Assembly (NCBI GenBank): GCA_037447655.1
Contig: JBBHKE010001012.1
Coordinates: forward strand, 212,851-276,850
Source: Zygnema cylindricum
Lineage: Eukaryota > Streptophyta > Zygnematophyceae > Zygnematales > Zygnemataceae
DNA: 64,000 nucleotides
Reading direction: 5' to 3'
Each line of letters opens with the position of its first letter. Positions within the stretch are counted from its first letter, which is position 1. Below are positions 1 to 64,000 of this stretch, piece after piece. The notes under the pieces were generated by a model that ran no database searches, was not told where the DNA came from, and worked only from the letters and a program-made list of their open reading frames with translations. The position numbers and the translations under genes are program-made.

Positions 1-261
1 GGTCATAGGGCATTTAACTGTGCACAACTGAAGAAAATTCACTGTTATAACAGTGGAGAGGAAGGACATTTCAACAAAGAGTGCATAAAACCGAAAAAGA
101 AAGTCACTTGTTTTAAATGCGGAGGTTCAGATCATTACGTTAAGGACTGTATAGATAAGAGATCTTTTAAAACAGTTGATGTCAATGAAGGTCTTCAGGA
201 AGATATTGTACTATACCTAGCTAAGCACGAAGCCCAGGAGGTGGGAAACGGAAAGGACTAG
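1..261 (+). pseudogene. gag: Gypsy Gag C-terminus with CCHC zinc knuckles
   Basis: Frame 1 is open from the window edge to a TAG at 259-261. It shows the tail of one knuckle (GHRAFNC), a second with one Cys replaced by Ser (CYNSGEEGHFNKEC) and a complete third (CFKCGGSDHYVKDC, CX2CX4HX4C). Such knuckles bind retroelement RNA during packaging. The 5' part lies outside the window. Confidence 0.8.
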
Positions 262-359
262 GGAAAAGTCATCAGGTGAGTCGACCATATCTAAGGGTTA
301 AGGAGTTAACTCTGGAGGGCAAGCTAATGAATTGAAAAGCTAGCATAGCTGAATTTATT

Positions 360-723
360 ATGATGCTAACTACACTCTATAGTTTGAACAATCCTTCTGC
401 TGAAACTCTTAACAACAAACCTATGTTGGGACAGTTAAGTAACAATGACACCAGACACAGTTTGATAAGATTAGAGTATTTAAAGGAAGGAAAACCATTG
501 AGAGTTATGTTAGATTCAGGTGCTACACATAATTTTATTTCATATAAGTTTGTATAGGAAAATAAAATTTCTACAGTCATAAGGGAAAAACCTTTCCATG
601 TTCAGGTGGGAAATGGTAATACGTCCACATTAGATTTACAAACTGACACAATAGAAGATGATATCCAGGGTCATAAAACAAATGTTGTGTGTGAAATAAT
701 GAATTTGGGTAGTGAGGAGCTAA
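360..723 (+). pseudogene. Gypsy aspartic protease, N-terminal part
   Basis: The frame contains the retropepsin active-site pattern LDSGATHNFI at about residues 51-60. It is stopped by TAG at 555-557, after which the same frame continues with recognisable protease sequence up to 723, where the solo LTR interrupts it. The polypeptide resumes after the LTR at 2005 with the typical LGKPWL segment, so the LTR landed in an existing coding region. Confidence 0.75.
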
Positions 724-1999
724 TGTTGTTTTGAAGATTTAGTTTCGCGCGTACGTGAAATTTGGTGCGCACGCGACGTTTCGTGCGTAAATATTTACCT
801 GATGTACTGTGGAGGTTTGAAGAGATTTGTGGATCGGGGGAGTAAGTGTACATAGAAATAAATATGCCGTAAGGAACAAATTGAGTGGTGCTGAATGCGT
901 TAGAAAATGGATGGCGGATCGCGAAGCGATCCGTTATGAAATGTTTGAAATATCTGAATATGTACGCCGACAGTTCTGAGCGTCATATTTGGATAATTGT
1001 ACTTTATTTGTGACACGCCGGATTTATTGCAAATGACGTGGTTACGGTACGGTTTTATTTGGATGACATGATGTCGTTTCGTCAAGTGGAATTCTGTTTG
1101 GATTTTTGTGACCACGCTTCGCGACATCAACGGTTCCGAATAAGAGTTACGGACGGCGGAAAAAGGCCGCCGTTATTTTCAAGTAGTGGTGACGAGAAAT
1201 CGCGTCAATCACACGATATTTATATTTGGACGTTCCGGATTGTTCGACAAAATTTGAGGAGTTTCGTTGAGTGACTCAGCATGACTCAGCATACGATTTG
1301 GTGTCGGTGTAAATATTTGGAGTAACATTGTTTTGTCTTTTGCATTATTATAAATTAGTGTTGATTATGATGTTTATATTTAAGTGATCAATTAGGGTTT
1401 TGATAGTTTAATTTGTGTGTGTACAATATCATACTTGTAGACAAGTGTACGCTTACGATTGCTTGACTCTCAGGTGTACGCTTACAATTAGTTTGATTTA
1501 GTGACAGTTATGTAATTTACTTTGGTTATTTTGACACTTAGTGATTCATTGACAACTCACAAGTGTATATATAGGAATGAGCTTTGTTAGGAATTTAATA
1601 ATCAATGCTGGTTAGTAAAGTGGGGACCGAAGATGTAGACTTTTAGGGTTGCCGATTAGGTCATGCACTTTTGAATGATATAATGATTATACCTTGATTA
1701 TACTCTTGTTTATGTGTGATGCAGTTGTTTTTATTATTTATGTTATTTTATATATGTTTTGCATTGTTAATGCATTTGTCCTAGGGTTTGTTTATGTCGA
1801 TTATTCCATCAAACCTTAGATGATGTCATAGGGTTTATTTATGTTGATTATTCCATGAAACCCTAAATGTTGTTTGTTGCGTCTGTGTACGCATATGGAG
1901 GATGCATTTCATATGATTGTTCGTCGACCTATTTTTGCTTAGCTTTTTGCATGATAGTTTGGGTGGCTTCTGCGGTCTATTTTAGACCAAAGAACAACA
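724..1999 (+). mobile_element. Solo LTR, family E, copy 1
   Basis: It begins TGTTGTTTTGAAG and ends AAGAACAACA (TG...CA). It is flanked by the 5-bp target duplication GCTAA at 719-723 and 2000-2004, and it splits the gypsy protease. No internal region is present, so it is a solo LTR left by LTR-LTR recombination. A second copy lies at 6896-8337 and a related inverted copy at 25072-26610. The small open frames inside it do not resemble proteins. Confidence 0.9.
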
Positions 2000-2004
2000 G
2001 CTAA

Positions 2005-2222
2005 TACTGGGAAAGCCCTGGTTAAAAGAAAATAACTCTCAAATTAATTGGGAAACTAACACCTTGAGAGTGAAGTCTGAGAACAACTTGAAGGTTTTGC
2101 AAGCATTACCTTCGAAGAAGTTGCATAGGAATCATATAATTAACATAACCGAATTGGGAGTGAAAGGTTTGATTTCTGCTAAACATTTTAAAAAGTATTT
2201 CAAGGCTAAAAACAAATCATGA
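2005..2222 (+). pseudogene. Gypsy protease C-terminal part and linker
   Basis: This is a continuation of the protease interrupted at 723. The frame reads ILGKPWLKENNSQINW and onward, the hydrophobic-Gly segment that follows the retropepsin fold in gypsy polyproteins. It closes at a TGA near 2221, just before the next open part of pol. Confidence 0.65.
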
Positions 2223-2226
2223 TTTC

Positions 2227-3106
2227 TTGTTATTAGTAACCGAGGCAATTAGTGATGAAGGGGGGGGGGGAAACAATTACATTGACGTTATTCCTAAATC
2301 AGACACAACTCAAAATCTTGAATATCAAAAATCTGATTTCGTAACTGACATTAATACATTTGATGTTGCTGTTAAAGATTTTATATTTGAATTTCGTGAT
2401 GTTTTCCCAGGTGACTTACCCTCAGGGAGGCCACCTTCCCGAGATGTGGAACATATTATTAACCTTGAACCTGGATGTAATCATAAGGGAATTTATAAGC
2501 ACAGTTTCTTTGAGCAGGAGGAGTTCAAGAAACAGATCAAGGAGCTTCTAGAGAAAGGACATATCCAGCCCCAGCAAATCATCGTACCGAACACCAATTG
2601 TCTTCGTCAAGAAGAAAGACGAAACGTTTAGAATGTGTGTCAACTATCGTAGTCTAGACAAGATTACAGTGAAGGATAAGTATCCCTTACCTTTAATTTT
2701 TGATATAATAGATCGTTTAAAAGGTGCTAAAGTATTTTCGTTGATTACTCTGCGTAGTGGCTTTAATCAGGTACCAATTAGAACTGAAGATGTTGATAAA
2801 ATGACTTTTAGAACTAGAGTCGGTCATTTTGAATGGATGATGATGCCATTTGGTTTGACGAATGCACCGCCCACTTATCAAAGATTAATAAATCAAACAA
2901 TTTCGGATTATATTGATAGGCTTGTTCAAGTGTTTATCAATGACATCCTAATATATAGTGAATCTAAGAAACAACATTTAATTCAATTAATGAAAGTATT
3001 AGAAAGGTTAAAAGAAAGAAAATTGTATGGGAAATTGTCAAAATCCAGTTTTCTTAAAAATGAACAATTATTTTTGGGACATATAGTTAGTGGGGAAGGT
3101 GTTTAA
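2227..3106 (+). pseudogene. pol: Gypsy reverse transcriptase, catalytically broken
   Basis: Two frames joined by a frameshift near 2620-2635 cover the RT. The first (2227-2631) holds the upstream connector with FRDVFPGDLPSGRPP. The second (2633-3106) holds CVNYRSLDKIT, then FSLITLRSGFNQ, MPFGLTNAPPTYQ and VFINDILIYS. In active gypsy RTs the first catalytic Asp sits where this copy has Thr (LITL), and the central DD pair is ND here. The polymerase could therefore not work even if the frame were open. It ends at TAA 3104-3106. Confidence 0.85.
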
Positions 3107-3778
3107 ACTGATCCATCCAAAATTACCGCAAGTCAAGATTGGAGGCAACCTACTACTATCACAGAAGTTAGATCGTTTTTGGGGTTGGCCACTTATTTTA
3201 GGAAATTTATCAAAAAGTTTAGTATGATTGCTGCACCATTAACAGATTTACTACGGGAGAAGGAGACGTTTGCGTGGGGAGCTGATCAGGAGAAAAATGT
3301 CGAAGAACTAAAAGGGAAGTTAACCTCTGCCCCTACACTGGTGTATCTTGATCCTGTTGAGGAGTTTGAAGTCTTAATCACCACAGATGCATCTGACAAA
3401 GGTTTAGGTGCACTCATAAGTCAAAAAGTTGGTAAACACATTCATCTTATTTATTTTGAGTCCAGGAAATTCAATGATGCTGAAAAAAATTATCCAGCAC
3501 AAGAAAACGAATTGCTTGCAATTGTTCATGTATTGGTGAAATGGCGTTGTTATTTGCATAATAAAGAATTCACAGTTCATTTTGATAATAAAACACTTTC
3601 TTATCTGCAAAGATTAAGTGATGCACAAATTATGACTGGTAGACAAGTTAGGTGGATGCAAAAATTGGCATATTTCAAATTTAACGTCAAACATATTCAT
3701 AGAAAAATTAATTCGGTGGCAGATCCTTTAAGTACATGTTTTGCAATAAGTGTGATGGTCAAGATGAATTGCTTTTAG
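3107..3778 (+). pseudogene. pol: Gypsy RT thumb and RNase H
   Basis: From 3179 the frame continues with [14 protein letters not shown] and [15 protein letters not shown], then the RNase H start ([15 protein letters not shown]), [19 protein letters not shown] and [12 protein letters not shown]. This matches the Ty3/gypsy RNase H order with its Asp and Glu positions still visible. It is separated from the RT frame by a TAA at 3104 and ends at TAG 3776-3778. Confidence 0.8.
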
Positions 3779-4142
3779 ATGGTGTTAGAAATGGTTATGA
3801 TAAAGATCCTTATTTTGTTGTGATTTTCAAGAATATTTCTGGGGTTTATTCTAACCCATTGAATGAGAGGCGTGTCAAAAACTTTAAAATAGAGGATGAT
3901 TTAGTGTATTGACGAACTTGAGATAGGCTATAAATTCTAGAGTTAGGAAACTTAAGGAGACGACTTTTACAAGAAGCCCATGAGCATTTAGGACATCTAG
4001 GTCGAGTTAAAACTCTTTGTCGGTTGCACAGTAGATTCTTTTGGCTAGGGATGGCAAAAGGGGTGTCAAAACACTTAGAAAGTTGTATCCCTTGCCAACA
4101 GTGTAAACCTTGTAATCAAAAACCTAAGGGTCTCGTAAACCT
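3779..4142 (+). pseudogene. pol: Gypsy integrase HHCC zinc-binding region
   Basis: Translation gives EAHEHLGHLGRVKTL about 30 residues before SCIPCQQCKP. This is the His-His...Cys-Cys pattern of the integrase N-terminal domain, interrupted by two or three stops around 3910-3950. Confidence 0.65.
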
Positions 4143-4670
4143 TTGGATATCCTCGAACGACCATGGGAGTCTGTTAGTATAGATTTTATTGTCAGATTGC
4201 CGGCTACATCTAGAAGAAATGACAGGATCATGATCGTAGTCGATAGGTTCAGTACAATATCAATATTTATCCCTTGCAAAATTACTCATTCAGTTGTAGA
4301 TATTGCAAATTTATATTTTGACAACGTGGTTAGACATCATGGAGTTCCTCTATCTATAGTAAGTGATAGAGATTCAAAATTTACGTCTGAATTTTGGAAA
4401 AAATTGCAGCAAAGTTTAGGCAATGGATTAAAAATGTGTACCTCTTATTATACTCAGACAGATGGACACACAAAAAGGATGAAGATACACTGGAGGAAAT
4501 GCTTAAGACTGCTTGCAGTGGAGTCCAAAATACATGGGAATCTAAACTGCCATTAATGGAATTTGCATTCAATTCATGTAAACATGCCAGTACACGATTC
4601 TCACCGTTTGAAGTTGCATACAGATACCAACCGAGAGAAACATTAGATTTAATAACAGGGGTTACTTAAG
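4143..4670 (+). pseudogene. pol: Gypsy integrase catalytic core
   Basis: WESVSIDFIVRLP supplies the first catalytic Asp, and VSDRDSKFTSEFW the second. The third acidic residue, normally in a DGQTER-like context, is Lys here (DGHTKRMK), so the DDE triad is broken. A frameshift near 4480 moves the rest to another frame (4394-4669), which carries KLPLMEFAFNS and FSPFEVAYRYQPR, both typical of gypsy integrases. Confidence 0.8.
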
Positions 4671-4890
4671 AAAAAAGGGGTTCTGGAATCGAGTTTAAAG
4701 AATACATTTAAACAGTTTAGAAAACATTACGGGATTCATTAGCGGAGGCACAAAGAAGGCAAGAATTAAATGCTAATGGCAAATGGGGTGATTGGTGGTT
4801 AGCACAAGTGACAAGGTTTGGCTTTCAACAACTCATTACAAGTGTTAGATCGAGGGACAGCAATCATTTTTGCATCTGGTAGATAGCACA
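4671..4890 (+). pseudogene. Gypsy integrase C-terminal remnant
   Basis: Only degraded protein similarity remains in this stretch, including an AEAQRRQE-like segment with several stops. The gypsy signal ends near 4880. From about 4905 onward the opposite strand encodes copia RNase H, so an old rearrangement or truncation joins the two elements. Confidence 0.5.
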
Positions 4891-4904
4891 CTATAATTAC
4901 CAGG

Positions 4905-5345
4905 GAAAACAATTTTTCTCTTACAAAGTGTTATCTTATATCCATGTGCTTACTCTTTAAATGGTGGTTAGAGGCAATGGCAAAAGCAACTTTGTTATCA
5001 CACCATATCACATGTGGACCAACTTGCATGTATCCTAATTCTTCCAACATGGATTATACCCATAAGAGTTTTTTGAGGGCCAAGCTTGCTACCATGTATT
5101 CGGACTCCATTGTCGATTGTGCCGTGACTTTTTGAAGTTTGCTGCTCCAGCAGCAAGTCTGTTTCCCAATTTGCAAAACAAATCCTTTGGTAGATTTATG
5201 GCTTGGCATGTCGCCATAGCTTTCATCACTCCATGTTTGCAGCATTTCTCCTCCACTTAGTGTGAGTTTGAGGTCTTTGGTTCCTGCCAAATATCTTAAG
5301 ACTCTCCTTGCTGCATCACGAATTTCTAGGATTTTATAGACTTCT
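4905..5345 (-). pseudogene. pol: Copia D RNase H
   Basis: The minus-strand frame 5290-5054 contains LQTWSDESYGDMPSHKST, CCWSSKLQKVTAQST and MESEYMVASLALKKLLWV, the core of copia RNase H. Past the stop at 5054 the chain continues with WCDNKVAFAIASNHH and SKHMD, which is the C-terminal part. Family A elements in this window carry close relatives. Stops and the abrupt end at about 4905 mark it as a relic. Confidence 0.8.
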
Positions 5346-5639
5346 GCTCAGTACCCCAACTGCTGCAGCAATATCAGGACGGGTAAAATTCAGGAAATAT
5401 ATTAAACTTCCCACTATTTTTTTGTAAGGTATTATTGTTATAGGATCATCCTCCTCTGAGTCTTAATACTCATTAACAGTAACACCCGGTTCTGTCTCAT
5501 CTCCCTCTTAATTCTGCAAAAACTCTATTGGAGTTAGATACCCTTTTGCCCACCCGCATTCCAAACTTATCTAGCATGTTCCCAATAGCTTGTTATAGAG
5601 TCAATTTTATTAATCTGTTATTTCTATCATTTTCTACTT

Positions 5640-6270
5640 AAATTCCCACAATATTTTAGGCCTCACCGAGGACTTTTATCTGGAATTGTGAATGTAATGC
5701 AGTTTTGATTTTGTAAATTTCAGCCATTGATTTGCTTATTAATAGTAGATCATCTACATACACTGCTAAATACACTATCCCATCCTCACCTTTTAGAAAG
5801 TAAACATAATGATTAGAGCTTATCCTTTGAAATCCTAGGCTAGTTAAGAACTCGTCAAGCTTTAGATTCCATTGCCTAGGGGCATGTTTTAGACCGTACA
5901 ACAATTTTAACAATTTGCATACTAAGTGCTCTTTTCTTGGCTCTCCATACATTTCAAGCTACTACATGTAAATGGTCTTTTCTAGCTCTCCATGCAAAAA
6001 GGTCGATTTTACATCCATCTGATGTATTTCCATATCTTGTATAGTAGTTACGGACAACAAAATCCTAACTGTTGGAAATCTTACAACCAGAGAAAATGTT
6101 TGTTCAAAATCAATTCATTCTTTTTGATTATACCCTTTTGCCACAAGCATAGCCTTATATTGCTGACTAGTGTTATCGGGATTTAACTTCACCTTGAATA
6201 CCCATTTGTTGCCGATCGCTTTTTGGTCCGGAGGGAGATCCACAAACTACCATGTGTGGGTTTCCATAAT
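5640..6270 (-). pseudogene. pol: Copia D reverse transcriptase
   Basis: The frame 5952-5656 contains LLKLLYGLKHAPRQWNLKLD and the catalytic YVDDLLL box, so the metal-binding DD pair survives. Upstream, between 6270 and 5955, lie degraded blocks corresponding to WVFKVKLNPD and the Asp-bearing first RT block. The stretch 5346-5640 is the RT-RNase H connection, with only scattered similarity and many stops. Confidence 0.75.
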
Positions 6271-6275
6271 CGACT

Positions 6276-6890
6276 TTATTTCGTCGTTAGCAGCCTCCAT
6301 CGAGTAACGTTGTTATAGTGATGACAAGGCCTCCCGAATGGCCAGAGGCTGCCCTGAGGCCGCAAAGTAGAAAAAGTGGGAATATGCTTGCATCCGGCTA
6401 CTGAATCGTCTTCCCCTGTAAATTCTGAGGCTGAAATCGTCGGATCCCTTGCATTTCTTTTTTGTCTCTGTGTAGAATCTATAGGATTCGAATTTTGATC
6501 ACCGTGCTGAAATTGAACTTGTTGAGGAACTTGGTTAATGTCAGACACCGGTGTCACCACCGGAGGGCCTTTCCATCTATATGACAATCTCATGTTTGCA
6601 ATCTAAAATGACATATTCATGTATTTTTTGTTGCTTTTGTTGTTATGTCATTTTAAATAAATCTATCGAGTCAAGCCCATCCTTTACGATAATACTCTTT
6701 GCTACAATTATTTTCTGTTTCTCAAATACAAAGACTATATACCATTTGGAGTGATCATCATACCCCAACAAAATAGTTGGTAATCCTTTCGGTTCTATTT
6801 TCCAGCTGCCTTTAGATGTACCAAAATAAAGCATTTTCTACCAAAGACTTTGAAATAACTAACATCTAGTTTTCTACCAGTCCTGACCTC
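6276..6890 (-). pseudogene. Copia D integrase C-terminus and linker
   Basis: The minus frame 6834-6643 reads FGTSKGSWKIEPKGLPTILLGYDD, corresponding to the conserved copia segment in which the capsid-exit loop Gly-Tyr precedes a variable linker. Frame 6593-6276 carries the low-complexity acidic linker before RT (STQRQKRNARDPTISASEF). The chain is interrupted at 6896 by a solo LTR and resumes upstream at 8343. Confidence 0.65.
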
Positions 6891-6895
6891 GTAAG

Positions 6896-8337
6896 TGTTG
6901 TTTTTGAAGATTTAGTTTCGTGCGTACATGAAATTTGGTGCGCACGCGACGTTTCGTGCGTATACATCTACGTGATATACTGTGGTGGTTCGAATGGATT
7001 TGTGGATTGGGGGGTAATTGTACGGATGAATTTAAAGTGACGTAAATGACAAATTAAGTGGCGCGGAATGCGTAATAGAAATGGACGGCGGATCGCGAAG
7101 CGATCCGACTTTGAAATATTCGAAGTGTTTGAAAATGTACGTTGGCCGTACGAAATATAATGCGACAGGCACATTAATGAAAAGGACGCCGCCGGTACGG
7201 CGTATCAATTTTGGACAGTTGTACTTTTATTTGGTCAGCGGCATTTATGGCGAAGTACGTAGTAACGGTACGGACTAATTTGGATAGTTTGACGAGGTTT
7301 CGACAAGTGGATTTTTATGACCACGCGGCGCGACATCAAGGGTGCCGATTAAGAGCGACGGACGGCGGATATAGGCCGCCGAGATTTTTTATGTAGTGGT
7401 GACGCGAAATCGCGTCAATCACACGATATTTATTTTTGGACGTTCCGGATTGTTTGACAAGTGATTCGTGGTACACGTGGAAGGCGGATGGCGTCCGCCG
7501 ATATTTCCAAGGGATCGTATTGTTTGATGACGTGTTAATTAGGTGGACCGTACATATACGATGTCGGTTCACTACGTGGAATTATCTACGGGTGACTAAG
7601 CAAGTTGTCACTTATGACGCGGATTTGTGGATGCGTCGGTGTAAATATTTGGAGTAACATTGTTTTGTCTTTTGCGTTATTATAAATTAGTGTTGATTAT
7701 GATGTTTATATTTAAGTGATCAATTAGGGTTTTGATAGTTTAATTTGTGTGTGTACAATATCATACTTGTAGACAAGTGTACGCTTACGATTGCTTGACT
7801 CTCAGGTGTACGCTTACGATTAGTTTGATTTAGTGACAGTTATGTAATTTACTTTGGTAATTTTGACACTTAGTGATTCATTGACAGCTCACAAGTGTAT
7901 ATATAGGAATGAGCTTTGTTAGGAATTTAATCATCAATGCTGGTTAGTAAAGTGGGGACCGAAGATGTAGTATTTTAGGGTTGCCGATTAGGTCATGCAC
8001 TTTGAATGATATAATGATTATACTTTGATTATACTCTTGTTTATGTGTGATGCATTTGTGTGTTATTATTTATTTATGTTTTTATATATGTTTGATATGC
8101 ATTGTTTATGCATTTGTCCTAGGGTTTGCTTATGTTGATTATTCCATCAAACCTTAGATGTTGTCATAGGGTTTATTTATGTTGATTATTCCATGAAACC
8201 CTAAATGTTGTTTGTTGCGTCTGTGTACGCATATGGAGGATGCATTTCATATGATTGTTCGTCGACCTATTTTTGCTTAGCTTTTTGCATGATAGTTTGG
8301 GTCGCTTCTGCTGTCTATTTTAGACCAAAGAACAACA
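6896..8337 (+). mobile_element. Solo LTR, family E, copy 2
   Basis: It begins TGTTGTTTTTGAAG and ends AAGAACAACA. The target duplication GTAAG is present at 6891-6895 and 8338-8342. It is closely similar to copy 1 at 724-1999 over nearly its whole length, with extra sequence in the first 700 bp. It interrupts the integrase of copia D. No internal coding region accompanies it. Confidence 0.9.
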
Positions 8338-8342
8338 GTAAG

Positions 8343-8870
8343 GAGTAGTGTCTATTGATCTTGACCCTATTCTATTCTTGATATAAAGAGCACAATTAAA
8401 TGCTTCAGCCAAGAATTTCGGATCCACGTCCTTATCTGGAAGCATAGACTTAGAGCTCTATGTGATAGTTCTATTTAGTCTCTCTAAAACCCCATTTTGT
8501 TCTTGTGAATATGGAACACTTAGCTGATGACTGATACCTTCTTTAAGTAGGAAGTTTTCAAACTATTTTGATGTATATTCGCTGCTGTTGTCCGATCTGA
8601 GTTCTAGAATTGGCAAACCATGTAGTTTCTCCACCCATGCTTTGTAGTGTTGGAAGTGCTGAAGACTTCACTCTTGTCTCTCATGAAGTAAACATTGGTA
8701 AACCTCAAAAAATCATCTGTAAACGTAACCATGTATTTCATCCCCCCGGCAGATGGTACCTTTACATGGCCGAAAACATCAGAATGACTTAGTTGCAAAA
8801 TTTTAGTGGACCGGTGTTCAATTCCTGTGGAAACGATAATCTTTGTATTTTTCCTATTGCACAACCATCA
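8343..8870 (-). pseudogene. pol: Copia D integrase core
   Basis: The minus frame 8864-8604 reads HSDVFGHVKVPSAGGMKYMV and TFTDDFLRFTNVYFMRDKSE, the first half of a copia integrase core with its first catalytic Asp (HSD). Below 8604, blocks like LRSDNSSEYTSK and a QNGVLERLN-like segment are recognisable between stops down to the solo LTR at 8337. Confidence 0.75.
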
Positions 8871-8894
8871 CACGTTTTAGCAGACTGATGTGAA

Positions 8895-9480
8895 AGAGTG
8901 AATCCTAATTTACCACCATCTACCATTTTTTTTCAAACTGTCGTAGTTCAGTTGGCCTAACCTCTTATGCCACAGCTCATCTGAAGATAATGCATTGGAA
9001 TACAAAAGATCATTTTCTTTATTATTGGGCGTATCCATTCGATACATCTTGTTAGCTTCTCTAGTGCTTGTGATCGCAATCTTTCCATTATTGCTAACAA
9101 CGTGCCCACCATGTTTCAAATTGACCTAAAACCCTTAACTTTCTACCAAAGAAGTTGAAAACAATTTTTTCTTAAAATCCGGGACAAAGAGAACATTGTG
9201 AAGAGTTCTCTCAATTGCCTTTCTTTCTATATCAACTAGCAAGGAGACATCACCTACAACACGTGTTTGTACACTCATACCATAGGCATAGTTGATATTT
9301 TTCTTGGGTTTGGATTTGAATTTTTGAAGATTGCCTTGTTACAGGTCATATGTGCCGATGCTCCTGTATCCATTATCCATCTTGTGTCTTTTACACCCTC
9401 CATTGCTGGCGCTATAGAGATTAAATCCTCGTTCTTGTCGTTAGAGATTGTCTGAGATTCGTTCTGGTAAGATGAAGATG
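8895..9480 (-). pseudogene. Copia D protease and GAG-pre-integrase
   Basis: On the minus strand WIMDTGASAHMTCNK (around 9380-9340) is an intact retropepsin active site. It is followed, after a degraded stretch, by 9119-8910 containing ELWHKRLGQLNYDSL, the His-His part of the integrase zinc finger. Several stops separate the blocks. Confidence 0.7.
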
Positions 9481-9499
9481 CCGAGAATAGTGCATTTCC

Positions 9500-10383
9500 T
9501 CGAGTGTAGATCTTGGGAAATCTTGATTAAACCTGCTTTGTTGCCATCCAGGCCTGTACAATCCTGTTTCGTTAGCTTTTTGAAGGTTAGGACAAAACTT
9601 ACATCCATGACTTTTTCATTTTAATAAAAACAAGCATTGAAAGACTCTCTAATTCCTCTCTAATTAACTAGTTTAACTGATTTTGCTTCTGATTAAACAT
9701 ATTATTCTGCTGATTAAACTGTGTATTTTTGTCAAAATCTGCATTAAATGCCTCTACTTGTTTTTCTCCATTAAGAATTTTAGAATCAACTTCCTTCTCT
9801 AATATCATATTAATTGCTAAATATAAAGTCCAACTGGCTTTATCTTTTTGTTTCAGCTTATCAGATGTTGCTTTCATGGTATTAGGAAGACCCCTCATTA
9901 GTAATGCAGCCTGTTGAAATTAAGGGAAAGATCCACCTGCACAGGCGTGAGAGTCTATTAGACTTCGAAACTTGTTACCATATCCGACCATTATGCCTCT
10001 CGTGTATTTATAGTCCCAAATTTTGCCAGCCAAAAATATTTTTTCTTGGACATTAGCCTTTTCGTTATCATTTTTGAGAGACTTCCACATTTCCATCGCC
10101 TTTATCATTTTTATCCAAGACATAACTAATTTCTCAAAGATACAAGATTTTAGAATAGATCGAGCTTGCAAACTTTTATTCGACCAAGACGGATCCGATT
10201 CCTCCATTGAACCATCCAAATTATCCAAAAGATTAACATTTTGAAGTGTGTTTCCACCATATCGGCCCAATAAACATTTTTTTCCCACGAAAAGATAGGA
10301 ATTCTTGATGACATGCCCATAACCTGATGTTCTACGACCATTGGAGCAAGGGAAGCAGCAGGAGTAGTAGTAGAAATAGACAT
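9500..10383 (-). pseudogene. gag: Copia D gag
   Basis: The start codon at 10383 (MSISTTTPAAS) lies in the LTR end, 59 nt before the LTR/internal border. The frame crosses the primer-binding site as QVMG (see 10310-10324). Frameshifts at about 10250 and 9925 move the chain between frames (10383-10150, 10390-9920, 9898-9668). The middle contains the copia capsid pattern EMWKSLKN...KANVQEKIFLAGKIWDYK. A weak knuckle-like CFY...GKFCPN remnant lies around 9600. The sequence is decayed but recognisable. Confidence 0.7.
10310..10324 (-). promoter_or_regulatory. Primer-binding site of copia D
   Basis: On the minus strand the bases right after the LTR end are GGTTATGGGCATGTC. The first ten match the complement of the anticodon stem-loop of initiator tRNA-Met (GCCCATAACC). 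This is the half-tRNA primer site known in Drosophila copia and yeast Ty5. The site is inside the gag frame and is translated V-M-G. Confidence 0.7.
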
Positions 10384-10891
10384 AATTCACTCACAAAAGC
10401 TGACCAAGAATCCTACCAAACAACTATTTTCTACAACATAATTCACTCACAGAAGCTGACCAAGAATCTTACCAAACAACTTTTTTCTACACCTCACTGA
10501 ATTTAACACAACAATCCAAACTCCTTCAACCTATACCACATATCACAAAGACTAACAACTCCTAAAGTTTAGGACATAATTTACTCACAAAAGCTAACCA
10601 AGAATCCTACCAAACAACTATTTTCCACGACATAATTCACTCACAACTATTTTCTACGACATAGTTCACTCACAGAAGCTGACCAAGAATCTTACCAAAC
10701 AGCGTTTTTCTACACCTCACTGAATTTAACACAACAATTCAAACTCCTTCAACCTATACCACATATCACAAAGACTGACAACTCCTAAAGTTTCAGCCTA
10801 ATTGATCTAGCATACACCAATATATGGAACTCAGAAGTTTCCTAAAAACAGTCTGCAAATTACACACTTAGAAAGTCTAGATACATCAAAT
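10325..10891 (-). mobile_element. Copia D 5' LTR, U5-side part
   Basis: This stretch matches the 3' half of the solo D LTR at 18479-19308 in reverse (for example the GTATCCAGACTTCC and AACTTTGGGAGTTGTC regions). It is cut at 10892 by the insertion of copia A and resumes at 24047. Between about 10384 and 10800 it carries an imperfect direct duplication of roughly 200 bp (units containing CATAATTCACTCACA and CACCTCACTGAATTTAAC) plus a shorter partial copy. There is no gene in it. Confidence 0.75.
10384..10800. repeat. Imperfect tandem duplication in the D leader
   Basis: The block containing ACTCACAGAAGCTGACCAAG, CACCTCACTGAATTTAACAC and CCTATACCACATATCACAAAG occurs at about 10443-10575 and again at about 10668-10795, with shorter partial copies at 10384-10440 and 10573-10660. 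Confidence 0.75.
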
Positions 10892-10896
10892 GTTCT

Positions 10897-11904
10897 TGTT
10901 GAAATAGCTAGATTTATAGTGTATTTTCTAGTTTTAAATTAGTTTAATGAAAAAGGTAAGACAAGCGGTGGTAGCCTGCCTCAAATCTTTCTCTATAGCC
11001 CCCGTACTTGTTGTAGTCACCGAAAGAGAGAGAGAGTGATTGAGCCATGGTTGCCTCAACTCCATAAGCACGACTAAGAGTGACATAAGTCACTCTCAAC
11101 AAAGGTTGAGTCCGGCAGGACTCGAACCTAAGACCGGTAGAGCAAGGCGTAGCCGTCAGCTCTAATCGATCTGTTGTAGAAGTTTGCTAGAATACATAAG
11201 GTGTGATAAATATATAAACTGTAATATGATTGTTAATTTAATTAATGGAATTATGAATGAGGGAACATAAAACCAATTGAAAATATAGTGCGAACATGAT
11301 CTCCGCATGAAACAAATGAATCAAACATTTGTTTCGATGGTTCACATTAAATGTCGGTTTTTGATCCCACGACACATATCAGCGACGAGATCTCGGAATG
11401 GTCACTTTGGCGGTTTTTGGACGTGGCATGACCTGACGCCACGAGGAGAGATATCATTTAGTCGCGGAAATTCTAGGGAACATAAAGACGAGTAAAACGT
11501 GGACACGCGTCCACTCAATGGCCTTGTCGTACACATGCCGTACTCAAAGTAAATCGGCCGTAGCACCTTTCTGTACAACACATTGATTTTATTGGATCGT
11601 ACTATAGTAGATAAGGGTTGTGAGGGGGGTTAAGGACTTAGTAATTTTTTCTGTAGACAGTCACCTCTCTCCTTGAGAGTTTGTTTAAATTGGCATCTTT
11701 GCCACCTCAGAACTTAACGGCTGGTTGGCCGTTTTTAGGGATTTTTTTTGCTACGCACTGAAAGGATTCTAGGCTGCAAAAGGAAGCAGTCAGACTGTCA
11801 ATTTATCCTCTAGGGCTCCAGTGGTTTTGGTTGGAAGTGGGTTAGTTAAAAGCTATCTAGAGGCTTCCCAAATTCTGTAGTCCAATGGAGGACACAGAAT
11901 TGCA
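10897..11904 (+). mobile_element. Copia A 5' LTR
   Basis: It is 1008 bp long, starts TGTTGAAATAG and ends GAATTGCA. The gag start codon (11885) lies 20 nt before the LTR end, so the LTR encodes the first residues of Gag. An antisense tRNA-like module lies at 11107-11180. The solo LTR at 31267-32275 (1009 bp) and the LTRs of A2 are relatives. Confidence 0.9.
11107..11180 (-). other. Antisense tRNA-like module in A 5' LTR
   Basis: Read on the minus strand it has an A-box-like GATTAGAGCTG and a B box AGGTTCGAGTCC in tRNA order, about 45 nt apart, ending in a GAGTCC/GGACTC hairpin. The cloverleaf is degenerate and no clear anticodon can be assigned, so this is not called as a tRNA gene. Confidence 0.6.
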
Positions 11905-12389
11905 GGTTATAGGCCCACCCTCTAGGGTACCCACCTTCAATGGATGTGGGTTCACCTATTGGGAAGCCATGATGATGGGGGCTTTCTGTGAAAAACGATA
12001 CTGGGGTATTGTTAGTGGACAAATGAAACGTCCACCTCAGGGAACTCCACCAGGTTTTGGTGGAATAAGATTTTCTGCAACAACCTCTGCTGGAGCAGAG
12101 GAGGCAAATGATGGGGACAACAATGTCACAAAAAAAGGGAAAGAGAAGGAGACGCCTCTAACTCTTATTGCTCCTATTACCACGGCACCCGGAGCGGCGA
12201 CCATGAAGACCGCGAAAAATGACACCCAAACGTGGGAAGACATCAACATGGCTGCCAAAAATTTCATTCTAACACACCTCACTCATGCTTAGGCAACCCC
12301 CCATCTTCACATTTACAAGGCAGAAGAGTTGTGGGTGAGTTTGGTGAAAATCTATAGAGCTGATACTATTCAGGAGCTCCAGTAGGCCG
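11885..12389 (+). pseudogene. gag: Copia A gag, N-terminal part
   Basis: The start MEDTELQ is encoded by the last 20 nt of the LTR, and the next residues VIGPP are the translated primer-binding site. Then come FNGCGFTYWEAMMMGAF and KRYWGIVSGQMKRPP, matching the copia Gag N-terminus (DUF4219-like, W-containing). A TAG at 12290-12292 interrupts it; the same frame then gives YKAEELWVSLVKIYR up to the insertion of a solo LTR at 12390. The inverted relative A2 (32512-31262) has the same residues. Confidence 0.8.
11905..11919 (+). promoter_or_regulatory. Primer-binding site of copia A
   Basis: GGTTATAGGCCCACC follows the LTR directly. It is complementary, with one mismatch in the first 13 nt, to the anticodon stem-loop of initiator tRNA-Met (TGGGCCCATAACC), as in half-tRNA priming of Drosophila copia. 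It is in the gag frame. Confidence 0.8.
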
Positions 12390-12580
12390 TGTTGATATTT
12401 GGGTATTTTCTAGGTCTTTACTAGATAGAAAAAAAGTAGAGGCACTCTGCCTCTGACCCCCTTCTCCAAGCCCCCACACTTGTTGTAGTCACTAAAGGCT
12501 GGGTAGGGTGATAGAGCCATGGCTGTCTAAAGCTTTGTAGCAGACAGGTAGCAGAAAATAGATGGGTTTACCAAAAGTAT

Positions 12581-12655
12581 TGACGGACCCAGGAATTGAT
12601 CTGGAACCTGCCGTCCGTCAATGTAGCCGTTAGCTTTGTCCGTTTAGTCTAGGAC
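12581..12655 (-). other. Antisense tRNA-like module in B solo LTR
   Basis: The minus strand reads TAGTCCTAGACTAAACGG ... GGTTCCAGATCAATTCCTGG, with the T-arm-like part near 12585-12605 and an A-box-like part near 12640-12655. It is degenerate, but at the same place (about +195 to +265 from the LTR start) as in the other LTRs. Confidence 0.5.
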
Positions 12656-13176
12656 TAGTGCTAGGATATATAGGGTTTGATAATTATATAAATATGTACG
12701 AGTAGACGAATTCATTTAACGGCGCGTATAGATCTTTAGTACATAGAAACAGTTTAGAGTATTACGGTTTACGCGAAACTAATACCGCGCATTTGTTTCG
12801 ACGGCGAAACAAATACCGCGCACATATTTTCGACGGGTAAGAATGAATACCGGATTTAATCGACAGCCGTGGTGGTAGCTGAGATTTCCGGAATGGCCGC
12901 CTTGGCGTTTTCTGATGCCGCCACTCTGGATGACACGTGGAAATGCGCTGGAGGATTGCAGAATCTCCGGAGCGCAAGATAACAAGTTTGGATATGACAT
13001 TTGTCACTCGTATGGCCATGCTGTACAGTTGCCGTACAGAAAGTACTCCAGCGCCTGTACTTTTATGTATGGTACAGTCTTGTGATTGGCGCCGTACATC
13101 AGTAGAAGGGGTTTAGAGAGGGACTAGAACTTATAATATTTCTGGTAGGTAGCTGACTCTCCCAGAGAGCACCTTG

Positions 13177-13183
13177 TATAAAT
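13177..13183 (+). promoter_or_regulatory. TATA box in family B LTR
   Basis: TATAAAT follows AGAGAGCACCTTG. The same context occurs at 18388-18394 and 22802-22808 in the C LTRs. It probably positions transcription about 790 bp into the LTR, so the tRNA-like module would lie in U3. Confidence 0.55.
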
Positions 13184-13557
13184 GGCAAACTTTGGCTAGC
13201 CATAAATATCAATTCAGTTAACCAAATTCAGTGATTCTTGTTGCTGCAGACCCAAGGGAGTCCAGGCTACACATGGGTGTAGTCGGTCAGAGTTTTTGCC
13301 TGCCTGGGTGGCTGCATTTCTTAGGGAAAGTCAAAGTGGGTGAATGTGTCCAAATCTCATATTCTAACTTTGCAGTCTGTGGTGGAACTGAGCACACAGA
13401 AAGTGTTATTTCACAAGGGTGAAGCTATATTGGAGTTCTGATTGTGAAGGGGTCAGTCATTTGGGTTTATATCAAGTTGGAGTCGGCACTATCTAGATTA
13501 GCTTCCTTTGGACCTGCGAATTCTGTGTGGCAATGGAGCCCATAGAATTTTAGGCCG

Positions 13558-14040
13558 AACAAAAGTTAGGGAATTATACTAACCAAGGGGGAAATATTTT
13601 AGACTATTATAATGATCTCTCGTGTTTGTATATGGAGATGGAGAGTGCCGGGTGGACAAGTACAATGAAGATGAAAATTAACACTCTCATCAAAAAATTA
13701 CCAGACGAGTATGAAAACATAGTGTACCGAGTATAGGAAATGAATGAGAGTTCATGGAAATGGAACACAATGGTTCGGATGATATTTGTGCAAGAGAAAA
13801 CAATTGAGATTGGGAGAGTGGGAAAGAGCATCGAAGCTCTTTCTGAAGGAGGAAACCGATGGGGGAATGATCCGAAAAAACCATTCAAAGGAGAGAGAGA
13901 TCAGTTTGGAGGACCGAGCGCCCTAAAGGGTCTTTGTTAAATTTGCAAAAAGTCGGGACACTTCATATCGGATTGTGTGAAGCTGTCGGAGCTGCGACTT
14001 CAAGAGAACCGTGGAGGGGGTTCTAACGCAGGGAAGAAGA
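13558..14040 (+). pseudogene. gag: Copia A gag, C-terminal part with zinc knuckle
   Basis: After the solo LTR the gag continues with YLYMEMESAGWTSTMKMKIN, KLPDEYENIVYR and VRMIFVQEKTIEIGR. A CCHC knuckle (CKKSGHFISDC) follows at about 13940-13975. TAG codons at 13733 and 13938 interrupt the frame. It should bind element RNA in an intact copy. Confidence 0.75.
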
Positions 14041-14530
14041 AGGCACTTGTCGTCACGAAAATGAAATGAGAAACCGAGGACGAGTCCTTTGAGGAGGAGG
14101 ATGGTGAGCTTCTTCTTGACGAGAGTCTAGAGGAGAAAGAGATCCCTTGGAAACAATAGTGTGCTCTCGGAGCAACTCGGGAAGCTCCACAAGAACAATG
14201 GATCATCGACTCAAGTGCATCCATGCATATGTGTCGTGATTAGCACCTATATTCTAAGCTAAGAAAGATCCATACTATAGAGATAGAGTATGGGGATGGG
14301 AGTGTGGTTACCACATATCTAGTGGGGTCGGTAGATCTGAAAGTCTTAGTGGAGGGTAAGACTTCTATACTCACCGTCTTAGATGTACTCTACATTCCTC
14401 AGCTGAGTTAAAATCTTGTCTTTACGTCTGTGTTAGATGACAAAGAGTTTGTTACATTCACTAGAAAGGGAGTCTTTACAACTAAGTATGGGGATGAAGT
14501 CTACTTCACGGCAGATAAGGGTAGCAACGA
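14041..14530 (+). pseudogene. Copia A protease
   Basis: EQWIIDSSASMHMC (about 14190-14232) is the retropepsin active site with the expected Gly replaced by Ser (DSGAS to DSSAS), followed by a stop. Before it is an acidic stretch (ETEDESFEEEDGELLLDESLEEKE). After it come the β-strand segments VLDVLYIPQLS and FVTFTRKGVFTTKYG. Confidence 0.75.
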
Positions 14531-15580
14531 ATGATTAAACTTAACCTGAGTAATGAAAATAAGAATGCTTACTATGTTGGTGTTCCAAAGTTGATGATTT
14601 GGCATAAGCGGTTGGGGCAATGTGCATTTTGATAGGCTGAGGGAAATGAGAAAGCTTGGTGTAGTAGAAGGCATTCAGTTTGGGGATAATGAAATGGTGG
14701 ATGATTGTAGTGGCTGTGCTCAAGGAAAGGTCCACAAACTCCCTTTTCCCAAAGTCGCCACATATAGGGGTGAGAAAGTACTAGATTTGGTCTACACAGA
14801 TATCTAGGGACCTGCAAAAGTACCTTCGGTCGGAGGGAAGAGGTTTATGTTGACAATAACCAATGACTGGTCTAGATACTCTAGAGTCTACTTCTTAAAA
14901 ACAATGTATGAAACACCAACTTACTTTAAAGAATATTAAGCTTAGAGTGAGAAGTTGCATGGAACCCCCATTAAGAGAATAATGAGTGATAATGGGGGGG
15001 AATATACCTCTAACCAGTTTGAGAAATATTTAAGAGATGAGGGAGTTCTGCACCAAAAAACGGTACCATATAACCGGGAACAAAATGGGGTAGCTGAGAG
15101 GTTGAACGGAACACTAGGAGATAGTGTATGCAGTATGTTGGCCGACAAGAAAATAGTGAAGAGATTTTGGGCTGCAACGCTTGAACTGTGCCAACTTCAT
15201 TAAGAATAGAGTCTTAACCTCAACCGTAAAATGAATAACACCTTATGAGAGATGGGTTGGAAGGAAACCAGATATCTCTCACCTTAAAGTATTCGGTAGC
15301 GAAGTTTACAGTCTTGACACGGATAGGAAAAATTGGAAACTAGATGGTAAGGGAAAACCTTGATACTTTGTAGGATATGACGAGGATGTCAAGGGATATA
15401 GAGTCTATGAATTAGCAAAGAAAGGTATCATTCTGGTCAAACACCTAGTTGTCATGGATAAAGGGAAGTCATTTGACCCCTTCAAATATACAAATGAGAT
15501 AAGAATCAGTTTTGAGTTCGAAAGTGAGAAGAACTCGATCGTTCGCGAAAGGGATATGAGTGAAAAAGTGATTGCACATT
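14531..15580 (+). pseudogene. pol: Copia A integrase
   Basis: GAG-pre-integrase blocks LMIWHKRLGQ and CSGCAQGKVHKLPFP (14600-14750) give the HHCC finger. The core follows with LDLVYTDI, IMSDNGGEYTSNQFEKYL and EQNGVAERLNGTLGDSV, so all three catalytic acidic residues (D, D, E) remain. A YERWVGRKPDISHLKV block with the capsid-exit region runs to 15580. Frameshifts near 14625 and stops at 14806, 14938 and 15201 break it. Confidence 0.85.
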
Positions 15581-16610
15581 AAGGGAAAATCCAAGATACA
15601 AGAGATCCATTGGAAACCTCACATATTCCTATTGATTTCGTGGAGATAGAAGAGGAGGAATCGGTACAGGGTTCTATGGATAGGGGAGCCGATGAGACAG
15701 CAAGGAGAAATCTAAGACTTCCCTCCATTCCAACTTCGGAGTTTGAGGGAGGGAGAAGGAGCACAAAAAGGATACAAGAGAAATAGGCAGCCTATAAGGT
15801 TACTAAGCTATCTCACCCAGATGAGCCTCAGTCATTGTGAGAGGCAGTGAACAGTCCTGAGAAAAACATATGGATTAGAGCAATAAATGATGAGATGGCC
15901 TCCATCATGGAAGAAAATACTTGGGAGCTAGCGGACTGTCCTCTGGACAAAAAACCGATTGGCAGGAAATGGGTGTTTAAACTAAAATTGAATCTAAATA
16001 ATACCATTGAGAGATATAAGGCTCAATTGGTAGCAAAAGGGTTCACGTAAATGGAGGGGATTGACTATGAGGAGACTTTTGCTCCAGTTGTTTAGTTCCC
16101 ACCAGTAAGGATTCTCCTCGGTCTAGCACCAGTGGAAGACATGGAAATACACTAGATAGATATTAATACTGTTTTTCATAATAGTGAGTTAGAGGAAGAA
16201 ATTTTCATGAATCAACCAGAGGGATTCATAGAGGAAAGAGAAGAGAGCACAGTCTATAGGCTCATAAAGTCCTTATATGGACTGAAGCAGGCTCCTCGGC
16301 AGTGGAATAAGAAACTAGATGAGTTTCTCACTTGTCTAGGCTATATCCAGATAAGCTCTAACCATTTTATCTTTATGTTTGAAGATGAGAATGGTGTGAT
16401 TTTTTTTGCAATTTATGTGGATAATCTGTTGGTGTTAAGTTAGTTTTTGGAAAAGATCAATAAGTTAAAGGAAGATCTTAGAAGCAGATTTGATATGAAG
16501 GATTTAGGAGAGGTAAGATATATTTTGGGAATCCTAATCGAGAGAGATAGGGGAAAAGGATTATCAGACTTCCTCAAAAGGAATCAATAGGTAATATGCT
16601 TGAGATATTC
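15581..16610 (+). pseudogene. pol: Copia A reverse transcriptase
   Basis: The frame 15847-16050 gives IWIRAINDEMASIMEENTWE and GRKWVFKLKLN. After a TAA come IDYEETFAPVV, DINTVFHNSELEEEIFM, SLYGLKQAPRQWNKKLDEFL and IYVDNLLVLS. The catalytic YVDD is YVDN in this copy. The upstream linker (15581-15840) is acidic and Ser-rich, ending with a PSIPTSEFEGGRRSTKRIQE-type segment shared with A2. Confidence 0.85.
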
Positions 16611-17411
16611 TAGATGGAAAAGGCAAACAGTTGTACCACTCCCATGGAATTGAAGAAAGTAAATGATGGGAGTGTAGAAGGAGGAATGATAATCTTAGAT
16701 GATCAGATGAGTCCAGAGGAGAGAGAGTTTATGAAGTATATTCCTCATAGACAGGTCGTAGGAAGTTTGATCTACTTTATGAATTGTAGAAGGCCGGATA
16801 TAGCGGCAGCAGTTGGAGTCCTCAGTAGGAGTCTTAACGATCACAGGAAGAGAGATTCGGAGGCAGCCAAGAGAGTCATGAGATATCTAGAAGGAACCTG
16901 AGAGTTATGGTTCCATTTGGGAGGGGAGCACACTAATATCAATACTTGGAGTGATGCCAGTTATAAGGATGCACCTATGAAAAGATGCATTTCTGGGTAT
17001 GTGTTATATGTGGGGGAAGGTGCTTGCTGTTGGAGCCGTAAGCAACAAAAGGTGGTTGCTCAGTCTACTATGGAGGCTAAGTGCATGACCTCTTGTTCTG
17101 TTGTAAAAGAGTTAATGTGGGTTAAGTCTTTTATGCAAGAACTAGGGTATATGAAAAATGGAGAGCATTAAGTTTTTTGTGATAATCAGGCTGCCATTGC
17201 AATTGCAGCCAATCTAAAGCACCATTTCAAAGCTAAGCATATGGACATAAGATTGAGTTTTGTTAGGGAAAAAGTAGAAAACAAAATTGTGAATCTTGTG
17301 TATAAATCTCATGAAGTAATGGTGGCTGATATGATGACCAAAACTGTTCCATCTCCCAAGTTAAAGTATTGTAGGGAAAAGTGTGGACTAAAAGAGAAGA
17401 TGTAATTAGAC
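16611..17411 (+). pseudogene. pol: Copia A RNase H
   Basis: VVGSLIYFMNCRRPDIAAAV, RVMRYLEGT, INTWSDASYKDAPMKRCISG, CCWSRKQQKVVAQSTMEA, FCDNQAAIAIAANLKHHFKA and HMDIRLSFVREKVE appear in order. Two TAA/TGA codons interrupt (16900, 17169). The last residues (CREKCGLKEKM) end at TAA 17403-17405, shortly before the polypurine tract and the 3' LTR. Confidence 0.85.
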
Positions 17412-17414
17412 TAG

Positions 17415-17427
17415 AAAATAAAAGGAG
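17415..17427 (+). promoter_or_regulatory. Polypurine tract of copia A
   Basis: AAAATAAAAGGAG directly precedes the 3' LTR start. Equivalent tracts GAAAATAAGGGAG (21980-21992) and GAAAATAATGGGAG (62139-62152) precede the 3' LTRs of copia C and B2. These prime plus-strand DNA synthesis. Confidence 0.75.
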
Positions 17428-17787
17428 TGTTGAAATAACTAGATTTATAATGTATTTTCTAGGTCTAAATTAGTTTAATGAAAAAAGTAAGACAAGCGCA
17501 GGTAGTTTGCCTCGAATCCTTTTCTTTAGCCCCCATACTTCTTGTAGTCACAGAAAGAGAGAGAGTGTGATGAAGCCATGTTGAAATTTAAGTATTTTCT
17601 AGGTGTGGAGATTGTAAAATAAAAGACAAAAGAAGAGACACTGACATCTTGCCTCTAACTCTTCACTCAAGTCCCCACACTTGTCGCAGTCACTGAAGAC
17701 TTGAGGAGGAGTTAGATCCATGGCTGCCTAGGCTGTCCAAAGAGGAGAGGAAGGCAAGTCTTGATAGAGTTACCTAAAATGTATGAC

Positions 17788-17855
17788 GGACCGGAGATTT
17801 GATCCGGGTACCTGCCGACCGTCAAATTAGACGTTAGCCTCAACCGTTTAGTTAA
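17788..17855 (-). other. Antisense tRNA-like module in C 5' LTR
   Basis: On the minus strand a T-arm-like CCGGATCAAATCTCCGG and an upstream AACTAAACGGTTGAGG segment occupy the tRNA-like position. The copy in the 3' LTR (22200-22270) is almost identical. This module is more degenerate than those at 31461 and 62532. Confidence 0.45.
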
Positions 17856-18387
17856 GACTGTTCTTAAATGATGCACGGTTTGATAATTATATATAGGCTT
17901 ACACGTAGACTAATTCATTCAACTGAAACTTTACTCGGGATGCATAGATTCAGTTATGTAGAGTACAGAGTACGGTACGGAATAGAAACAGATATCGCGC
18001 ATTTTGTTTCGATAGCGAAACAAATACCGCGCAAGTATTTATGACGGCTACGATTAAAATCTAGTTTTGATCGTACGGCCAGGAAGGATGCCGAGATCGC
18101 GAAAGTGAATCGCGGCGGTTTGCGGTCATCGCCACGTAGGATGACACGTGGCACAATGACATTGGATCGTGGCAACGTCAAAGATTACGAGAACAAATCC
18201 GGATATGACATGTGTCGACATTTTGGCCATGTCGTACGATGGCCGTACAGAAAGTACACCGACACCTGTACTTTTATGTACGACACAGTAATTTGATTGG
18301 TGCCGTACGTCAGTAGATAAAGTTTTAGAGAGAGATAGGACTTAGAAAATTTAGGTGGTAGGGGCCCCTCTCCCAGAGAGCACCTTG

Positions 18388-18394
18388 TATAAAT
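18388..18394 (+). promoter_or_regulatory. TATA box in copia C 5' LTR
   Basis: TATAAAT stands in the context CACCTTG-TATAAAT-GGC, about 810 bp from the LTR start. The context is conserved in the right LTR at 22802-22808 and in the B solo LTR. Confidence 0.55.
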
Positions 18395-18478
18395 GGCAAA
18401 TTTTGGCCAGCCATAACAATTAATTTACTTGACCATTTTCAGTGATTCTTTTTGCTGCCGACTCAGGGGAGTCCAAGC

Positions 18479-19308
18479 TGTTGTCTTTTGGAAAGCTCTC
18501 AGTCTCAGAGCAGCGCAGCAGCGCAGCAACTATACAGACAGCAGCGCAGCTGCTATACGGAAGAGCAACGCAGCTGCTATACAGCAGAGCTGCGCAGCAG
18601 CAGAGCAGCGCAGCAGCGAAGCTGCGATACAGACAGGACAAACGCAGCTGCGGTCACTTTGGATAAGATCCGTACAGACAACGCAGCTGCTACTATCTTG
18701 GATATGATTTGGTGCAGGACACTGCAGCCGCGGGTGATATAAATGTGATCCGGTACGGGACAACGCTGCTGCGATTGATATGAATCTAGTCAACGGACGA
18801 GATTCATAAGAGTATCACAAGTGACTTAGCCGACAAGTATTTGTACAATAACTTAATATAGATTCTGAGTAATATTGACTGTACAATGATAGATTGGGTT
18901 GGCACGATCAAGAACACGTAGATCTCAGTAGGTGGGTTGATTTTGGACGTACCTCTCATGTACACTGTTATCGGCGGTAGAACACCGAAAGTATAAGACT
19001 TAGGACTTAGAACATTTTAATGTATCCAGACTTCCTAGTAGTAAAACTGCAGACAGTTTTTGGGAAACTTCTGAGTATTATATCTTGAGTGTTGTTGGGT
19101 CAATTGTGCTGAAACTTTGGGAGTTGTCAGTGTTTATGCTACTCTATATTCTGATAGAGTTTTGTGAAGCTTGGATGCTTGGATAAGAATTGGTGAGCAC
19201 TTAAGAACAGCTGGTTGGTAGGATTCTTGATAGCTTCTGAGAGTGTATCATGTCTACTTCTACTACTACTGCTGCTCCTCCACCTGCACCGGTGGTTGTA
19301 GAACAACA
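18479..19308 (+). mobile_element. Solo LTR of copia family D
   Basis: It is 830 bp, starts TGTTGTCTTTTGG and ends GTAGAACAACA, with target duplication CAAGC at 18474-18478 and 19309-19313. The flanks rejoin to match the uninterrupted right LTR of C. Its 3' part is the reverse match of 10325-10891 plus 24047 onward. An ATG at 19250 (59 nt before the end) opens MSTSTTTAAPPPAPVVVEQ, the start of D Gag. Confidence 0.9.
18509..18780. repeat. GCAGC/CAGCTGC-rich array in D LTR U3
   Basis: Dense, imperfect repeats of GCGCAGCAGC and GCAGCTGCTATACGG-like units fill the first part of the LTR and thin out downstream. Several overlapping open frames in it are low-complexity products of the repeat, not genes. 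A related but differently expanded array lies in the inverted D LTR near 24360-24560. Confidence 0.8.
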
Positions 19309-19578
19309 CAAGCTACACAGGGGTGTAGTTGGTCAGAGTGTTTGCTTGCCAGGGTGGCTGCATTTCTAAGGGAAAGTCAAAGTGGGGAATGTTATCCAAC
19401 ACTCATATTCTAACTTTGCATTCTGTGGTGGAACTGAGCACACAGAAAGTCTTATTTCACAGGGGTGAATCTATATTCGGGTTCTGATTGTCAAGGGGTC
19501 AGTCATTTGGGTTTATATAAACTTGGAGTTGGCACTATCTAGATAAGCTTCTCTTGGATGTGCTTACTCTGAGGGCCA

Positions 19579-19902
19579 ATGGAGGTCTCAGAGTTTAAGG
19601 TTATGGGCCCACCATCTAGGGTGCCTATGTTTGATGGAGCAGGCTTCAGTTATTGGGCGTTTACAATGGAGGGATTACTTTTCGAGAAGCACCTATGGGG
19701 AATTGTTGCGGGACAAGTGAGATGTCCGCCATCTGGCTTTGGAGGAGCTTACTATGGAGATTCATCTGAGGCTGCCCAAAATATCAACCGGAGTTCAGAT
19801 GCAACGGAAGGTGAAGGGAAAAATCTTTCCGTGGATGGGGAAATAGGGGAGAAGGAATGTGGTGGAACTGAGCACACAAAAAGTCTTATTTCACAGGGGT
19901 GA
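19579..19902 (+). pseudogene. gag: Copia C gag start, first copy
   Basis: MEVSEFKVMGPPSRVPMF starts in the LTR and continues through FDGAGFSYWAFTMEGLL, LWGIVAGQVRCPP and a Ser-rich linker. It ends prematurely at the tandem-duplication junction, where it reads into LTR sequence (ECGGTEHTKSLISQG stop). The intact continuation uses the second copy at 20013. Confidence 0.8.
19599..19613 (+). promoter_or_regulatory. Primer-binding site of copia C (first copy)
   Basis: GGTTATGGGCCCACC is an exact complement of the initiator tRNA-Met anticodon stem-loop over 13 nt (TGGGCCCATAACC). A second copy is at 20033-20047 within the tandem duplication. Both are in the gag frame, encoding V-M-G-P. Confidence 0.82.
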
Positions 19903-20012
19903 ATCTATATTCATGTTCTGATTGTCAAGGGGTCAGTCATTTGGGTTTATATAAACTTGGAGTTGGCACTATCTAGATAAGCTTCTTTTGGATGTGCTTA
20001 CTCTGAGGGCCA

Positions 20013-20399
20013 ATGGAGGTCTCAGAGTTTCAGGTTATGGGCCCACCATCTAGGGTGCCTATGTTTGATGGAGCAGGCTTCAGTTATTGGGCGTTTACAA
20101 TGGAGGGATTACTTTTCGAGAAGCACCTATGGGGAATTGTTGCGGGACAAGTGAGATGTCCTCCATCTGGCTTTGGAGGAGCTTACTATGGAGATTCATC
20201 TGAGGCTGCCCAAAATATCAACCAGAGTTCAGATGCAACGGAAGGTGAAGGGAAAAATCTTTCCGTGGATGGGGAAATAGGGGAGAAGGAAAAAGGGACA
20301 CCTATGGTGAGGGGAGCTAGGCTCTCAACTATGGTACAACATGTAGGGATTAAAACTGAAGAAAATGACAAAAAATATGGGAATACAAAAACACTATAG
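20013..20399 (+). pseudogene. gag: Copia C gag, second N-terminal copy
   Basis: The frame starts with MEVSEFQVMGPPSRVPMF at the second LTR-end copy. It repeats the first copy and adds EKEKGTPMVRGARLSTMVQ. TAG at 20397-20399 separates it from the following frame (20423-21463), which carries the next Gag segment; an intact family member would read through. Confidence 0.75.
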
Positions 20400-20422
20400 C
20401 AAAACATCTGATACTTAGATAT

Positions 20423-21463
20423 GTGTCTAAGTCGATAGCTATCACTCTTTTAAGTCTAACCAAGTCTTCAGAGATATGGGAAGCACTAATTCAGATTTAT
20501 AAGAGTGAGACTATTCAGAGGCAGCAATTAGTAAAACAGGAAATAGAGGCCTACGTTTATAAAGGCGGTAGCATGATAGAGTTTTGCAATGATATTGTTG
20601 CGTTATATGTTGAGCTTACAAGTGTGGGATATGTAGAATCTGAGGAGAGTAAGATTAATACACTACTTATGAAACTCCCAAATAAGTACGAAGACATCAT
20701 TTGTCGTATGCAGGCAATGGATGGCTCCTCATGGACTTGGAGCTTTACCATAGGGATAATTCTTGTGAGGGAAAGCACTTTGGAGCTTCGTAGGGGAAGA
20801 GACAGGGTCAATGCATTTTCAGCTTGTGGTGATTGGCGAAAGCGTGATGAGAGGAACGGCGGTGACGAGCGGAAGCATGATGAGAGGAACGGTGGTGACG
20901 AGCGGAAGCGTGATGAGTGGAACGGTGGTGACCAGCGGAAGCGTGATGAGAGAAAGAAAGACAAAGGTAAATCTTATCGGAACTTTGGTGGAAAGAGAGG
21001 GAGAGGAAAAGAAAGGGGAGCTTTGAAAAAGGGGGTTTGCTTCTTTTGTAGGGAACCGGGTCATTATCTGGAGGAATGCCCTTGTTTGGAAAACCTTAGA
21101 AGTTGGAATGTGGATGAGGAGGAAGAAGGGGAAGAGGAGAAAGAGGATGAAGATATTTTAGAGCTTCTCCGGATTAGTAGTATGGGGAAGAGAGAAAAGC
21201 ACACAAAAATTCCACGAAAGCAACAGTGTGCTTTTGGAGGTATAAGGGAAGTAAAGAGAGAGGAGATACTTGAGGGAGTTCAAAATATTGAGGATTGTTT
21301 CATAGATATTTTGGAAACAGAAAACTGGTCGGAAAGGGAGACTTCAATGGATTCCGAGGAAAGGGGAGAATTAATTCTAGAGGGGGTTTTAAAGGATAGG
21401 GGAGAAGAGAAATATTTGACTAAAGGTTTAGGGGAGAAAAATATTTATTGGGAATTAAAATAG
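20423..21463 (+). CDS. gag: Copia C Gag, main frame with zinc knuckle
   Basis: This 346-codon frame is the longest intact retroelement frame on the plus strand. It contains SEIWEALIQIYKSETIQRQQ, MIEFCNDIVALYVELTSVGY, KLPNKYEDIICRMQAMD and VRESTLELRRGRDRVN, the Gag capsid pattern shared with A. Four imperfect 11-residue repeats of the type ERNGGDERKRD follow, then a basic stretch and a CCHC knuckle (CFFCREPGHYLEEC). A strongly acidic segment (DEEEEGEEEKEDEDI) follows. In A the same position is followed by protease; here it runs into an acidic tail with no protease motif. The start at 20423 is internal to Gag, since the stop at 20399 precedes it. Confidence 0.72.
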   Translation: MSKSIAITLLSLTKSSEIWEALIQIYKSETIQRQQLVKQEIEAYVYKGGSMIEFCNDIVALYVELTSVGYVESEESKINTLLMKLPNKYEDIICRMQAMDGSSWTWSFTIGIILVRESTLELRRGRDRVNAFSACGDWRKRDERNGGDERKHDERNGGDERKRDEWNGGDQRKRDERKKDKGKSYRNFGGKRGRGKERGALKKGVCFFCREPGHYLEECPCLENLRSWNVDEEEEGEEEKEDEDILELLRISSMGKREKHTKIPRKQQCAFGGIREVKREEILEGVQNIEDCFIDILETENWSERETSMDSEERGELILEGVLKDRGEEKYLTKGLGEKNIYWELK

Positions 21464-21954
21464 AAAGTGATAGTGGAAAGAATTCCATGGGAGAGAGTGA
21501 GGAAAGTTCAGGAAATGGGGTAATTATCATGGATAAAAATATGAGTACGGAAGATGTAGATCTTATGAGGAACTTAGTGGGGACTAGTGTTATTTGGGAA
21601 TATGTGGGGGTGGATGGATTTGACATCACTACTTGGTGTGATGTCGCTTGTGAAGATGTGCCTGTAAAAGGGTTATCATCTGGGTATGTGTTGCAGGTTG
21701 GGGATGGGGCTGACTGTTGGAAATGCAAAAGGGAAAGTAGATTCTGGTTGGATGAAAAGGAGAGAAGGTGGATAAAATCTTTGATCAGATTTATGAAAAG
21801 TGGCATGCAAAATAAAATGTATGATCAACAAGATGAAATTATTTTTGGTCATCAAATACACTTTCTTAAATATAAAAGTATTCGCTTGAAGCTTCATGAA
21901 GGAAAAAGGAAAAAAGGAAAGGAAAATATATATAAATGTATTTGTTGTTTTTGA
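21448..21954 (+). CDS. RNase H-like remnant frame of copia C
   Basis: The 168-codon frame overlaps the Gag frame by 16 nt in another frame. Its second half reads FDITTWCDVACEDVPVKGLS, GYVLQVGDGADCWKC and RRWIKSLIRFMKSGMQNKM, aligning with A RNase H (INTWSDASYKDAPMKRCISG, YVLYVGEGACCWSR, LMWVKSFMQELGYMKNG). The catalytic Asp of WSDAS is retained as WCDVA. The stretch after it resembles the end of RNase H, then gives way to a Lys-rich tail. B2 (61731-62135) keeps the same shortened block. Its function is unknown and it may simply be cis sequence near the polypurine tract. Confidence 0.55.
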   Translation: MGIKIESDSGKNSMGESEESSGNGVIIMDKNMSTEDVDLMRNLVGTSVIWEYVGVDGFDITTWCDVACEDVPVKGLSSGYVLQVGDGADCWKCKRESRFWLDEKERRWIKSLIRFMKSGMQNKMYDQQDEIIFGHQIHFLKYKSIRLKLHEGKRKKGKENIYKCICCF

Positions 21955-21992
21955 AGGGAGTTGAAAGTAAAGTAGACTAGAAAATAAGGGAG

Positions 21993-23177
21993 TGTTGAAA
22001 TTTAAGTATTTTCTAGGTCTAGAGATTGTAAAATAAAAGACAAAAGAAGAGACACTGACAGCTTACCTCTAACTCTTCACTCAAGTCCCCACACTTGTCG
22101 CAGTCACTGAAGACTTGAGGAGGAGTTAGATCCATGGCTGCCTAGGCTGTCCAAAGAGGAGAGGAAGGCAAGTCTTGATAGAGTTACCTAAAATGTATGA
22201 CGGACCGGAGATTTGATCCGGGTACCTGCCGACCGTCAAATTAGACGTTAGCCTTAACCTTTTAGTTTAGACTGTTCTTAAATGATGCACGGTTTGATAA
22301 TTATATATAGGCTTACACGTAGACTAATTCATTCAACTGAAACTTTACTCGAGATGCATAGATTCAGTTATGTAGAGTACAGAGTACGGTACGGAAAAGA
22401 AACAGATATCGCGCATTTTGTTTCGATAGCGAAACAAATACCGCGCAAGTATTTATGACGGCTACGATTAAAATCTAGTTTTGATCGTACGGCCGGGAAG
22501 GATGCCGAGATCGCGAAAGAGAATCGCGGCGGTTTGCGGTCATTGCCACGTAGGATGACACGTAGCACAATGACATTGGATCGTGGCAACGTCAAAGATT
22601 ACAAGAACAAATCCGGATATGACATGTGTCGACATTTTGGCCATGTCGTACGATGGCCGTACAGAAAGTACACCGACACTTGTACTTTTATGTACGACAC
22701 AGTAATTTGATTGGTGCCTTACGTCAGTAGATAAAGTTTTAGAGAGAGATAGGACTTAGAAAATTTAGGTGGTAGCGGCCCCTCTCCCAGAGAGCACCTT
22801 GTATAAATGGCAAACTTTGGCCAGCCATAACAATTAATTTACTTGACCATTTTCAGTGATTCGTTTTGCTGCGGACTCCAGGGAGTCCAAGCTACACAGG
22901 GGTGTAGTTGGTCAGAGTGTTTGCTTGCCAGGGTGGCTGCATTTCTAAGGGAAAGTCAAAGTGGGGAATGTTATCCAACAGTCATATTCTAACTTTGCAT
23001 TCTGTGGTGGAACTGAGCACACAGAAAGTCTTATTTCACAGGGGTGAATCTATATTCAGGTTTTGATAGTCAAGGGGTCAGTCATTTGGGTTTATATAAA
23101 CTTGGAGTCGGCACTATCTAGATAAGCTTCTTTTGGATCTGCTTACTCTGAGGGCCAATGGAGGTCTCACAGTTTTA
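21993..23177 (+). mobile_element. Copia C 3' LTR
   Basis: It is 1185 bp, starts TGTTGAAATTTAAG and ends CAGTTTTA, followed by the duplication AGCCA and the rest of the A 3' LTR. It is very similar to the 5' LTR. The ATG at 23158 lies 20 nt before the end. The tRNA-like module is near 22200-22270 and the TATAAAT box at 22802-22808. Confidence 0.88.
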
Positions 23178-24046
23178 AGCCATGGCTGCCTCAACTCCAC
23201 AAGTAGGACTAAAGAGTGACATAAGTCACTCTGAACAAAAGGATGAGTCCGGCTAGACTCAAAACTTCGACCGGCAGAGCGAGGAGTAGACGTCAGCTCT
23301 AACCGGTCTGTCGTAGAAGCTTGCTAGTATACATAAGGTGTTATAAATATATAAACTGTAATATGATTGATAATTCAATTAACGGAATTATGAATGAGGG
23401 AACATAGAATCAGGTGAAAATATATTGGGAATATGTTTTCCGCACGAAACAAATAAATCAAACATTTGTTTCTACGATTCATATTGAATGTCAGTTTTTT
23501 ATCCAAAGACACATATCAGCGCCGAGATCCTGGAATGGTCACTTTGGCGGTTTTTGGACGTGGCATGACCTGACGCCACGCGGAGAGATAGCATTTGGTC
23601 GCGGAAATTCCGGGGAATATAATGACGATTAAAACGTGGACATGCGTCCACTCAATGGCCTTGTCATACGCAAGCCGTACAGAAAGTACATCGGTTGTAG
23701 TACATTTTTGTACTACATACTGATATGATTGAATGGTACTATAGTAGATAGGGGTGTGAGAGGGGTTTAGGACTTAGTAATTTTTTATGTAGATAGTCAC
23801 CTCTCTCTTTGAGAGTTTGTATAAATTAGCATATTTGCCACCTCATAACTTATTAGCTGGTTGGCCATTTTTAGTGATTCTTTTTGCTACGGACTCGGGG
23901 GAGTCCAGGCTGCAGAGGGGTGCTGTTAGAAAGTTAATTTGTTCATCTTGGGCAACAGTGGTTGTGGCTGGAAGTGGGTTAGATAAAAGCTATATAAAGG
24001 CTTCTTGAGTTCTGTAGTCCAACTGAGGACACATAATTGCAGTTCT

Positions 24047-25071
24047 AAGTTCTAAGTCTTATACTCGTAATGAGTTTCTACTCCTAATTGACCTATTACG
24101 TAGTGGTGTACCTTGGATACTAATGTCTCTGAGAGATACGTCCAAGAACTAAACTGCCAATGGTCTAAGTACTCCTAGTCATGCTAAAGCTAATTCAACC
24201 ACTGTACAATCAATATTACTGAGATATCAATACAAGTGATTCTATCATTACTTGCCGCCGACTTAATTACTATTGTCCGGATGCGTCCATCTAGATGTTG
24301 TGACAACAACTGTCAACAAATCACTTGTGATCCTCTTATGAATCTCGTCCATCGACTTGATTCATTCCAACCGCAGCTGCGTTGTCTTTTTTTGAATCAA
24401 ATTCAAGTCACCGCAGCAACGTCGCAGCTGCGTCGTCCCGTACTAAATCACATCCAAAATAACTAAAATTGCTTTGTCCTATCTGCGTCGTAGTTTCTTG
24501 TCCCATCTGCGTCGCAATTGCTTTCTCTCATCTCATCGCAATTGCTTTGTCACGTTCAATGTGTGACAAGCATATATGGATATCGGTGCGATTTCGAAGT
24601 TCCTATTTTGTCTTTAATTGACGATACGTGTCATTTACGCTATATTTTATTGTCTTTCTGCAGTCACACTAATTTACTGAGACTTAAAACTTTCCAAAAT
24701 CAACAATAGCTGTGATCCAAAGATATGAGTGCCATGCCACGATAAAGATGCACGCAACGATATGGCTGCCACGTCACGATATGGATCCTACGTGACATTA
24801 TGAATGCCACCTAACGATATGGATGCCATGCAACGATATAACTGCAACGTCATGATATGGATGCCACGTGACGATATAGCTACCTTGTGACAATATGGCA
24901 ACGATGTAGCGATATGGATTCCACGTGACGATATCGTAGCGAGCAGCAATTTTGATGCCATACAACAATATTTCTGAGATGCAATGATATGGATGTCAAG
25001 CCACGATATGGATGTCACGAAACAATATGGCTGCCAGGTCACGATATGGCTGCCACATTACGATATGGATG
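24047..25071 (-). mobile_element. Copia D 5' LTR, U3-side part with satellite-like array
   Basis: From 24047 the sequence continues the D LTR cut at 10891; it is the reverse match of the solo LTR (for example CGAAAGTATAAGACTTAGGA and TTCATAAGAGTATCACAAG). Around 24360-24560 are TGCGTCG/CAATTGCTTTGTC-type repeats in place of the CAGC array of the solo copy. Where the LTR formally begins was not found. There is no gene here. Confidence 0.65.
24718..25066. repeat. Tandem array of about 20-bp ACGATATGGATGCCACGTG-like units
   Basis: Units related to ACGATATGGATGCCACGTG repeat imperfectly about sixteen times, with variants such as CTGCCACGTC and ATAGCTACC. The array ends abruptly at the inverted LTR starting at 25072. 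The units would encode the repetitive minus-strand ASISLGGIH-type peptides, which I treat as by-products. Confidence 0.85.
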
Positions 25072-26610
25072 TGTAAAACAGGCAATTGTGGAGACCACGT
25101 CCACAATGCATAGCGGAATATTCCCAGAGATTCACTCGTAGCAATACGAAGGTCACAGAGTGTACACAAGGGAGAGCTTGAGCTTTATTAATCAAGAAGA
25201 ATGAGATTACAAGATTGAATGCTCGCTGTTCGAAGTCTACTTGCAAAAGAGTCCCCTTTGACTAAGTCTTCTTAACTATTTAAACTACCTAGCCGCTATT
25301 TGTTGTCCATAGCCATTTCTAGCCATGGATTCACCCTCGGAAGCACCACAGACTACCCAAAAATAGCCTATTTTGAATCAACACAGAATTCTACAGAAAA
25401 AACAAAACAAGCTGAAACTAGATTAACAGATATTATTTAGGCTATAGAATAACCTCACAAAGTTTCAAACAAATATAATAAACAGAGTGATCACATCATC
25501 TAGACAAAGTTGCAGAAAAACAGTCTGCCAGAACTTTGATAAAACAGACTAACTTCACAATGTAGTAAAACACAGATCAGGCACACAATAGGCCTGAAAA
25601 TCTGTGAAAATATTAAAAATATAAATAGGATCACACATGCAGATTTTCAGATAATTTTGCCAACAGATCTGAGAGTAATCCTCAGATAAAATTACCAAAA
25701 ACACCATAAACAGTTTTTGGTCCAAAAGTTCCCCTAAGTTCAAAAATGACTAAGTCCTACAAATATATACTAGAGCTCATTACTGAGTGTACGGAAGCAT
25801 ACCAGACGTACGCAATCTACAAGCTACCTCTATTAATGTTAGTATACCCTAATACTTCGAGGTATGCCAGAATGAATAAATCTACATTAATAACTAATAC
25901 ACAAAAAGACAAACCATTGTTGTAAATATTTACAAAGTACACACAATCTCACAAAATCGTCTGCTCAGTCATGCTGAGTCACTCAACGAAACTCCTCAAA
26001 TTTCGTCAAACAATCCGGGACGTCCAAAATAAACATCGTGTGATTGACGGGATTTCGCGTCCCCACTACTTGAAAAATAACGGCGGCTTACATCCGTCGT
26101 CCGTCACTCTTATTCGGCACCCTTAATGTCACACCACGTGGTCACAAAAAATCCAAACGAAATCCACGCGAGTCATCAAATATCCCACGACGTCGCGAAG
26201 CGAATTCACATCCACTTGAAATAATAATTGTACAACCGAAATCATTTCCGTACCGCAACCGCGTCCTTTGCAATAAATGCAGCTTGTCACAAATGAAGTA
26301 CACGTCATTTGTCATAAACGTCGCCTGTCGCATATAAAGTACAATTGTCTAAATTAGATGCTCCGTACCGGCGACGTACATTTCGTATATTTCACATCGG
26401 ATCGCGTCGCAATCCGCCATCCATTTCTTGACGCAATCCACGCCACTCAATTACTCCCTCACGTCCCTTTAATTTTACTCGTACATTTACTCACCCAATC
26501 CGTAAACCCATTCGAACCACCACATTAATTTCAATAATATATTACGCACGCGAAACGTCGCGCACGCACAAAATGTCGCGTACGCACGAAACCAACTTTT
26601 CAAAACAACA
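25072..26610 (-). mobile_element. Inverted LTR related to family E
   Basis: Read on the minus strand it starts TGTTGTTTTGAAAAG and ends GCCTGTTTTACA. Its first roughly 700 nt match the family E LTRs (for example the GTGCGTACGCGAC and GGACGTCCCGGATTGTTTGAC regions), while the last 800 nt differ. No matching 5-bp duplication is visible (GGATG on one side, CTAGT on the other), so one end may have been rearranged. There is no coding sequence inside. Confidence 0.65.
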
Positions 26611-27363
26611 CTAGTCAACCTAGTACTACAACTGTACAATTATGTACACGTGGACAATCTCAACTAATCATATCTAGGTTCCAGAACAATACTGTTCACT
26701 TCAGATCCTCATGCGTTGGGATGTTGCTATACCACGCTGCTATGTTGTTGTACTACGTTGCTAAGCTGCTATGCTGCGCTAGTTTGACATTGCAGCAACG
26801 CTGCTCTGACATCTCAACCATAAATGCTACTCTACTCTGACTCGCACACTCAGTTTATCTGGAAGCGTCTTACAGTGCCTCCCACAAGGAATTCAGCGTC
26901 TTTCTGAATGTAACTCACTAGGGAAACTGCATTTTCGAAGTATTTTGTACATCTCGTTGGGGTAGTCACAAAACTCGTGATGGAGCAAATGGATCCTCCA
27001 AAGGAGTTGTTGGTGGTTATTCTGTAGTTTGTTGAACTAGATTTGTAGGTCTTCGCATTTCGTTTCCAGGAGGCTAGTGTGGTGATCAACTGGTGTCAGC
27101 CATCGTTGGGTGACTCGCCACCTCAGTTGTTCTTCTCCTTCCTCGGGAGCGATCTCCGGTGCTTCTAGTTGTGGCTGGGGCTGTTCCTGTACAGTTTCCT
27201 CCGGTGCTGGACTCGGGGAAGCTGAGGTCAGTGGCGCCGGCTCCTCTTCTTCTTCCTCCACATCGGGTTCCAACCGGGGTACAAATCTTAATTTGAAGGA
27301 AACGTGCTTTGTGGCAGCTAAAGCCCTCTGCAACCCGTTCTTCTGGGCCATTTTGAGTGCTTC
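26611..27363 (-). pseudogene. Unidentified segment with acidic, Pro-rich frame
   Basis: The minus frame 27351-27037 starts MAQKNGLQRALAATKHVSFK and continues into a Glu-run and a Pro/Glu-rich stretch (EEEEEEPAPLTSASPSPAPE). A second minus frame (27089-26850) ends KYFENAVSLVSYIQKDAEFL. It sits directly next to an LTR end. It could be the 5' part of a retroelement gag or an exon of a disrupted host gene; no motif decides. From 26616 to 26850 I see only GCTGC-type repeats resembling the D LTR. Confidence 0.3.
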
Positions 27364-27982
27364 TGCAATTCATTGTCCTCCATTGGACTACAGAATTCAA
27401 GAAAAGCCTCTAGATAGTCATTATCTAACCAACTTTCAATGGCAATCACTGCTACCCGAGCAGACAAGTAGACAATATAACTACACCCCTGTGCAGCTTA
27501 AACTCCCTTGATTCCGTAGGAAAAAGAATCTCTGAAAACGCCCAACCAGGCGATAAGTTATGAGGCAGTAAAAATGCCAATTTGTACAAAAATCTCAAAG
27601 GTAGAGGTGACTACCTACCAAAATTTTCTAAGTCCTGATTCCCTCTAATAACTTCTATCTACTGAAATACAGACCAATCAGATTACTGTACCAAAAAGTA
27701 CTACTGCCGGTGTACCTTTTGTACAGCCTATGTACGACAACCCTATTAAGCGGACGTGTGTCCGCTTTTCACTCGTCTGTACGTTCCTCGGAATTCCCAC
27801 GACCGAATGTCATCTCTCCACGTGGCTCCAGGTCATGCCACGTCACAAAACGCCAAAGTGACCTTTCCGGGATCTTGGCGAAGAGGTATGCCGTTGGATA
27901 AGAACCGGCATTAAATATTGTTAGTCGAAACAAATGTCAGATTCATTTGTTTCGTGCGGGATCCAGTTCGCACTGAATTTGA
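27364..27982 (-). mobile_element. Truncated A-type LTR at the 3' end of copia A2
   Basis: Minus-strand reading ends with GAATTGCA (27364 on the plus strand) and matches the 3' 600 nt of the A LTRs. Its 5' 380 nt, including the tRNA-like module, are absent, and it is fused directly to RT sequence at about 27980. The flanks (GCTTC here, TACAG at 33488) do not match, pointing to recombination and not a clean insertion. Confidence 0.75.
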
Positions 27983-28680
27983 GTCTTATGATCCTCTTCC
28001 CCCTATCTCTTTCCATTTGAATTCCCAAATTATATCTTGCCTCCCCTAAATCTTTCATGTCAAATCTGCTTCTAAGATCTTTCTTCAACTTATTGATATT
28101 TTCCAAAGACTTACTTAACAACCAGCAGATCATCCACATAAATTGCAATAAAGATCACACCATCCTCATCTTCAAACATATAGATAGAATGGTCAGAACA
28201 GATCCTGATCTATCCTATATCAGTGATTAACCCATCTAGTTTCATATTCCACTGTCGAGGAGCATGTTTAAGTCCATATAGTGACTTTAGGAGCCTACAG
28301 ACTTTCCTCTTTTCCCCATTCTCCACAAACCCTTCCGGTTGCCGCATGAAGATTTCTTCCTCTAACTCACCATTGAGGAAGGCGGTCTTAATGTCCATCT
28401 GATGAATTTCCATGTCTTCCGCCGCTGCCAGACTGAGGAGAATACTTACTGATGGGAACCGAACAACTGGAGCAAGTGTCTCCTCATAGTCAATCCCCTC
28501 CTTTTGGGTGAACCCCTTTGCTACCAAACGAGCCTTAAATTTTACAATGGTATTATCTGGGTTTAGTTTTAGTTTAAATACCCATTTAAATCCAATAAGT
28601 TTTATGTATGGAAGACAATGTGCTAGCTCCCAAGTATTTGCTTCCATGATAGAGGCCATCTCATCATTTATGGCTCTAAT
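27983..28680 (-). pseudogene. pol: Copia A2 reverse transcriptase
   Basis: The frame 28659-28210 contains FKWVFKLKLNPDNTIVKFKA, IDYEETLAPVVRF, QMDIKTAFLNGELEEEIFM and SLYGLKHAPRQWNMKLDGL. A frameshift follows, after which IYVDDLLVV is legible in another frame, so the catalytic residues are intact apart from the frame. The last segment (ENINKLKKDLRSRFDMKDLG) runs to GKRIIRL and then directly into LTR sequence. Confidence 0.85.
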
Positions 28681-29340
28681 TCATCTGTCATTTTCTGGGC
28701 TGTTCACCATCTCTAAGTATGAATGAGGCTCATCAGGATGAGATAGCTTAGTTACGTTACGAGCAGCTTGTTTCTCCTGTATCTTTTTGTTGCTCCTTCT
28801 TCCTCCCTCAAACCCTGAGGCTGAAATAGAGGGAAGTCTTGGGTTTCTCCTTATTGTCTCATCGTCTCCCCTATCTATGGAAGTCGAGTCCGGTTTCTCC
28901 ACTTCTTTCTCCTCGAAGTCCATAGGAATATGTGAGGTGTCCGGTAACTCACTTGTTTCTTAGACATCCCCTAAATTTGCAATCATGCCTCACTCATGTT
29001 CTTTTCAGGAAAAACCGAATTCTCCTCACTTTCGGACTCAAACCTGATTCTTATCTTTTTGGTATATTTGAAGGGGTCAATTGACTTTCCTTCATCCATA
29101 GCAACTAGGTGTTTGACCAAAATGATATCTTGCTTTGCCAAGTCATAGACTCTATATCCTTTGACATCCTCATCATATCCTACGAAATATCCGGGTTTTC
29201 CCTTAGCATCAAATTTCCAGTTTTTCTTATCCGTATCTAGACTGTAAACTTGGGTACACAATACTTTAAGGTGAGAGATATCCGGTTTCCTTCCAACCCA
29301 TCTCTCATAAGGTGTCATACCTTTGACTGCTGAGGTAAGG
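28681..29340 (-). pseudogene. Copia A2 integrase C-terminus and linker
   Basis: The frame 29318-28983 has TPYERWVGRKPDISHLKVL, GKPGYFVGYDEDVKGYRVYD and an FESESEENS acidic end. The frame 28923-28681 has the PSISASGFEGGRRSNKKIQE linker and KLSHPDEPHSYLEMVNSPEN leading into RT. A single stop separates each part. Confidence 0.8.
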
Positions 29341-29342
29341 AC

Positions 29343-30020
29343 TCAATTCTTAATATAGTTGGCACAATTGATGGCTTCTGCCCAAAATCTCTTTCCTATT
29401 TTCTTTTCAGCCAACATATTGCTTACACTATCTCCTATTGTTCGGTTTAACCTCTCAACTACTCCATTTTGCTCTGGATTATGTGGTACAATTTTCTGGT
29501 GCGGAACTCCCTCATCTCTCAAGTATTCTTCAAACTGGTTAGAGGTATATTCTCCCGCGTTATCACTCTTTATTCTTTTAATGGGGGTTCCATGCAACTT
29601 CTCACTCCATGCTTTATATTCTTTGAAGTAAGTTGGTGTTTCAGACTTGGTTTTTAGCAAGTAGACTCTAGAATATCTAGACCAGTCATAACTAATTGTC
29701 AACATATACCTCTTCTCTCCAACTGAGGGTACCCTTGCTGGTCCCCAGAAATCTGTATGGATTAAATCACGTACCTTCTCTCCTCTATATGTGGCGGCTT
29801 TAGGAAAAGGTAGTGGGTGAGCCTTTCCTTGGGCACACCCACTACAATCATCCACCATTTGAATGTCACTGAACTGAATGCCTTCCACTACATCAAGCTT
29901 CTTCATTTCCCTCAACGTATCAAAATGCACATGCCCCAACCGCTTATAACAAATCATCAACTTTGGGACACCAACATAATAAGCATTCTTCTTTTCATTA
30001 CTTAGGTTAAGCCTAAACAT
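29343..30020 (-). pseudogene. pol: Copia A2 integrase
   Basis: This 225-codon open frame has the GAG-pre-integrase finger (CYKRLGHVHFDTLREMKKL, DDCSGCAQGKAHPLPFP). One finger position shows Cys-Tyr where His is usual. Then comes the core with DLIHTDFWGPARVPS, IKSDNAGEYTSNQFEEYL and EQNGVVERLNRTIGDSV, so the D, D, E triad is complete. It would carry out strand transfer. It lies between protease remnants (30021-30480) and the integrase C-terminal frame. Confidence 0.85.
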
Positions 30021-30480
30021 TCCTTGGCTACCCTTATCTGCAGTGAAGTAAACCTCATCCCCATTCTTAGCTGTAAAGACTCCCTTTCTAGTGAAGGTAT
30101 CAAATTTTTTGTCATCTAAAACAGATGTAGAGACAAGATTTTTACTCAGCTGAGGAATATAGAGTACATCTCAGAAAGTGAGTATAGAAGTCTTTTTCCT
30201 CCACTATGACTTTTAGATCTACTGATCCCACTAGATCTGTAGTTACCACTCTCCCATCCCTATTCTTGATTTCTACAGTAAGGAAATTCCTTAGCTTAGT
30301 GAAGAGGTCCTTGTCACGACACATATGCATGGATGCACCTGAGTTGATGATCCATCCTTTCTGTGGAGCTTCTCGAATTGCTCAAAGGGCACACTTCTGT
30401 CTCCGAGGGATCTCCTTCTCCTTCAGACTCTTGTCAAGAAGAAGCTCCCCATCCTCCTTAGAGGACTCGTCCTCGGTGTC
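30021..30480 (-). pseudogene. Copia A2 protease
   Basis: GWIINSGASMHMCRDKDLF (around 30350-30300) is the retropepsin site with Asn replacing the catalytic Asp (DSGAS to NSGAS). DGRVVTTDLVGSVDLKVIVE follows. A stop near 30170 breaks the rest. Confidence 0.75.
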
Positions 30481-31261
30481 TCATGTCACTTTTGTGAGCA
30501 AAAGAGCCTTTTTCTTCCCTGCGGAAGAACCCCCTCCATGATTCTCTTGGAGCCTCAGCTCCAACAGCTTGACACAATCTGCGATGAAGTGTCCTGGCTT
30601 TTTGCAAAAATGACATAGGCCCTTTGGGGGCCTTGGTCCTCCTGGCTGAACTCTTTCTCCTTTGTATGACTTTTTCGGATCTGGTCTTTACCTGTCCCCT
30701 CCGGCGGCTAGAGATTGAACGCTCTTTCCTCCTCTCCTGATTTCAATCGTGATCTCCTGCACAAGTATCATGCGGACCACTGTATTACACGTCCATGAAC
30801 TATCAGTCATTCCCTGTACCCTGTACACTATATTCTCATATTCGTCGGGTAACTTCATGATGAGAGAGTTAACCTTCATCTTCAATGTCCATGTCCATCT
30901 GGCACTCTCCATCTCCATATACAAATAAGAAAGATCAATACAGTAGTCTAACATCTTTCCCCCTTAGTATGTATAATTTCCTAACTTTTGCTCTGCTAAC
31001 TGGAGCTCCGGAATTGTACCAGCTCTATAGATCTCTATCAAACTCACCCACAACTCCTCGGCCTTGTAAACGTGAAGGTGGGGAGTTGCCAAAGCTTGTG
31101 TGAGGTGTCTCAGAATGAAGTTCTTAGCATCCATGTTGTTGTCTTCCCACATTTGAGTATCGGTCTCCACGATCTTCACGATCGCCGCTCGGAGTGTCGA
31201 GGGAATAGGAGCAATAAGAGTAAGAGGTGTCTCCTTTCTTTTCCATTTTTTGGACAGATTG
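30481..31261 (-). pseudogene. gag: Copia A2 gag, C-terminal part
   Basis: Frames 31179-30964 and 30954-30688 carry DTQMWEDNNMDAKNFILRHL, YKAEELWVSLIEIYRAGTI, SLIMKLPDEYENIVYRVQGM and VQEITIEIRRGGKSVQSLA. A zinc knuckle CHFCKKPGHFIADC is at about 30610-30570, then an acidic segment before protease. A stop at 30964 separates the two frames. This copy shows what the A gag looked like without the family B solo LTR. Confidence 0.8.
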
Positions 31262-31266
31262 ATGTC

Positions 31267-32275
31267 TGTTGAAATTCATAGATTTCTTTAGTATTTTCTA
31301 GGTTTAAATATGTTAGGAAAAAGAAAAAGGACAGACAGCCTGCCTCCACCTCCTTTCTCTAACCCCCATACTTGTTGTAGTCACTGAAGGATAAAGAAGG
31401 TGGTTGATCCATGGCTGCCTTAGTTCAACAGGCAGTTATATTTAGAAGGTTACTAAAAACGGACCCAGGATTTGAACCTGGAACCTGCGGTTCGTCAAGT
31501 TGGCCGATAGCGGTCAGCTTTATCCTACTAGACTATGACCAATGCTAAGTGCTATAGAATATGATAGATATTTATACATTTAGGAAGTAAGAAATCCATT
31601 TAACTAAAATTGGATACGGCGTGCATAGATACAGTTTTAGTACGACATCATTTCAGAATGAATACCTCGCATTTGGTTGACAGCGAAACAAATATCTCGT
31701 AAGTAATTATAACGGTTACGATTACGTCTCATTACGAATCCGACGGCGCACGTCATCGCCGAAATCCCGGAGTGGTCACCTTGGCGTTTTGGAACGTGGC
31801 ATGACCTGGAGCCACGTGGAGAGATGACATTAGGTCATAGGAATTCCGAGGAATGTACGGACAAATAAAAAGCAGACAGGCGTCCACTTAATAGCCTTGT
31901 CGTACATAGGCCGTACAATAGGTACACCGGCAATAGTACTTTTTGGTACGGTACAGTAATTTGATTAGTCCGTACTTCAGTAGATAGAAGTTATTAGAAG
32001 GAATCAGGACTTAGAAAATTTTGGTAGGTATTCACCTCTCCCTTTGAGAGTTTGTACAAATTGGCATTTTTGGTGCCTCATAACTTATCGGCTGGTTGGC
32101 CGTTTTCAGTGATTCTTTTTGCTACGGGCTAAAGGGAGTCCAGGCTGCATAGGGGTGCAGTCAAATTATCAGTTTGCCTTCTTGGGCAGCAGTGGTCGTG
32201 GCTTAAAATGGGTTAGTTAAATACTATCTAAAGGCTTCCTGTATTCTGTAGTCCAATGGAGGACACAGAATTGCA
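31267..32275 (+). mobile_element. Solo LTR, family A type, in A2 gag
   Basis: It is 1009 bp, starts TGTTGAAATTCATAG and ends GAATTGCA, with duplication ATGTC at 31262-31266 and 32276-32280. It is inserted in opposite orientation to A2. The ATG at 32256 is 20 nt before the LTR end. It contains the best-preserved tRNA-like module (31461-31540). Confidence 0.92.
31461..31540 (-). other. Antisense tRNA-like module, best preserved
   Basis: On the minus strand GGTCATAGTCTAGTAGGATA forms an A-box-like 5' part. CCAGG-TTCAAAT-CCTGG forms a perfect five-base-pair T arm with a seven-base loop and B box GGTTCAAATCC. The middle is longer than in a standard tRNA and no confident anticodon arm is seen. It sits at +195 to +274 of the LTR, the same place as the modules in all related LTRs. 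Confidence 0.65.
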
Positions 32276-32280
32276 ATGTC

Positions 32281-32512
32281 CCCATCACCTGCCTCCTCTG
32301 CTGCAGCAGATGTTGCTACAGAAAAACCTTATTAAACCAAATCCCGGTGGTGTTCCCTCAGGTGGACGTTTCACTTGTCCACTTACAATACCCCAGTATC
32401 GTTTTTCACACAAAGCCCTTGTCATTATGGCTTCCCAATAGATAAATCCTGATCGATTGAAAATGGGCACCGTAGAGGGTGGGAACATAACCTGCAATTC
32501 ATTGTCCTCCAT
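32281..32512 (-). pseudogene. gag: Copia A2 gag, N-terminal part
   Basis: MEDNELQVMFPPSTVPIF begins at 32512, 20 nt inside the LTR. Then come GFIYWEAIMTRALCEKRYWG and IVSGQVKRPPEGTPPGFG. The chain is cut by the solo LTR at 32280 and continues below 31262. Confidence 0.75.
32478..32492 (-). promoter_or_regulatory. Primer-binding site of copia A2
   Basis: The minus strand reads GGTTATGTTCCCACC right after the LTR end, a two-to-three-base variant of GGTTATGGGCCCACC. It is translated V-M-F-P-P in gag. Confidence 0.65.
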
Positions 32513-33487
32513 TAGACTACACAATTCAGGAAGCCTCTAGATAGTTATTAACTAACCCACTTTTAATGGCAATCAGTGCTACCCAAGCAGACAAGTAGAC
32601 AATCTGACTTCACCCTTGTGCTGCCTAGACTCCCCTCATTCCGTAGGAAAAAGAATCTCTGAAAACGCCCAACCAGGTGATAAGTTATGAGGCAGTAAAA
32701 ATGCCAATTTGTACAAACTCTCAAAGGTAGAGGTGACTACCTACCAAAATTTTCTAAGTCCTGATTCCCTCTAATAACTTCTATCTACTGAAATACGGAC
32801 CAATCAGATTATTGTACCGTACCAAAAAGTACTACTGCCGGTGTACTTTTTGTACGGCCTTTGTACGACAAGGCTATTAAGCGGACGCGTGTCCGATTTT
32901 CACTGGTCCATACGTTCCTCGGAATTCCCACGACCGAATGTCATCTCTCCACGTGGCTCCAGGTCATGCCATGTCACAAAACGCCAAAGTGACCTTTCGG
33001 GGATCTCGGCGAAGACGTACGCCATTGGATAAGAACCAACATTAAATATCGTATGTCGAAACAAATGTCTGATTCATTTGTTTCGTGCGTGATCCAGTCC
33101 GCATTGAATCTAACCTGTTCTACGATTTTGCATTTACATTTCCGTTAATCGGTTTAGGGGATGTAACATACTTTAAATATGAATCACACCCTATATACTC
33201 TAGCGAACATCTATGACAGACTGGTTAGAGCGGACGGCTACGCCACGCTCTACCGTTCGGAGGTTCGAGTCCTTTTGGACTCAACCTTTTTGTAGAGAGT
33301 GACTTAATGTCACTCTTTAACCCATGGAGCTGAGTTAGCCATGGCTCCATCACTCTCTCTCTCTCCTTCAGTGACTACAACAAGTATGGGGGTAAGAGAG
33401 AAGAGATGAAAACAAGCTGCATGCATGTTTCTTTTTCCGCTAATATATTTTGACCTATAAAATACCCAAAAACTATTTATTTCAACA
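32493..33487 (-). mobile_element. Copia A2 5' LTR
   Basis: On the minus strand it starts TGTTGAAATAAATAG at 33487 and ends GAATTGCA at 32493 (995 bp). It has the tRNA-like module at 33214-33291 and the conserved GAGAGAGTGATGGAGCCATGGC segment just upstream of it, as in copia A. Confidence 0.85.
33214..33291 (+). other. tRNA-like module in A2 5' LTR
   Basis: On the plus strand (antisense to the element) an A box ACTGGTTAGAGCGG and a B box GGTTCGAGTCC are both close to consensus, about 40 nt apart. A GAGTCC-TTTT-GGACTC hairpin follows. The segment between them does not form a standard anticodon arm. Confidence 0.6.
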
Positions 33488-33880
33488 TACAGTAGTGATT
33501 TTACACATAATAGCTATTTGACACGTGAGCTCGCAACCATGTACTCAACCACTTGACCATGGTGTCACCTTTTGGAGCTTGTTGCAACATCATGTTCGAC
33601 TCCGTATTCGTAAGATATATCCAGTAGTGGAGCGTCTTTTAGGTATGTCTCTATATATCGCATTACTCCAAGTTTGCGTTTTGACTTCCTCTCCCTCGAG
33701 AGACAGTTTAAGATTTCGAGTCTCTACAAGATATCACAAAACCCTATTTGTAACTTCCCAATCAGACCTTTCTCGATTTTGCATACTCGTGGCTTAAGCT
33801 CCCACTACAGTTGTGCCATAAAAAGATGAGTCTGCCCACTATCTTTCTGTAGGGAATGGTTGCCATAAATTTCAAACTGT
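33488..33880 (-). pseudogene. Copia RNase H relic
   Basis: Minus-strand translation gives, between stops, LEILNCLSREEVKTQTWSNA, a CCW-like position degraded to LQQAPKGDT, and an STWLRAHVSN segment aligning with copia RNase H (LQTWSDASYGD, QKVTAQSTMESEYMVAS). It closely parallels copia D RNase H at 5290-5054 but is older. Confidence 0.5.
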
Positions 33881-35033
33881 TGGTGAACTTGCGATATAAC
33901 AATGCTTTAAACCAGATTAGTTTGGTATGAAACGGTTTTGGCCCAAACCGGGCGGAGTGCTACAAGACAACGTGTACCGCTATTTGTGTTTATGTTTTAA
34001 TCCCCACTTCAAACATATTTTCCCCATGTAATCATGTTATATTGCTAGTTCCACGCTTTCGTTTGTATGTTAAGATTCTCACACAGACATGTGTGAACAT
34101 AGGAAATATTTAACGGATGCTCGAACAATCTTTATACCTCCCAACCAAAAAACTTGGCCTCACTTTTTCATTAGGGAGGTGACCAACAAAAGTCGAGAAT
34201 TTGGAAGCGTCCAAAAAACTAATGTCGGTAAAGCTTGACGTCACTACTTTGCACAATTTCAATAATGTAGAAAAACTGGAAGGAAAAAAGTCTACAAGAC
34301 AAGAAAACAAATTCAACCATGTTTGCAAACTTTTCGTGATTCTATTTTTATGATGGATAATCTTTTTTAACAGTTATCATAATTAATTAATGTATACGAA
34401 CAACAAAATCAACAAAAGGGCTTTTTGTTATTATGGATATTTATCCTAAGCATGCATATTATCGGATCACTTTACCAAAAATAGTGTAAGAAAATAGAGT
34501 AATTGTTTACTGAGTACAAATATATTAGAAGTATCTCAACTTGCGCGAAGTAATTGTTTACTGATTACAAAAATTTTAGAAGTATTCTCAACTTGCGCAA
34601 AGTTGTGAATGTGTCCTAAATGTTTAGCAAAGAAAAGTCGGTATTTGCATATAATCGGGTAAATTTCGGCTTCAATTTTCTACATATATTGGGTTCCTTT
34701 TATCGTACATTACGTAATTTTGCACTAGCTTTCTCCAAACCCTAAACTTTAAAAAAATTGCAAAATCGAGCCTTAGGCAATTTTATTCTGACAAGTGTGT
34801 TTGAAGGAAACATTCGCAAGAGCCCTAAAAAAATGGTGCCAAAACCCTAAAGGGCTTTGTTATTTGTCGAGTTATTTCGACGAATCACGTTCTCTTCTTG
34901 CCTTTTTGGCGTGACAGCTCACAAGAAAAACGGATGTTTTGGATTTTAGATTTTGGAGGTTTTTGAAGCATCCCCATCGTTAACATAACGCACAAGTGGT
35001 CTTCCAAATTTTTTCGGCACAAAACCGAATTAA
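33881..35033. other. AT-rich intergenic DNA with a short tandem repeat
   Basis: I see no gene. A direct repeat of about 60 bp (AGTAATTGTTTACTGA.TACAAA...TCAACTTGCGC) occurs twice at about 34497-34605. The rest has no recognisable protein or repeat match inside the window. Confidence 0.6.
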
Positions 35034-35977
35034 AGAGGTGCCCCCATGTAATCGACACTTCGAAGAAGTATTTTCGAATTTAGTGAAGAATTCCCCACTA
35101 CTTTGAAGATCATCCCAATATGCAAAACTGAAATCGAAACTTTAAAATGTGACCGTTGTAGATTTGGGTACAACTTGTTACGATTGAGGTCGACTACTAA
35201 ACTTCCAACGATTGGTGACGTTTACAAAAATAGCGACGATAGTAGACGTCTAGTTTTTTGTTACCTTGTAGATGTTTAGGGTTTTTTGACATTGTGACGT
35301 CAAGCTCACTTATGACAATGGCGACGTCACTAATTCACGAAATTTCCGCCATGGTTTCTCGATTTCGTTTTTTCAACTTTTCTCACTCGACTTGCCAATA
35401 AAAAAAATCCTAAAGGTTGTCTAAAGAATTGTGTTTCAAATATCTTTCATTTTATACCAATACTGTCGTGTCTCATTCTAAAATGTGTGAGATAAAAGCA
35501 ATATTGTGAGAGTGAGAGGGGAGAAGCGACAACGGCGTAAAATTTTGCAAAGGACCCATCGATGAAAATGGAGGTCCGAGACCATTACATTTTTTTTCCT
35601 TACATGCGCGTGACGGCAATGGAGAAAAATATTGAGTACTCTCCCTCGTCCTAAAATTTCCCCACTCGTGTGGGCGTGCGTGGTTCGTTTTTCATTTGTT
35701 GTTTGGGCGATACTTGAACTGAAATCACCTCTTGATGTGATTTCTGATGAAGTTTTTTGATGGGCTGGATTCTTTTGCCCGAATGTCGAATAGAGGATAG
35801 CGCAAAAATGCGTTCAAATGACGACAACCATAGAGTACATTCAAAGTATTGAATTGACGTTCACTCTACTCTAGTAAAAGCTATTTATTCGAACGACTAA
35901 AGTTTTTCTCGTTGGTTACTGAATTTTGGGGGAAAACGACAAGAAAAAGTCAATACTTAATACATGGGGACACCCCT
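35034..35977 (+). mobile_element. PIF/Harbinger-like MITE, copy P1
   Basis: The ends are AGAGGTGCCCCCATGTA and, reversed, AGGGGTGTCCCCATGTA, with A/T-rich TAA/TTA at the borders. The interior matches P2, P3, P4 and P5 (for example GACGTCTAG..., GTTTAGGGTTT, CCGCCATGG). It carries the central palindrome in diverged form at 35721-35744 (GAAATCACCTCTTGATGTGA). It has no transposase frame. Confidence 0.75.
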
Positions 35978-36204
35978 TTAGAATAACGACTGTTTCCATG
36001 TTCAGACATTCTGTACAATTTGATATATTGTAGATGTTATATACATGTGCCTTAGCTCACAACTCCAACAAAGATACGAAATATAAGAGAATCTTAGAGG
36101 AATCTTCGATGATTTGCTTTAAAGATTTGATTTTCTTTAAACCACAAAGACACGGAGGTTTAGCACTCCACAAATGCTCCCACTTTCGTTGTCCTACCCA
36201 AAAT

Positions 36205-37151
36205 TGTTGTTTTCGCATGTAACCGAAACTTTAGTCTTGTAACTTTGTTTTTAGCTAAGATTCTCCGCACTACTTTCAGAGCATTCCTATGTAAATAAAT
36301 GAAATCATTACTTTAGATTGTGACGGATGTAGACGTGGGTGTAATTTGTGACGGTTGTAGATGACTACAAAACTCGCGACAATTGATGACATTTACAAAA
36401 TAGCGACGATTGTAGACGTCTAGCTACTTGTGACATTGTAGATGTTTAGGGTTTGTGACATTTTGACGTCACGCTCAAATTATGATAGCGTCGACGTCAC
36501 AAATTCTAAAACTTTCCGCCATGGTTTCCTGATTTTGTTTTTTAGTCTTTTCTCACTTTACTTACCATCAAAATAAGCCTAAATATAGTCAAAATAATTT
36601 TTTTTTAGAGATCTTTCATTTGATACCATTATTGACGTTTTTCATTACAAGAATTGTGAGATAGACGTGGTAGTGGGAGAGGGAGAGAGAGAGAGCCGCT
36701 TTCACGGACTTGCGCTTTTGTGAAATGTCGTCCGTTGGTTGAGGCCCCCTCCACGACCCCTGTACGGGAAAAAGCGCACCGAATAGAGTCACGCAAAGGC
36801 TGGAAACGTGCAATGGGTTAATTTTTTTTTTTGTACTCTGCGCACAAAAATTGTTAAAAACTTCTGACACGTGCGACGGCATCTGCCCGTTCGCTCACCT
36901 CATGGAACTTTATTTAAAATCACCTCGCGAGGTGATTTTATATAAAGTTTGAAGATGAGCTGGAAAGACGCGAAAGTGGGTCGAAACGCGCTAGACGACA
37001 AACTCTAGTACATAGAAAGTTTCAAGGTAACGCAAATTGTACGGTGGTAACTTCATTTTTTTGGTACGGCTGCAGATTTTCTCTTTTTTTTCTAAGTTAT
37101 GGAGCAAAACGACAGAAAATAACTGTAACTTTAGCACATGCGAAAGTACCC
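36205..37151 (+). mobile_element. PIF/Harbinger-like MITE, copy P2
   Basis: The right end reads ATGCGAAAGTACCC followed by TAA. The left end is worn and placed near 36205 by alignment with P4. The interior matches P4 almost throughout. A perfect 24-bp palindrome (core AATCACCTCGCGAGGTGATT) is at 36916-36939, flanked by ACTTTA/TAAAGT arms. There are no genes; the short frames are incidental. Confidence 0.75.
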
Positions 37152-37154
37152 TAA

Positions 37155-38303
37155 CTAGTACGATTGTAAGAATCGACACTATTTCCATGGCAAATGCACG
37201 GTATTGTGGAAAAAAAATATATAAAATATCAGCACACAAGAATCTTCAGATTTCTTTTTCACATGCGTGCAAACCAATATTGTATGGTCATCGGGAAAAC
37301 GTTCAAACTTCAAAGTACCAAACTACGGAAATCAAAATTCAGAAGATTTAAGTTGAAGTCTTCGACCAATGTACAACGATTTGTAAGAGCGTAAAGTTGT
37401 ACGACGCAGGAGTATGGGTGCCGTACATCAAGCTCCCCGATTTCAGTTTCTTGATTTCGCTCCTGGTTTTTTTCAGCAACCTGGACAGCTCTAAAGTACG
37501 ATTTCGAGACAATCGGCCCGTTTGAGGCAAGCCGTCAGCAAACGAGCCCCCTAAGAATTTCCGCGCAGTTCTGTGTTTTTCAATTACGTTTGTACTGCCG
37601 TTTCGTACAAGGCAACATCTCCCAGCCAATGGCGTCGCATCTCACCTGTCAAGCCTGTCCGCCGGCTCCCGGCCGCCTGGCAGGACAACCCCATGTTACC
37701 TTCGATCCCCAGATGCGTGGGACAGGTAGATCCTACGGTTCGCATTGCGCCTGTTTCGTACAGCCTCAGCAGGACCCGGATTCGGAAATCTTTTCCGTAC
37801 ATTCACAAAGTGGTCCATTTGCAGTTTTGCCGACGATTTGGACCACGCGTCAGATAGCCACCGACCGGACGGGTCCCCTCGTAGATCGATGCCTCGGGCG
37901 GGCGGTTCGAGGCGGCCTTGGTCGGCAGGCCGCCCGGAAATAGCGGGTCGTGCGTAGGCGGGCTGTCGCGACGTTCTCCCCAACAAGTGGCGCCAGAACA
38001 CCAGCCGTACGGTCGTACGGAGCGTCATCTCGGAGCGTCCCCCCGCCTCCCCGGGGCCCCACCACCCGACAAAACCGACGCCTCTTCTCGAGACTCGAGG
38101 CCCGCGGCTCGCCGCCGGTCCCGGCCTTACACGTGGCAGTCCGTACGCTTCGTCCCCTTCCGTACCACAGGGCCTCGACAACGTCCGGTGGGCGGCTGCA
38201 TGTGACCGCGAGCGGACTATAGGGCGGCCTCGGAGCGCTGGAGGGCCTCAAAGAGGCGGTTACGGCGGTTGAGAGGGGGAGGGAGGAGGAAGGAGAGGAG
38301 GCG
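37155..38303 (+). other. 5' flank and putative promoter/leader of the MYB-like gene
   Basis: The first part (37155-37560) is AT-rich. From about 37600 the sequence becomes strongly GC-rich with many CGTAC and CCGTAC motifs. An in-frame TAG at 38220-38222 bounds the gene's open frame upstream, and the purine-rich leader GAGAGGGGGAGGGAGGAGG lies just before the start codon. Open frames on the other strand (38539-37850) are treated as a GC effect. Confidence 0.5.
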
Positions 38304-41300
38304 ATGGGGTCAAACAGGGAAACGGGACAAGAAATTGTGGAGTCCTTCGGAAGCCATTCAGTGGCGACGCGTGGCACATACACATTGGCGGAAATGTGCG
38401 CTTTTGGAGGAGGCGTGGGAAGCCATGGCGGGTCTCTCCCCAGCCATGGCGGCGAGGTCGAACACGACACGGGCGACGGCGTGCCGCCAGGTGGCAGGCC
38501 GTGGGTAGGCGCCAAGTGGACCGCAGAAGAAGACGACATTCTTTTGGACTATGTGGAACGCTATGGGTGTGTACGGTGTCCTTCCCTGTTTCCCTTCTCC
38601 GTTCTGCCTCTTAAATCTGGCCTTCCTTACGCTAGACTATCTGCACGTTTGACGGTCCGTACGTATTTTTTACCGTACATGCATTTGCCCGTGCGCTGAT
38701 TTCCGTACAGTTTTTTGTCCGCAGGGCGACTGGGTGGGCCTCGGTGGCGTGGCGCACGAGGAAGGCCTTCAGTCGCGGGGCGGAGGCCTGCAAGAAACGG
38801 TGGAGCCGGCTCCAGGTACTGCCAGGTCACCCTGCCACGTCATCCTCCCACGTCAGACAACGTGACAAACTGTCACGTTGTTGTCTGGCAGTGTTGTGCC
38901 AGGCTGTCAAACTGCAGTCTGCCACGTCAGACGGCGTGGCAGAACGTCAGAGAGGGAGAGAGGGAGAGAGTGTCTCAAGGGTGGTGGTCAGGAGTGGATG
39001 ACGTGGCAGTGTGACGTGACAGGGTGACGTGGCATGGGTGCAGGCCAAAATGAGGAGTAGAGGAGCGGTGCCGCCGGGACCTCCGGGGAAGAGGAGGAGG
39101 AAAGGGGGAGCGAAAGTGGTAACCATGGAGGAGGAGGGAAGAAGGGAAGAGGAGGGAGGGGAGAAGGGGACGGAGGGAAGACGGGTGGCCATGGGTGGTC
39201 ATGTGGAAGGACAGGCATGGAACAGCCATGGCCGGGGAATGGGAGGGGGAGGGAGAGAGGAGAGTGGGAGCTCGGAACTGTCGAGTAGGAGGGAGAAGGA
39301 GAGTGAGGAGAGGGGAGAAAAAGGGAGGTCAGGGGACGTGACACGAGAAATCCATGAGTTTCTCAAGAGGAGAGAGGAGGGAGAGACGTTGGGATCCACC
39401 GTCTGTGTAAAGATGGAGGGGGGAAGCCACACCGGTGGAAATGAGGAAGTGGGAGAGAGAGAGAGAGGGAGAGAAACTACAGAAGGACAGATTACGGCTG
39501 TGGGAGACAGGACAAGCGGGGCTGTGAAGGAGGAGGAGGAGGAAGGAGAGAGAGGACCGAGTGGTAGCCATGAGAGCCATTGTGGGATCGATCTCAATGT
39601 GGATCTCAATGTCTACGAAAATGAGACAGAGACAGGTGGAGCTTCCCCATTCGTCGACAGATTTCCCTCCTCTCCCGCCCCAAATTCCTCTCCCTCTCCC
39701 CCACATAAATCCACCGACATCGGATCGACACCTTTATCGAATTCCCTTCCCGTTTCCCTTTTCATAAAATCCCTTTTTCCCAAAGATCAACCCTCGTCTC
39801 TCCAACCGCCTCGATCTCCTCCGACCGACATAAACACATTCGGTCTCCCTCTCCTTCTCCCTCGTCCTCCATGGATGACTTCCCTTCTCTCCTCCCACCC
39901 CTCAGAAAAACCTTTCTCCTCCCATCCCCCAGAAAAATCTTTCTTGACGGCTATGGCTGCCCGTCTTCCCGGAGAAGAAGCTCTGTCGGAGCACTCGGGT
40001 GTGACTGGTGTCCCTCCCATAAGTGACATCAGCGAGGCTGCGACAGTTCTCGTTCTCCTCAACGGAACGGTGAATAAGTCGACAAGGGAAGACGGAAATA
40101 ATAATGGAGCTGGAGAACGAGGTGTCCGACAGGGAGGAGGAGCCGATGGTCGTCCGGAGGAGAAGGAGAGAAAAGAGGGAGTGGAGGGTGAGGAGGAAGA
40201 AGGCGTCTGTGAGGCCGGAGAATCGAATCCGGTTGACGTCTATCTCTCTCTCCAGAGAGAGGTAGAGACGGCTCGACAAGCTTGGGCGGCCATGAAAGCA
40301 GAGAGACATGAACGGACTCAGAGACGTCTGGAGGTAAGGATCCATGGTATTTTATATTTATTTATTTACATTTATTTAAATTTATTTATTATTATTACTA
40401 TTATTATTTTCTTTCTCCGTAATCGGTGGAACTGTAGAACTAAAACTACTGCAGATCTGAAACTTTTGCATTCTCTGTTCCCAGAGGGAGAGAGAGGAGC
40501 GGGAGAGTGAGGAGGGAGAGGGAGAAGGAGAGGGAGAATGAGGGGGAGAGGGAGAGGGATTCTTCGGTCCTCTAGACAGTCCCTATAGTTCGTAGTTCAA
40601 CTGGGATAGAATTGCAATCTAACAGTACAGTCATGGTTTTTTTTTTGTTTTGTTTTTTCTCTTGTTGATTTCTTATTTCTTTCATTCATTTTTTCATTTT
40701 CTCGCTTGCTTGTTATTTATTCGTCGTCATTCATTTCTTTATTTGGTCCTTCGTTTATTTATTTGTTCAGTTACTCATTTACTCGCTTGTTTATTTCTTT
40801 ATTTAATAATTTATTTGCTTATTTATTTATTTATTTGCTTATTTATGATTTATTTATGCAGGAAGTTCAGTTATTTATTTACTCGTTTGTTTATTCGTTT
40901 ATTTATTTATATTTTTATTTATTTCTTTGTTTATTTCTTTATATATTTCTTTATTTCTTTATTTATTTATTTATTTATTTCATTATTTCATTATTTATTT
41001 GTTTATTTATTTATTTATTTATTTGCTCATCTATTTATTTATGCAGGAAGTTCAGTTACACATTTACTTGTTTTTATTTCGTTATCTGTTTATTTGTTTA
41101 TATGTTAATTTCTTTCTTTATTTTTTCCTTTATTTTTTTATATATATTTTTATTTATTTATGCAGGAAGTGGATGAGGCCGCGGCTCGAGCAAAATCGGA
41201 AAAAATGGCGGAAACTCTCCGAGCCGTTCGAAGCATGTGGGCGCAGTGGGCGCGTGACGGGCGTCACGTGGACGAGACGAGAATCCAGGAAAGAGACGAA

Positions 41301-41456
41301 TGCATTCGCGCAGATCGCGAGGCACAGTGGAAAGAAGACGAAATGGAGCGTCGATGGAGGGCGAGACAGAGGGAGGTGGCGATTCGTCTCGAGCAACAGC
41401 TGGCAATAGCAAAGACACTGCCGTCCAGAGCTTCCGTGAAGACTTTTGAGGGGTAG
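38304..41456 (+). CDS. MYB/SANT-like DNA-binding protein with EAR-like motif and coiled coil
   Basis: Predicted exons are 38304-38566, 38725-38815, 39044-40333 and 41166-41456, giving 644 codons plus TAG. Junctions are GT-AG with consistent phase (CTATGG|gtgtgt, CTCCAG|gtactg, CTGGAG|gtaagg, gcag acceptors). Joining exons 1 and 2 creates one MYB repeat at residues 71-118 with Trp at 72, 92 and 114 (WTAEEDDILLDYVERYG, then RGAEACKKRWSRLQ). A basic GKRRRKGG (about 133-140) may be a nuclear signal. IDLNVDLNV at 300-308 (39587-39613) resembles the DLN-type EAR repression motif. A Ser/Pro-rich middle follows. Residues from about 515 to 640 are a charged, Trp-containing coiled coil. It is likely a nuclear transcription regulator, possibly a repressor. 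A single MYB repeat plus C-terminal coiled coil also recalls trihelix factors. Start choice: first ATG after the in-frame stop at 38220. Confidence 0.75.
38816..39043 (+). other. Intron 2 of the MYB-like gene with inverted repeat
   Basis: Consensus donor CAG|GTACTG and acceptor GTGCAG|GCC, phase 0, 228 bp. It contains CCACGTCA repeated at 38834, 38849 and 38921, and a hairpin CAGACAACGTGACA-AAC-TGTCACGTTG at 38854-38887 with a matching TTGTCTG end. Confidence 0.65.
40334..41165 (+). other. Intron 3 with TTTATTTA array and triplicated acceptor
   Basis: The intron is dominated by TTTATTTA repeats with TCG/TTC interruptions (40640-41160). The acceptor context ATTTATGCAGGAAGT occurs three times: cuts after 40861, 41046 and 41165. 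Only the last leads into the exon encoding the conserved coiled coil (GAA GTG GAT GAG). The first two are followed by TTCAGTTA and then more repeat. The long LFIYLF frames here are products of the repeat. Confidence 0.7.
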
Positions 41457-43521
41457 AGGGAAAGAGAGGGAGGAGGGATTCACTGAAAGGAATTTCTGGC
41501 AGTGAGTGGAGGGATTCTATTTCTCAATGATTAGGTGGTTTAACTGAGGAGAGTTGGTGGGAAGAAAGAGAAGATTTCTTTGCAGGTGTAAATGTGTTGA
41601 TCTTTAATTGTATCCTAAAAATAAGAACCAGCCACGCTAAATGTAGGATAGGAGTGCATTTGTCCTGAAATTGACAAAGGACTTGTGCAATTTCTTGGTT
41701 GCGTCTGTAGTTCTTATATTGCCTTAATTTTGTACTAGAAGTTGCCGGATTAATACCGCTAGGTTTGCCATAACTGTTTCCCTGAGAAACCAACGAAAGT
41801 CTTTTTGAGAGTTCTGTACATATTTGGTAGTGGACGAAATCCTTGAATGTCTCTGTAACAACGGGGATGTGCCATTTGAGTACAAATTGCAGATGGCGGA
41901 GCTATACCCCATTCTTGAACATGGAATTGTAGAAAAAGTCAATTCTAGTTAATCGGTTAATTGTTTTGGAACATCGAAACTACATTCATTTTTACAAAAC
42001 AATTTTCCCAGAAAATGAAACCGAAAAGGTTCTCTTTGACGTTTGATTTTCATCAGGCTTAGGAATGTTTTGATTTGCCATTTGTATCGAATAAGCTTTT
42101 GGCATCTACTTAGTTCAAACATTTTATATTTTCTGGTTTTTTACCACTACTGAAAAATCTCTGTTGACGGGTGTCGTGGATTTTATTTTTTTATGAATCT
42201 GCATTTTGTATTTAGTGTGTTGATCTGTCCTTGACTTCTTTTACCATCGACATTTTAAACATTTACTACCTATCCTTTGTCAGTGGCAATTGCGTAAAAT
42301 TTGGCTTTTACTGATTAATAACTTTCAACATTAGTTCCTGTTGATTGTCCTCATCAGCAACTGTAGCTTGGCTGGACCTTGACCAAAACGAAATGCTATG
42401 TTGTGGCCCCGGTGATAGGTTGAGGGTGTTGACCCACTCTTGTCGTCACGTGGACGTCCACCATGTCCCGGTCGAGGGTGTATCTGTTGCCGCTGTGGCA
42501 ACTGATTGTATGCGGCTCATGTCCTTGGATGTTGAAAAATAAAAGTAAGGTAAACACCATGCATGCAGAACAATTCAGGACGCAAAAGTAGGAGATGATG
42601 GGGGATATCAAGAATAATAATAGAAAGTTGACTAGAGTCTTCTTATGAATGTTTACAAATTACCACGCTTTGTTTTGGAAGCTTACATCTCTTACCAATG
42701 TATGCAAAACTAATCAAGCCGACCGTACGGACCTGGCTAGTTTTTGTTGATTTTTCTCTTGAAATGTTCACCTCATGCTTTGTCCTTCCCCCCTTTGGAG
42801 AAAATAATAAGGGTTTTTTAGGGTTCTAGGAATTAAAAGTCTTTTGGCGCAAATTTCCACACGAATAAATGTATGTGGCAGTATAATGTATACGTGTAAA
42901 TGTGTGATGAACTCGCGACAGTTAAAAACTATATTTCATAACCTGAGTAGCCACGTCCTAAAATAGCTTGAATAATTTCCCTTTAAGTACAATGAAAAGC
43001 AATAAAAGCCTGGCGAACAAATGAACACAAATATATCCAAACACAATACTCGAGACCAGACGTTTGTCGACCTGCGTAAAAACGAGGAAGATGGAGAAAA
43101 AAAGAGCGAGGGGCCAATCAGAAATTTATTCTTCCGTAACTTATTACTTTAGTCGAAATATTAACTTCAATTTTTATGCATCTAAAGTTTGTTGTGGATT
43201 TACATTACACCAGGGGGTATCCGAGGGTTATCTTTAAACATTGGATACGCCACTCCCTCCATGTGGAGACAAGGTGAGTGTGAACAGAAATAGTATGTAA
43301 TACTTGTGTTTTTAAGTTTTTTTTGAGCAACAATTTGCTGGATTAGAGAAGCAATATTTTGCCGATTTCTCGACATTTTGACGCAAAAAGTGGGTTCTAG
43401 AGTGGTTGAGAATGTTGGTCAAATAGTCGACTCAAACCGACTTTAGCAAAGAAGTTCTTCGCCGTGACAATTGGTCACATGATGGTGATGGTGGCGACGA
43501 GGCGGGTGGTTATGGTGATGG
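41457..43521. other. Intergenic DNA downstream of the MYB-like gene
   Basis: The region holds the 3' flank and then AT-rich sequence. No frame longer than about 90 codons has recognisable similarity, and no repeat pairing was found except scattered CGTAC motifs. I see nothing that can be annotated. Confidence 0.6.
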
Positions 43522-43983
43522 CAGAGGTCGCAAACGGTTAACCGAAACCGTAACCGACCGTTACCCGACCGCCCGCGTCGGAACCGGAACGGATTCGGTT
43601 GCCAAATTTGGGGGGTCGGGCGGATTCGGGCGGTTGATTCACGAAAACAAAACAAAAAAACGGTTACGGTCGCGTAAGCAAAAAACGAAAAAAAATGAAG
43701 ATTTTGTACTGTCAATACTATCCAACATTATTGTACTTTGTACTCTTGGTATCGTGGTAGGTACAAGGGGGATACACCACAAATTTTGTACTTATTCGGG
43801 TACGGGCGGGTACGGGTAGTCGCGAGAAATCGAGTTTCGGTTAACTTTTTTTTTCGTAAACGCGTTTCGGGTAACGGTTAACAATTTTGGAGCGTGACAT
43901 AACCCGGTCGGGCGTCGGGTACTCAGATTTTGAAAAAAACGGTCGGTTTTGGTTATCTAAAATTTTGACTTTGGCGACCTCTG
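43522..43983. mobile_element. hAT-like MITE, 462 bp
   Basis: Terminal inverted repeats CAGAGGTCGCAAA and CAGAGGTCGCCAAA are flanked by a perfect 8-bp duplication GGTGATGG (43514-43521 and 43984-43991). The TIR form and 8-bp duplication are those of the hAT superfamily. The interior contains several CGGTTAACCG/CGGGTACGGG-like motifs and no transposase. Confidence 0.85.
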
Positions 43984-43991
43984 GGTGATGG

Positions 43992-44692
43992 TGGTGGTCA
44001 TGATGACTGCGTATCGGCTGGAGTTTGACTTCATATCGGCCCATACCGATGTGCGAAGTAGAAGGCATGTCGTTGAGCGAACATATTGCCGGAAATTGTG
44101 GAAGCCGTGCGATTGTGCGGTTTCGATTTGTCGGCTTCCCCAGCTCTGTTTGACTTCTGCCCTTGCACTGGTGTTCGACCTTAAGTCGTGCAGGTGGACG
44201 AACAGGTGGCTGTCGGTGGAGATTTCGCCTGTTTGAACTTTTGAAAACTGACAGCGGGCAGTCTACAAAAGTTTATACGGCCATTCATCTCAGCCGTTCA
44301 TCTGATCTTGTGACGTGTAAGCAGGTCGTAGGCGAATAGCGACACAGCTCTCAGGCGTACATATCAAGGAATGGGAAATTCCTGGATCGTCGCGCGCGTG
44401 ACCACAGCTGATTTCGTACATCCGTTGTCGTCGGTTGAAAGCCGGCGCATTGGCTTCCCAATGATTGGCCAGAATCTGCTGCCCTCTCATTGCGCGACAT
44501 TGCTCATGAAAGGCAATATTCCGGCCATTACTTTTTTGTCGCGTTCTGATGGTCCAATCGCTATGTGTGTGCATCCATTCGATAATTGTTGGCCCGCAAG
44601 AAGGAGAGTACACAGAGTGCACGGAGTATAGATACGCTCTACACCCGTAAATCGTTCTTAGGCCCCTTTCACCCGCTGGAAAAGAGTACTTA
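43992..44692. other. Intergenic DNA
   Basis: Open frames on both strands (for example 44706-44290) lack recognisable domains. The stretch TTGTTGGCCCGCAAGAAGGA to 44640 is GC-richer. Nothing can be supported as a gene. Confidence 0.5.
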
Positions 44693-45641
44693 GGGTACGT
44701 CCCCATGTGTTAAAGTACATACTTTTCTCTGTCTTTTTGCCCTAAAATTCAGGGAACTTTGAAAAAAACTTTAGCCGTACAAGAAATTCATTTTTACCAA
44801 AGTAAAGTGAACGTCAATTCATACTTTGGATGTACGACCTGTTTGTCGTTATGTGAACGCATTTTGGCGTTTTCCCCTTTTAGACCCCCGGGCAAGAGAA
44901 TCCAGCCCAAAAAAAAACTTCATCCAAAATCACCTCGAGGAGGTGATTTTAGTTCAAGTACCGCCCAAACAGCGAATGAAAAGCGTACCACGCACGCGCC
45001 ACACGATTTGTAAATTTTTTGGACGAGGGAGAGTCCTCGCTATTTTTCTCCGCGCACGTCACGTGCTATGTACGGAAAAAAATTTGCAGGGGTCTCGGAC
45101 TTCCACTTGCATTCATGGGTCCTTTGCATAATTTTTTGCCGTCGGCGCCTCTCCTCTCTCCCTCTCACACTATAGCTTGTATCTCACACTTTTTAGAATG
45201 AGATACGACAATATTGGTATAAAATGAAAGATCTTCAAAAAATATATTTTTTGAAATTTTTTAGGTTTTTATTTAATGGCAAATCGAGTGAGAAAAGTAG
45301 AAAAAGCGAAATCGAGAAACCATGGCGGAAAGTTCTTGAATCCGTGACGTCGACGTTGTCACAAGTGAGCGTGACGTCACAACGTCACCAAACCCTAAAC
45401 ATTTGCAATTTCATAAAAATCTAGACGTCTACCACTGTCGCTATTTTTGTTGGCGTCACCAATCGTCGGAAGTTTCGCAGTCGCCTTCAATCGTCACAAG
45501 TTGTACCTACGTCTACAACCGTCACATGTCAAAGTTCCGATTTCATTTTCGCACATTGGGACGCTCTTCAAAGTAGTACGGCGAATCTTCACTATAGTCC
45601 AAAATACTTTATCAAAGTACCGATTACATGGGGACGTACCC
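44693..45641 (-). mobile_element. PIF/Harbinger-like MITE, copy P3
   Basis: Perfect terminal inverted repeats GGGTACGTCCCCATGT are flanked by TTA at 44690-44692 and 45642-45644, the 3-bp TWA duplication of PIF/Harbinger elements. It is inverted relative to P1, P2 and P4. The palindrome copy AATCACCTCGAGGAGGTGATT is at 44926-44950. It is the best-defined member of the family in the window. Confidence 0.88.
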
Positions 45642-46029
45642 TTACTGCTTAGCCTCACAAGTGAGAAGCTACGATTGTGAATGTACCGTCACTTCAAAGT
45701 GTTTCAACTTTCATCCATTAGCAAGAAAAGTTGTCGCCACGTGGACTAAATATAGGACTTTACTTAGTATTATACGGGTCCCATCAGGAAAGGTGACGTG
45801 GATCAAGCTGCCTTTTGATCCTGGTACGGTGGCAACTACACCGCGAATCGTTATTAGTGTCAAAGTTTAAATAGTGTTGAATAAAATTTACGGTAATTGA
45901 TGCTAATTATGAATTTGAAATTTTTCAAAAAAAATGTGTATTCTAATTTCGGCGTTTATGCTAATTTGGGAACAGCAAAAATGGGATATTCGCCGTACGA
46001 TTATATACATTAATATATGTCTTCGTACA

Positions 46030-46678
46030 TGTAGGATCTTAAGCAAAAGACATTCACTCTTAATAATTCACAAAACATAAATCATTACACAGCGGAAGCT
46101 CATAATAGACAAGAGGAATATTCAGCCAAAAAGATTTATAAGTGTTCTTGGCCGAAGCCTCTTTACATCATCTCTTCTCTCTTCTCTCTCTTCTCTCTCC
46201 TCTTTAACTTATCTCTTACTCCAAGATTAATCCTCTATGATTCAATCATATAAGTTTCAATACTCTGCACATGTACATTGCTGTCTATATACTCGCTACT
46301 CTGCACTAAGAGACAACAAGGTAAGACAAGCAAGACTTAGCGTAGCGACGAAGTCAGTCCCTAGCTGACTGTGCACACTGCAAGTGAAAGTTCCACGAAG
46401 AAAGTAGCATAGGCTTTCTTTCTTCCAACGACTAACTCCAAACGTTGACTTAAACATGTGTCGCTCCATGAACACAACTGCACGCAAATTGAAACACCTG
46501 CGCACGAAAATAAAAAAATGACGCGAAACGAAAGAGAACATTTCGTTCGCGGATATCAAAAGTACCGTCTCGAAACGACGTAGTACTTTTTGTACGATGA
46601 CGCGACACTTCGCGTCAAGCAAACAAATGTTGGTATGAAGCATCGCGAAATGTCGCGAAAAAAGACAATAACCCAACA
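46030..46678 (-). mobile_element. Copia G 3' LTR
   Basis: On the minus strand it starts TGTTGGGTTATTGTC and ends AAGATCCTACA (649 bp). CT-rich TCTCTTCTCTC repeats (46160-46205) and TACGTCGTTTCG-like segments match the other LTR. Confidence 0.93.
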
Positions 46679-46693
46679 ATCCCCCTCTTATTG
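46679..46693 (-). promoter_or_regulatory. Polypurine tract of copia G
   Basis: The minus strand reads CAATAAGAGGGGGAT immediately before the 3' LTR, a standard plus-strand primer tract. Confidence 0.8.
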
Positions 46694-46712
46694 TCGCAAT
46701 CGCCAAAACTCC

Positions 46713-47660
46713 TCAACATAGTCCAACTTTTGGTCGCCCCCTCTCAAATACATCATGCGTAGCTGCTTTCGTCAGCAAATCTGCCGCCTCCTCTTTTGTC
46801 GGAACGTACGAAAATACAATCTCGTTCGCCGTAACCAAATCTCTTACAAAATGCCATTGGATCCTGATATGTTTCGTCCTCTTGTGAAACACTAGATTTT
46901 TCGCCAACGCCATCGAACTCATGCTGTCAGAATAAATCGTCATACAACCAATAGGAACGGTTAACTCAAGTAACATCTCTTTAATCCAAATCGATGCCTT
47001 AGCTGCATGACACGCAGCCATATACTCAGATTCTGTGGAACTCAACGCAACCATAGGTTGTGGCCTAGAACTCCACAAGATCGCAGCTCCTCCAAAAATA
47101 AATGCATATCCTGACGTAGACTTACTTGAATCAAATTCGCCGCCCCAATCAGCGTCACAATACCCAACACACTCCAAAGAATTTTTGTCAAAAGTAAACA
47201 AAAGTCCAAGATCAATTGTACCAACCAAGTATCGAAAGATACGTCGTACGGCCTCCCAGTGTGCCTTCTTTGGCTTGTGAAAATAACGGCTGACGATGGA
47301 AACCGCGGCCGAAATATCTAGACGAGTACCAACGCTAAGGTACATAAGTGAACCAACCGCCTCTCGATATGGTACATCGACAGAATATTTTTCCTCAAAT
47401 TTGCGAATATGTAGATTTGCATCCAACGGCGTCGAAAGCAATTTCGCGTCAGTCATACCAAATCTCTCCAAAATCTCCTTACAATATTGAGCTTGACTCA
47501 ATTTAATGTTTCCCTCTTTGTCGCGTATCACTTCTATCCCCAAAATATATCGTACCTCTCCAAGATCTGTCACTTTGAAATGTAATCCAAGGTAACGTTT
47601 CAACTCATTAATACGATCCAACTTGTCGCATGCCATCAAGAAATCATCCACATAAACAGA
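46713..47660 (-). pseudogene. pol: Copia G RT end and RNase H
   Basis: This 312-codon open frame starts just after the catalytic block (VYVDDFLMA straddles 47665-47640). It contains LGLHFKVTDLGEVRYILGIE, REAVGSLMYLSVGTRLDISA, VGYCDADWGGEFDSSKSTSG, PMVALSSTESEYMAACHAAK, YSDSMSSMALAKN, KRTKHIRIQWHFVRDLV and EEAADLLTKA. All RNase H acidic positions are present. It ends 20 nt before the polypurine tract. Alone it is an intact domain, but a frameshift near 47668 separates it from the rest of RT. Confidence 0.88.
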
Positions 47661-48330
47661 AAAGATGATTTGTTCAACTCTTCACCTTTCACATAAACTC
47701 CTGAATCGGACGTAGTCCGTAGAAATCCGAATTTCAATAGTATTTGATGAAGTCTCAAATACCATGTGCGAGGCGCCTGTTTCAAACCATATAATGACTT
47801 TCGCAAACGCCATACATTTCCTTCCTACAAAGGAGACACGCCTTCCGGTACCTTCATGTATACCTCTTCCTCCAACTCACTATTTGAAAACGCAGTTTCC
47901 ACGTCTATTTGATGGACGTGCTTCTTCCCCGTCGCTGTAAGTGCAATAATAATCCGTAGTGAGTCAAACTTCACCACGGGAGCATAAGTCTCCTTAAAAT
48001 CAATTCCCTCACGTTGTTGGAAGCCCTTACAAACAAGCCTCGCCTTGCACTTAATAATTTCACCCGAAGCTCTAGTATTCGTCTTAAATACCCACTTTGC
48101 ATCTATCGCCTTTTTCCCCTCCGGTAATTTTACCTCCTCAAAAGTTCGATTATCAACCACCGATTTAAATTCTTTCTCCCATGCCGGTTTCCACTAACTC
48201 TCCGAATCGGTCAACCTCCTTGCCTCGACATAAGATTGAGGTTCGCCGGTCATAATTTCCGTAAGTGATTGCTACAAAAGAATCTCCGTCTCTTTAGCAT
48301 CGGAAAGAAAATTATGAGAATTCGATGCAT
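47661..48330 (-). pseudogene. pol: Copia G reverse transcriptase, N-terminal part
   Basis: The frame 48160-47825 has AIDAKWVFKTNTRASGEIIK, IDFKETYAPVVKFDSLRII, HQIDVETAFSNSELEEEVYM and KVPEGV. A TAG at 47825-47827 and a one-base frameshift near 47668 break it. SLYGLKQAPRTWYLRL is legible between them. Stops at about 48271 and 48194 separate it from the integrase linker, where a frameshift near 48330 also occurs. Confidence 0.85.
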
Positions 48331-50031
48331 TTCCCCTTTTCGATCGTAAGTGAGTTTCTCCGGTTTCTTCCCTTTTGTACTCCGAGAGCTCCTTCTAAGA
48401 ACTTGCTTCTCTTTCTCCTCTTTCTCTTCCTCGGATTCAATTTCAATTTCCTTCTCACTCGATTTAGACCTCGATTTAGAGCTTTGAGATTTTCGAATGT
48501 TCGAAGGCACTCGGGAATCCAAAGATCCGTTACTCTTTCTTTCAAATTCAACTTCAACCGATTTTCCCAATTTCTTTTTCTGAGTTTTTACATTCGGTTC
48601 CTCGTCGGATTCTGAATCCCGAATGAACGGAAAATTCTCAATTTCACTCTCCTCATAAAAATCCAAATTCTCTTTAAATTTCCCAACGGAATTCATGGCG
48701 GATTTGAGATCCTCATGAAAATCCACATTCCGAGATTCCTCCACGGTGTGACGAGCATGATCATACACTCGGTACAAATTCCCCTTCGCTCTATAACCAA
48801 CAAAAATTCCCGGCCAACACCTCGGTGCAAATTTCTCCTTCCTCTTGATTGATTCCACATTAACCGTAGCATGACATCCCCAAATTCTCAAATGATGAAC
48901 CGTGGGCTTTCTCCCACTCCATAACTCCTCCGGTGTTTTACTTCCGAAAACCGAAGTGAGTCTTCGGTTACAAATATGATCCGCCGTAAGAATCTCATCT
49001 CCCCACAAAAACATCTCTCGTCCGGAGCTATGAACCATCACACGGACCATTTCTTGTAAGGTACGATTCTTCCTATCGGCCACTCCATTTGACTCCGGAG
49101 AATAAGGCGCCGTGAATTGATGCCTTATCCCCCACTCCTTACAATACCCCTCAAAAACAACAAACTCACCTCTTTTGTCCGAACGAATGGACTTAAGCTT
49201 CTTATCAGTTTGCCTTTCGGCCATCACATGCCATTCTTTAAATTTTTCAAATGCATCCGATTTCTTCTTCAATAAATACACCCATGACTTCCGAGAGAAG
49301 TCATCAACAATTACCAAAGTATACTTATTACCTCCAATTGTCTCGAGTTTAATATGTCCACAAAGATCGATGTGGACAACCTCCAAAGGACTTTGAGCTC
49401 GATGCTTGATGTCTTCATTCGGATGGGATTTCCGAATTTGACGTCCTTTGCTACATCCTCCGCATCCGTTCATCTTCTCACCGGATGCAAGGTCCAAACC
49501 CCTCACCGAAGAATGACGAATCATATTCTTCAAACTTACCTCGGATGTGTGACACATCCGATGATGCCATAAGGTAAGATCACCTTTCAACTCCGAAATT
49601 TGATGTGAAATTCCCTCGGTGGGAACTTTAGATTTCGGCCTCCTCCATAAGAGCCGACTATGATTCGCATCCGTTACAACTCCTTCTCCAATTACATTCC
49701 CCTTCTCATTCCAAATCTCAATAGATTGATCACCTCTCGCAAGTAAGCTTCCACCACTCTTTTGGATTTGTGGAACGCTTAACAAATTGACCGAACCGTC
49801 CGGAATATAAAGTGTATTTTGAAGACGATACTCCGTCGATCTCTCTTTCCCATCATTATCCCATGAAAGAAGATCAAGCCGAACCGTGCCAACCGTACCA
49901 ACCGAAATGACATGGCCGCTTGCAACCGTAATAAACTTTGGAACCGTAAGTTCCCTCATGTCATCAAACAAGGTAGCATCCGTGCAAACATGGTGAGATG
50001 CCCCCGTATCAATAATCCACTCTTTCTCCAA
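48250..50031 (-). CDS. pol: Copia G protease-integrase open frame
   Basis: This is the longest open frame in the window (593 codons). Protease: EKEWIIDTGASHHVCTD at the start with intact DTGAS. GAG-pre-integrase: LTLWHHRMCHTSEVSLKNMI and CGGCSKGRQIRKSHP give the HHCC finger. Integrase core: PLEVVHIDLCGHI (Asp 1) and LKSIRSDKRGEFVVFE (Asp 2). The third position is Asp where copia normally has Glu (ESNGVADRKNRTLQ). The integrase C-terminus WGCHATVNVESIKRKEKFAP follows, then a Ser/Glu-rich linker. The same frame extends upstream into gag beyond a TGA at 50155-50157, so 50031 is not a true start. Confidence 0.85.
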   Translation of the reverse strand: MEKEWIIDTGASHHVCTDATLFDDMRELTVPKFITVASGHVISVGTVGTVRLDLLSWDNDGKERSTEYRLQNTLYIPDGSVNLLSVPQIQKSGGSLLARGDQSIEIWNEKGNVIGEGVVTDANHSRLLWRRPKSKVPTEGISHQISELKGDLTLWHHRMCHTSEVSLKNMIRHSSVRGLDLASGEKMNGCGGCSKGRQIRKSHPNEDIKHRAQSPLEVVHIDLCGHIKLETIGGNKYTLVIVDDFSRKSWVYLLKKKSDAFEKFKEWHVMAERQTDKKLKSIRSDKRGEFVVFEGYCKEWGIRHQFTAPYSPESNGVADRKNRTLQEMVRVMVHSSGREMFLWGDEILTADHICNRRLTSVFGSKTPEELWSGRKPTVHHLRIWGCHATVNVESIKRKEKFAPRCWPGIFVGYRAKGNLYRVYDHARHTVEESRNVDFHEDLKSAMNSVGKFKENLDFYEESEIENFPFIRDSESDEEPNVKTQKKKLGKSVEVEFERKSNGSLDSRVPSNIRKSQSSKSRSKSSEKEIEIESEEEKEEKEKQVLRRSSRSTKGKKPEKLTYDRKGEMHRILIIFFPMLKRRRFFCSNHLRKL

Positions 50032-50157
50032 ATTTCCTCCACTACTTACCCAATCAAGGGTAAGGTTAAGAACCGGAAACTCATTACCGGTTTCATTACC
50101 ATAGTCAAAGTAATTTGCATTACCGTAACCACGACCACCACCGCGACTTCCTCCTCA

Positions 50158-51357
50158 GCCGCCACCTCGACCACCTCTATCACCTCCTCTACCTCCTCTT
50201 CTACTTCCAGAATCTCCACTCTTTGCATAACATTGAGGACTCGTATGCCCCCACTTACCGCAAAAATGACATTGCTTGTCCTTATTCAAACAAGAGGAAG
50301 ACAAATGTCCAAGCCGGTTACATCGGTAGCATGTGACGTTGGAAAGATCCGAAAAGACCTTCGGTGGACGACCTTGTTCCCTCTTGTTGCCTCGACCGCC
50401 ACCACCACCTCTCAGGCCACCTCCTCTACCACCTCCTCTACCACCAGCATAGTTAAGATCCGGGGTTTCGGGAGTAGTAGAGTTGAGAACTCCTCTTCGA
50501 CTTGAAGAAGCCGATGGAGTTCTCTCCGATATTTTGATAAAATTGACGGTGAATCCAAAGGTGTTATCCGCCTTCGCTCGTAAAATAACTTTAAGATGCA
50601 AAAGCCTATCCGGTAAAGCATTAAGAAAAACGCTTAACTTATCCGCATCCAAGATAACTCGACCATTGTTGATTAATTGTCCGAGTATAATATTGAAGCG
50701 CTTCACGACATCATCCATCAATTCATTTGACTTGATTTTAAAATTCATAAAGTCCGTATAAACATATTGACCCTTGTTCTCAACGCCTTTCTCATATTGC
50801 TCCTCAAGTGTTTGCCTACACTCATGGGCCGTGCCGTGAGCAAGAAAATGATCAAGCACGGAAGAAGTGCAATTCTTCATCAAACCGGCCGTTGCCGCAA
50901 TATCCTTCAACCTCCATTGAGCACGTGCCTTACTCTCTAGTAGCATTTTCTCTTCTCCATTGACAATCCTCCTAAGCTTTTTGAGAATAAGTTGGCCTGA
51001 AATAAACTTCTTTCAAACGGCATAATTAGAAACATTAAAGGCCACGGATTTCCCCGACATATTATAATTTTCTTCGTTTTCCAATCGTTCGTCAAACTCG
51101 GACTCTTCTTTTTCTATCTTCGAGTTTCCCTTCCTAATCCTCTCTTTTCTCTCACTGTCGTTAGCTCCTCCATTAAATGGATCGGTATCCGGAAAGGAAG
51201 TGTTTTCTTTGCTCTCACTCGGTTGAGTTTGAAAACGGGAATCTACATATCTCATAAGTGTATCAAACATTTCTTCAAATTTTCTCTCCGTATTCCGGGT
51301 CTCCTCAAATTGAGAACCCGAAAAACTGAACTCTCTTGCTCTCTCCGAAGTCGACAT
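50158..51357 (-). pseudogene. gag: Copia G gag
   Basis: ATG 51357 lies 79 nt after the 5' LTR. The frame runs through an acidic N-terminus, meets a single TGA at 51013-51015, and continues with KARAQWRLKDIAATAGLMKN, HECRQTLEEQYEKGVENKGQ, RFNIILGQLINNGRVILDAD and LPDRLLHLKVILRA, the UBN2-type Gag fold. A Gly/Arg-rich stretch surrounds two zinc knuckles (CYRCNRLGHLSSSC, CHFCGKWGHTSPQC). A second TGA at 50155-50157 separates it from pol in the same frame. Only two substitutions close this gag-pol frame. Confidence 0.85.
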
Positions 51358-51419
51358 GGGGGAAGGAGTATTTCTATTCTTCTTCCTCCCAATGCGCTCT
51401 CTCTCTATCTGCGAAGCAC

Positions 51420-51435
51420 TAGCTCCGATACCAAT
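51420..51435 (-). promoter_or_regulatory. Primer-binding site of copia G
   Basis: The minus strand reads ATTGGTATCGGAGC next to the 5' LTR end. This is the plant-copia site for the 3' end of initiator tRNA-Met (TGGTATCAGAGC) with one mismatch. Confidence 0.88.
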
Positions 51436-52082
51436 TGTAGGATCTTAAGCCAAAGACATTCACTCTTAATAATTCACAAAACATAAATCATTACACAGCG
51501 GAAGCTCATAATAGACAAGAGGAATATTCAGCCAAAAAGATTTATAAGTGTTTTTGGCCGAAGCCTCTTTACATCATCTCTTCTCTCTTCTCTCTCTTCT
51601 ATCTCCTCTTAACTAATCTCTTACTCCAAGATTAATCCTCTATGGTTCAATCATATAAGATTCAATACTCTGCACATGTACACTGCTGTCTATACACTCG
51701 CTACTCTGCACTAAGAGACAACAAGGTAAGACAAGCAAGACTTAGCGTAGCGACGAAGTCAGTCCCTAGCTGACTGTGCACACTGCAAGTGAAAGTTCCA
51801 CGAAGAAAGTAGCATACGCTTTCTTTCTTTGAATGACTAACTCCAAACGTTGACTTAAACACGTGTCGCTCCACGAACACTCCTGCATGCAAATTGAAAC
51901 ACCTGCGCACGAAAATAAAAAAATGACGCGAAACGAAATAGAACATTTCGTTCGCGGATATCAAAAGTACCGTCGCAAAACAACGTAGTACTTTTTGTAT
52001 GATGACGCGACACTTCGCGTCAAGCAAACAAATGTTGGTATGACGCTTTGCGAAATGTCGCGAAAACGACAATAACCCAACA
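51436..52082 (-). mobile_element. Copia G 5' LTR
   Basis: It is 647 bp, starts TGTTGGGTTATTGTC at 52082 and ends CCTACA at 51436. By eye it is nearly identical to the 3' LTR, with scattered single differences (for example TTTTTGGCCG for TTCTTGGCCG). Confidence 0.93.
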
Positions 52083-52143
52083 GTACAAAATATAAGAAAT
52101 CGTAGGCCGTCGCGAATTTAAAATATCCGTAGATGCTATACTA

Positions 52144-52684
52144 CACCGCCAATCGTTATTAGCGTTGGGTACACTAATTTTGTCCCACTTTTTTATTATT
52201 TTATTCTCCATTAGTGTAGTTCATTCTATTTTTTTATTTATTCTATTTAGGGTTATTTTCAGTGCGTTGTCTCTTAAATAAAGGTTTGTACGGTCAGTGG
52301 CAGACTGTACATAAATGTACCTTTTTAAGTTAAAAATTACAATAAATTAGTTTTAGTAACCGCAGACGCATGAGAATGTGCGTTTTAAAAAGGAAAAAAA
52401 ACCAGGTCGTAAAAAATCGCGTTCCCACATATTCGTCCAACAGCCACGTTTCGACCGTGTGAATGTACGATTTGTGTACAATTTGTCAGATTTTGTACGG
52501 AGACCTATATTAGTGTAAGCATGTTTGCGACCGACATTTTTTTTTGTCAAATATCCAAATTACCACAATCAAACAATTAGAATGTATGATTTTTTCCAAA
52601 ATTTTCAAATTCTTAAATAGCGTACACCACTGTACTTATTATTATACGCTAATCAAACTCCCACGCTAATAACGATTGGCGGTG
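52144..52684. mobile_element. TA-flanked MITE, copy b
   Basis: It is 541 bp with inverted ends CACCGCCAATCGTTATTAGC, flanked by TA (52142-52143 and 52685-52686). It is inserted inside copy a. It has no coding capacity. Interior motifs (GTTCCCACATATTCGTCC, TCGACCGTGTGAA) recur in copy c. Confidence 0.88.
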
Positions 52685-52981
52685 TAGTTTACGTGTCAGA
52701 CTAATCCCCATTTTTGCAGCGCACGCTCCTATGCGTGCGCGTCTGATTTAATTCATTTTTTGTAAATTTTCACTTAAAAAGGTACAGTTATGTACGTTAT
52801 GACTTCGACCGTATACCACGCTATTTACATTTGATTGTACTTTCTGGCTTTACGCTATTTTGTACGGTACCTTAATTAACGTCAAGGAAAATTTAAAATC
52901 ATGTATCCTATTTGAAAAAAAAAATCAAAATTTTAAGAACCCAAATTATTGACTTCGACACTAATAACGATTCGCGGTGTA

Positions 52982-54045
52982 TTCTCGATCCAGTGGACAG
53001 ACAGATGAGTTCGCTTCCTATTGGACAGACATAGCTCAGAAAAAAATAAGTAACTATACGGCCAAAAATGGTGTGCCAGATTTTCAACCGCTGAAAACTG
53101 TAGTACGGCTAAAAACCGTATGACCTGTCAACGGGCGAAACCCTAGTTTTAACTTTTCCGACAGTTAAGGACGATGCTTCTGTACGTACTCTCAATGGTA
53201 GGTTCATAACTTCATATGCGCCACCTCACATCCCCAACAAGGATAACGAAATAAAGGGGTCCCGAAAGATTTTCTCAAGGATGCGCATCTTCGTAAACCA
53301 CATCGCTTGTTCCCAATTCGTAATACTTTGTACTTTTTGGTACGATTTTGCACAGGCTGACGAAGGCACTTGAGTCCAACCAGCTGATGCCCGCGATTGT
53401 CCACTCCCTCTTTTGCTCCTGCATTGAAGTCCGTACTGCCTGCCTGCCTGGCGGCAGACCGACTTGCGCCAATCAGTCGCAGTCCTTCCCCACAGTCGTG
53501 TGGCCAACGGTATTGTGCCACGCAAGTGGCAGATCGTCGCCCCCTAGAACCGCAGGAAGCGCGCCTCCGTCTCTCCCTGCTGCAACTTGGCAGCGACAGC
53601 GAGCCCTGGCGACGACGCTTGAATCGAACGAAAACAGACTCGGCCTTTGCTGCACATGTCCGTACGCATGGCGCGACCGCCGAACGGTAAAAACGCGCGA
53701 TATGGACTCGCCAGGTGGCGGAAAATGCGTAATTAGCAGCAAATATTACTCCGAGGGACCGTACGGCGTCTCTTCAAGTTCTTGAACCTAAACCAGCGTA
53801 CGGAAATGTACCGTACACTGGAGTCAAAGAGCATGGGCTGACGTGCAAAATCCTAACAACAGCGAACGTATTTGCGAGACAGGTGTACAAATAGTACTCC
53901 GCCGTCGAGTCAGGTGCGAATACCACGTGCGCATGCGCCGTAATTTCCGGATAACCAAAGGGATTGCAGAATTTTTCTCAGGGTGTGTACAGACTACAGA
54001 CGTGCCAGAGGAAGGGTTGTTTGCTGTCGTTTTCCTAAAATACAG
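52982..54045. other. Intergenic DNA with a GC-rich island
   Basis: The part 53180-53800 is GC-rich. It holds overlapping frames on both strands, the longest on the plus strand being 53348-53785 (145 codons, Ser/Pro/Arg-rich, no recognisable domain). It could be a promoter or 5' exon of an unrecognised gene, or a fragment of another element. I do not call a gene. Confidence 0.4.
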
Positions 54046-54301
54046 TACACCGCCAATCGCTATCAGAGTAAATAACGCTAATTCGGTGCCCTTTAAAAAA
54101 AAAAAAAACCTGAAATACAATCCATAATTCTATTTTTCCATTATTCTAATTAGGGTTATTTTCAATTAGCGTTAATAATGGAAGTACACTGCGATGGAAA
54201 TAGCGTGGAGTACGGACAGGGTATCTCCGTACGAAATGGTACTATTTGAATTACAACGGCATAAAAAGACACTTAACACACATGTGACTGTGCATTGGAA
54301 G

Positions 54302-54429
54302 AAAGAGACACAAACTCGTCGACAGAAATCACGTTCTCATATGTTCGTCCGTCGACCGTGTGAACAAAGAGACACAAACTCGTCGACAAAAACCACGTTC
54401 TCAAATGTTCGTCCTTCGACCGTGTGAAC
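54302..54429. repeat. Two tandem 64-bp units in MITE copy c
   Basis: AAAGAGACACAAACTCGTCG begins at 54302 and again at 54366, and each unit ends CGACCGTGTGAAC. The two units differ at a few positions. Confidence 0.9.
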
Positions 54430-54705
54430 CATAATTCAAAAGTAGGTGAAAGTAGGCCCATACAATATGCCTATTGTGTGCAAAACATACAATATGACCT
54501 TAAGACCAATATTGTATTCGGATCTATTCAAACCAATTAAAACATTCGAACCAAAAAAAATTATTTACACCGTCAGATTTGGACGATCGGACGGTCACTG
54601 ATCAAAGTAGCGATCTAAGAAGATCACATGAAAAGCCCATAACACAACTTACGATAAAGGCGCCGACCAAAGGCCTACCATAAAAACGCCTACTTTTGAA
54701 CTATG
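54430..54705. mobile_element. hAT-like MITE, 276 bp
   Basis: Terminal inverted repeats CATAATTCAAAAGTAGGTG and CATAGTTCAAAAGTAGGCG are flanked by the 8-bp duplication GTGTGAAC (54422-54429 and 54706-54713). It is nested in copy c. It has no transposase. Confidence 0.85.
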
Positions 54706-55233
54706 GTGTGAACAGTGCGACGGCGTACGAACTATCAGATTTTGTATGGATACACATATTACCAGGACATTGAAAGGGCGGGTATTTATTATTCAGGACA
54801 ACCTAAATTACAGTTAGGGATAAATTAGTATATATTTTTTTTTTCAAAAGCAAAAATTTCCCGAAATTTTTTTTTACGCTATTTATTCTTTTACTCTAAT
54901 AGCATTTGACGGTGTACTGAATGCCGCACCGATGAAATCGTGTGCCGTCTGAACTCTGAAGAATGTGTAGAAACCGACGACTATAGGCGAGTGGCGATTC
55001 ATAGGATATTTTGTGACGGCCAATGGAACAGCGTGGGGCAGTCCCGCCATTTCTTTTCTCACCTGAAGGCGTCCGAAATGAAAAGGCCTATATAAGCTAA
55101 AATATATCGCTAGCAATTTGGAGAAGTAATTTGGGCCGTCAGTTTTACATTTTTGGATAGCGGGTGTTCCCCTACTCGTTCCCGTTCAATCTATATTAAT
55201 ACATTATGGACGCAAGAAAAATACTATCACAGT

Positions 55234-55651
55234 TAATGTTAGGTATCGGGTAAAATCATATCGTGGTAAGTTCGATATTCGATATATCGTTTATCGATCG
55301 GTCAGAGACCTAGATAATCGCAACAGAACAACATATTATATCGCGATATATTTGATACAAGGTGGGTTTCCGTACAGATACAGTACGGAATGTCGTACGA
55401 AAAATCGTACGAGAACTCTTTGCCCCCTCCCCCCCCCCCTTAAGCCCGCGCGAGGGGGGGTGCTTTTGGAAAAAAAAAATAGCGTCACTTCGATTTATCG
55501 CGATTAAAATGTATCGTGATATTGGCCGATAAATCGCAAAAACATCGCAATATTAAGATCCTCGATAAATTGAAGCGATATATCAATTATCGGGTACCCA
55601 AATTTAGGTACATATCGAACATCGAGAAGGGGCCCTCGATACCCAACATTA
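55234..55651. mobile_element. Possible MITE with TAATGTTAGGTATCGGG ends
   Basis: Left end TAATGTTAGGTATCGGG, right end reversed TAATGTTGGGTATCGAGG. The interior and the following 300 bp are rich in CGATATATCG-type motifs (TATCGCGATATAT, CCGATAAATCGC). No clear target duplication was found, so the superfamily is undetermined. Confidence 0.45.
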
Positions 55652-56078
55652 CTCACATTCTTCTTAAGTTCTTGTTTATGGGAGGTGTGCACCAATCAGG
55701 TTCGAATCCGCTCCAGGAGAGGTATGTCGATGGGCGAATGGGAGGGGTCTCTTGGCACCGTTATAGTACGGAATGAGTACGGAGATATCACAATGGGGGA
55801 GGGAGCTTTTGAAAAAAAATCATAATCCATTAAGTACTGCAATAGGGAGTTATAGTCCCGTAATTCATCGGTAATGCATCGCGATATATTGGAAGCTCGC
55901 CGCATTAATTCCTTTACCGATACATCGGATCAGTACGTCAATTATCGGTGAGCTAGAAAGCCACATGTCATATATCGGCAAATGGTTGCCGATATAAAAC
56001 AGTACAGTACGGTAGACATTTACCCTTCAATTGTCGTCGAGCTGCTCATGTGGAGAGTTAACCGTAAATCATCTACAG
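55652..56078. other. Intergenic DNA rich in TATCG motifs
   Basis: GCGATATATTGG, CCGATACATCGG, ATTATCGG and ATATCGGCAAATGGTTGCCG (a short inverted repeat) occur repeatedly. No gene is supported. Confidence 0.5.
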
Positions 56079-56080
56079 TA

Positions 56081-56297
56081 CACCGTGGATCGCTATTAGT
56101 GTTAATAATTATTTTGCCACTTAAAACATTTTTTCTCCATGCACACATGTTCGGTTTTCACATGAAGACCGCCAATGGGAAGATTAGAATATTTGATTTT
56201 AATCGTAGCCGTCAGATCTAAAATCAGACAAGCGTGTATGGAAAGAAGATGTTATAAGTGGCAAAAAAAATATTTACACTAATAGCGATACACGATG
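56081..56297. mobile_element. TA-flanked MITE, copy d (217 bp)
   Basis: The ends are CACCGTGGATCGCTATTAGT and, reversed, CATCGTGTATCGCTATTAGT, with TIR similarity extending about 45 bp (to TTTTGCCACTTA). TA lies at 56079-56080 and 56298-56299. It is a short member of the same TIR family as copies a-c. Confidence 0.82.
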
Positions 56298-56299
56298 TA

Positions 56300-56783
56300 C
56301 TTTTCTTATTTTCCCTCCAACCACCATCGCCGGCCGTAAATGCTACAATACAATACTAAATCTTGCAACTTTTTCGACCCGCAGGGGTGCCCAAGGCGTC
56401 AACGTCGCACGTATTCTCCGGGCGATCGTATGTTTAGGTTTTATTTTATCCATGTTTATTTTTTTCAATATTAAAAAATACAACCGAATCAAATAATAAA
56501 TGACCCTAACATATAAGCCCTATACGCATACCCGATTTCGCGAGGTGTCGAAGGTGTCAAGGGGTGCAAAGGGTCCCACACTTGTATGGTGGCTTGTTCA
56601 ATACGAGTCTGTACCTTTTCCCGCGGATATGAAACAATAATAAGGGCCATACTCTATTAGCGATAAAGTCAGGTATTGTAGTTTACCTCATACTGTGCCT
56701 TCAAGTACCAATTGTACGTTTTTCTCCTTTTTTAGAAAAAAAATTACGGCAAATTTTTAAGAGACTTTATGGTTCTATCATAA
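56300..56783. other. Intergenic DNA
   Basis: No gene, RNA or repeat could be supported in this AT-rich stretch. Confidence 0.5.
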
Positions 56784-57712
56784 GGGCACTTTCCCATGTA
56801 ATTGCAACTTAGTCTTGTTACTTTGTTTTTGAGCGAAGATTTTCCGTACTACTTTCATAACGTTTCGATGTGACCCAATAAAGTCGTTACTTTAAATTGT
56901 GACGGATGTAGACATGGGTGTAATTTGTGACGGTTGGTGACGACTACAAACTTACAATAATTGATGACATTTACAAAATAACGACGGTTGTTGGCGTCTA
57001 CCGTATAGTGGTTTCTTGTGACATTGTAAATGTTTAGGGTTTGTGACATTTTGACGTCACGCTCACTTATGATAGCGTTGACGTCACTAATTCCAAAACT
57101 TTCCGCCATGGCTTTCCGATATTGTTTTCATGTTATTTCTCACTCTACTTGCCATCAACAGACAGTCAAAGGTAATCTTTTCCAGAGATATTTCATTTGG
57201 TAGCATTCTTGTCGTTTCTCATTGCAAAAATTGTGAATTAGACGTGGTAATGGGAGAGGGAGAGAGACACAGGCGCCTCACAGACTTCGCTTTTGACGAA
57301 ATGGCGTCTGTTTGGTCAAGACCCCTCAACGGCCCATGTACGAAAAAATGTGCACTGAAAAAATTATGCACAGGATGGAATCGTGCAGTGGATTTTTTCT
57401 TAGTACTCCGCGCATAAATGTTTTAAAAAACCTATGGCGCGTGCGACAACGTTTTTATATTCGTTCACATCACAAAACTTTAGTGAAAATCACCTCGCGA
57501 GGTGATTTGTGTAGAAGTCTAAAAATAAGCTGGAGGGACGTGAGAGTCGGTCAAAACACGCTAAACGAAAGACATCTAAAGTTTCAAATTGGCGCAAATT
57601 TTATCATGGTAATTTCATTTTTCTGAACGACTGCAGATTTTATCGTTGCGGGTTGGGTTTTGGAGGAAAACAACAGAAAAAAAACCTTACTTTATCACAT
57701 GGGGAAGTGACC
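56784..57712 (+). mobile_element. PIF/Harbinger-like MITE, copy P4
   Basis: The ends are GGGCACTTTCCCATGT and, reversed, GGTCACTTCCCCATGT, flanked by TAA (56781-56783 and 57713-57715). The palindrome AATCACCTCGCGAGGTGATT is at 57488-57507. It is colinear with P2. Confidence 0.87.
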
Positions 57713-57917
57713 TAAGGCTGAATATCCATGTCGAGCTTCAAGTAATTGCTTCCTCTCACACATTCCTACGACCAAGAAAGTGGCAATGTCAATTTATCTA
57801 TGAGCGTAAAATTGGAATTTTATGTGGAAATTTTTGAGGTGGCTACGTGAAAATATCAATCTCCACGTAGGATTTTGCGAGCTTTTGGCCACAGCTCCGT
57901 CAATGCATGGACTGTTA

Positions 57918-59033
57918 CACCGTCTGTCATTATTTGCGTGAAGGATTCAATAGTGTGATGTGAAATAAGAATAAACAATACTAATGGTACCTTAGCATGT
58001 GCTAGAGTAACAATTATTTTCTGTCGTTTTCCTCCATAACTTTAAAAAAAACGAAAAAACCCGCAGTCGTACCAAAAAATTGAAATTACCGCCGTACAAG
58101 TTGCGTTACCTTAAAACTTTATATGTGCTGGAGTTTGTCGTCTAGCGCATTTCAGCCCACATTCGCGTCTTTTCATCTCATCTTCAAACTTTATATAAAA
58201 TCAACTCGTGAGGTGATTTTAAATAAAGTTCCATAAGGTGAGCGAATAGGCAGATGTTGTCGCACGTGTTGGAGGTTTTTGATAATTTTTGTGCCCGTAG
58301 TACCAAAGAAAAACCCATTGCACGTTACCAGCTTGTGCGTGATTTTTTTCAGTGCGCTTTTTTTCGTACAAGGGCCGTGGAGGGGGTCTCAACCAACGGA
58401 CGCCATTTTGCAAAAGCGAAGTCTATAAAAGCGCCTCTCTCTCTCTCCCTCTCCCACTACCGCGTCTATCTCACAATTGTTGCAATGAAAAACGTCAATT
58501 ATGGTATCAAATGAAAGATCTCTAAAGACGTTTTTTTTTATTATGTTTCGGCGTATTTTGATAGCAAGTGAGTGAGAAAACACAAATAAAAAAATCCAGG
58601 AAAGCGTGGCTAATTTTTTTTTGAATTTGTGACGTCGACGCTGTCATAATTTGAGCGTGACGTCAAAATGTCACAAACCCTAAACATCTACAATGTCACA
58701 AGTAGCTAGACGCCTACAACTGTCGCTATTCTGTAAACTTCATCAATTGTCGCGAGTTTTGTAGTCGTTTGCAACCGTCACAGATTACACCCACATCTAC
58801 ATCCGTCACAATCTAAAGTATCGACTCCATTTCTTTACATACGAATTCTTTGAAAATAATACGGAGAATCTTCGCTAAAAACAAAGTTACAAGACTAAAG
58901 TTTTGTTTATGTGCAAAAGTACCCTAATTTAGTACAATGTCACGTGGTAGATTGTAAACTAGGAGTTAAATAGTGTTGCTAACTTTATTATGAGATTTCT
59001 TGCGGAAAATGACTCCAACAACAATTGGTGGTG
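57918..59033. mobile_element. Diverged TA-flanked MITE (copy e) interrupted by P5
   Basis: The ends CACCGTCTGTCATTATTTGC and, reversed, CACCACCAATTGTTGTTGGA resemble the copy a-d termini (roughly 15-17 of 22 positions each) and are flanked by TA. Subtracting P5 leaves about 170 bp. Confidence 0.5.
57985..58924 (-). mobile_element. PIF/Harbinger-like MITE, copy P5
   Basis: The right end reads CAAAAGTACCC followed by TAA (58925-58927); the left is TAA then TGGTACCTTAGCATGTGC. It is inverted relative to P4, only about 270 bp away, so P4 and P5 form a long inverted pair. The palindrome copy AATCAACTCGTGAGGTGATT is at 58199-58218. Confidence 0.83.
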
Positions 59034-59173
59034 TACGATATCGTCATTTTCTTTACACGTGTGTACTTTCCATAAACGACAGAATTTTCAGTGAATAATT
59101 CTTGCCGTTCACGTGTCGGCTTCTAATGGGCAGTTTTTTGGAGAAAAATAAAGAAGCGTCGCCACCAGTTAGC

Positions 59174-60312
59174 TATTGAAATTGATGTATTTATGTATTT
59201 TCTAGGTCTATATTAGGATAGAAAAGGAGCAGAGGCATTCTGCCTCTAACTCCCTTCTCTAAGTACCCCAGACTTGTTGTAGTCACTAAAGGCTAGATAG
59301 GGAGCTAGAGCCATTGCTGCTTAGCCCCTCTAGAGAGACAAGGAGTAGTTTTGGTAGATTTACCAAAAAGGGGTTTGACAGACCCAGGATTTGATCCTCG
59401 TACATAGCGTCCGTCAAATCTCTCATAGCAGTTAGCTTTATCCTATAGTCTAGGAAAAATGCTACGATATATAGGGTACGATATATAAATTTAAGTGTGT
59501 ACACGCCAAATATTCCATTTAATTGATACAACGGAATTTTAAAGCATAGAACCCACTATACCTTATATACCGTACTAAATAAATTTTACAGATATTTATT
59601 TCGACGGTCTTTATCAAAAGCCAACTTTGATTGACAGCCATGGTGCGAGCCAAGATTATGGAATGGCGGCCTTGGCGGTTTTTGGACGCCGTCACTCCGC
59701 ATAACAGGTGGTAACATCTTACTGGTTTACGGAATCTCAGGAGTGCACAGTTACAAGTCTGGATGTGATATATGTCACAATTATGGCCATGCCGTACAAA
59801 TGTTGAACACAAAATACTCCGGCACCTGTACTTTTATATACGGTACAGTCTTGTGATTCGTACGGTACTTCAGTAGTGGAGGGGTTTAGGACTTAGAAAA
59901 AATAGTAGGTAGCCGCCTCTCTCCCAGAGTGCTTTTGTATTTATGGGGCATCTTTGGCTAGCCATAACTAACTGCTCAAAAGAGCAAATTTAGTGATTTT
60001 TTTGCTGCGACCTCAAGGGAGTCTAGGCTACACAAAGATGTAGTGAGTTTGAGATTTTGCCTTCCAAGGTGGCCACATTTGTAAAGGAAAGTCAAAGTGG
60101 GGGAATGTGTCCAAATACTTATAGTCTAACTTTGCACTATATTGGGGATTTGAGCACACAGATTGTCTTCTTTCACAGGGTGAAGCTCTATTGGAGTTTT
60201 AATTTTCATGGTGCATGTCATTTGTGTTTCTATCAACTTGGTTTCGGCACTATCTAGATAAGCTTCTATGCATCTGCGATTTCTGTGGGGGAATGGACCT
60301 CACAAAATTCTA
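59174..60312 (+). mobile_element. Copia B2 5' LTR
   Basis: It starts TATTGAAATTGATG (first G of TGTTG mutated) and ends AAATTCTA. The ATG at 60293 is 20 nt before the end. The tRNA-like module is at 59376-59455 on the minus strand. It closely matches the B2 3' LTR. Confidence 0.85.
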
Positions 60313-61730
60313 GGTTATAGGCCCACCATTTAGGGTGCATATGTTCGAACATACTTCACTTATAGGGGATTTATGATGGAGGGATTGCTTTTCGAAAAGC
60401 ACTTATAGGGAATTGTTTTAGGACAAGTGAGGTGTCCGCCACCAGGCTTCAATGGAACTCACTATGGAGATTCATCTAGGGCTTCCCAGAAATCCAAACG
60501 GAGTTTAGATGCAACAAAAGGTGAAAGGGAAATTATTGCTATGGAAGAGGGAAAAGGGGAGAAGAGAAAAGGATCACCTATGGTGAGGGGAGCTAGGATC
60601 TCGGCTACGATTCCACTTGTAAGGGTTATAAGTAAACAAAAAACTGAAGAAAATGACAGTATAAGTTTGGAGAATAAAAACACTAAAGCAAAATATTTAT
60701 TACTTAGAAACGTGTCTAAATCCATAGCTATCACTCTTATAGTCTTAACCAAATCTTAATAAATATAGGAAGCACTAATTAAGACTTATAAGGGTGAGAC
60801 TTTGCATGGGCAGCAGTTAGTAAAACATAAAATAGTGGCCAATGTTTATAAAGGTGGTAGCATTATAGAGTTTTGCAATGATATTGCTGCATTATATGTT
60901 GAGTTTGCTAGTGCATGATATGTAGAATCTGAGGTGAGAATGATTAACACATTAATCATAAAACATCCAGATGAGTACAAAAACATCATTAACCGTATGC
61001 ATAAAATGGATTACTCCTCATAGAATTGGAGCACTAACATGGGGATGATTTTTGAGATGGAGAGCACATTGGAGCTTCGTAGGGGAAGTGACACGATCAA
61101 TGCACTGACCGCTGGTGGTGACTGGCGGAAGCGTGATGAAAGGAATGATGGTGACTGGCGGAAGCGTGATGAGAGGAAGAAAGATAAAGATAAACCTTAT
61201 CCGAACTTTGGTGGAAAGAGACGAAGAGGAAAAGAAAGGGGAGCTTCGAAGAGAGGGGTTTGTTTCTTTGTAGGGAATCGGGTCACTATATGGCAAAATG
61301 TCCTTGTTTGGAAGAAATTAGAAGTTGCAATGTGAATGAGGAGGAAGAAGGTGAAGAGAAGAAAGAGGATGAAGATATTTCGGAGCTTCTTCACATCGGT
61401 TGTATCGGGAAGAGAGAAAAACACACAGAAATTCCACGAAAGCAAGAGTGTGTTTTTGGAGGTATAAGGGAAGTAAAGAGAACGGAGGTACTTGAGGGAG
61501 TTAAACATGATGAGGATGTCAAAGAGTGTAGAGTTAATGACTTAGAAATGAGAAAGTCAGATCTAGAATTAAAATTGAAAGAAGGGAAAAATCAAAATAT
61601 TGAGGATATTCTAATAGAATTTTCGGAGATAGAAAACTGGTCAAAAAAGGAGACTTCAACGGATTCGAAGGAACGGGGAAAAGTAAATCTAGAAGGAGCT
61701 TCAAAGGATAGGGGAAAAAAGGAAAATTAA
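60293..61730 (+). pseudogene. gag: Copia B2 gag
   Basis: The start MDLTKF meets a stop at the LTR border (TTCTAG), then VIGPP follows. The frames 60427-60759, 61039-61335 and 61260-61730 carry VRCPPPGFNGTHYGDSSRAS, VSKSIAITLIVLTKS, ESTLELRRGSDTINA, two DWRKRDER-type repeats, a knuckle split by a one-base shift (CRESGHYMAKC) and an acidic tail with NVNEEEEGEEKKEDEDI. The tail adds about 40 residues compared with C. It ends TAA at 61728-61730, immediately followed by ATG. Confidence 0.75.
60313..60327 (+). promoter_or_regulatory. Primer-binding site of copia B2
   Basis: GGTTATAGGCCCACC directly follows the LTR; it is the same site as in copia A and is complementary to the initiator tRNA-Met anticodon stem-loop. 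Confidence 0.78.
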
Positions 61731-62135
61731 ATGAAAAATTTGGGGAAGGGTGGATTTGACATCACTACTTGGTGTGATGTCACTTATGAAGATGTGCATG
61801 TAAAAGGGTTAGCATCTGGGTATGCGTTTGCAAATTGGGGATAGGGTTGGCTGTGGAACTCCAACCGGGAAATTGGATTTTGCTCGGATGAAATAGGGAT
61901 GAGGTGGATAAAATCCTTGCTCCAATTGCTCGGATTTATGAAAGGTGGCTTGCCAAATAAAATTGGTGATCAACGAGATGCAATGTTTATTTTGGCTCAT
62001 CTAATGCACTTTTTTAAACACGGGGGTATTCACTTAAAGTTTTATGAGAGGAAAAGAAAAAGAAAAAAAAGGAAAAATATTTTTGTTTTGTTGTTTTTTT
62101 TAAGTGGGAGTTGAAAGAAAGTAGACTAGAAAATA
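61731..62135 (+). pseudogene. Copia B2 RNase H-like remnant
   Basis: GGFDITTWCDVTYEDVHVKG and later RWIKSLLQLLGFMKGGLPNK and DQRDAMFILAHLMHFFKHGG parallel the C remnant at 21600-21900 and the A RNase H. There is a stop after YAFANWG. The reading frame follows gag directly (TAA-ATG). Conservation of the same truncated block in C and B2 is notable. Confidence 0.6.
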
Positions 62136-62410
62136 ATGGGAGTGTTGAAATTGATGTATTTTCTAGGTCTAAATTATGAAAGAAAAGGAGCAGAGGCAGT
62201 CGGCCTCTAACTCCCTTCTCCAAGCCCCCACACATGTTGTAGTCACTAAAGGCTGTATAAGGAGCAAGAGCCATGGCTTCCTAGGCCCTCTAGAGAGACA
62301 GGGAGTAGTTTTGGTAGATTTACCAAAAAAGGGATTGACGGACCCAAGATTTGATCTTGTTACTTGTCGTCCGTCAAATCTTTGATAGCCGTTAGCTTTA
62401 TCATATAGTC

Positions 62411-63435
62411 TGTTGAAAAGAAGTAATTAATATTCACTCCTTAATGTAGACTCTAGAGTGAAGAGAGAGAATGAGTCACCTCAAAAAGAAACAGGCAGAC
62501 AAGGAGACAGATAGATAGATTACCAAAAAGTTGCCCTTAACAGGTTTTTGAACCTGTGTCGAAATCCTTTATAGACATCCGCCTTAATCATCGAGGCATT
62601 AACGAAACGGTACACGTATGTGGTTCGGTGATTAATTTAAGTGTTACGCAAACGTCACTTTCACTTAAACAAACCAAAATTGACGAAACGACATCTATAG
62701 TCAATTGGCGCTCGCGGACGCGAATCTAATCGTGTAAAATACATGATCGGACGGACGACGTCGCCCCCGCCAAATCCAAATGAATCTTTGGCGGCTCTCG
62801 GAAATAGCGGCGCGCTCTGCCACGTGGCGCCACATCATTGAAGCCGAAAAAGATGGGAGGAGGAACGATGGCTCCCAAGCTTACAAGTGTCAACCAGAAG
62901 GCCATGTTGTACAATGGCCGTACAAGAAGTACAATCGGCCACTGTACCTTCTTGTACTATACACTCTTTTGATTTTTCTAGGGTACAGTAGTAGGTAGGT
63001 GTGAGTAGGAGTTAAGGGACTTAGCGAGAATGAGGCGCCTCTCTCCAGGTGACCTTTTGTATTTATAGGCCATATTTGGCCAACCATAACTAGCTGCCTA
63101 GGGGAGCAAATTCAGAGATTCTTTTTGTTGCTAACGCAGGGGAGTCCAGGCCACACAAGGGTGTAGTCGGTCAGAGTTTTTGCTTGCCAGGGTGGCGACA
63201 TTTATAAGGGAGAGTCAAAGTGGGGAATGCTGTCCAAAACACATGTTCAAGCTTTGCATTCTGTGGTGAAACTGAGCACACAGAAAGTCTTCTTTCACAG
63301 AGGTGAATCTATATACAAGTTTTGAGAGTCAAGGTGTCAGTTATTTGGGTTTCTATTAACTTCGAGTCGGCACTATCTAGATAAGCTTCTTTAGGTGTGC
63401 GATTTTTGTGGGGAAATGGAACCTATAAAATTTCA
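62411..63435 (+). mobile_element. Solo LTR, family F
   Basis: It is 1025 bp, starts TGTTGAAAAGAAG and ends AAAATTTCA, with duplication TAGTC at 62406-62410 and 63436-63440. The ATG at 63416 is 20 nt before the end (MEPIKF). The U3 differs from the other families but the last 400 bp are closely related. Confidence 0.9.
62532..62604 (-). other. Antisense tRNA-like module in family F LTR
   Basis: The minus strand has CGATGATTAAGGCGG (A-box-like, Ser/Leu-tRNA style) and a perfect T arm ACAGG-TTCAAAA-CCTGT (62540-62557). The sequence is unrelated to the other modules although its place and orientation agree. Confidence 0.6.
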
Positions 63436-64000
63436 TAGTCTATGAAAAATGCTAAGATACATAGGGTACGATAGATATTTAAATGTGTACACGCCAAAGA
63501 TTTCATTTAATTGATAGAACTGAACCTTAAAGCATAGAACCCACTATCCCTTATATACCATACGAAATAAATGTTACGTACATTTATATCAATGGTCCGT
63601 ATCAAAAGCCAACTTTGATCGACGGCCATGGTGCGAGACGCGATTCCATAATGGCCGCCTTGGCGGTTTTGGACGCCGCCTCTCCGGATGACACGTGGCA
63701 ACATCTTACAGGTTTACAAAATCTCTGGAGTGCACGATAAGAAGTCCGGATGTGACAGATGTCACAATTATGGCCATGGCGTACAAATGCCGTACAGAAA
63801 GTACTCCGACACCTGTATTTCTATGTACGGTACAGTCTTTTGATTGGTACCGTACTTAATTAGTAGATGGTTTAGAGAGGGGTTTAGGACTTAGAAAAAA
63901 TAGTAGGTAGCCGCCTCACTCCCAGAGTGCTTTTGTATTTATGGGCCATCTTTGGCCAGCCATAACTAATTGCTTAAGGGAGCAAATTTAGTGATTCATT

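Follow-up and report, generated by a model that had tools for sequence, protein, structure and literature searches.

The closest described relatives of the elements considered here are the hemiviruses: copia, 1731, Ty5 and Osser are primed by half of an initiator tRNA-Met (PMC1181622; PMC8515867), and in half-tRNA elements DNA synthesis proceeds from nucleotide 40 (PMC1181622). Among plant Ty1/copia elements, half-tRNA-Met primer sites have been described in Bryco, Osser and part of Gymco-II (PMC6317226). In Ty1, the GAG AUG follows a 53-nt leader, the primer site at nt 95-104 lies inside GAG, and a structured 5′ domain serves translation, packaging and priming (PMC5454406). For Ty1 and Ty3, the sequence of the primer tRNA is reported as not inherited (PMC5371799).

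Here we describe elements of Zygnema cylindricum in which several of these features are combined. We put at roughly four chances in five the reading that they are Ty1/copia elements of the half-tRNA (hemivirus) type whose Gag AUG sits in the LTR, in the loop of an RNA hairpin, and whose gag-pol frame would be translated through the primer site. They resemble copia, 1731, Ty5 and Osser in the half-tRNA-Met primer, whereas the LTR Gag start, the start-codon hairpin and the inherited half-tRNA copies seen here are not mentioned in the accessible text on those elements. Bryco, Osser and part of Gymco-II are likewise similar in their half-tRNA-Met site; the accessible portion of that report gives no Gag start or leader structure. 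Ty1 shares the primer site inside GAG but, in the available part of its description, uses a tRNA 3′ end as primer and has a pseudoknot-organised domain. In retroviruses, too, a stem-loop adjoins the primer site (the U5 structures), but there Gag starts downstream of the primer site and here before it. To our knowledge, direct biochemical proof of half-tRNA priming exists for few elements. Half-tRNA priming has been described before, as has a primer site inside GAG; their combination, the hairpin and the fossil tRNA copies described below look new, and a search of the open-access literature, outside which most subscription papers lie, found no report of the combination, of a copia Gag start in the LTR or of an inherited half-tRNA.

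Elements of the window and the position of the start codon

The window, the whole 64-kb stretch of DNA that was analysed, comes from an assembly of 352.8 Mb in 2689 contigs. Element A (10897-24041, plus strand) is flanked on both sides by an exact 5-bp target duplication, GTTCT. Its 5′ LTR, which starts with TGTTGAAAT, spans 10897..11904 (plus), as defined by the target duplication and by matches to its own 3′ LTR pieces (85% to the remnant at 23178-24041 and 88% to 17428-17578). The Gag start codon at 11885..11887 (plus) lies 20 nt ahead of the LTR end, and the half-tRNA-iMet primer binding site at 11905..11919 (plus), GGTTATAGGCCCACC, has a single mismatch, which falls in the anticodon complement. 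Read from the LTR ATG, the Gag frame covers 135 codons before its first in-frame stop (11885..12292, plus); its first 129 residues, taken alone, gave no Pfam match. This gag is a decayed copy, interrupted further on by a solo LTR (12390..13552, plus; ATG at 13533; target duplication GGCCG).

Element B (17579..23177, plus; target duplication AGCCA) is nested in the 3′ LTR of element A and has ATGs at 19579, 20013 and 23158 and primer sites at 19599 and 20033, all on the plus strand. A 434-bp tandem duplication at its start (19424-20157) doubles the LTR end, the ATG and the primer site. A further solo LTR (31267..32275, plus; ATG at 32256) carries the duplication ATGTC. An element on the minus strand has its primer site at 32478..32492, with two mismatches, and its ATG at 32512; within 28210..30170 its integrase (29343-30170; Pfam rve and gag_pre-integrs) lies upstream of its reverse transcriptase (28210-28680; RVT_2), which is the Ty1/copia order. 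Element E (59174..63435, plus) contains ATGs at 60293 in the 5′ LTR and 63416 in the 3′ LTR and a primer site at 60313-60327; an exact target duplication was looked for at its borders and none was found. Exact 5-bp duplications flank four of the six elements tested (GTTCT, GGCCG, AGCCA, ATGTC), the other two having no exact one and one boundary possibly being a base off. Because the exact duplications fix the LTR ends, the primer site can be placed at the first base past the LTR, and the sequence that follows the LTR end at 11905, 19599, 20033, 60313 and 32492 (minus) differs from the 15-mer at 0-2 positions. The remaining ATG sites of the window are ends of solo LTRs or 3′ LTRs.

The initial annotation placed the Gag start inside the LTR, and the LTR ends defined by target duplications, together with the open frames described below, bear this out. 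The ATGs it listed at 11885, 13533, 19579, 23158, 32256, 32512 (minus), 60293 and 63416 are all at a distance of exactly 20 nt from the LTR end. Its CTG at 24022 has to be corrected: at the equivalent position in the 3′ LTR of element A (24022..24041, plus) the in-register codon has decayed to ACT, and CTG is found when reading from the next base. The copy at 20013, the tenth, stems from the 434-bp duplication and was absent from that list.

Genome-wide, the exact 15-nt primer site occurs 5974 times, compared with 6 for a control pattern read backwards, and an ATG lies exactly 20 nt ahead in 4932 of these (83%; control 5). Allowing up to two mismatches raises the count to 12945 (control 123). 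Our locus sample comprised the first 100 exact sites in contig order, 70 of which were analysed first and 30 held out. The ATG at -20 was present in 64 of the first 70 and 27 of the held-out loci, or 91/100, and at the other distances from 3 to 119 an ATG was found in no more than 2 of the first 70. The nine misses are ATA (4), ATC, AAG, two indels and L010; in eight, then, the same ATG has been altered by a base change or a small indel, and L010 comes from another family. Since 83% of sites have the ATG genome-wide and 91/100 in the sample, the sample is poorer in other-family sites or decayed starts than the genome as a whole.

The anatomy is that of Ty1/copia elements (Pseudoviridae), with 5-bp duplications, rve before RVT_2 and a Retrotran_gag_2 domain; of hemiviruses, with a primer site that is the complement of part of the initiator tRNA's anticodon arm; and of a Ty1-like arrangement, with the Gag AUG in the LTR and the primer site inside the gag frame. 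Complementarity to a tRNA 3′ end, as in a Ty1-type primer site, was not found at this site, where the match is to nt 25-39.

Reading frame, lineages and the AUG-poor leader

The frame that begins at the -20 ATG and passes through the primer site is open in 12 of the first 70 loci, for 511 codons in seven (L023 and L024 being near-identical) and 345 in five, in every case to the end of the fetched locus. Among three translated copies, Retrotran_gag_2 was detected in all and Pol_BBD in two. The primer site reads Q-V-M-G-P-P, as expected from the earlier proposal that it encodes conserved Gag residues. Eight protein homologues of Gag, at 23-26% identity, are distant copia relatives that allow no lineage to be assigned.

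A fixed distance of 20 nt, as first proposed, holds within the main group only; other lineages have 26 or 59 nt. We examined 20 sites from the first 100 listed of the 975 with AACA before the primer site. Eleven belong to a lineage in which the ATG precedes the primer site by 26 nt and the phase is the same; one of them (L117) has acquired an in-frame stop through a change at the LTR end. Another seven form one non-coding family, which has no in-frame ATG, and L111 and L114 have no ATG in phase within the stretch examined. The seven (L107, L118-L122 and L124) carry the half-tRNA primer site with no gag frame and only a short M-G-P-x-P-I-Y peptide, and are apparently non-autonomous. In L105 the ATG may be 38 nt ahead of the primer site, a stop lying at the joint. 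Family D is represented in the window by one copy (10310..10383, minus), whose ATG at 10383 precedes by 59 nt a primer site that begins at 10324; the initial annotation was right about this spacing and its phase, though only the first 10 of the 15 primer-site bases are kept.

The distances 20, 26, 38 and 59 all equal 2 mod 3. In the coding copies of three lineages (20, 26 and 59 nt), V-M-G is followed by the same P-x-F motif, at equal spacing in the main group, family D and 6 of the 11 26-nt copies; the other five have an insertion of eight residues that keeps the frame. Given this common motif, the shared phase seems best explained by descent from one ancestral arrangement, without separate selection. 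A broader form of this explanation would attribute distance and phase alike to the amplification of one family, the spacing having no function. It agrees with the primer site being read in one frame before a common Gag motif in all coding lineages, in some 26-nt copies with the in-frame insertion, so that the phase is inherited, and with the absence of an in-frame ATG from the non-coding family that has the same primer site (7/20 AACA-type sites). We regard it as partly true and, as a full account, possible but doubtful, because the 20-nt distance has stayed unchanged even as compensated changes accumulated in the hairpin arms, and because AUG depletion is seen in every group.

This depletion is roughly threefold and extends over about 325 nt upstream of the LTR start codon. 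At 67 loci (L010 and L024 being left out, as was L016, whose upstream sequence is too short), the interval from -345 to -21 contains 95 ATGs, compared with 443 expected from base composition and 290 from dinucleotides; ATG is the lowest of the 64 triplets under the dinucleotide model and second lowest under the base-composition model. Farther upstream, from -700 to -351, the same loci contain 435 ATGs, with 435 and 449 expected, respectively. When the loci were divided into eight groups (62 loci; L010, L013, L016, L021, L024, L030, L061 and L066 left out), the ratio was below 1 in all eight, at 0.19-0.71 versus 0.86-1.20 farther upstream, the depletion being weak in two (0.65 and 0.71). Individual copies are not uniformly clean, and only 19 of the 57 sampled copies having the ATG are free of AUG between -340 and -21. 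The drop sets in between -375 and -345, and 15 of 69 loci have a TATA-like motif at the expected place, in most cases between -375 and -378.

Such a pattern would be expected if selection removed upstream AUGs from a scanned leader. We propose that transcription begins within the LTR, roughly 350 nt ahead of its end, that ribosomes would scan the AUG-poor leader to the AUG in the stem-loop, and that gag-pol would be translated from there across the primer site. A transcript start downstream of the LTR ATG, which according to the initial annotation would prevent its translation, is unlikely because the ATG-depleted leader begins about 325-350 nt upstream.

The initial annotation also suggested selection on both RNA and protein. 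We compared codons among 20 open-frame copies, leaving out L024 and L061; the sampling of exact primer sites leaves codons 7-11 without variation. In the LTR-coded codons 2-6, differences at positions 1, 2 and 3 were 0.246, 0.223 and 0.184, with 382 non-synonymous versus 92 synonymous codon comparisons. The corresponding values were 0.135, 0.114 and 0.382 (637 versus 675) for codons 12-25 and 0.189, 0.269 and 0.420 (926 versus 554) for codons 26-40. An excess of third-position change is thus present in both downstream segments and absent from codons 2-6. The suggestion therefore appears half right: the RNA part is supported by the hairpin covariation described below, and the protein part is not, the LTR-coded residues giving no sign of protein constraint and the visible constraint being that of the RNA hairpin, which could itself damp third-position change in these codons.

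An alternative is that Gag starts at the primer site's own AUG, the M of V-M-G-P-P, and that the LTR ATG opens a dispensable extension or a short upstream frame. The primer-site AUG, the complement of the CAU anticodon, is in frame with Gag in the main group as well as in the 26-nt lineage and family D. The lack of any sign of protein constraint on the LTR-coded residues would fit such a start, as would the TAA at codon 5 of the LTR frame in 8 of 100 sites (L001, L002, L004, L020, L027, L034, L069 and L151). Nevertheless, the -20 ATG is kept in 91/100 sites, AUG depletion reaches right up to it, and the primer site carries ATA in some copies, two of them in the window. On a tree of the first 70 loci (L010, L013, L016 and L024 left out), the seven TAA copies adjoin GAA or GAG copies, except for L002 with L027; a TAA subfamily using the primer-site AUG was rejected on the basis of this scatter. 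We consider a start at the primer site unlikely. Codon 5 shows recurrent GAA to TAA change beside changes to AAA and AAG; it falls in the stem pair that is most often broken, and the TAA copies show an excess of G-to-T change.

A hairpin around the start codon

Nucleotides -33 to -5 of the LTR can form an 11-bp stem (8 + 3 pairs with one bulge) closed by a 6-nt loop that holds the ATG and ending 4 nt ahead of the primer site. In element A this pre-PBS stem-loop occupies 11871..11901 (plus), with arms at 11871-11883 and 11890-11901 and the ATG in the apical loop. The fold of 11862-11904 has a z-score of -2.70 and is the same stem-loop as in the homologous copies, where covariation is seen.

Across 68 loci (59 distinct; L010, from another family, and L024, a duplicate of L023, left out), 90.0% of alignment cells are paired, compared with 76.6 +/- 0.9% in shuffles and 22-51% when the pairing is slid. 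The covariation score is 0.440 versus 0.200 +/- 0.013 in shuffles, while double-change pairs and further pair types are not clearly above the shuffles (120 and 67 of 500). As the hairpin was drawn from these same loci, the 30 held-out loci (27 distinct) serve as an independent set; there, 86.4% of cells are paired versus 76.8 +/- 1.3%, covariation is 0.332 versus 0.180 +/- 0.019, and the two weak measures, of five in all, were reached by 24 and 123 of 500 shuffles. RNAalifold predicted 9 of the 11 pairs from 21 open-frame copies, a set picked by reading frame and not by structure, and only the top 3 of 11 from all 68 rows, decayed copies included. The stem arms ACTCTGAG/CTCAGAGT and ATTCTGTG/CACAGAAT substitute for each other, and the ACTCTGAG/CTCAGAGT stem occurs in two separate clades of a single FastTree tree, a distribution for which recombination could also account. 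Single-sequence fold z-scores are modest, from -1.25 to -3.80 in six main-group loci. One copy of the 26-nt lineage forms its own 9-bp stem at this place, with the ATG within the stem (z -5.06). A second hairpin, between the 3′ half of the primer site and the following gag codons, folds well but was rejected: 240 of 500 shuffles reach its observed pairing, and in this sample its 5′ arm is fixed by the choice of exact primer-site matches.

The inverted repeat might instead have its role at the DNA level, for instance by helping integrase to recognise the LTR end. It does lie near the LTR terminus, where integrase binds, and DNA palindromes would covary as well. On the other hand, the bases that integrase normally recognises are the outermost ones, beyond the main stem, and the loop is centred on the start codon, so we think a DNA-level role improbable. 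The preferred reading is that the stem-loop is kept by selection on RNA and presents the start codon, and that it probably also leaves the primer site open to pairing or links translation with packaging and primer annealing. With start codon, RNA fold and primer site within about 50 nt, the leader offers a natural system for studying how one RNA is shared by translation and reverse transcription.

Primer identity and the LTR-tRNA joints

In seven of eight initiator tRNA genes or relics, nt 25-39 (linear count) are exactly complementary to the primer site, and ARAGORN called six distinct host initiator tRNA genes as tRNA-Met. The complementarity to the anticodon arm of the host initiator tRNA noted at the outset is thus an exact match to host iMet genes, whose product presumably resembles land-plant initiator tRNA. 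The 5′ half of this tRNA (39 nt, its 3′ end being standard nucleotide 40) would pair with the primer site, and minus-strand DNA would start at the last LTR base.

A 30-nt pattern of the tRNA complement has 21 matches in the genome (control 1), of which 8 are tRNA genes or relics. In each of the other 13, an LTR-like end passes directly into 28-39 nt of tRNA complement, and the joint always falls at one tRNA base, which by our count is standard nucleotide 40 in 13/13; L106 deviates at the joint base itself. The LTR side ends in CA in nine, TA in three and GA in one. The copy is 39 nt long, reaching the first base of the tRNA, in L090 and L093, where it matches a host gene variant, and 39 nt with four differences in L098; the other lengths are 32 nt (two loci), 29 (three) and 28 (five), and several copies contain one or two internal mismatches. 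In L093, gag resumes 33 nt past the primer-site start, with 94% identity to L038 and four shared joint bases, and in L100 the tRNA copy runs into an inverted copy of the same LTR.

These joints are apparent fossils of half-tRNA copying. Plus-strand synthesis would sometimes continue onto the half tRNA as far as its 5′ end, and the resulting copies would be inherited; if the plus strand copies the primer and its end then finds another template, structures like those of L093 and L100 are the expected products. That the 13 loci are tRNA pseudogenes or assembly joins is very improbable, even though flanks of L098, L105 and L106 (both sides) and of L090 and L101 (downstream) match no sampled copy and 4/13 LTR-side ends are not CA, because all 13 join at the same tRNA position, LTR-end similarity reaches the joint or stops no more than 2 nt away in six (L091, L093, L099, L100, L103 and L104), and gag resumes in L093 as it does.

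If they are fossils, the 13 joints fix the primer end to the base and imply that tRNA sequence can enter the element. The primer sequence would then be inherited at least occasionally, which runs against the accessible account of Ty1 and Ty3 (PMC5371799). Fossil tRNA copies can be searched for in any genome and would provide an experiment-free test of primer identity. Only tentatively would we extend this to a hairpin that acts as a switch coupling Gag translation to half-tRNA annealing, together with a primer tRNA sequence that, unlike that of Ty1 and Ty3, is inheritable, so that the primer site may be rewritten by the tRNA.

The ends of the tRNA copies cluster at 28-29 nt (8/13), near tRNA positions 9-10, as found with a 30-nt pattern that could hardly detect copies under about 27 nt. 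Positions 9-10 are methylated in many tRNAs, and often so is position 26, near which the usual primer site of 14-15 nt ends. In HIV, plus-strand synthesis is known to stop at a point set by a methylated base, according to the available part of that report (PMC11301382). Methyl blocks behind the 28-29-nt ends are not claimed here, because the pattern is nearly blind to shorter copies.

L097, L100 and L104 contain inverted or tandem LTR-tRNA-LTR structures resembling products of fold-back or multi-LTR integration. Elsewhere in the window, two repeats separated by about 6.3 kb and enclosing an RVT_1 frame (1303-8338) mark an element of a type other than copia, and a GC-rich segment at 37455-40510 (59% in 38001-40000, versus a regional level of about 40%) has overlapping frames and a match to a Myb-like domain slightly below the Pfam cut-off. 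A further copia element lies at 46204-51908 (minus), with the primer-site-like sequence TGGTATCGGAGC at 51433, which resembles the complement of the tRNA-Met 3′ end, with one mismatch to that motif; given this element, full-tRNA and half-tRNA copia elements may reside side by side.
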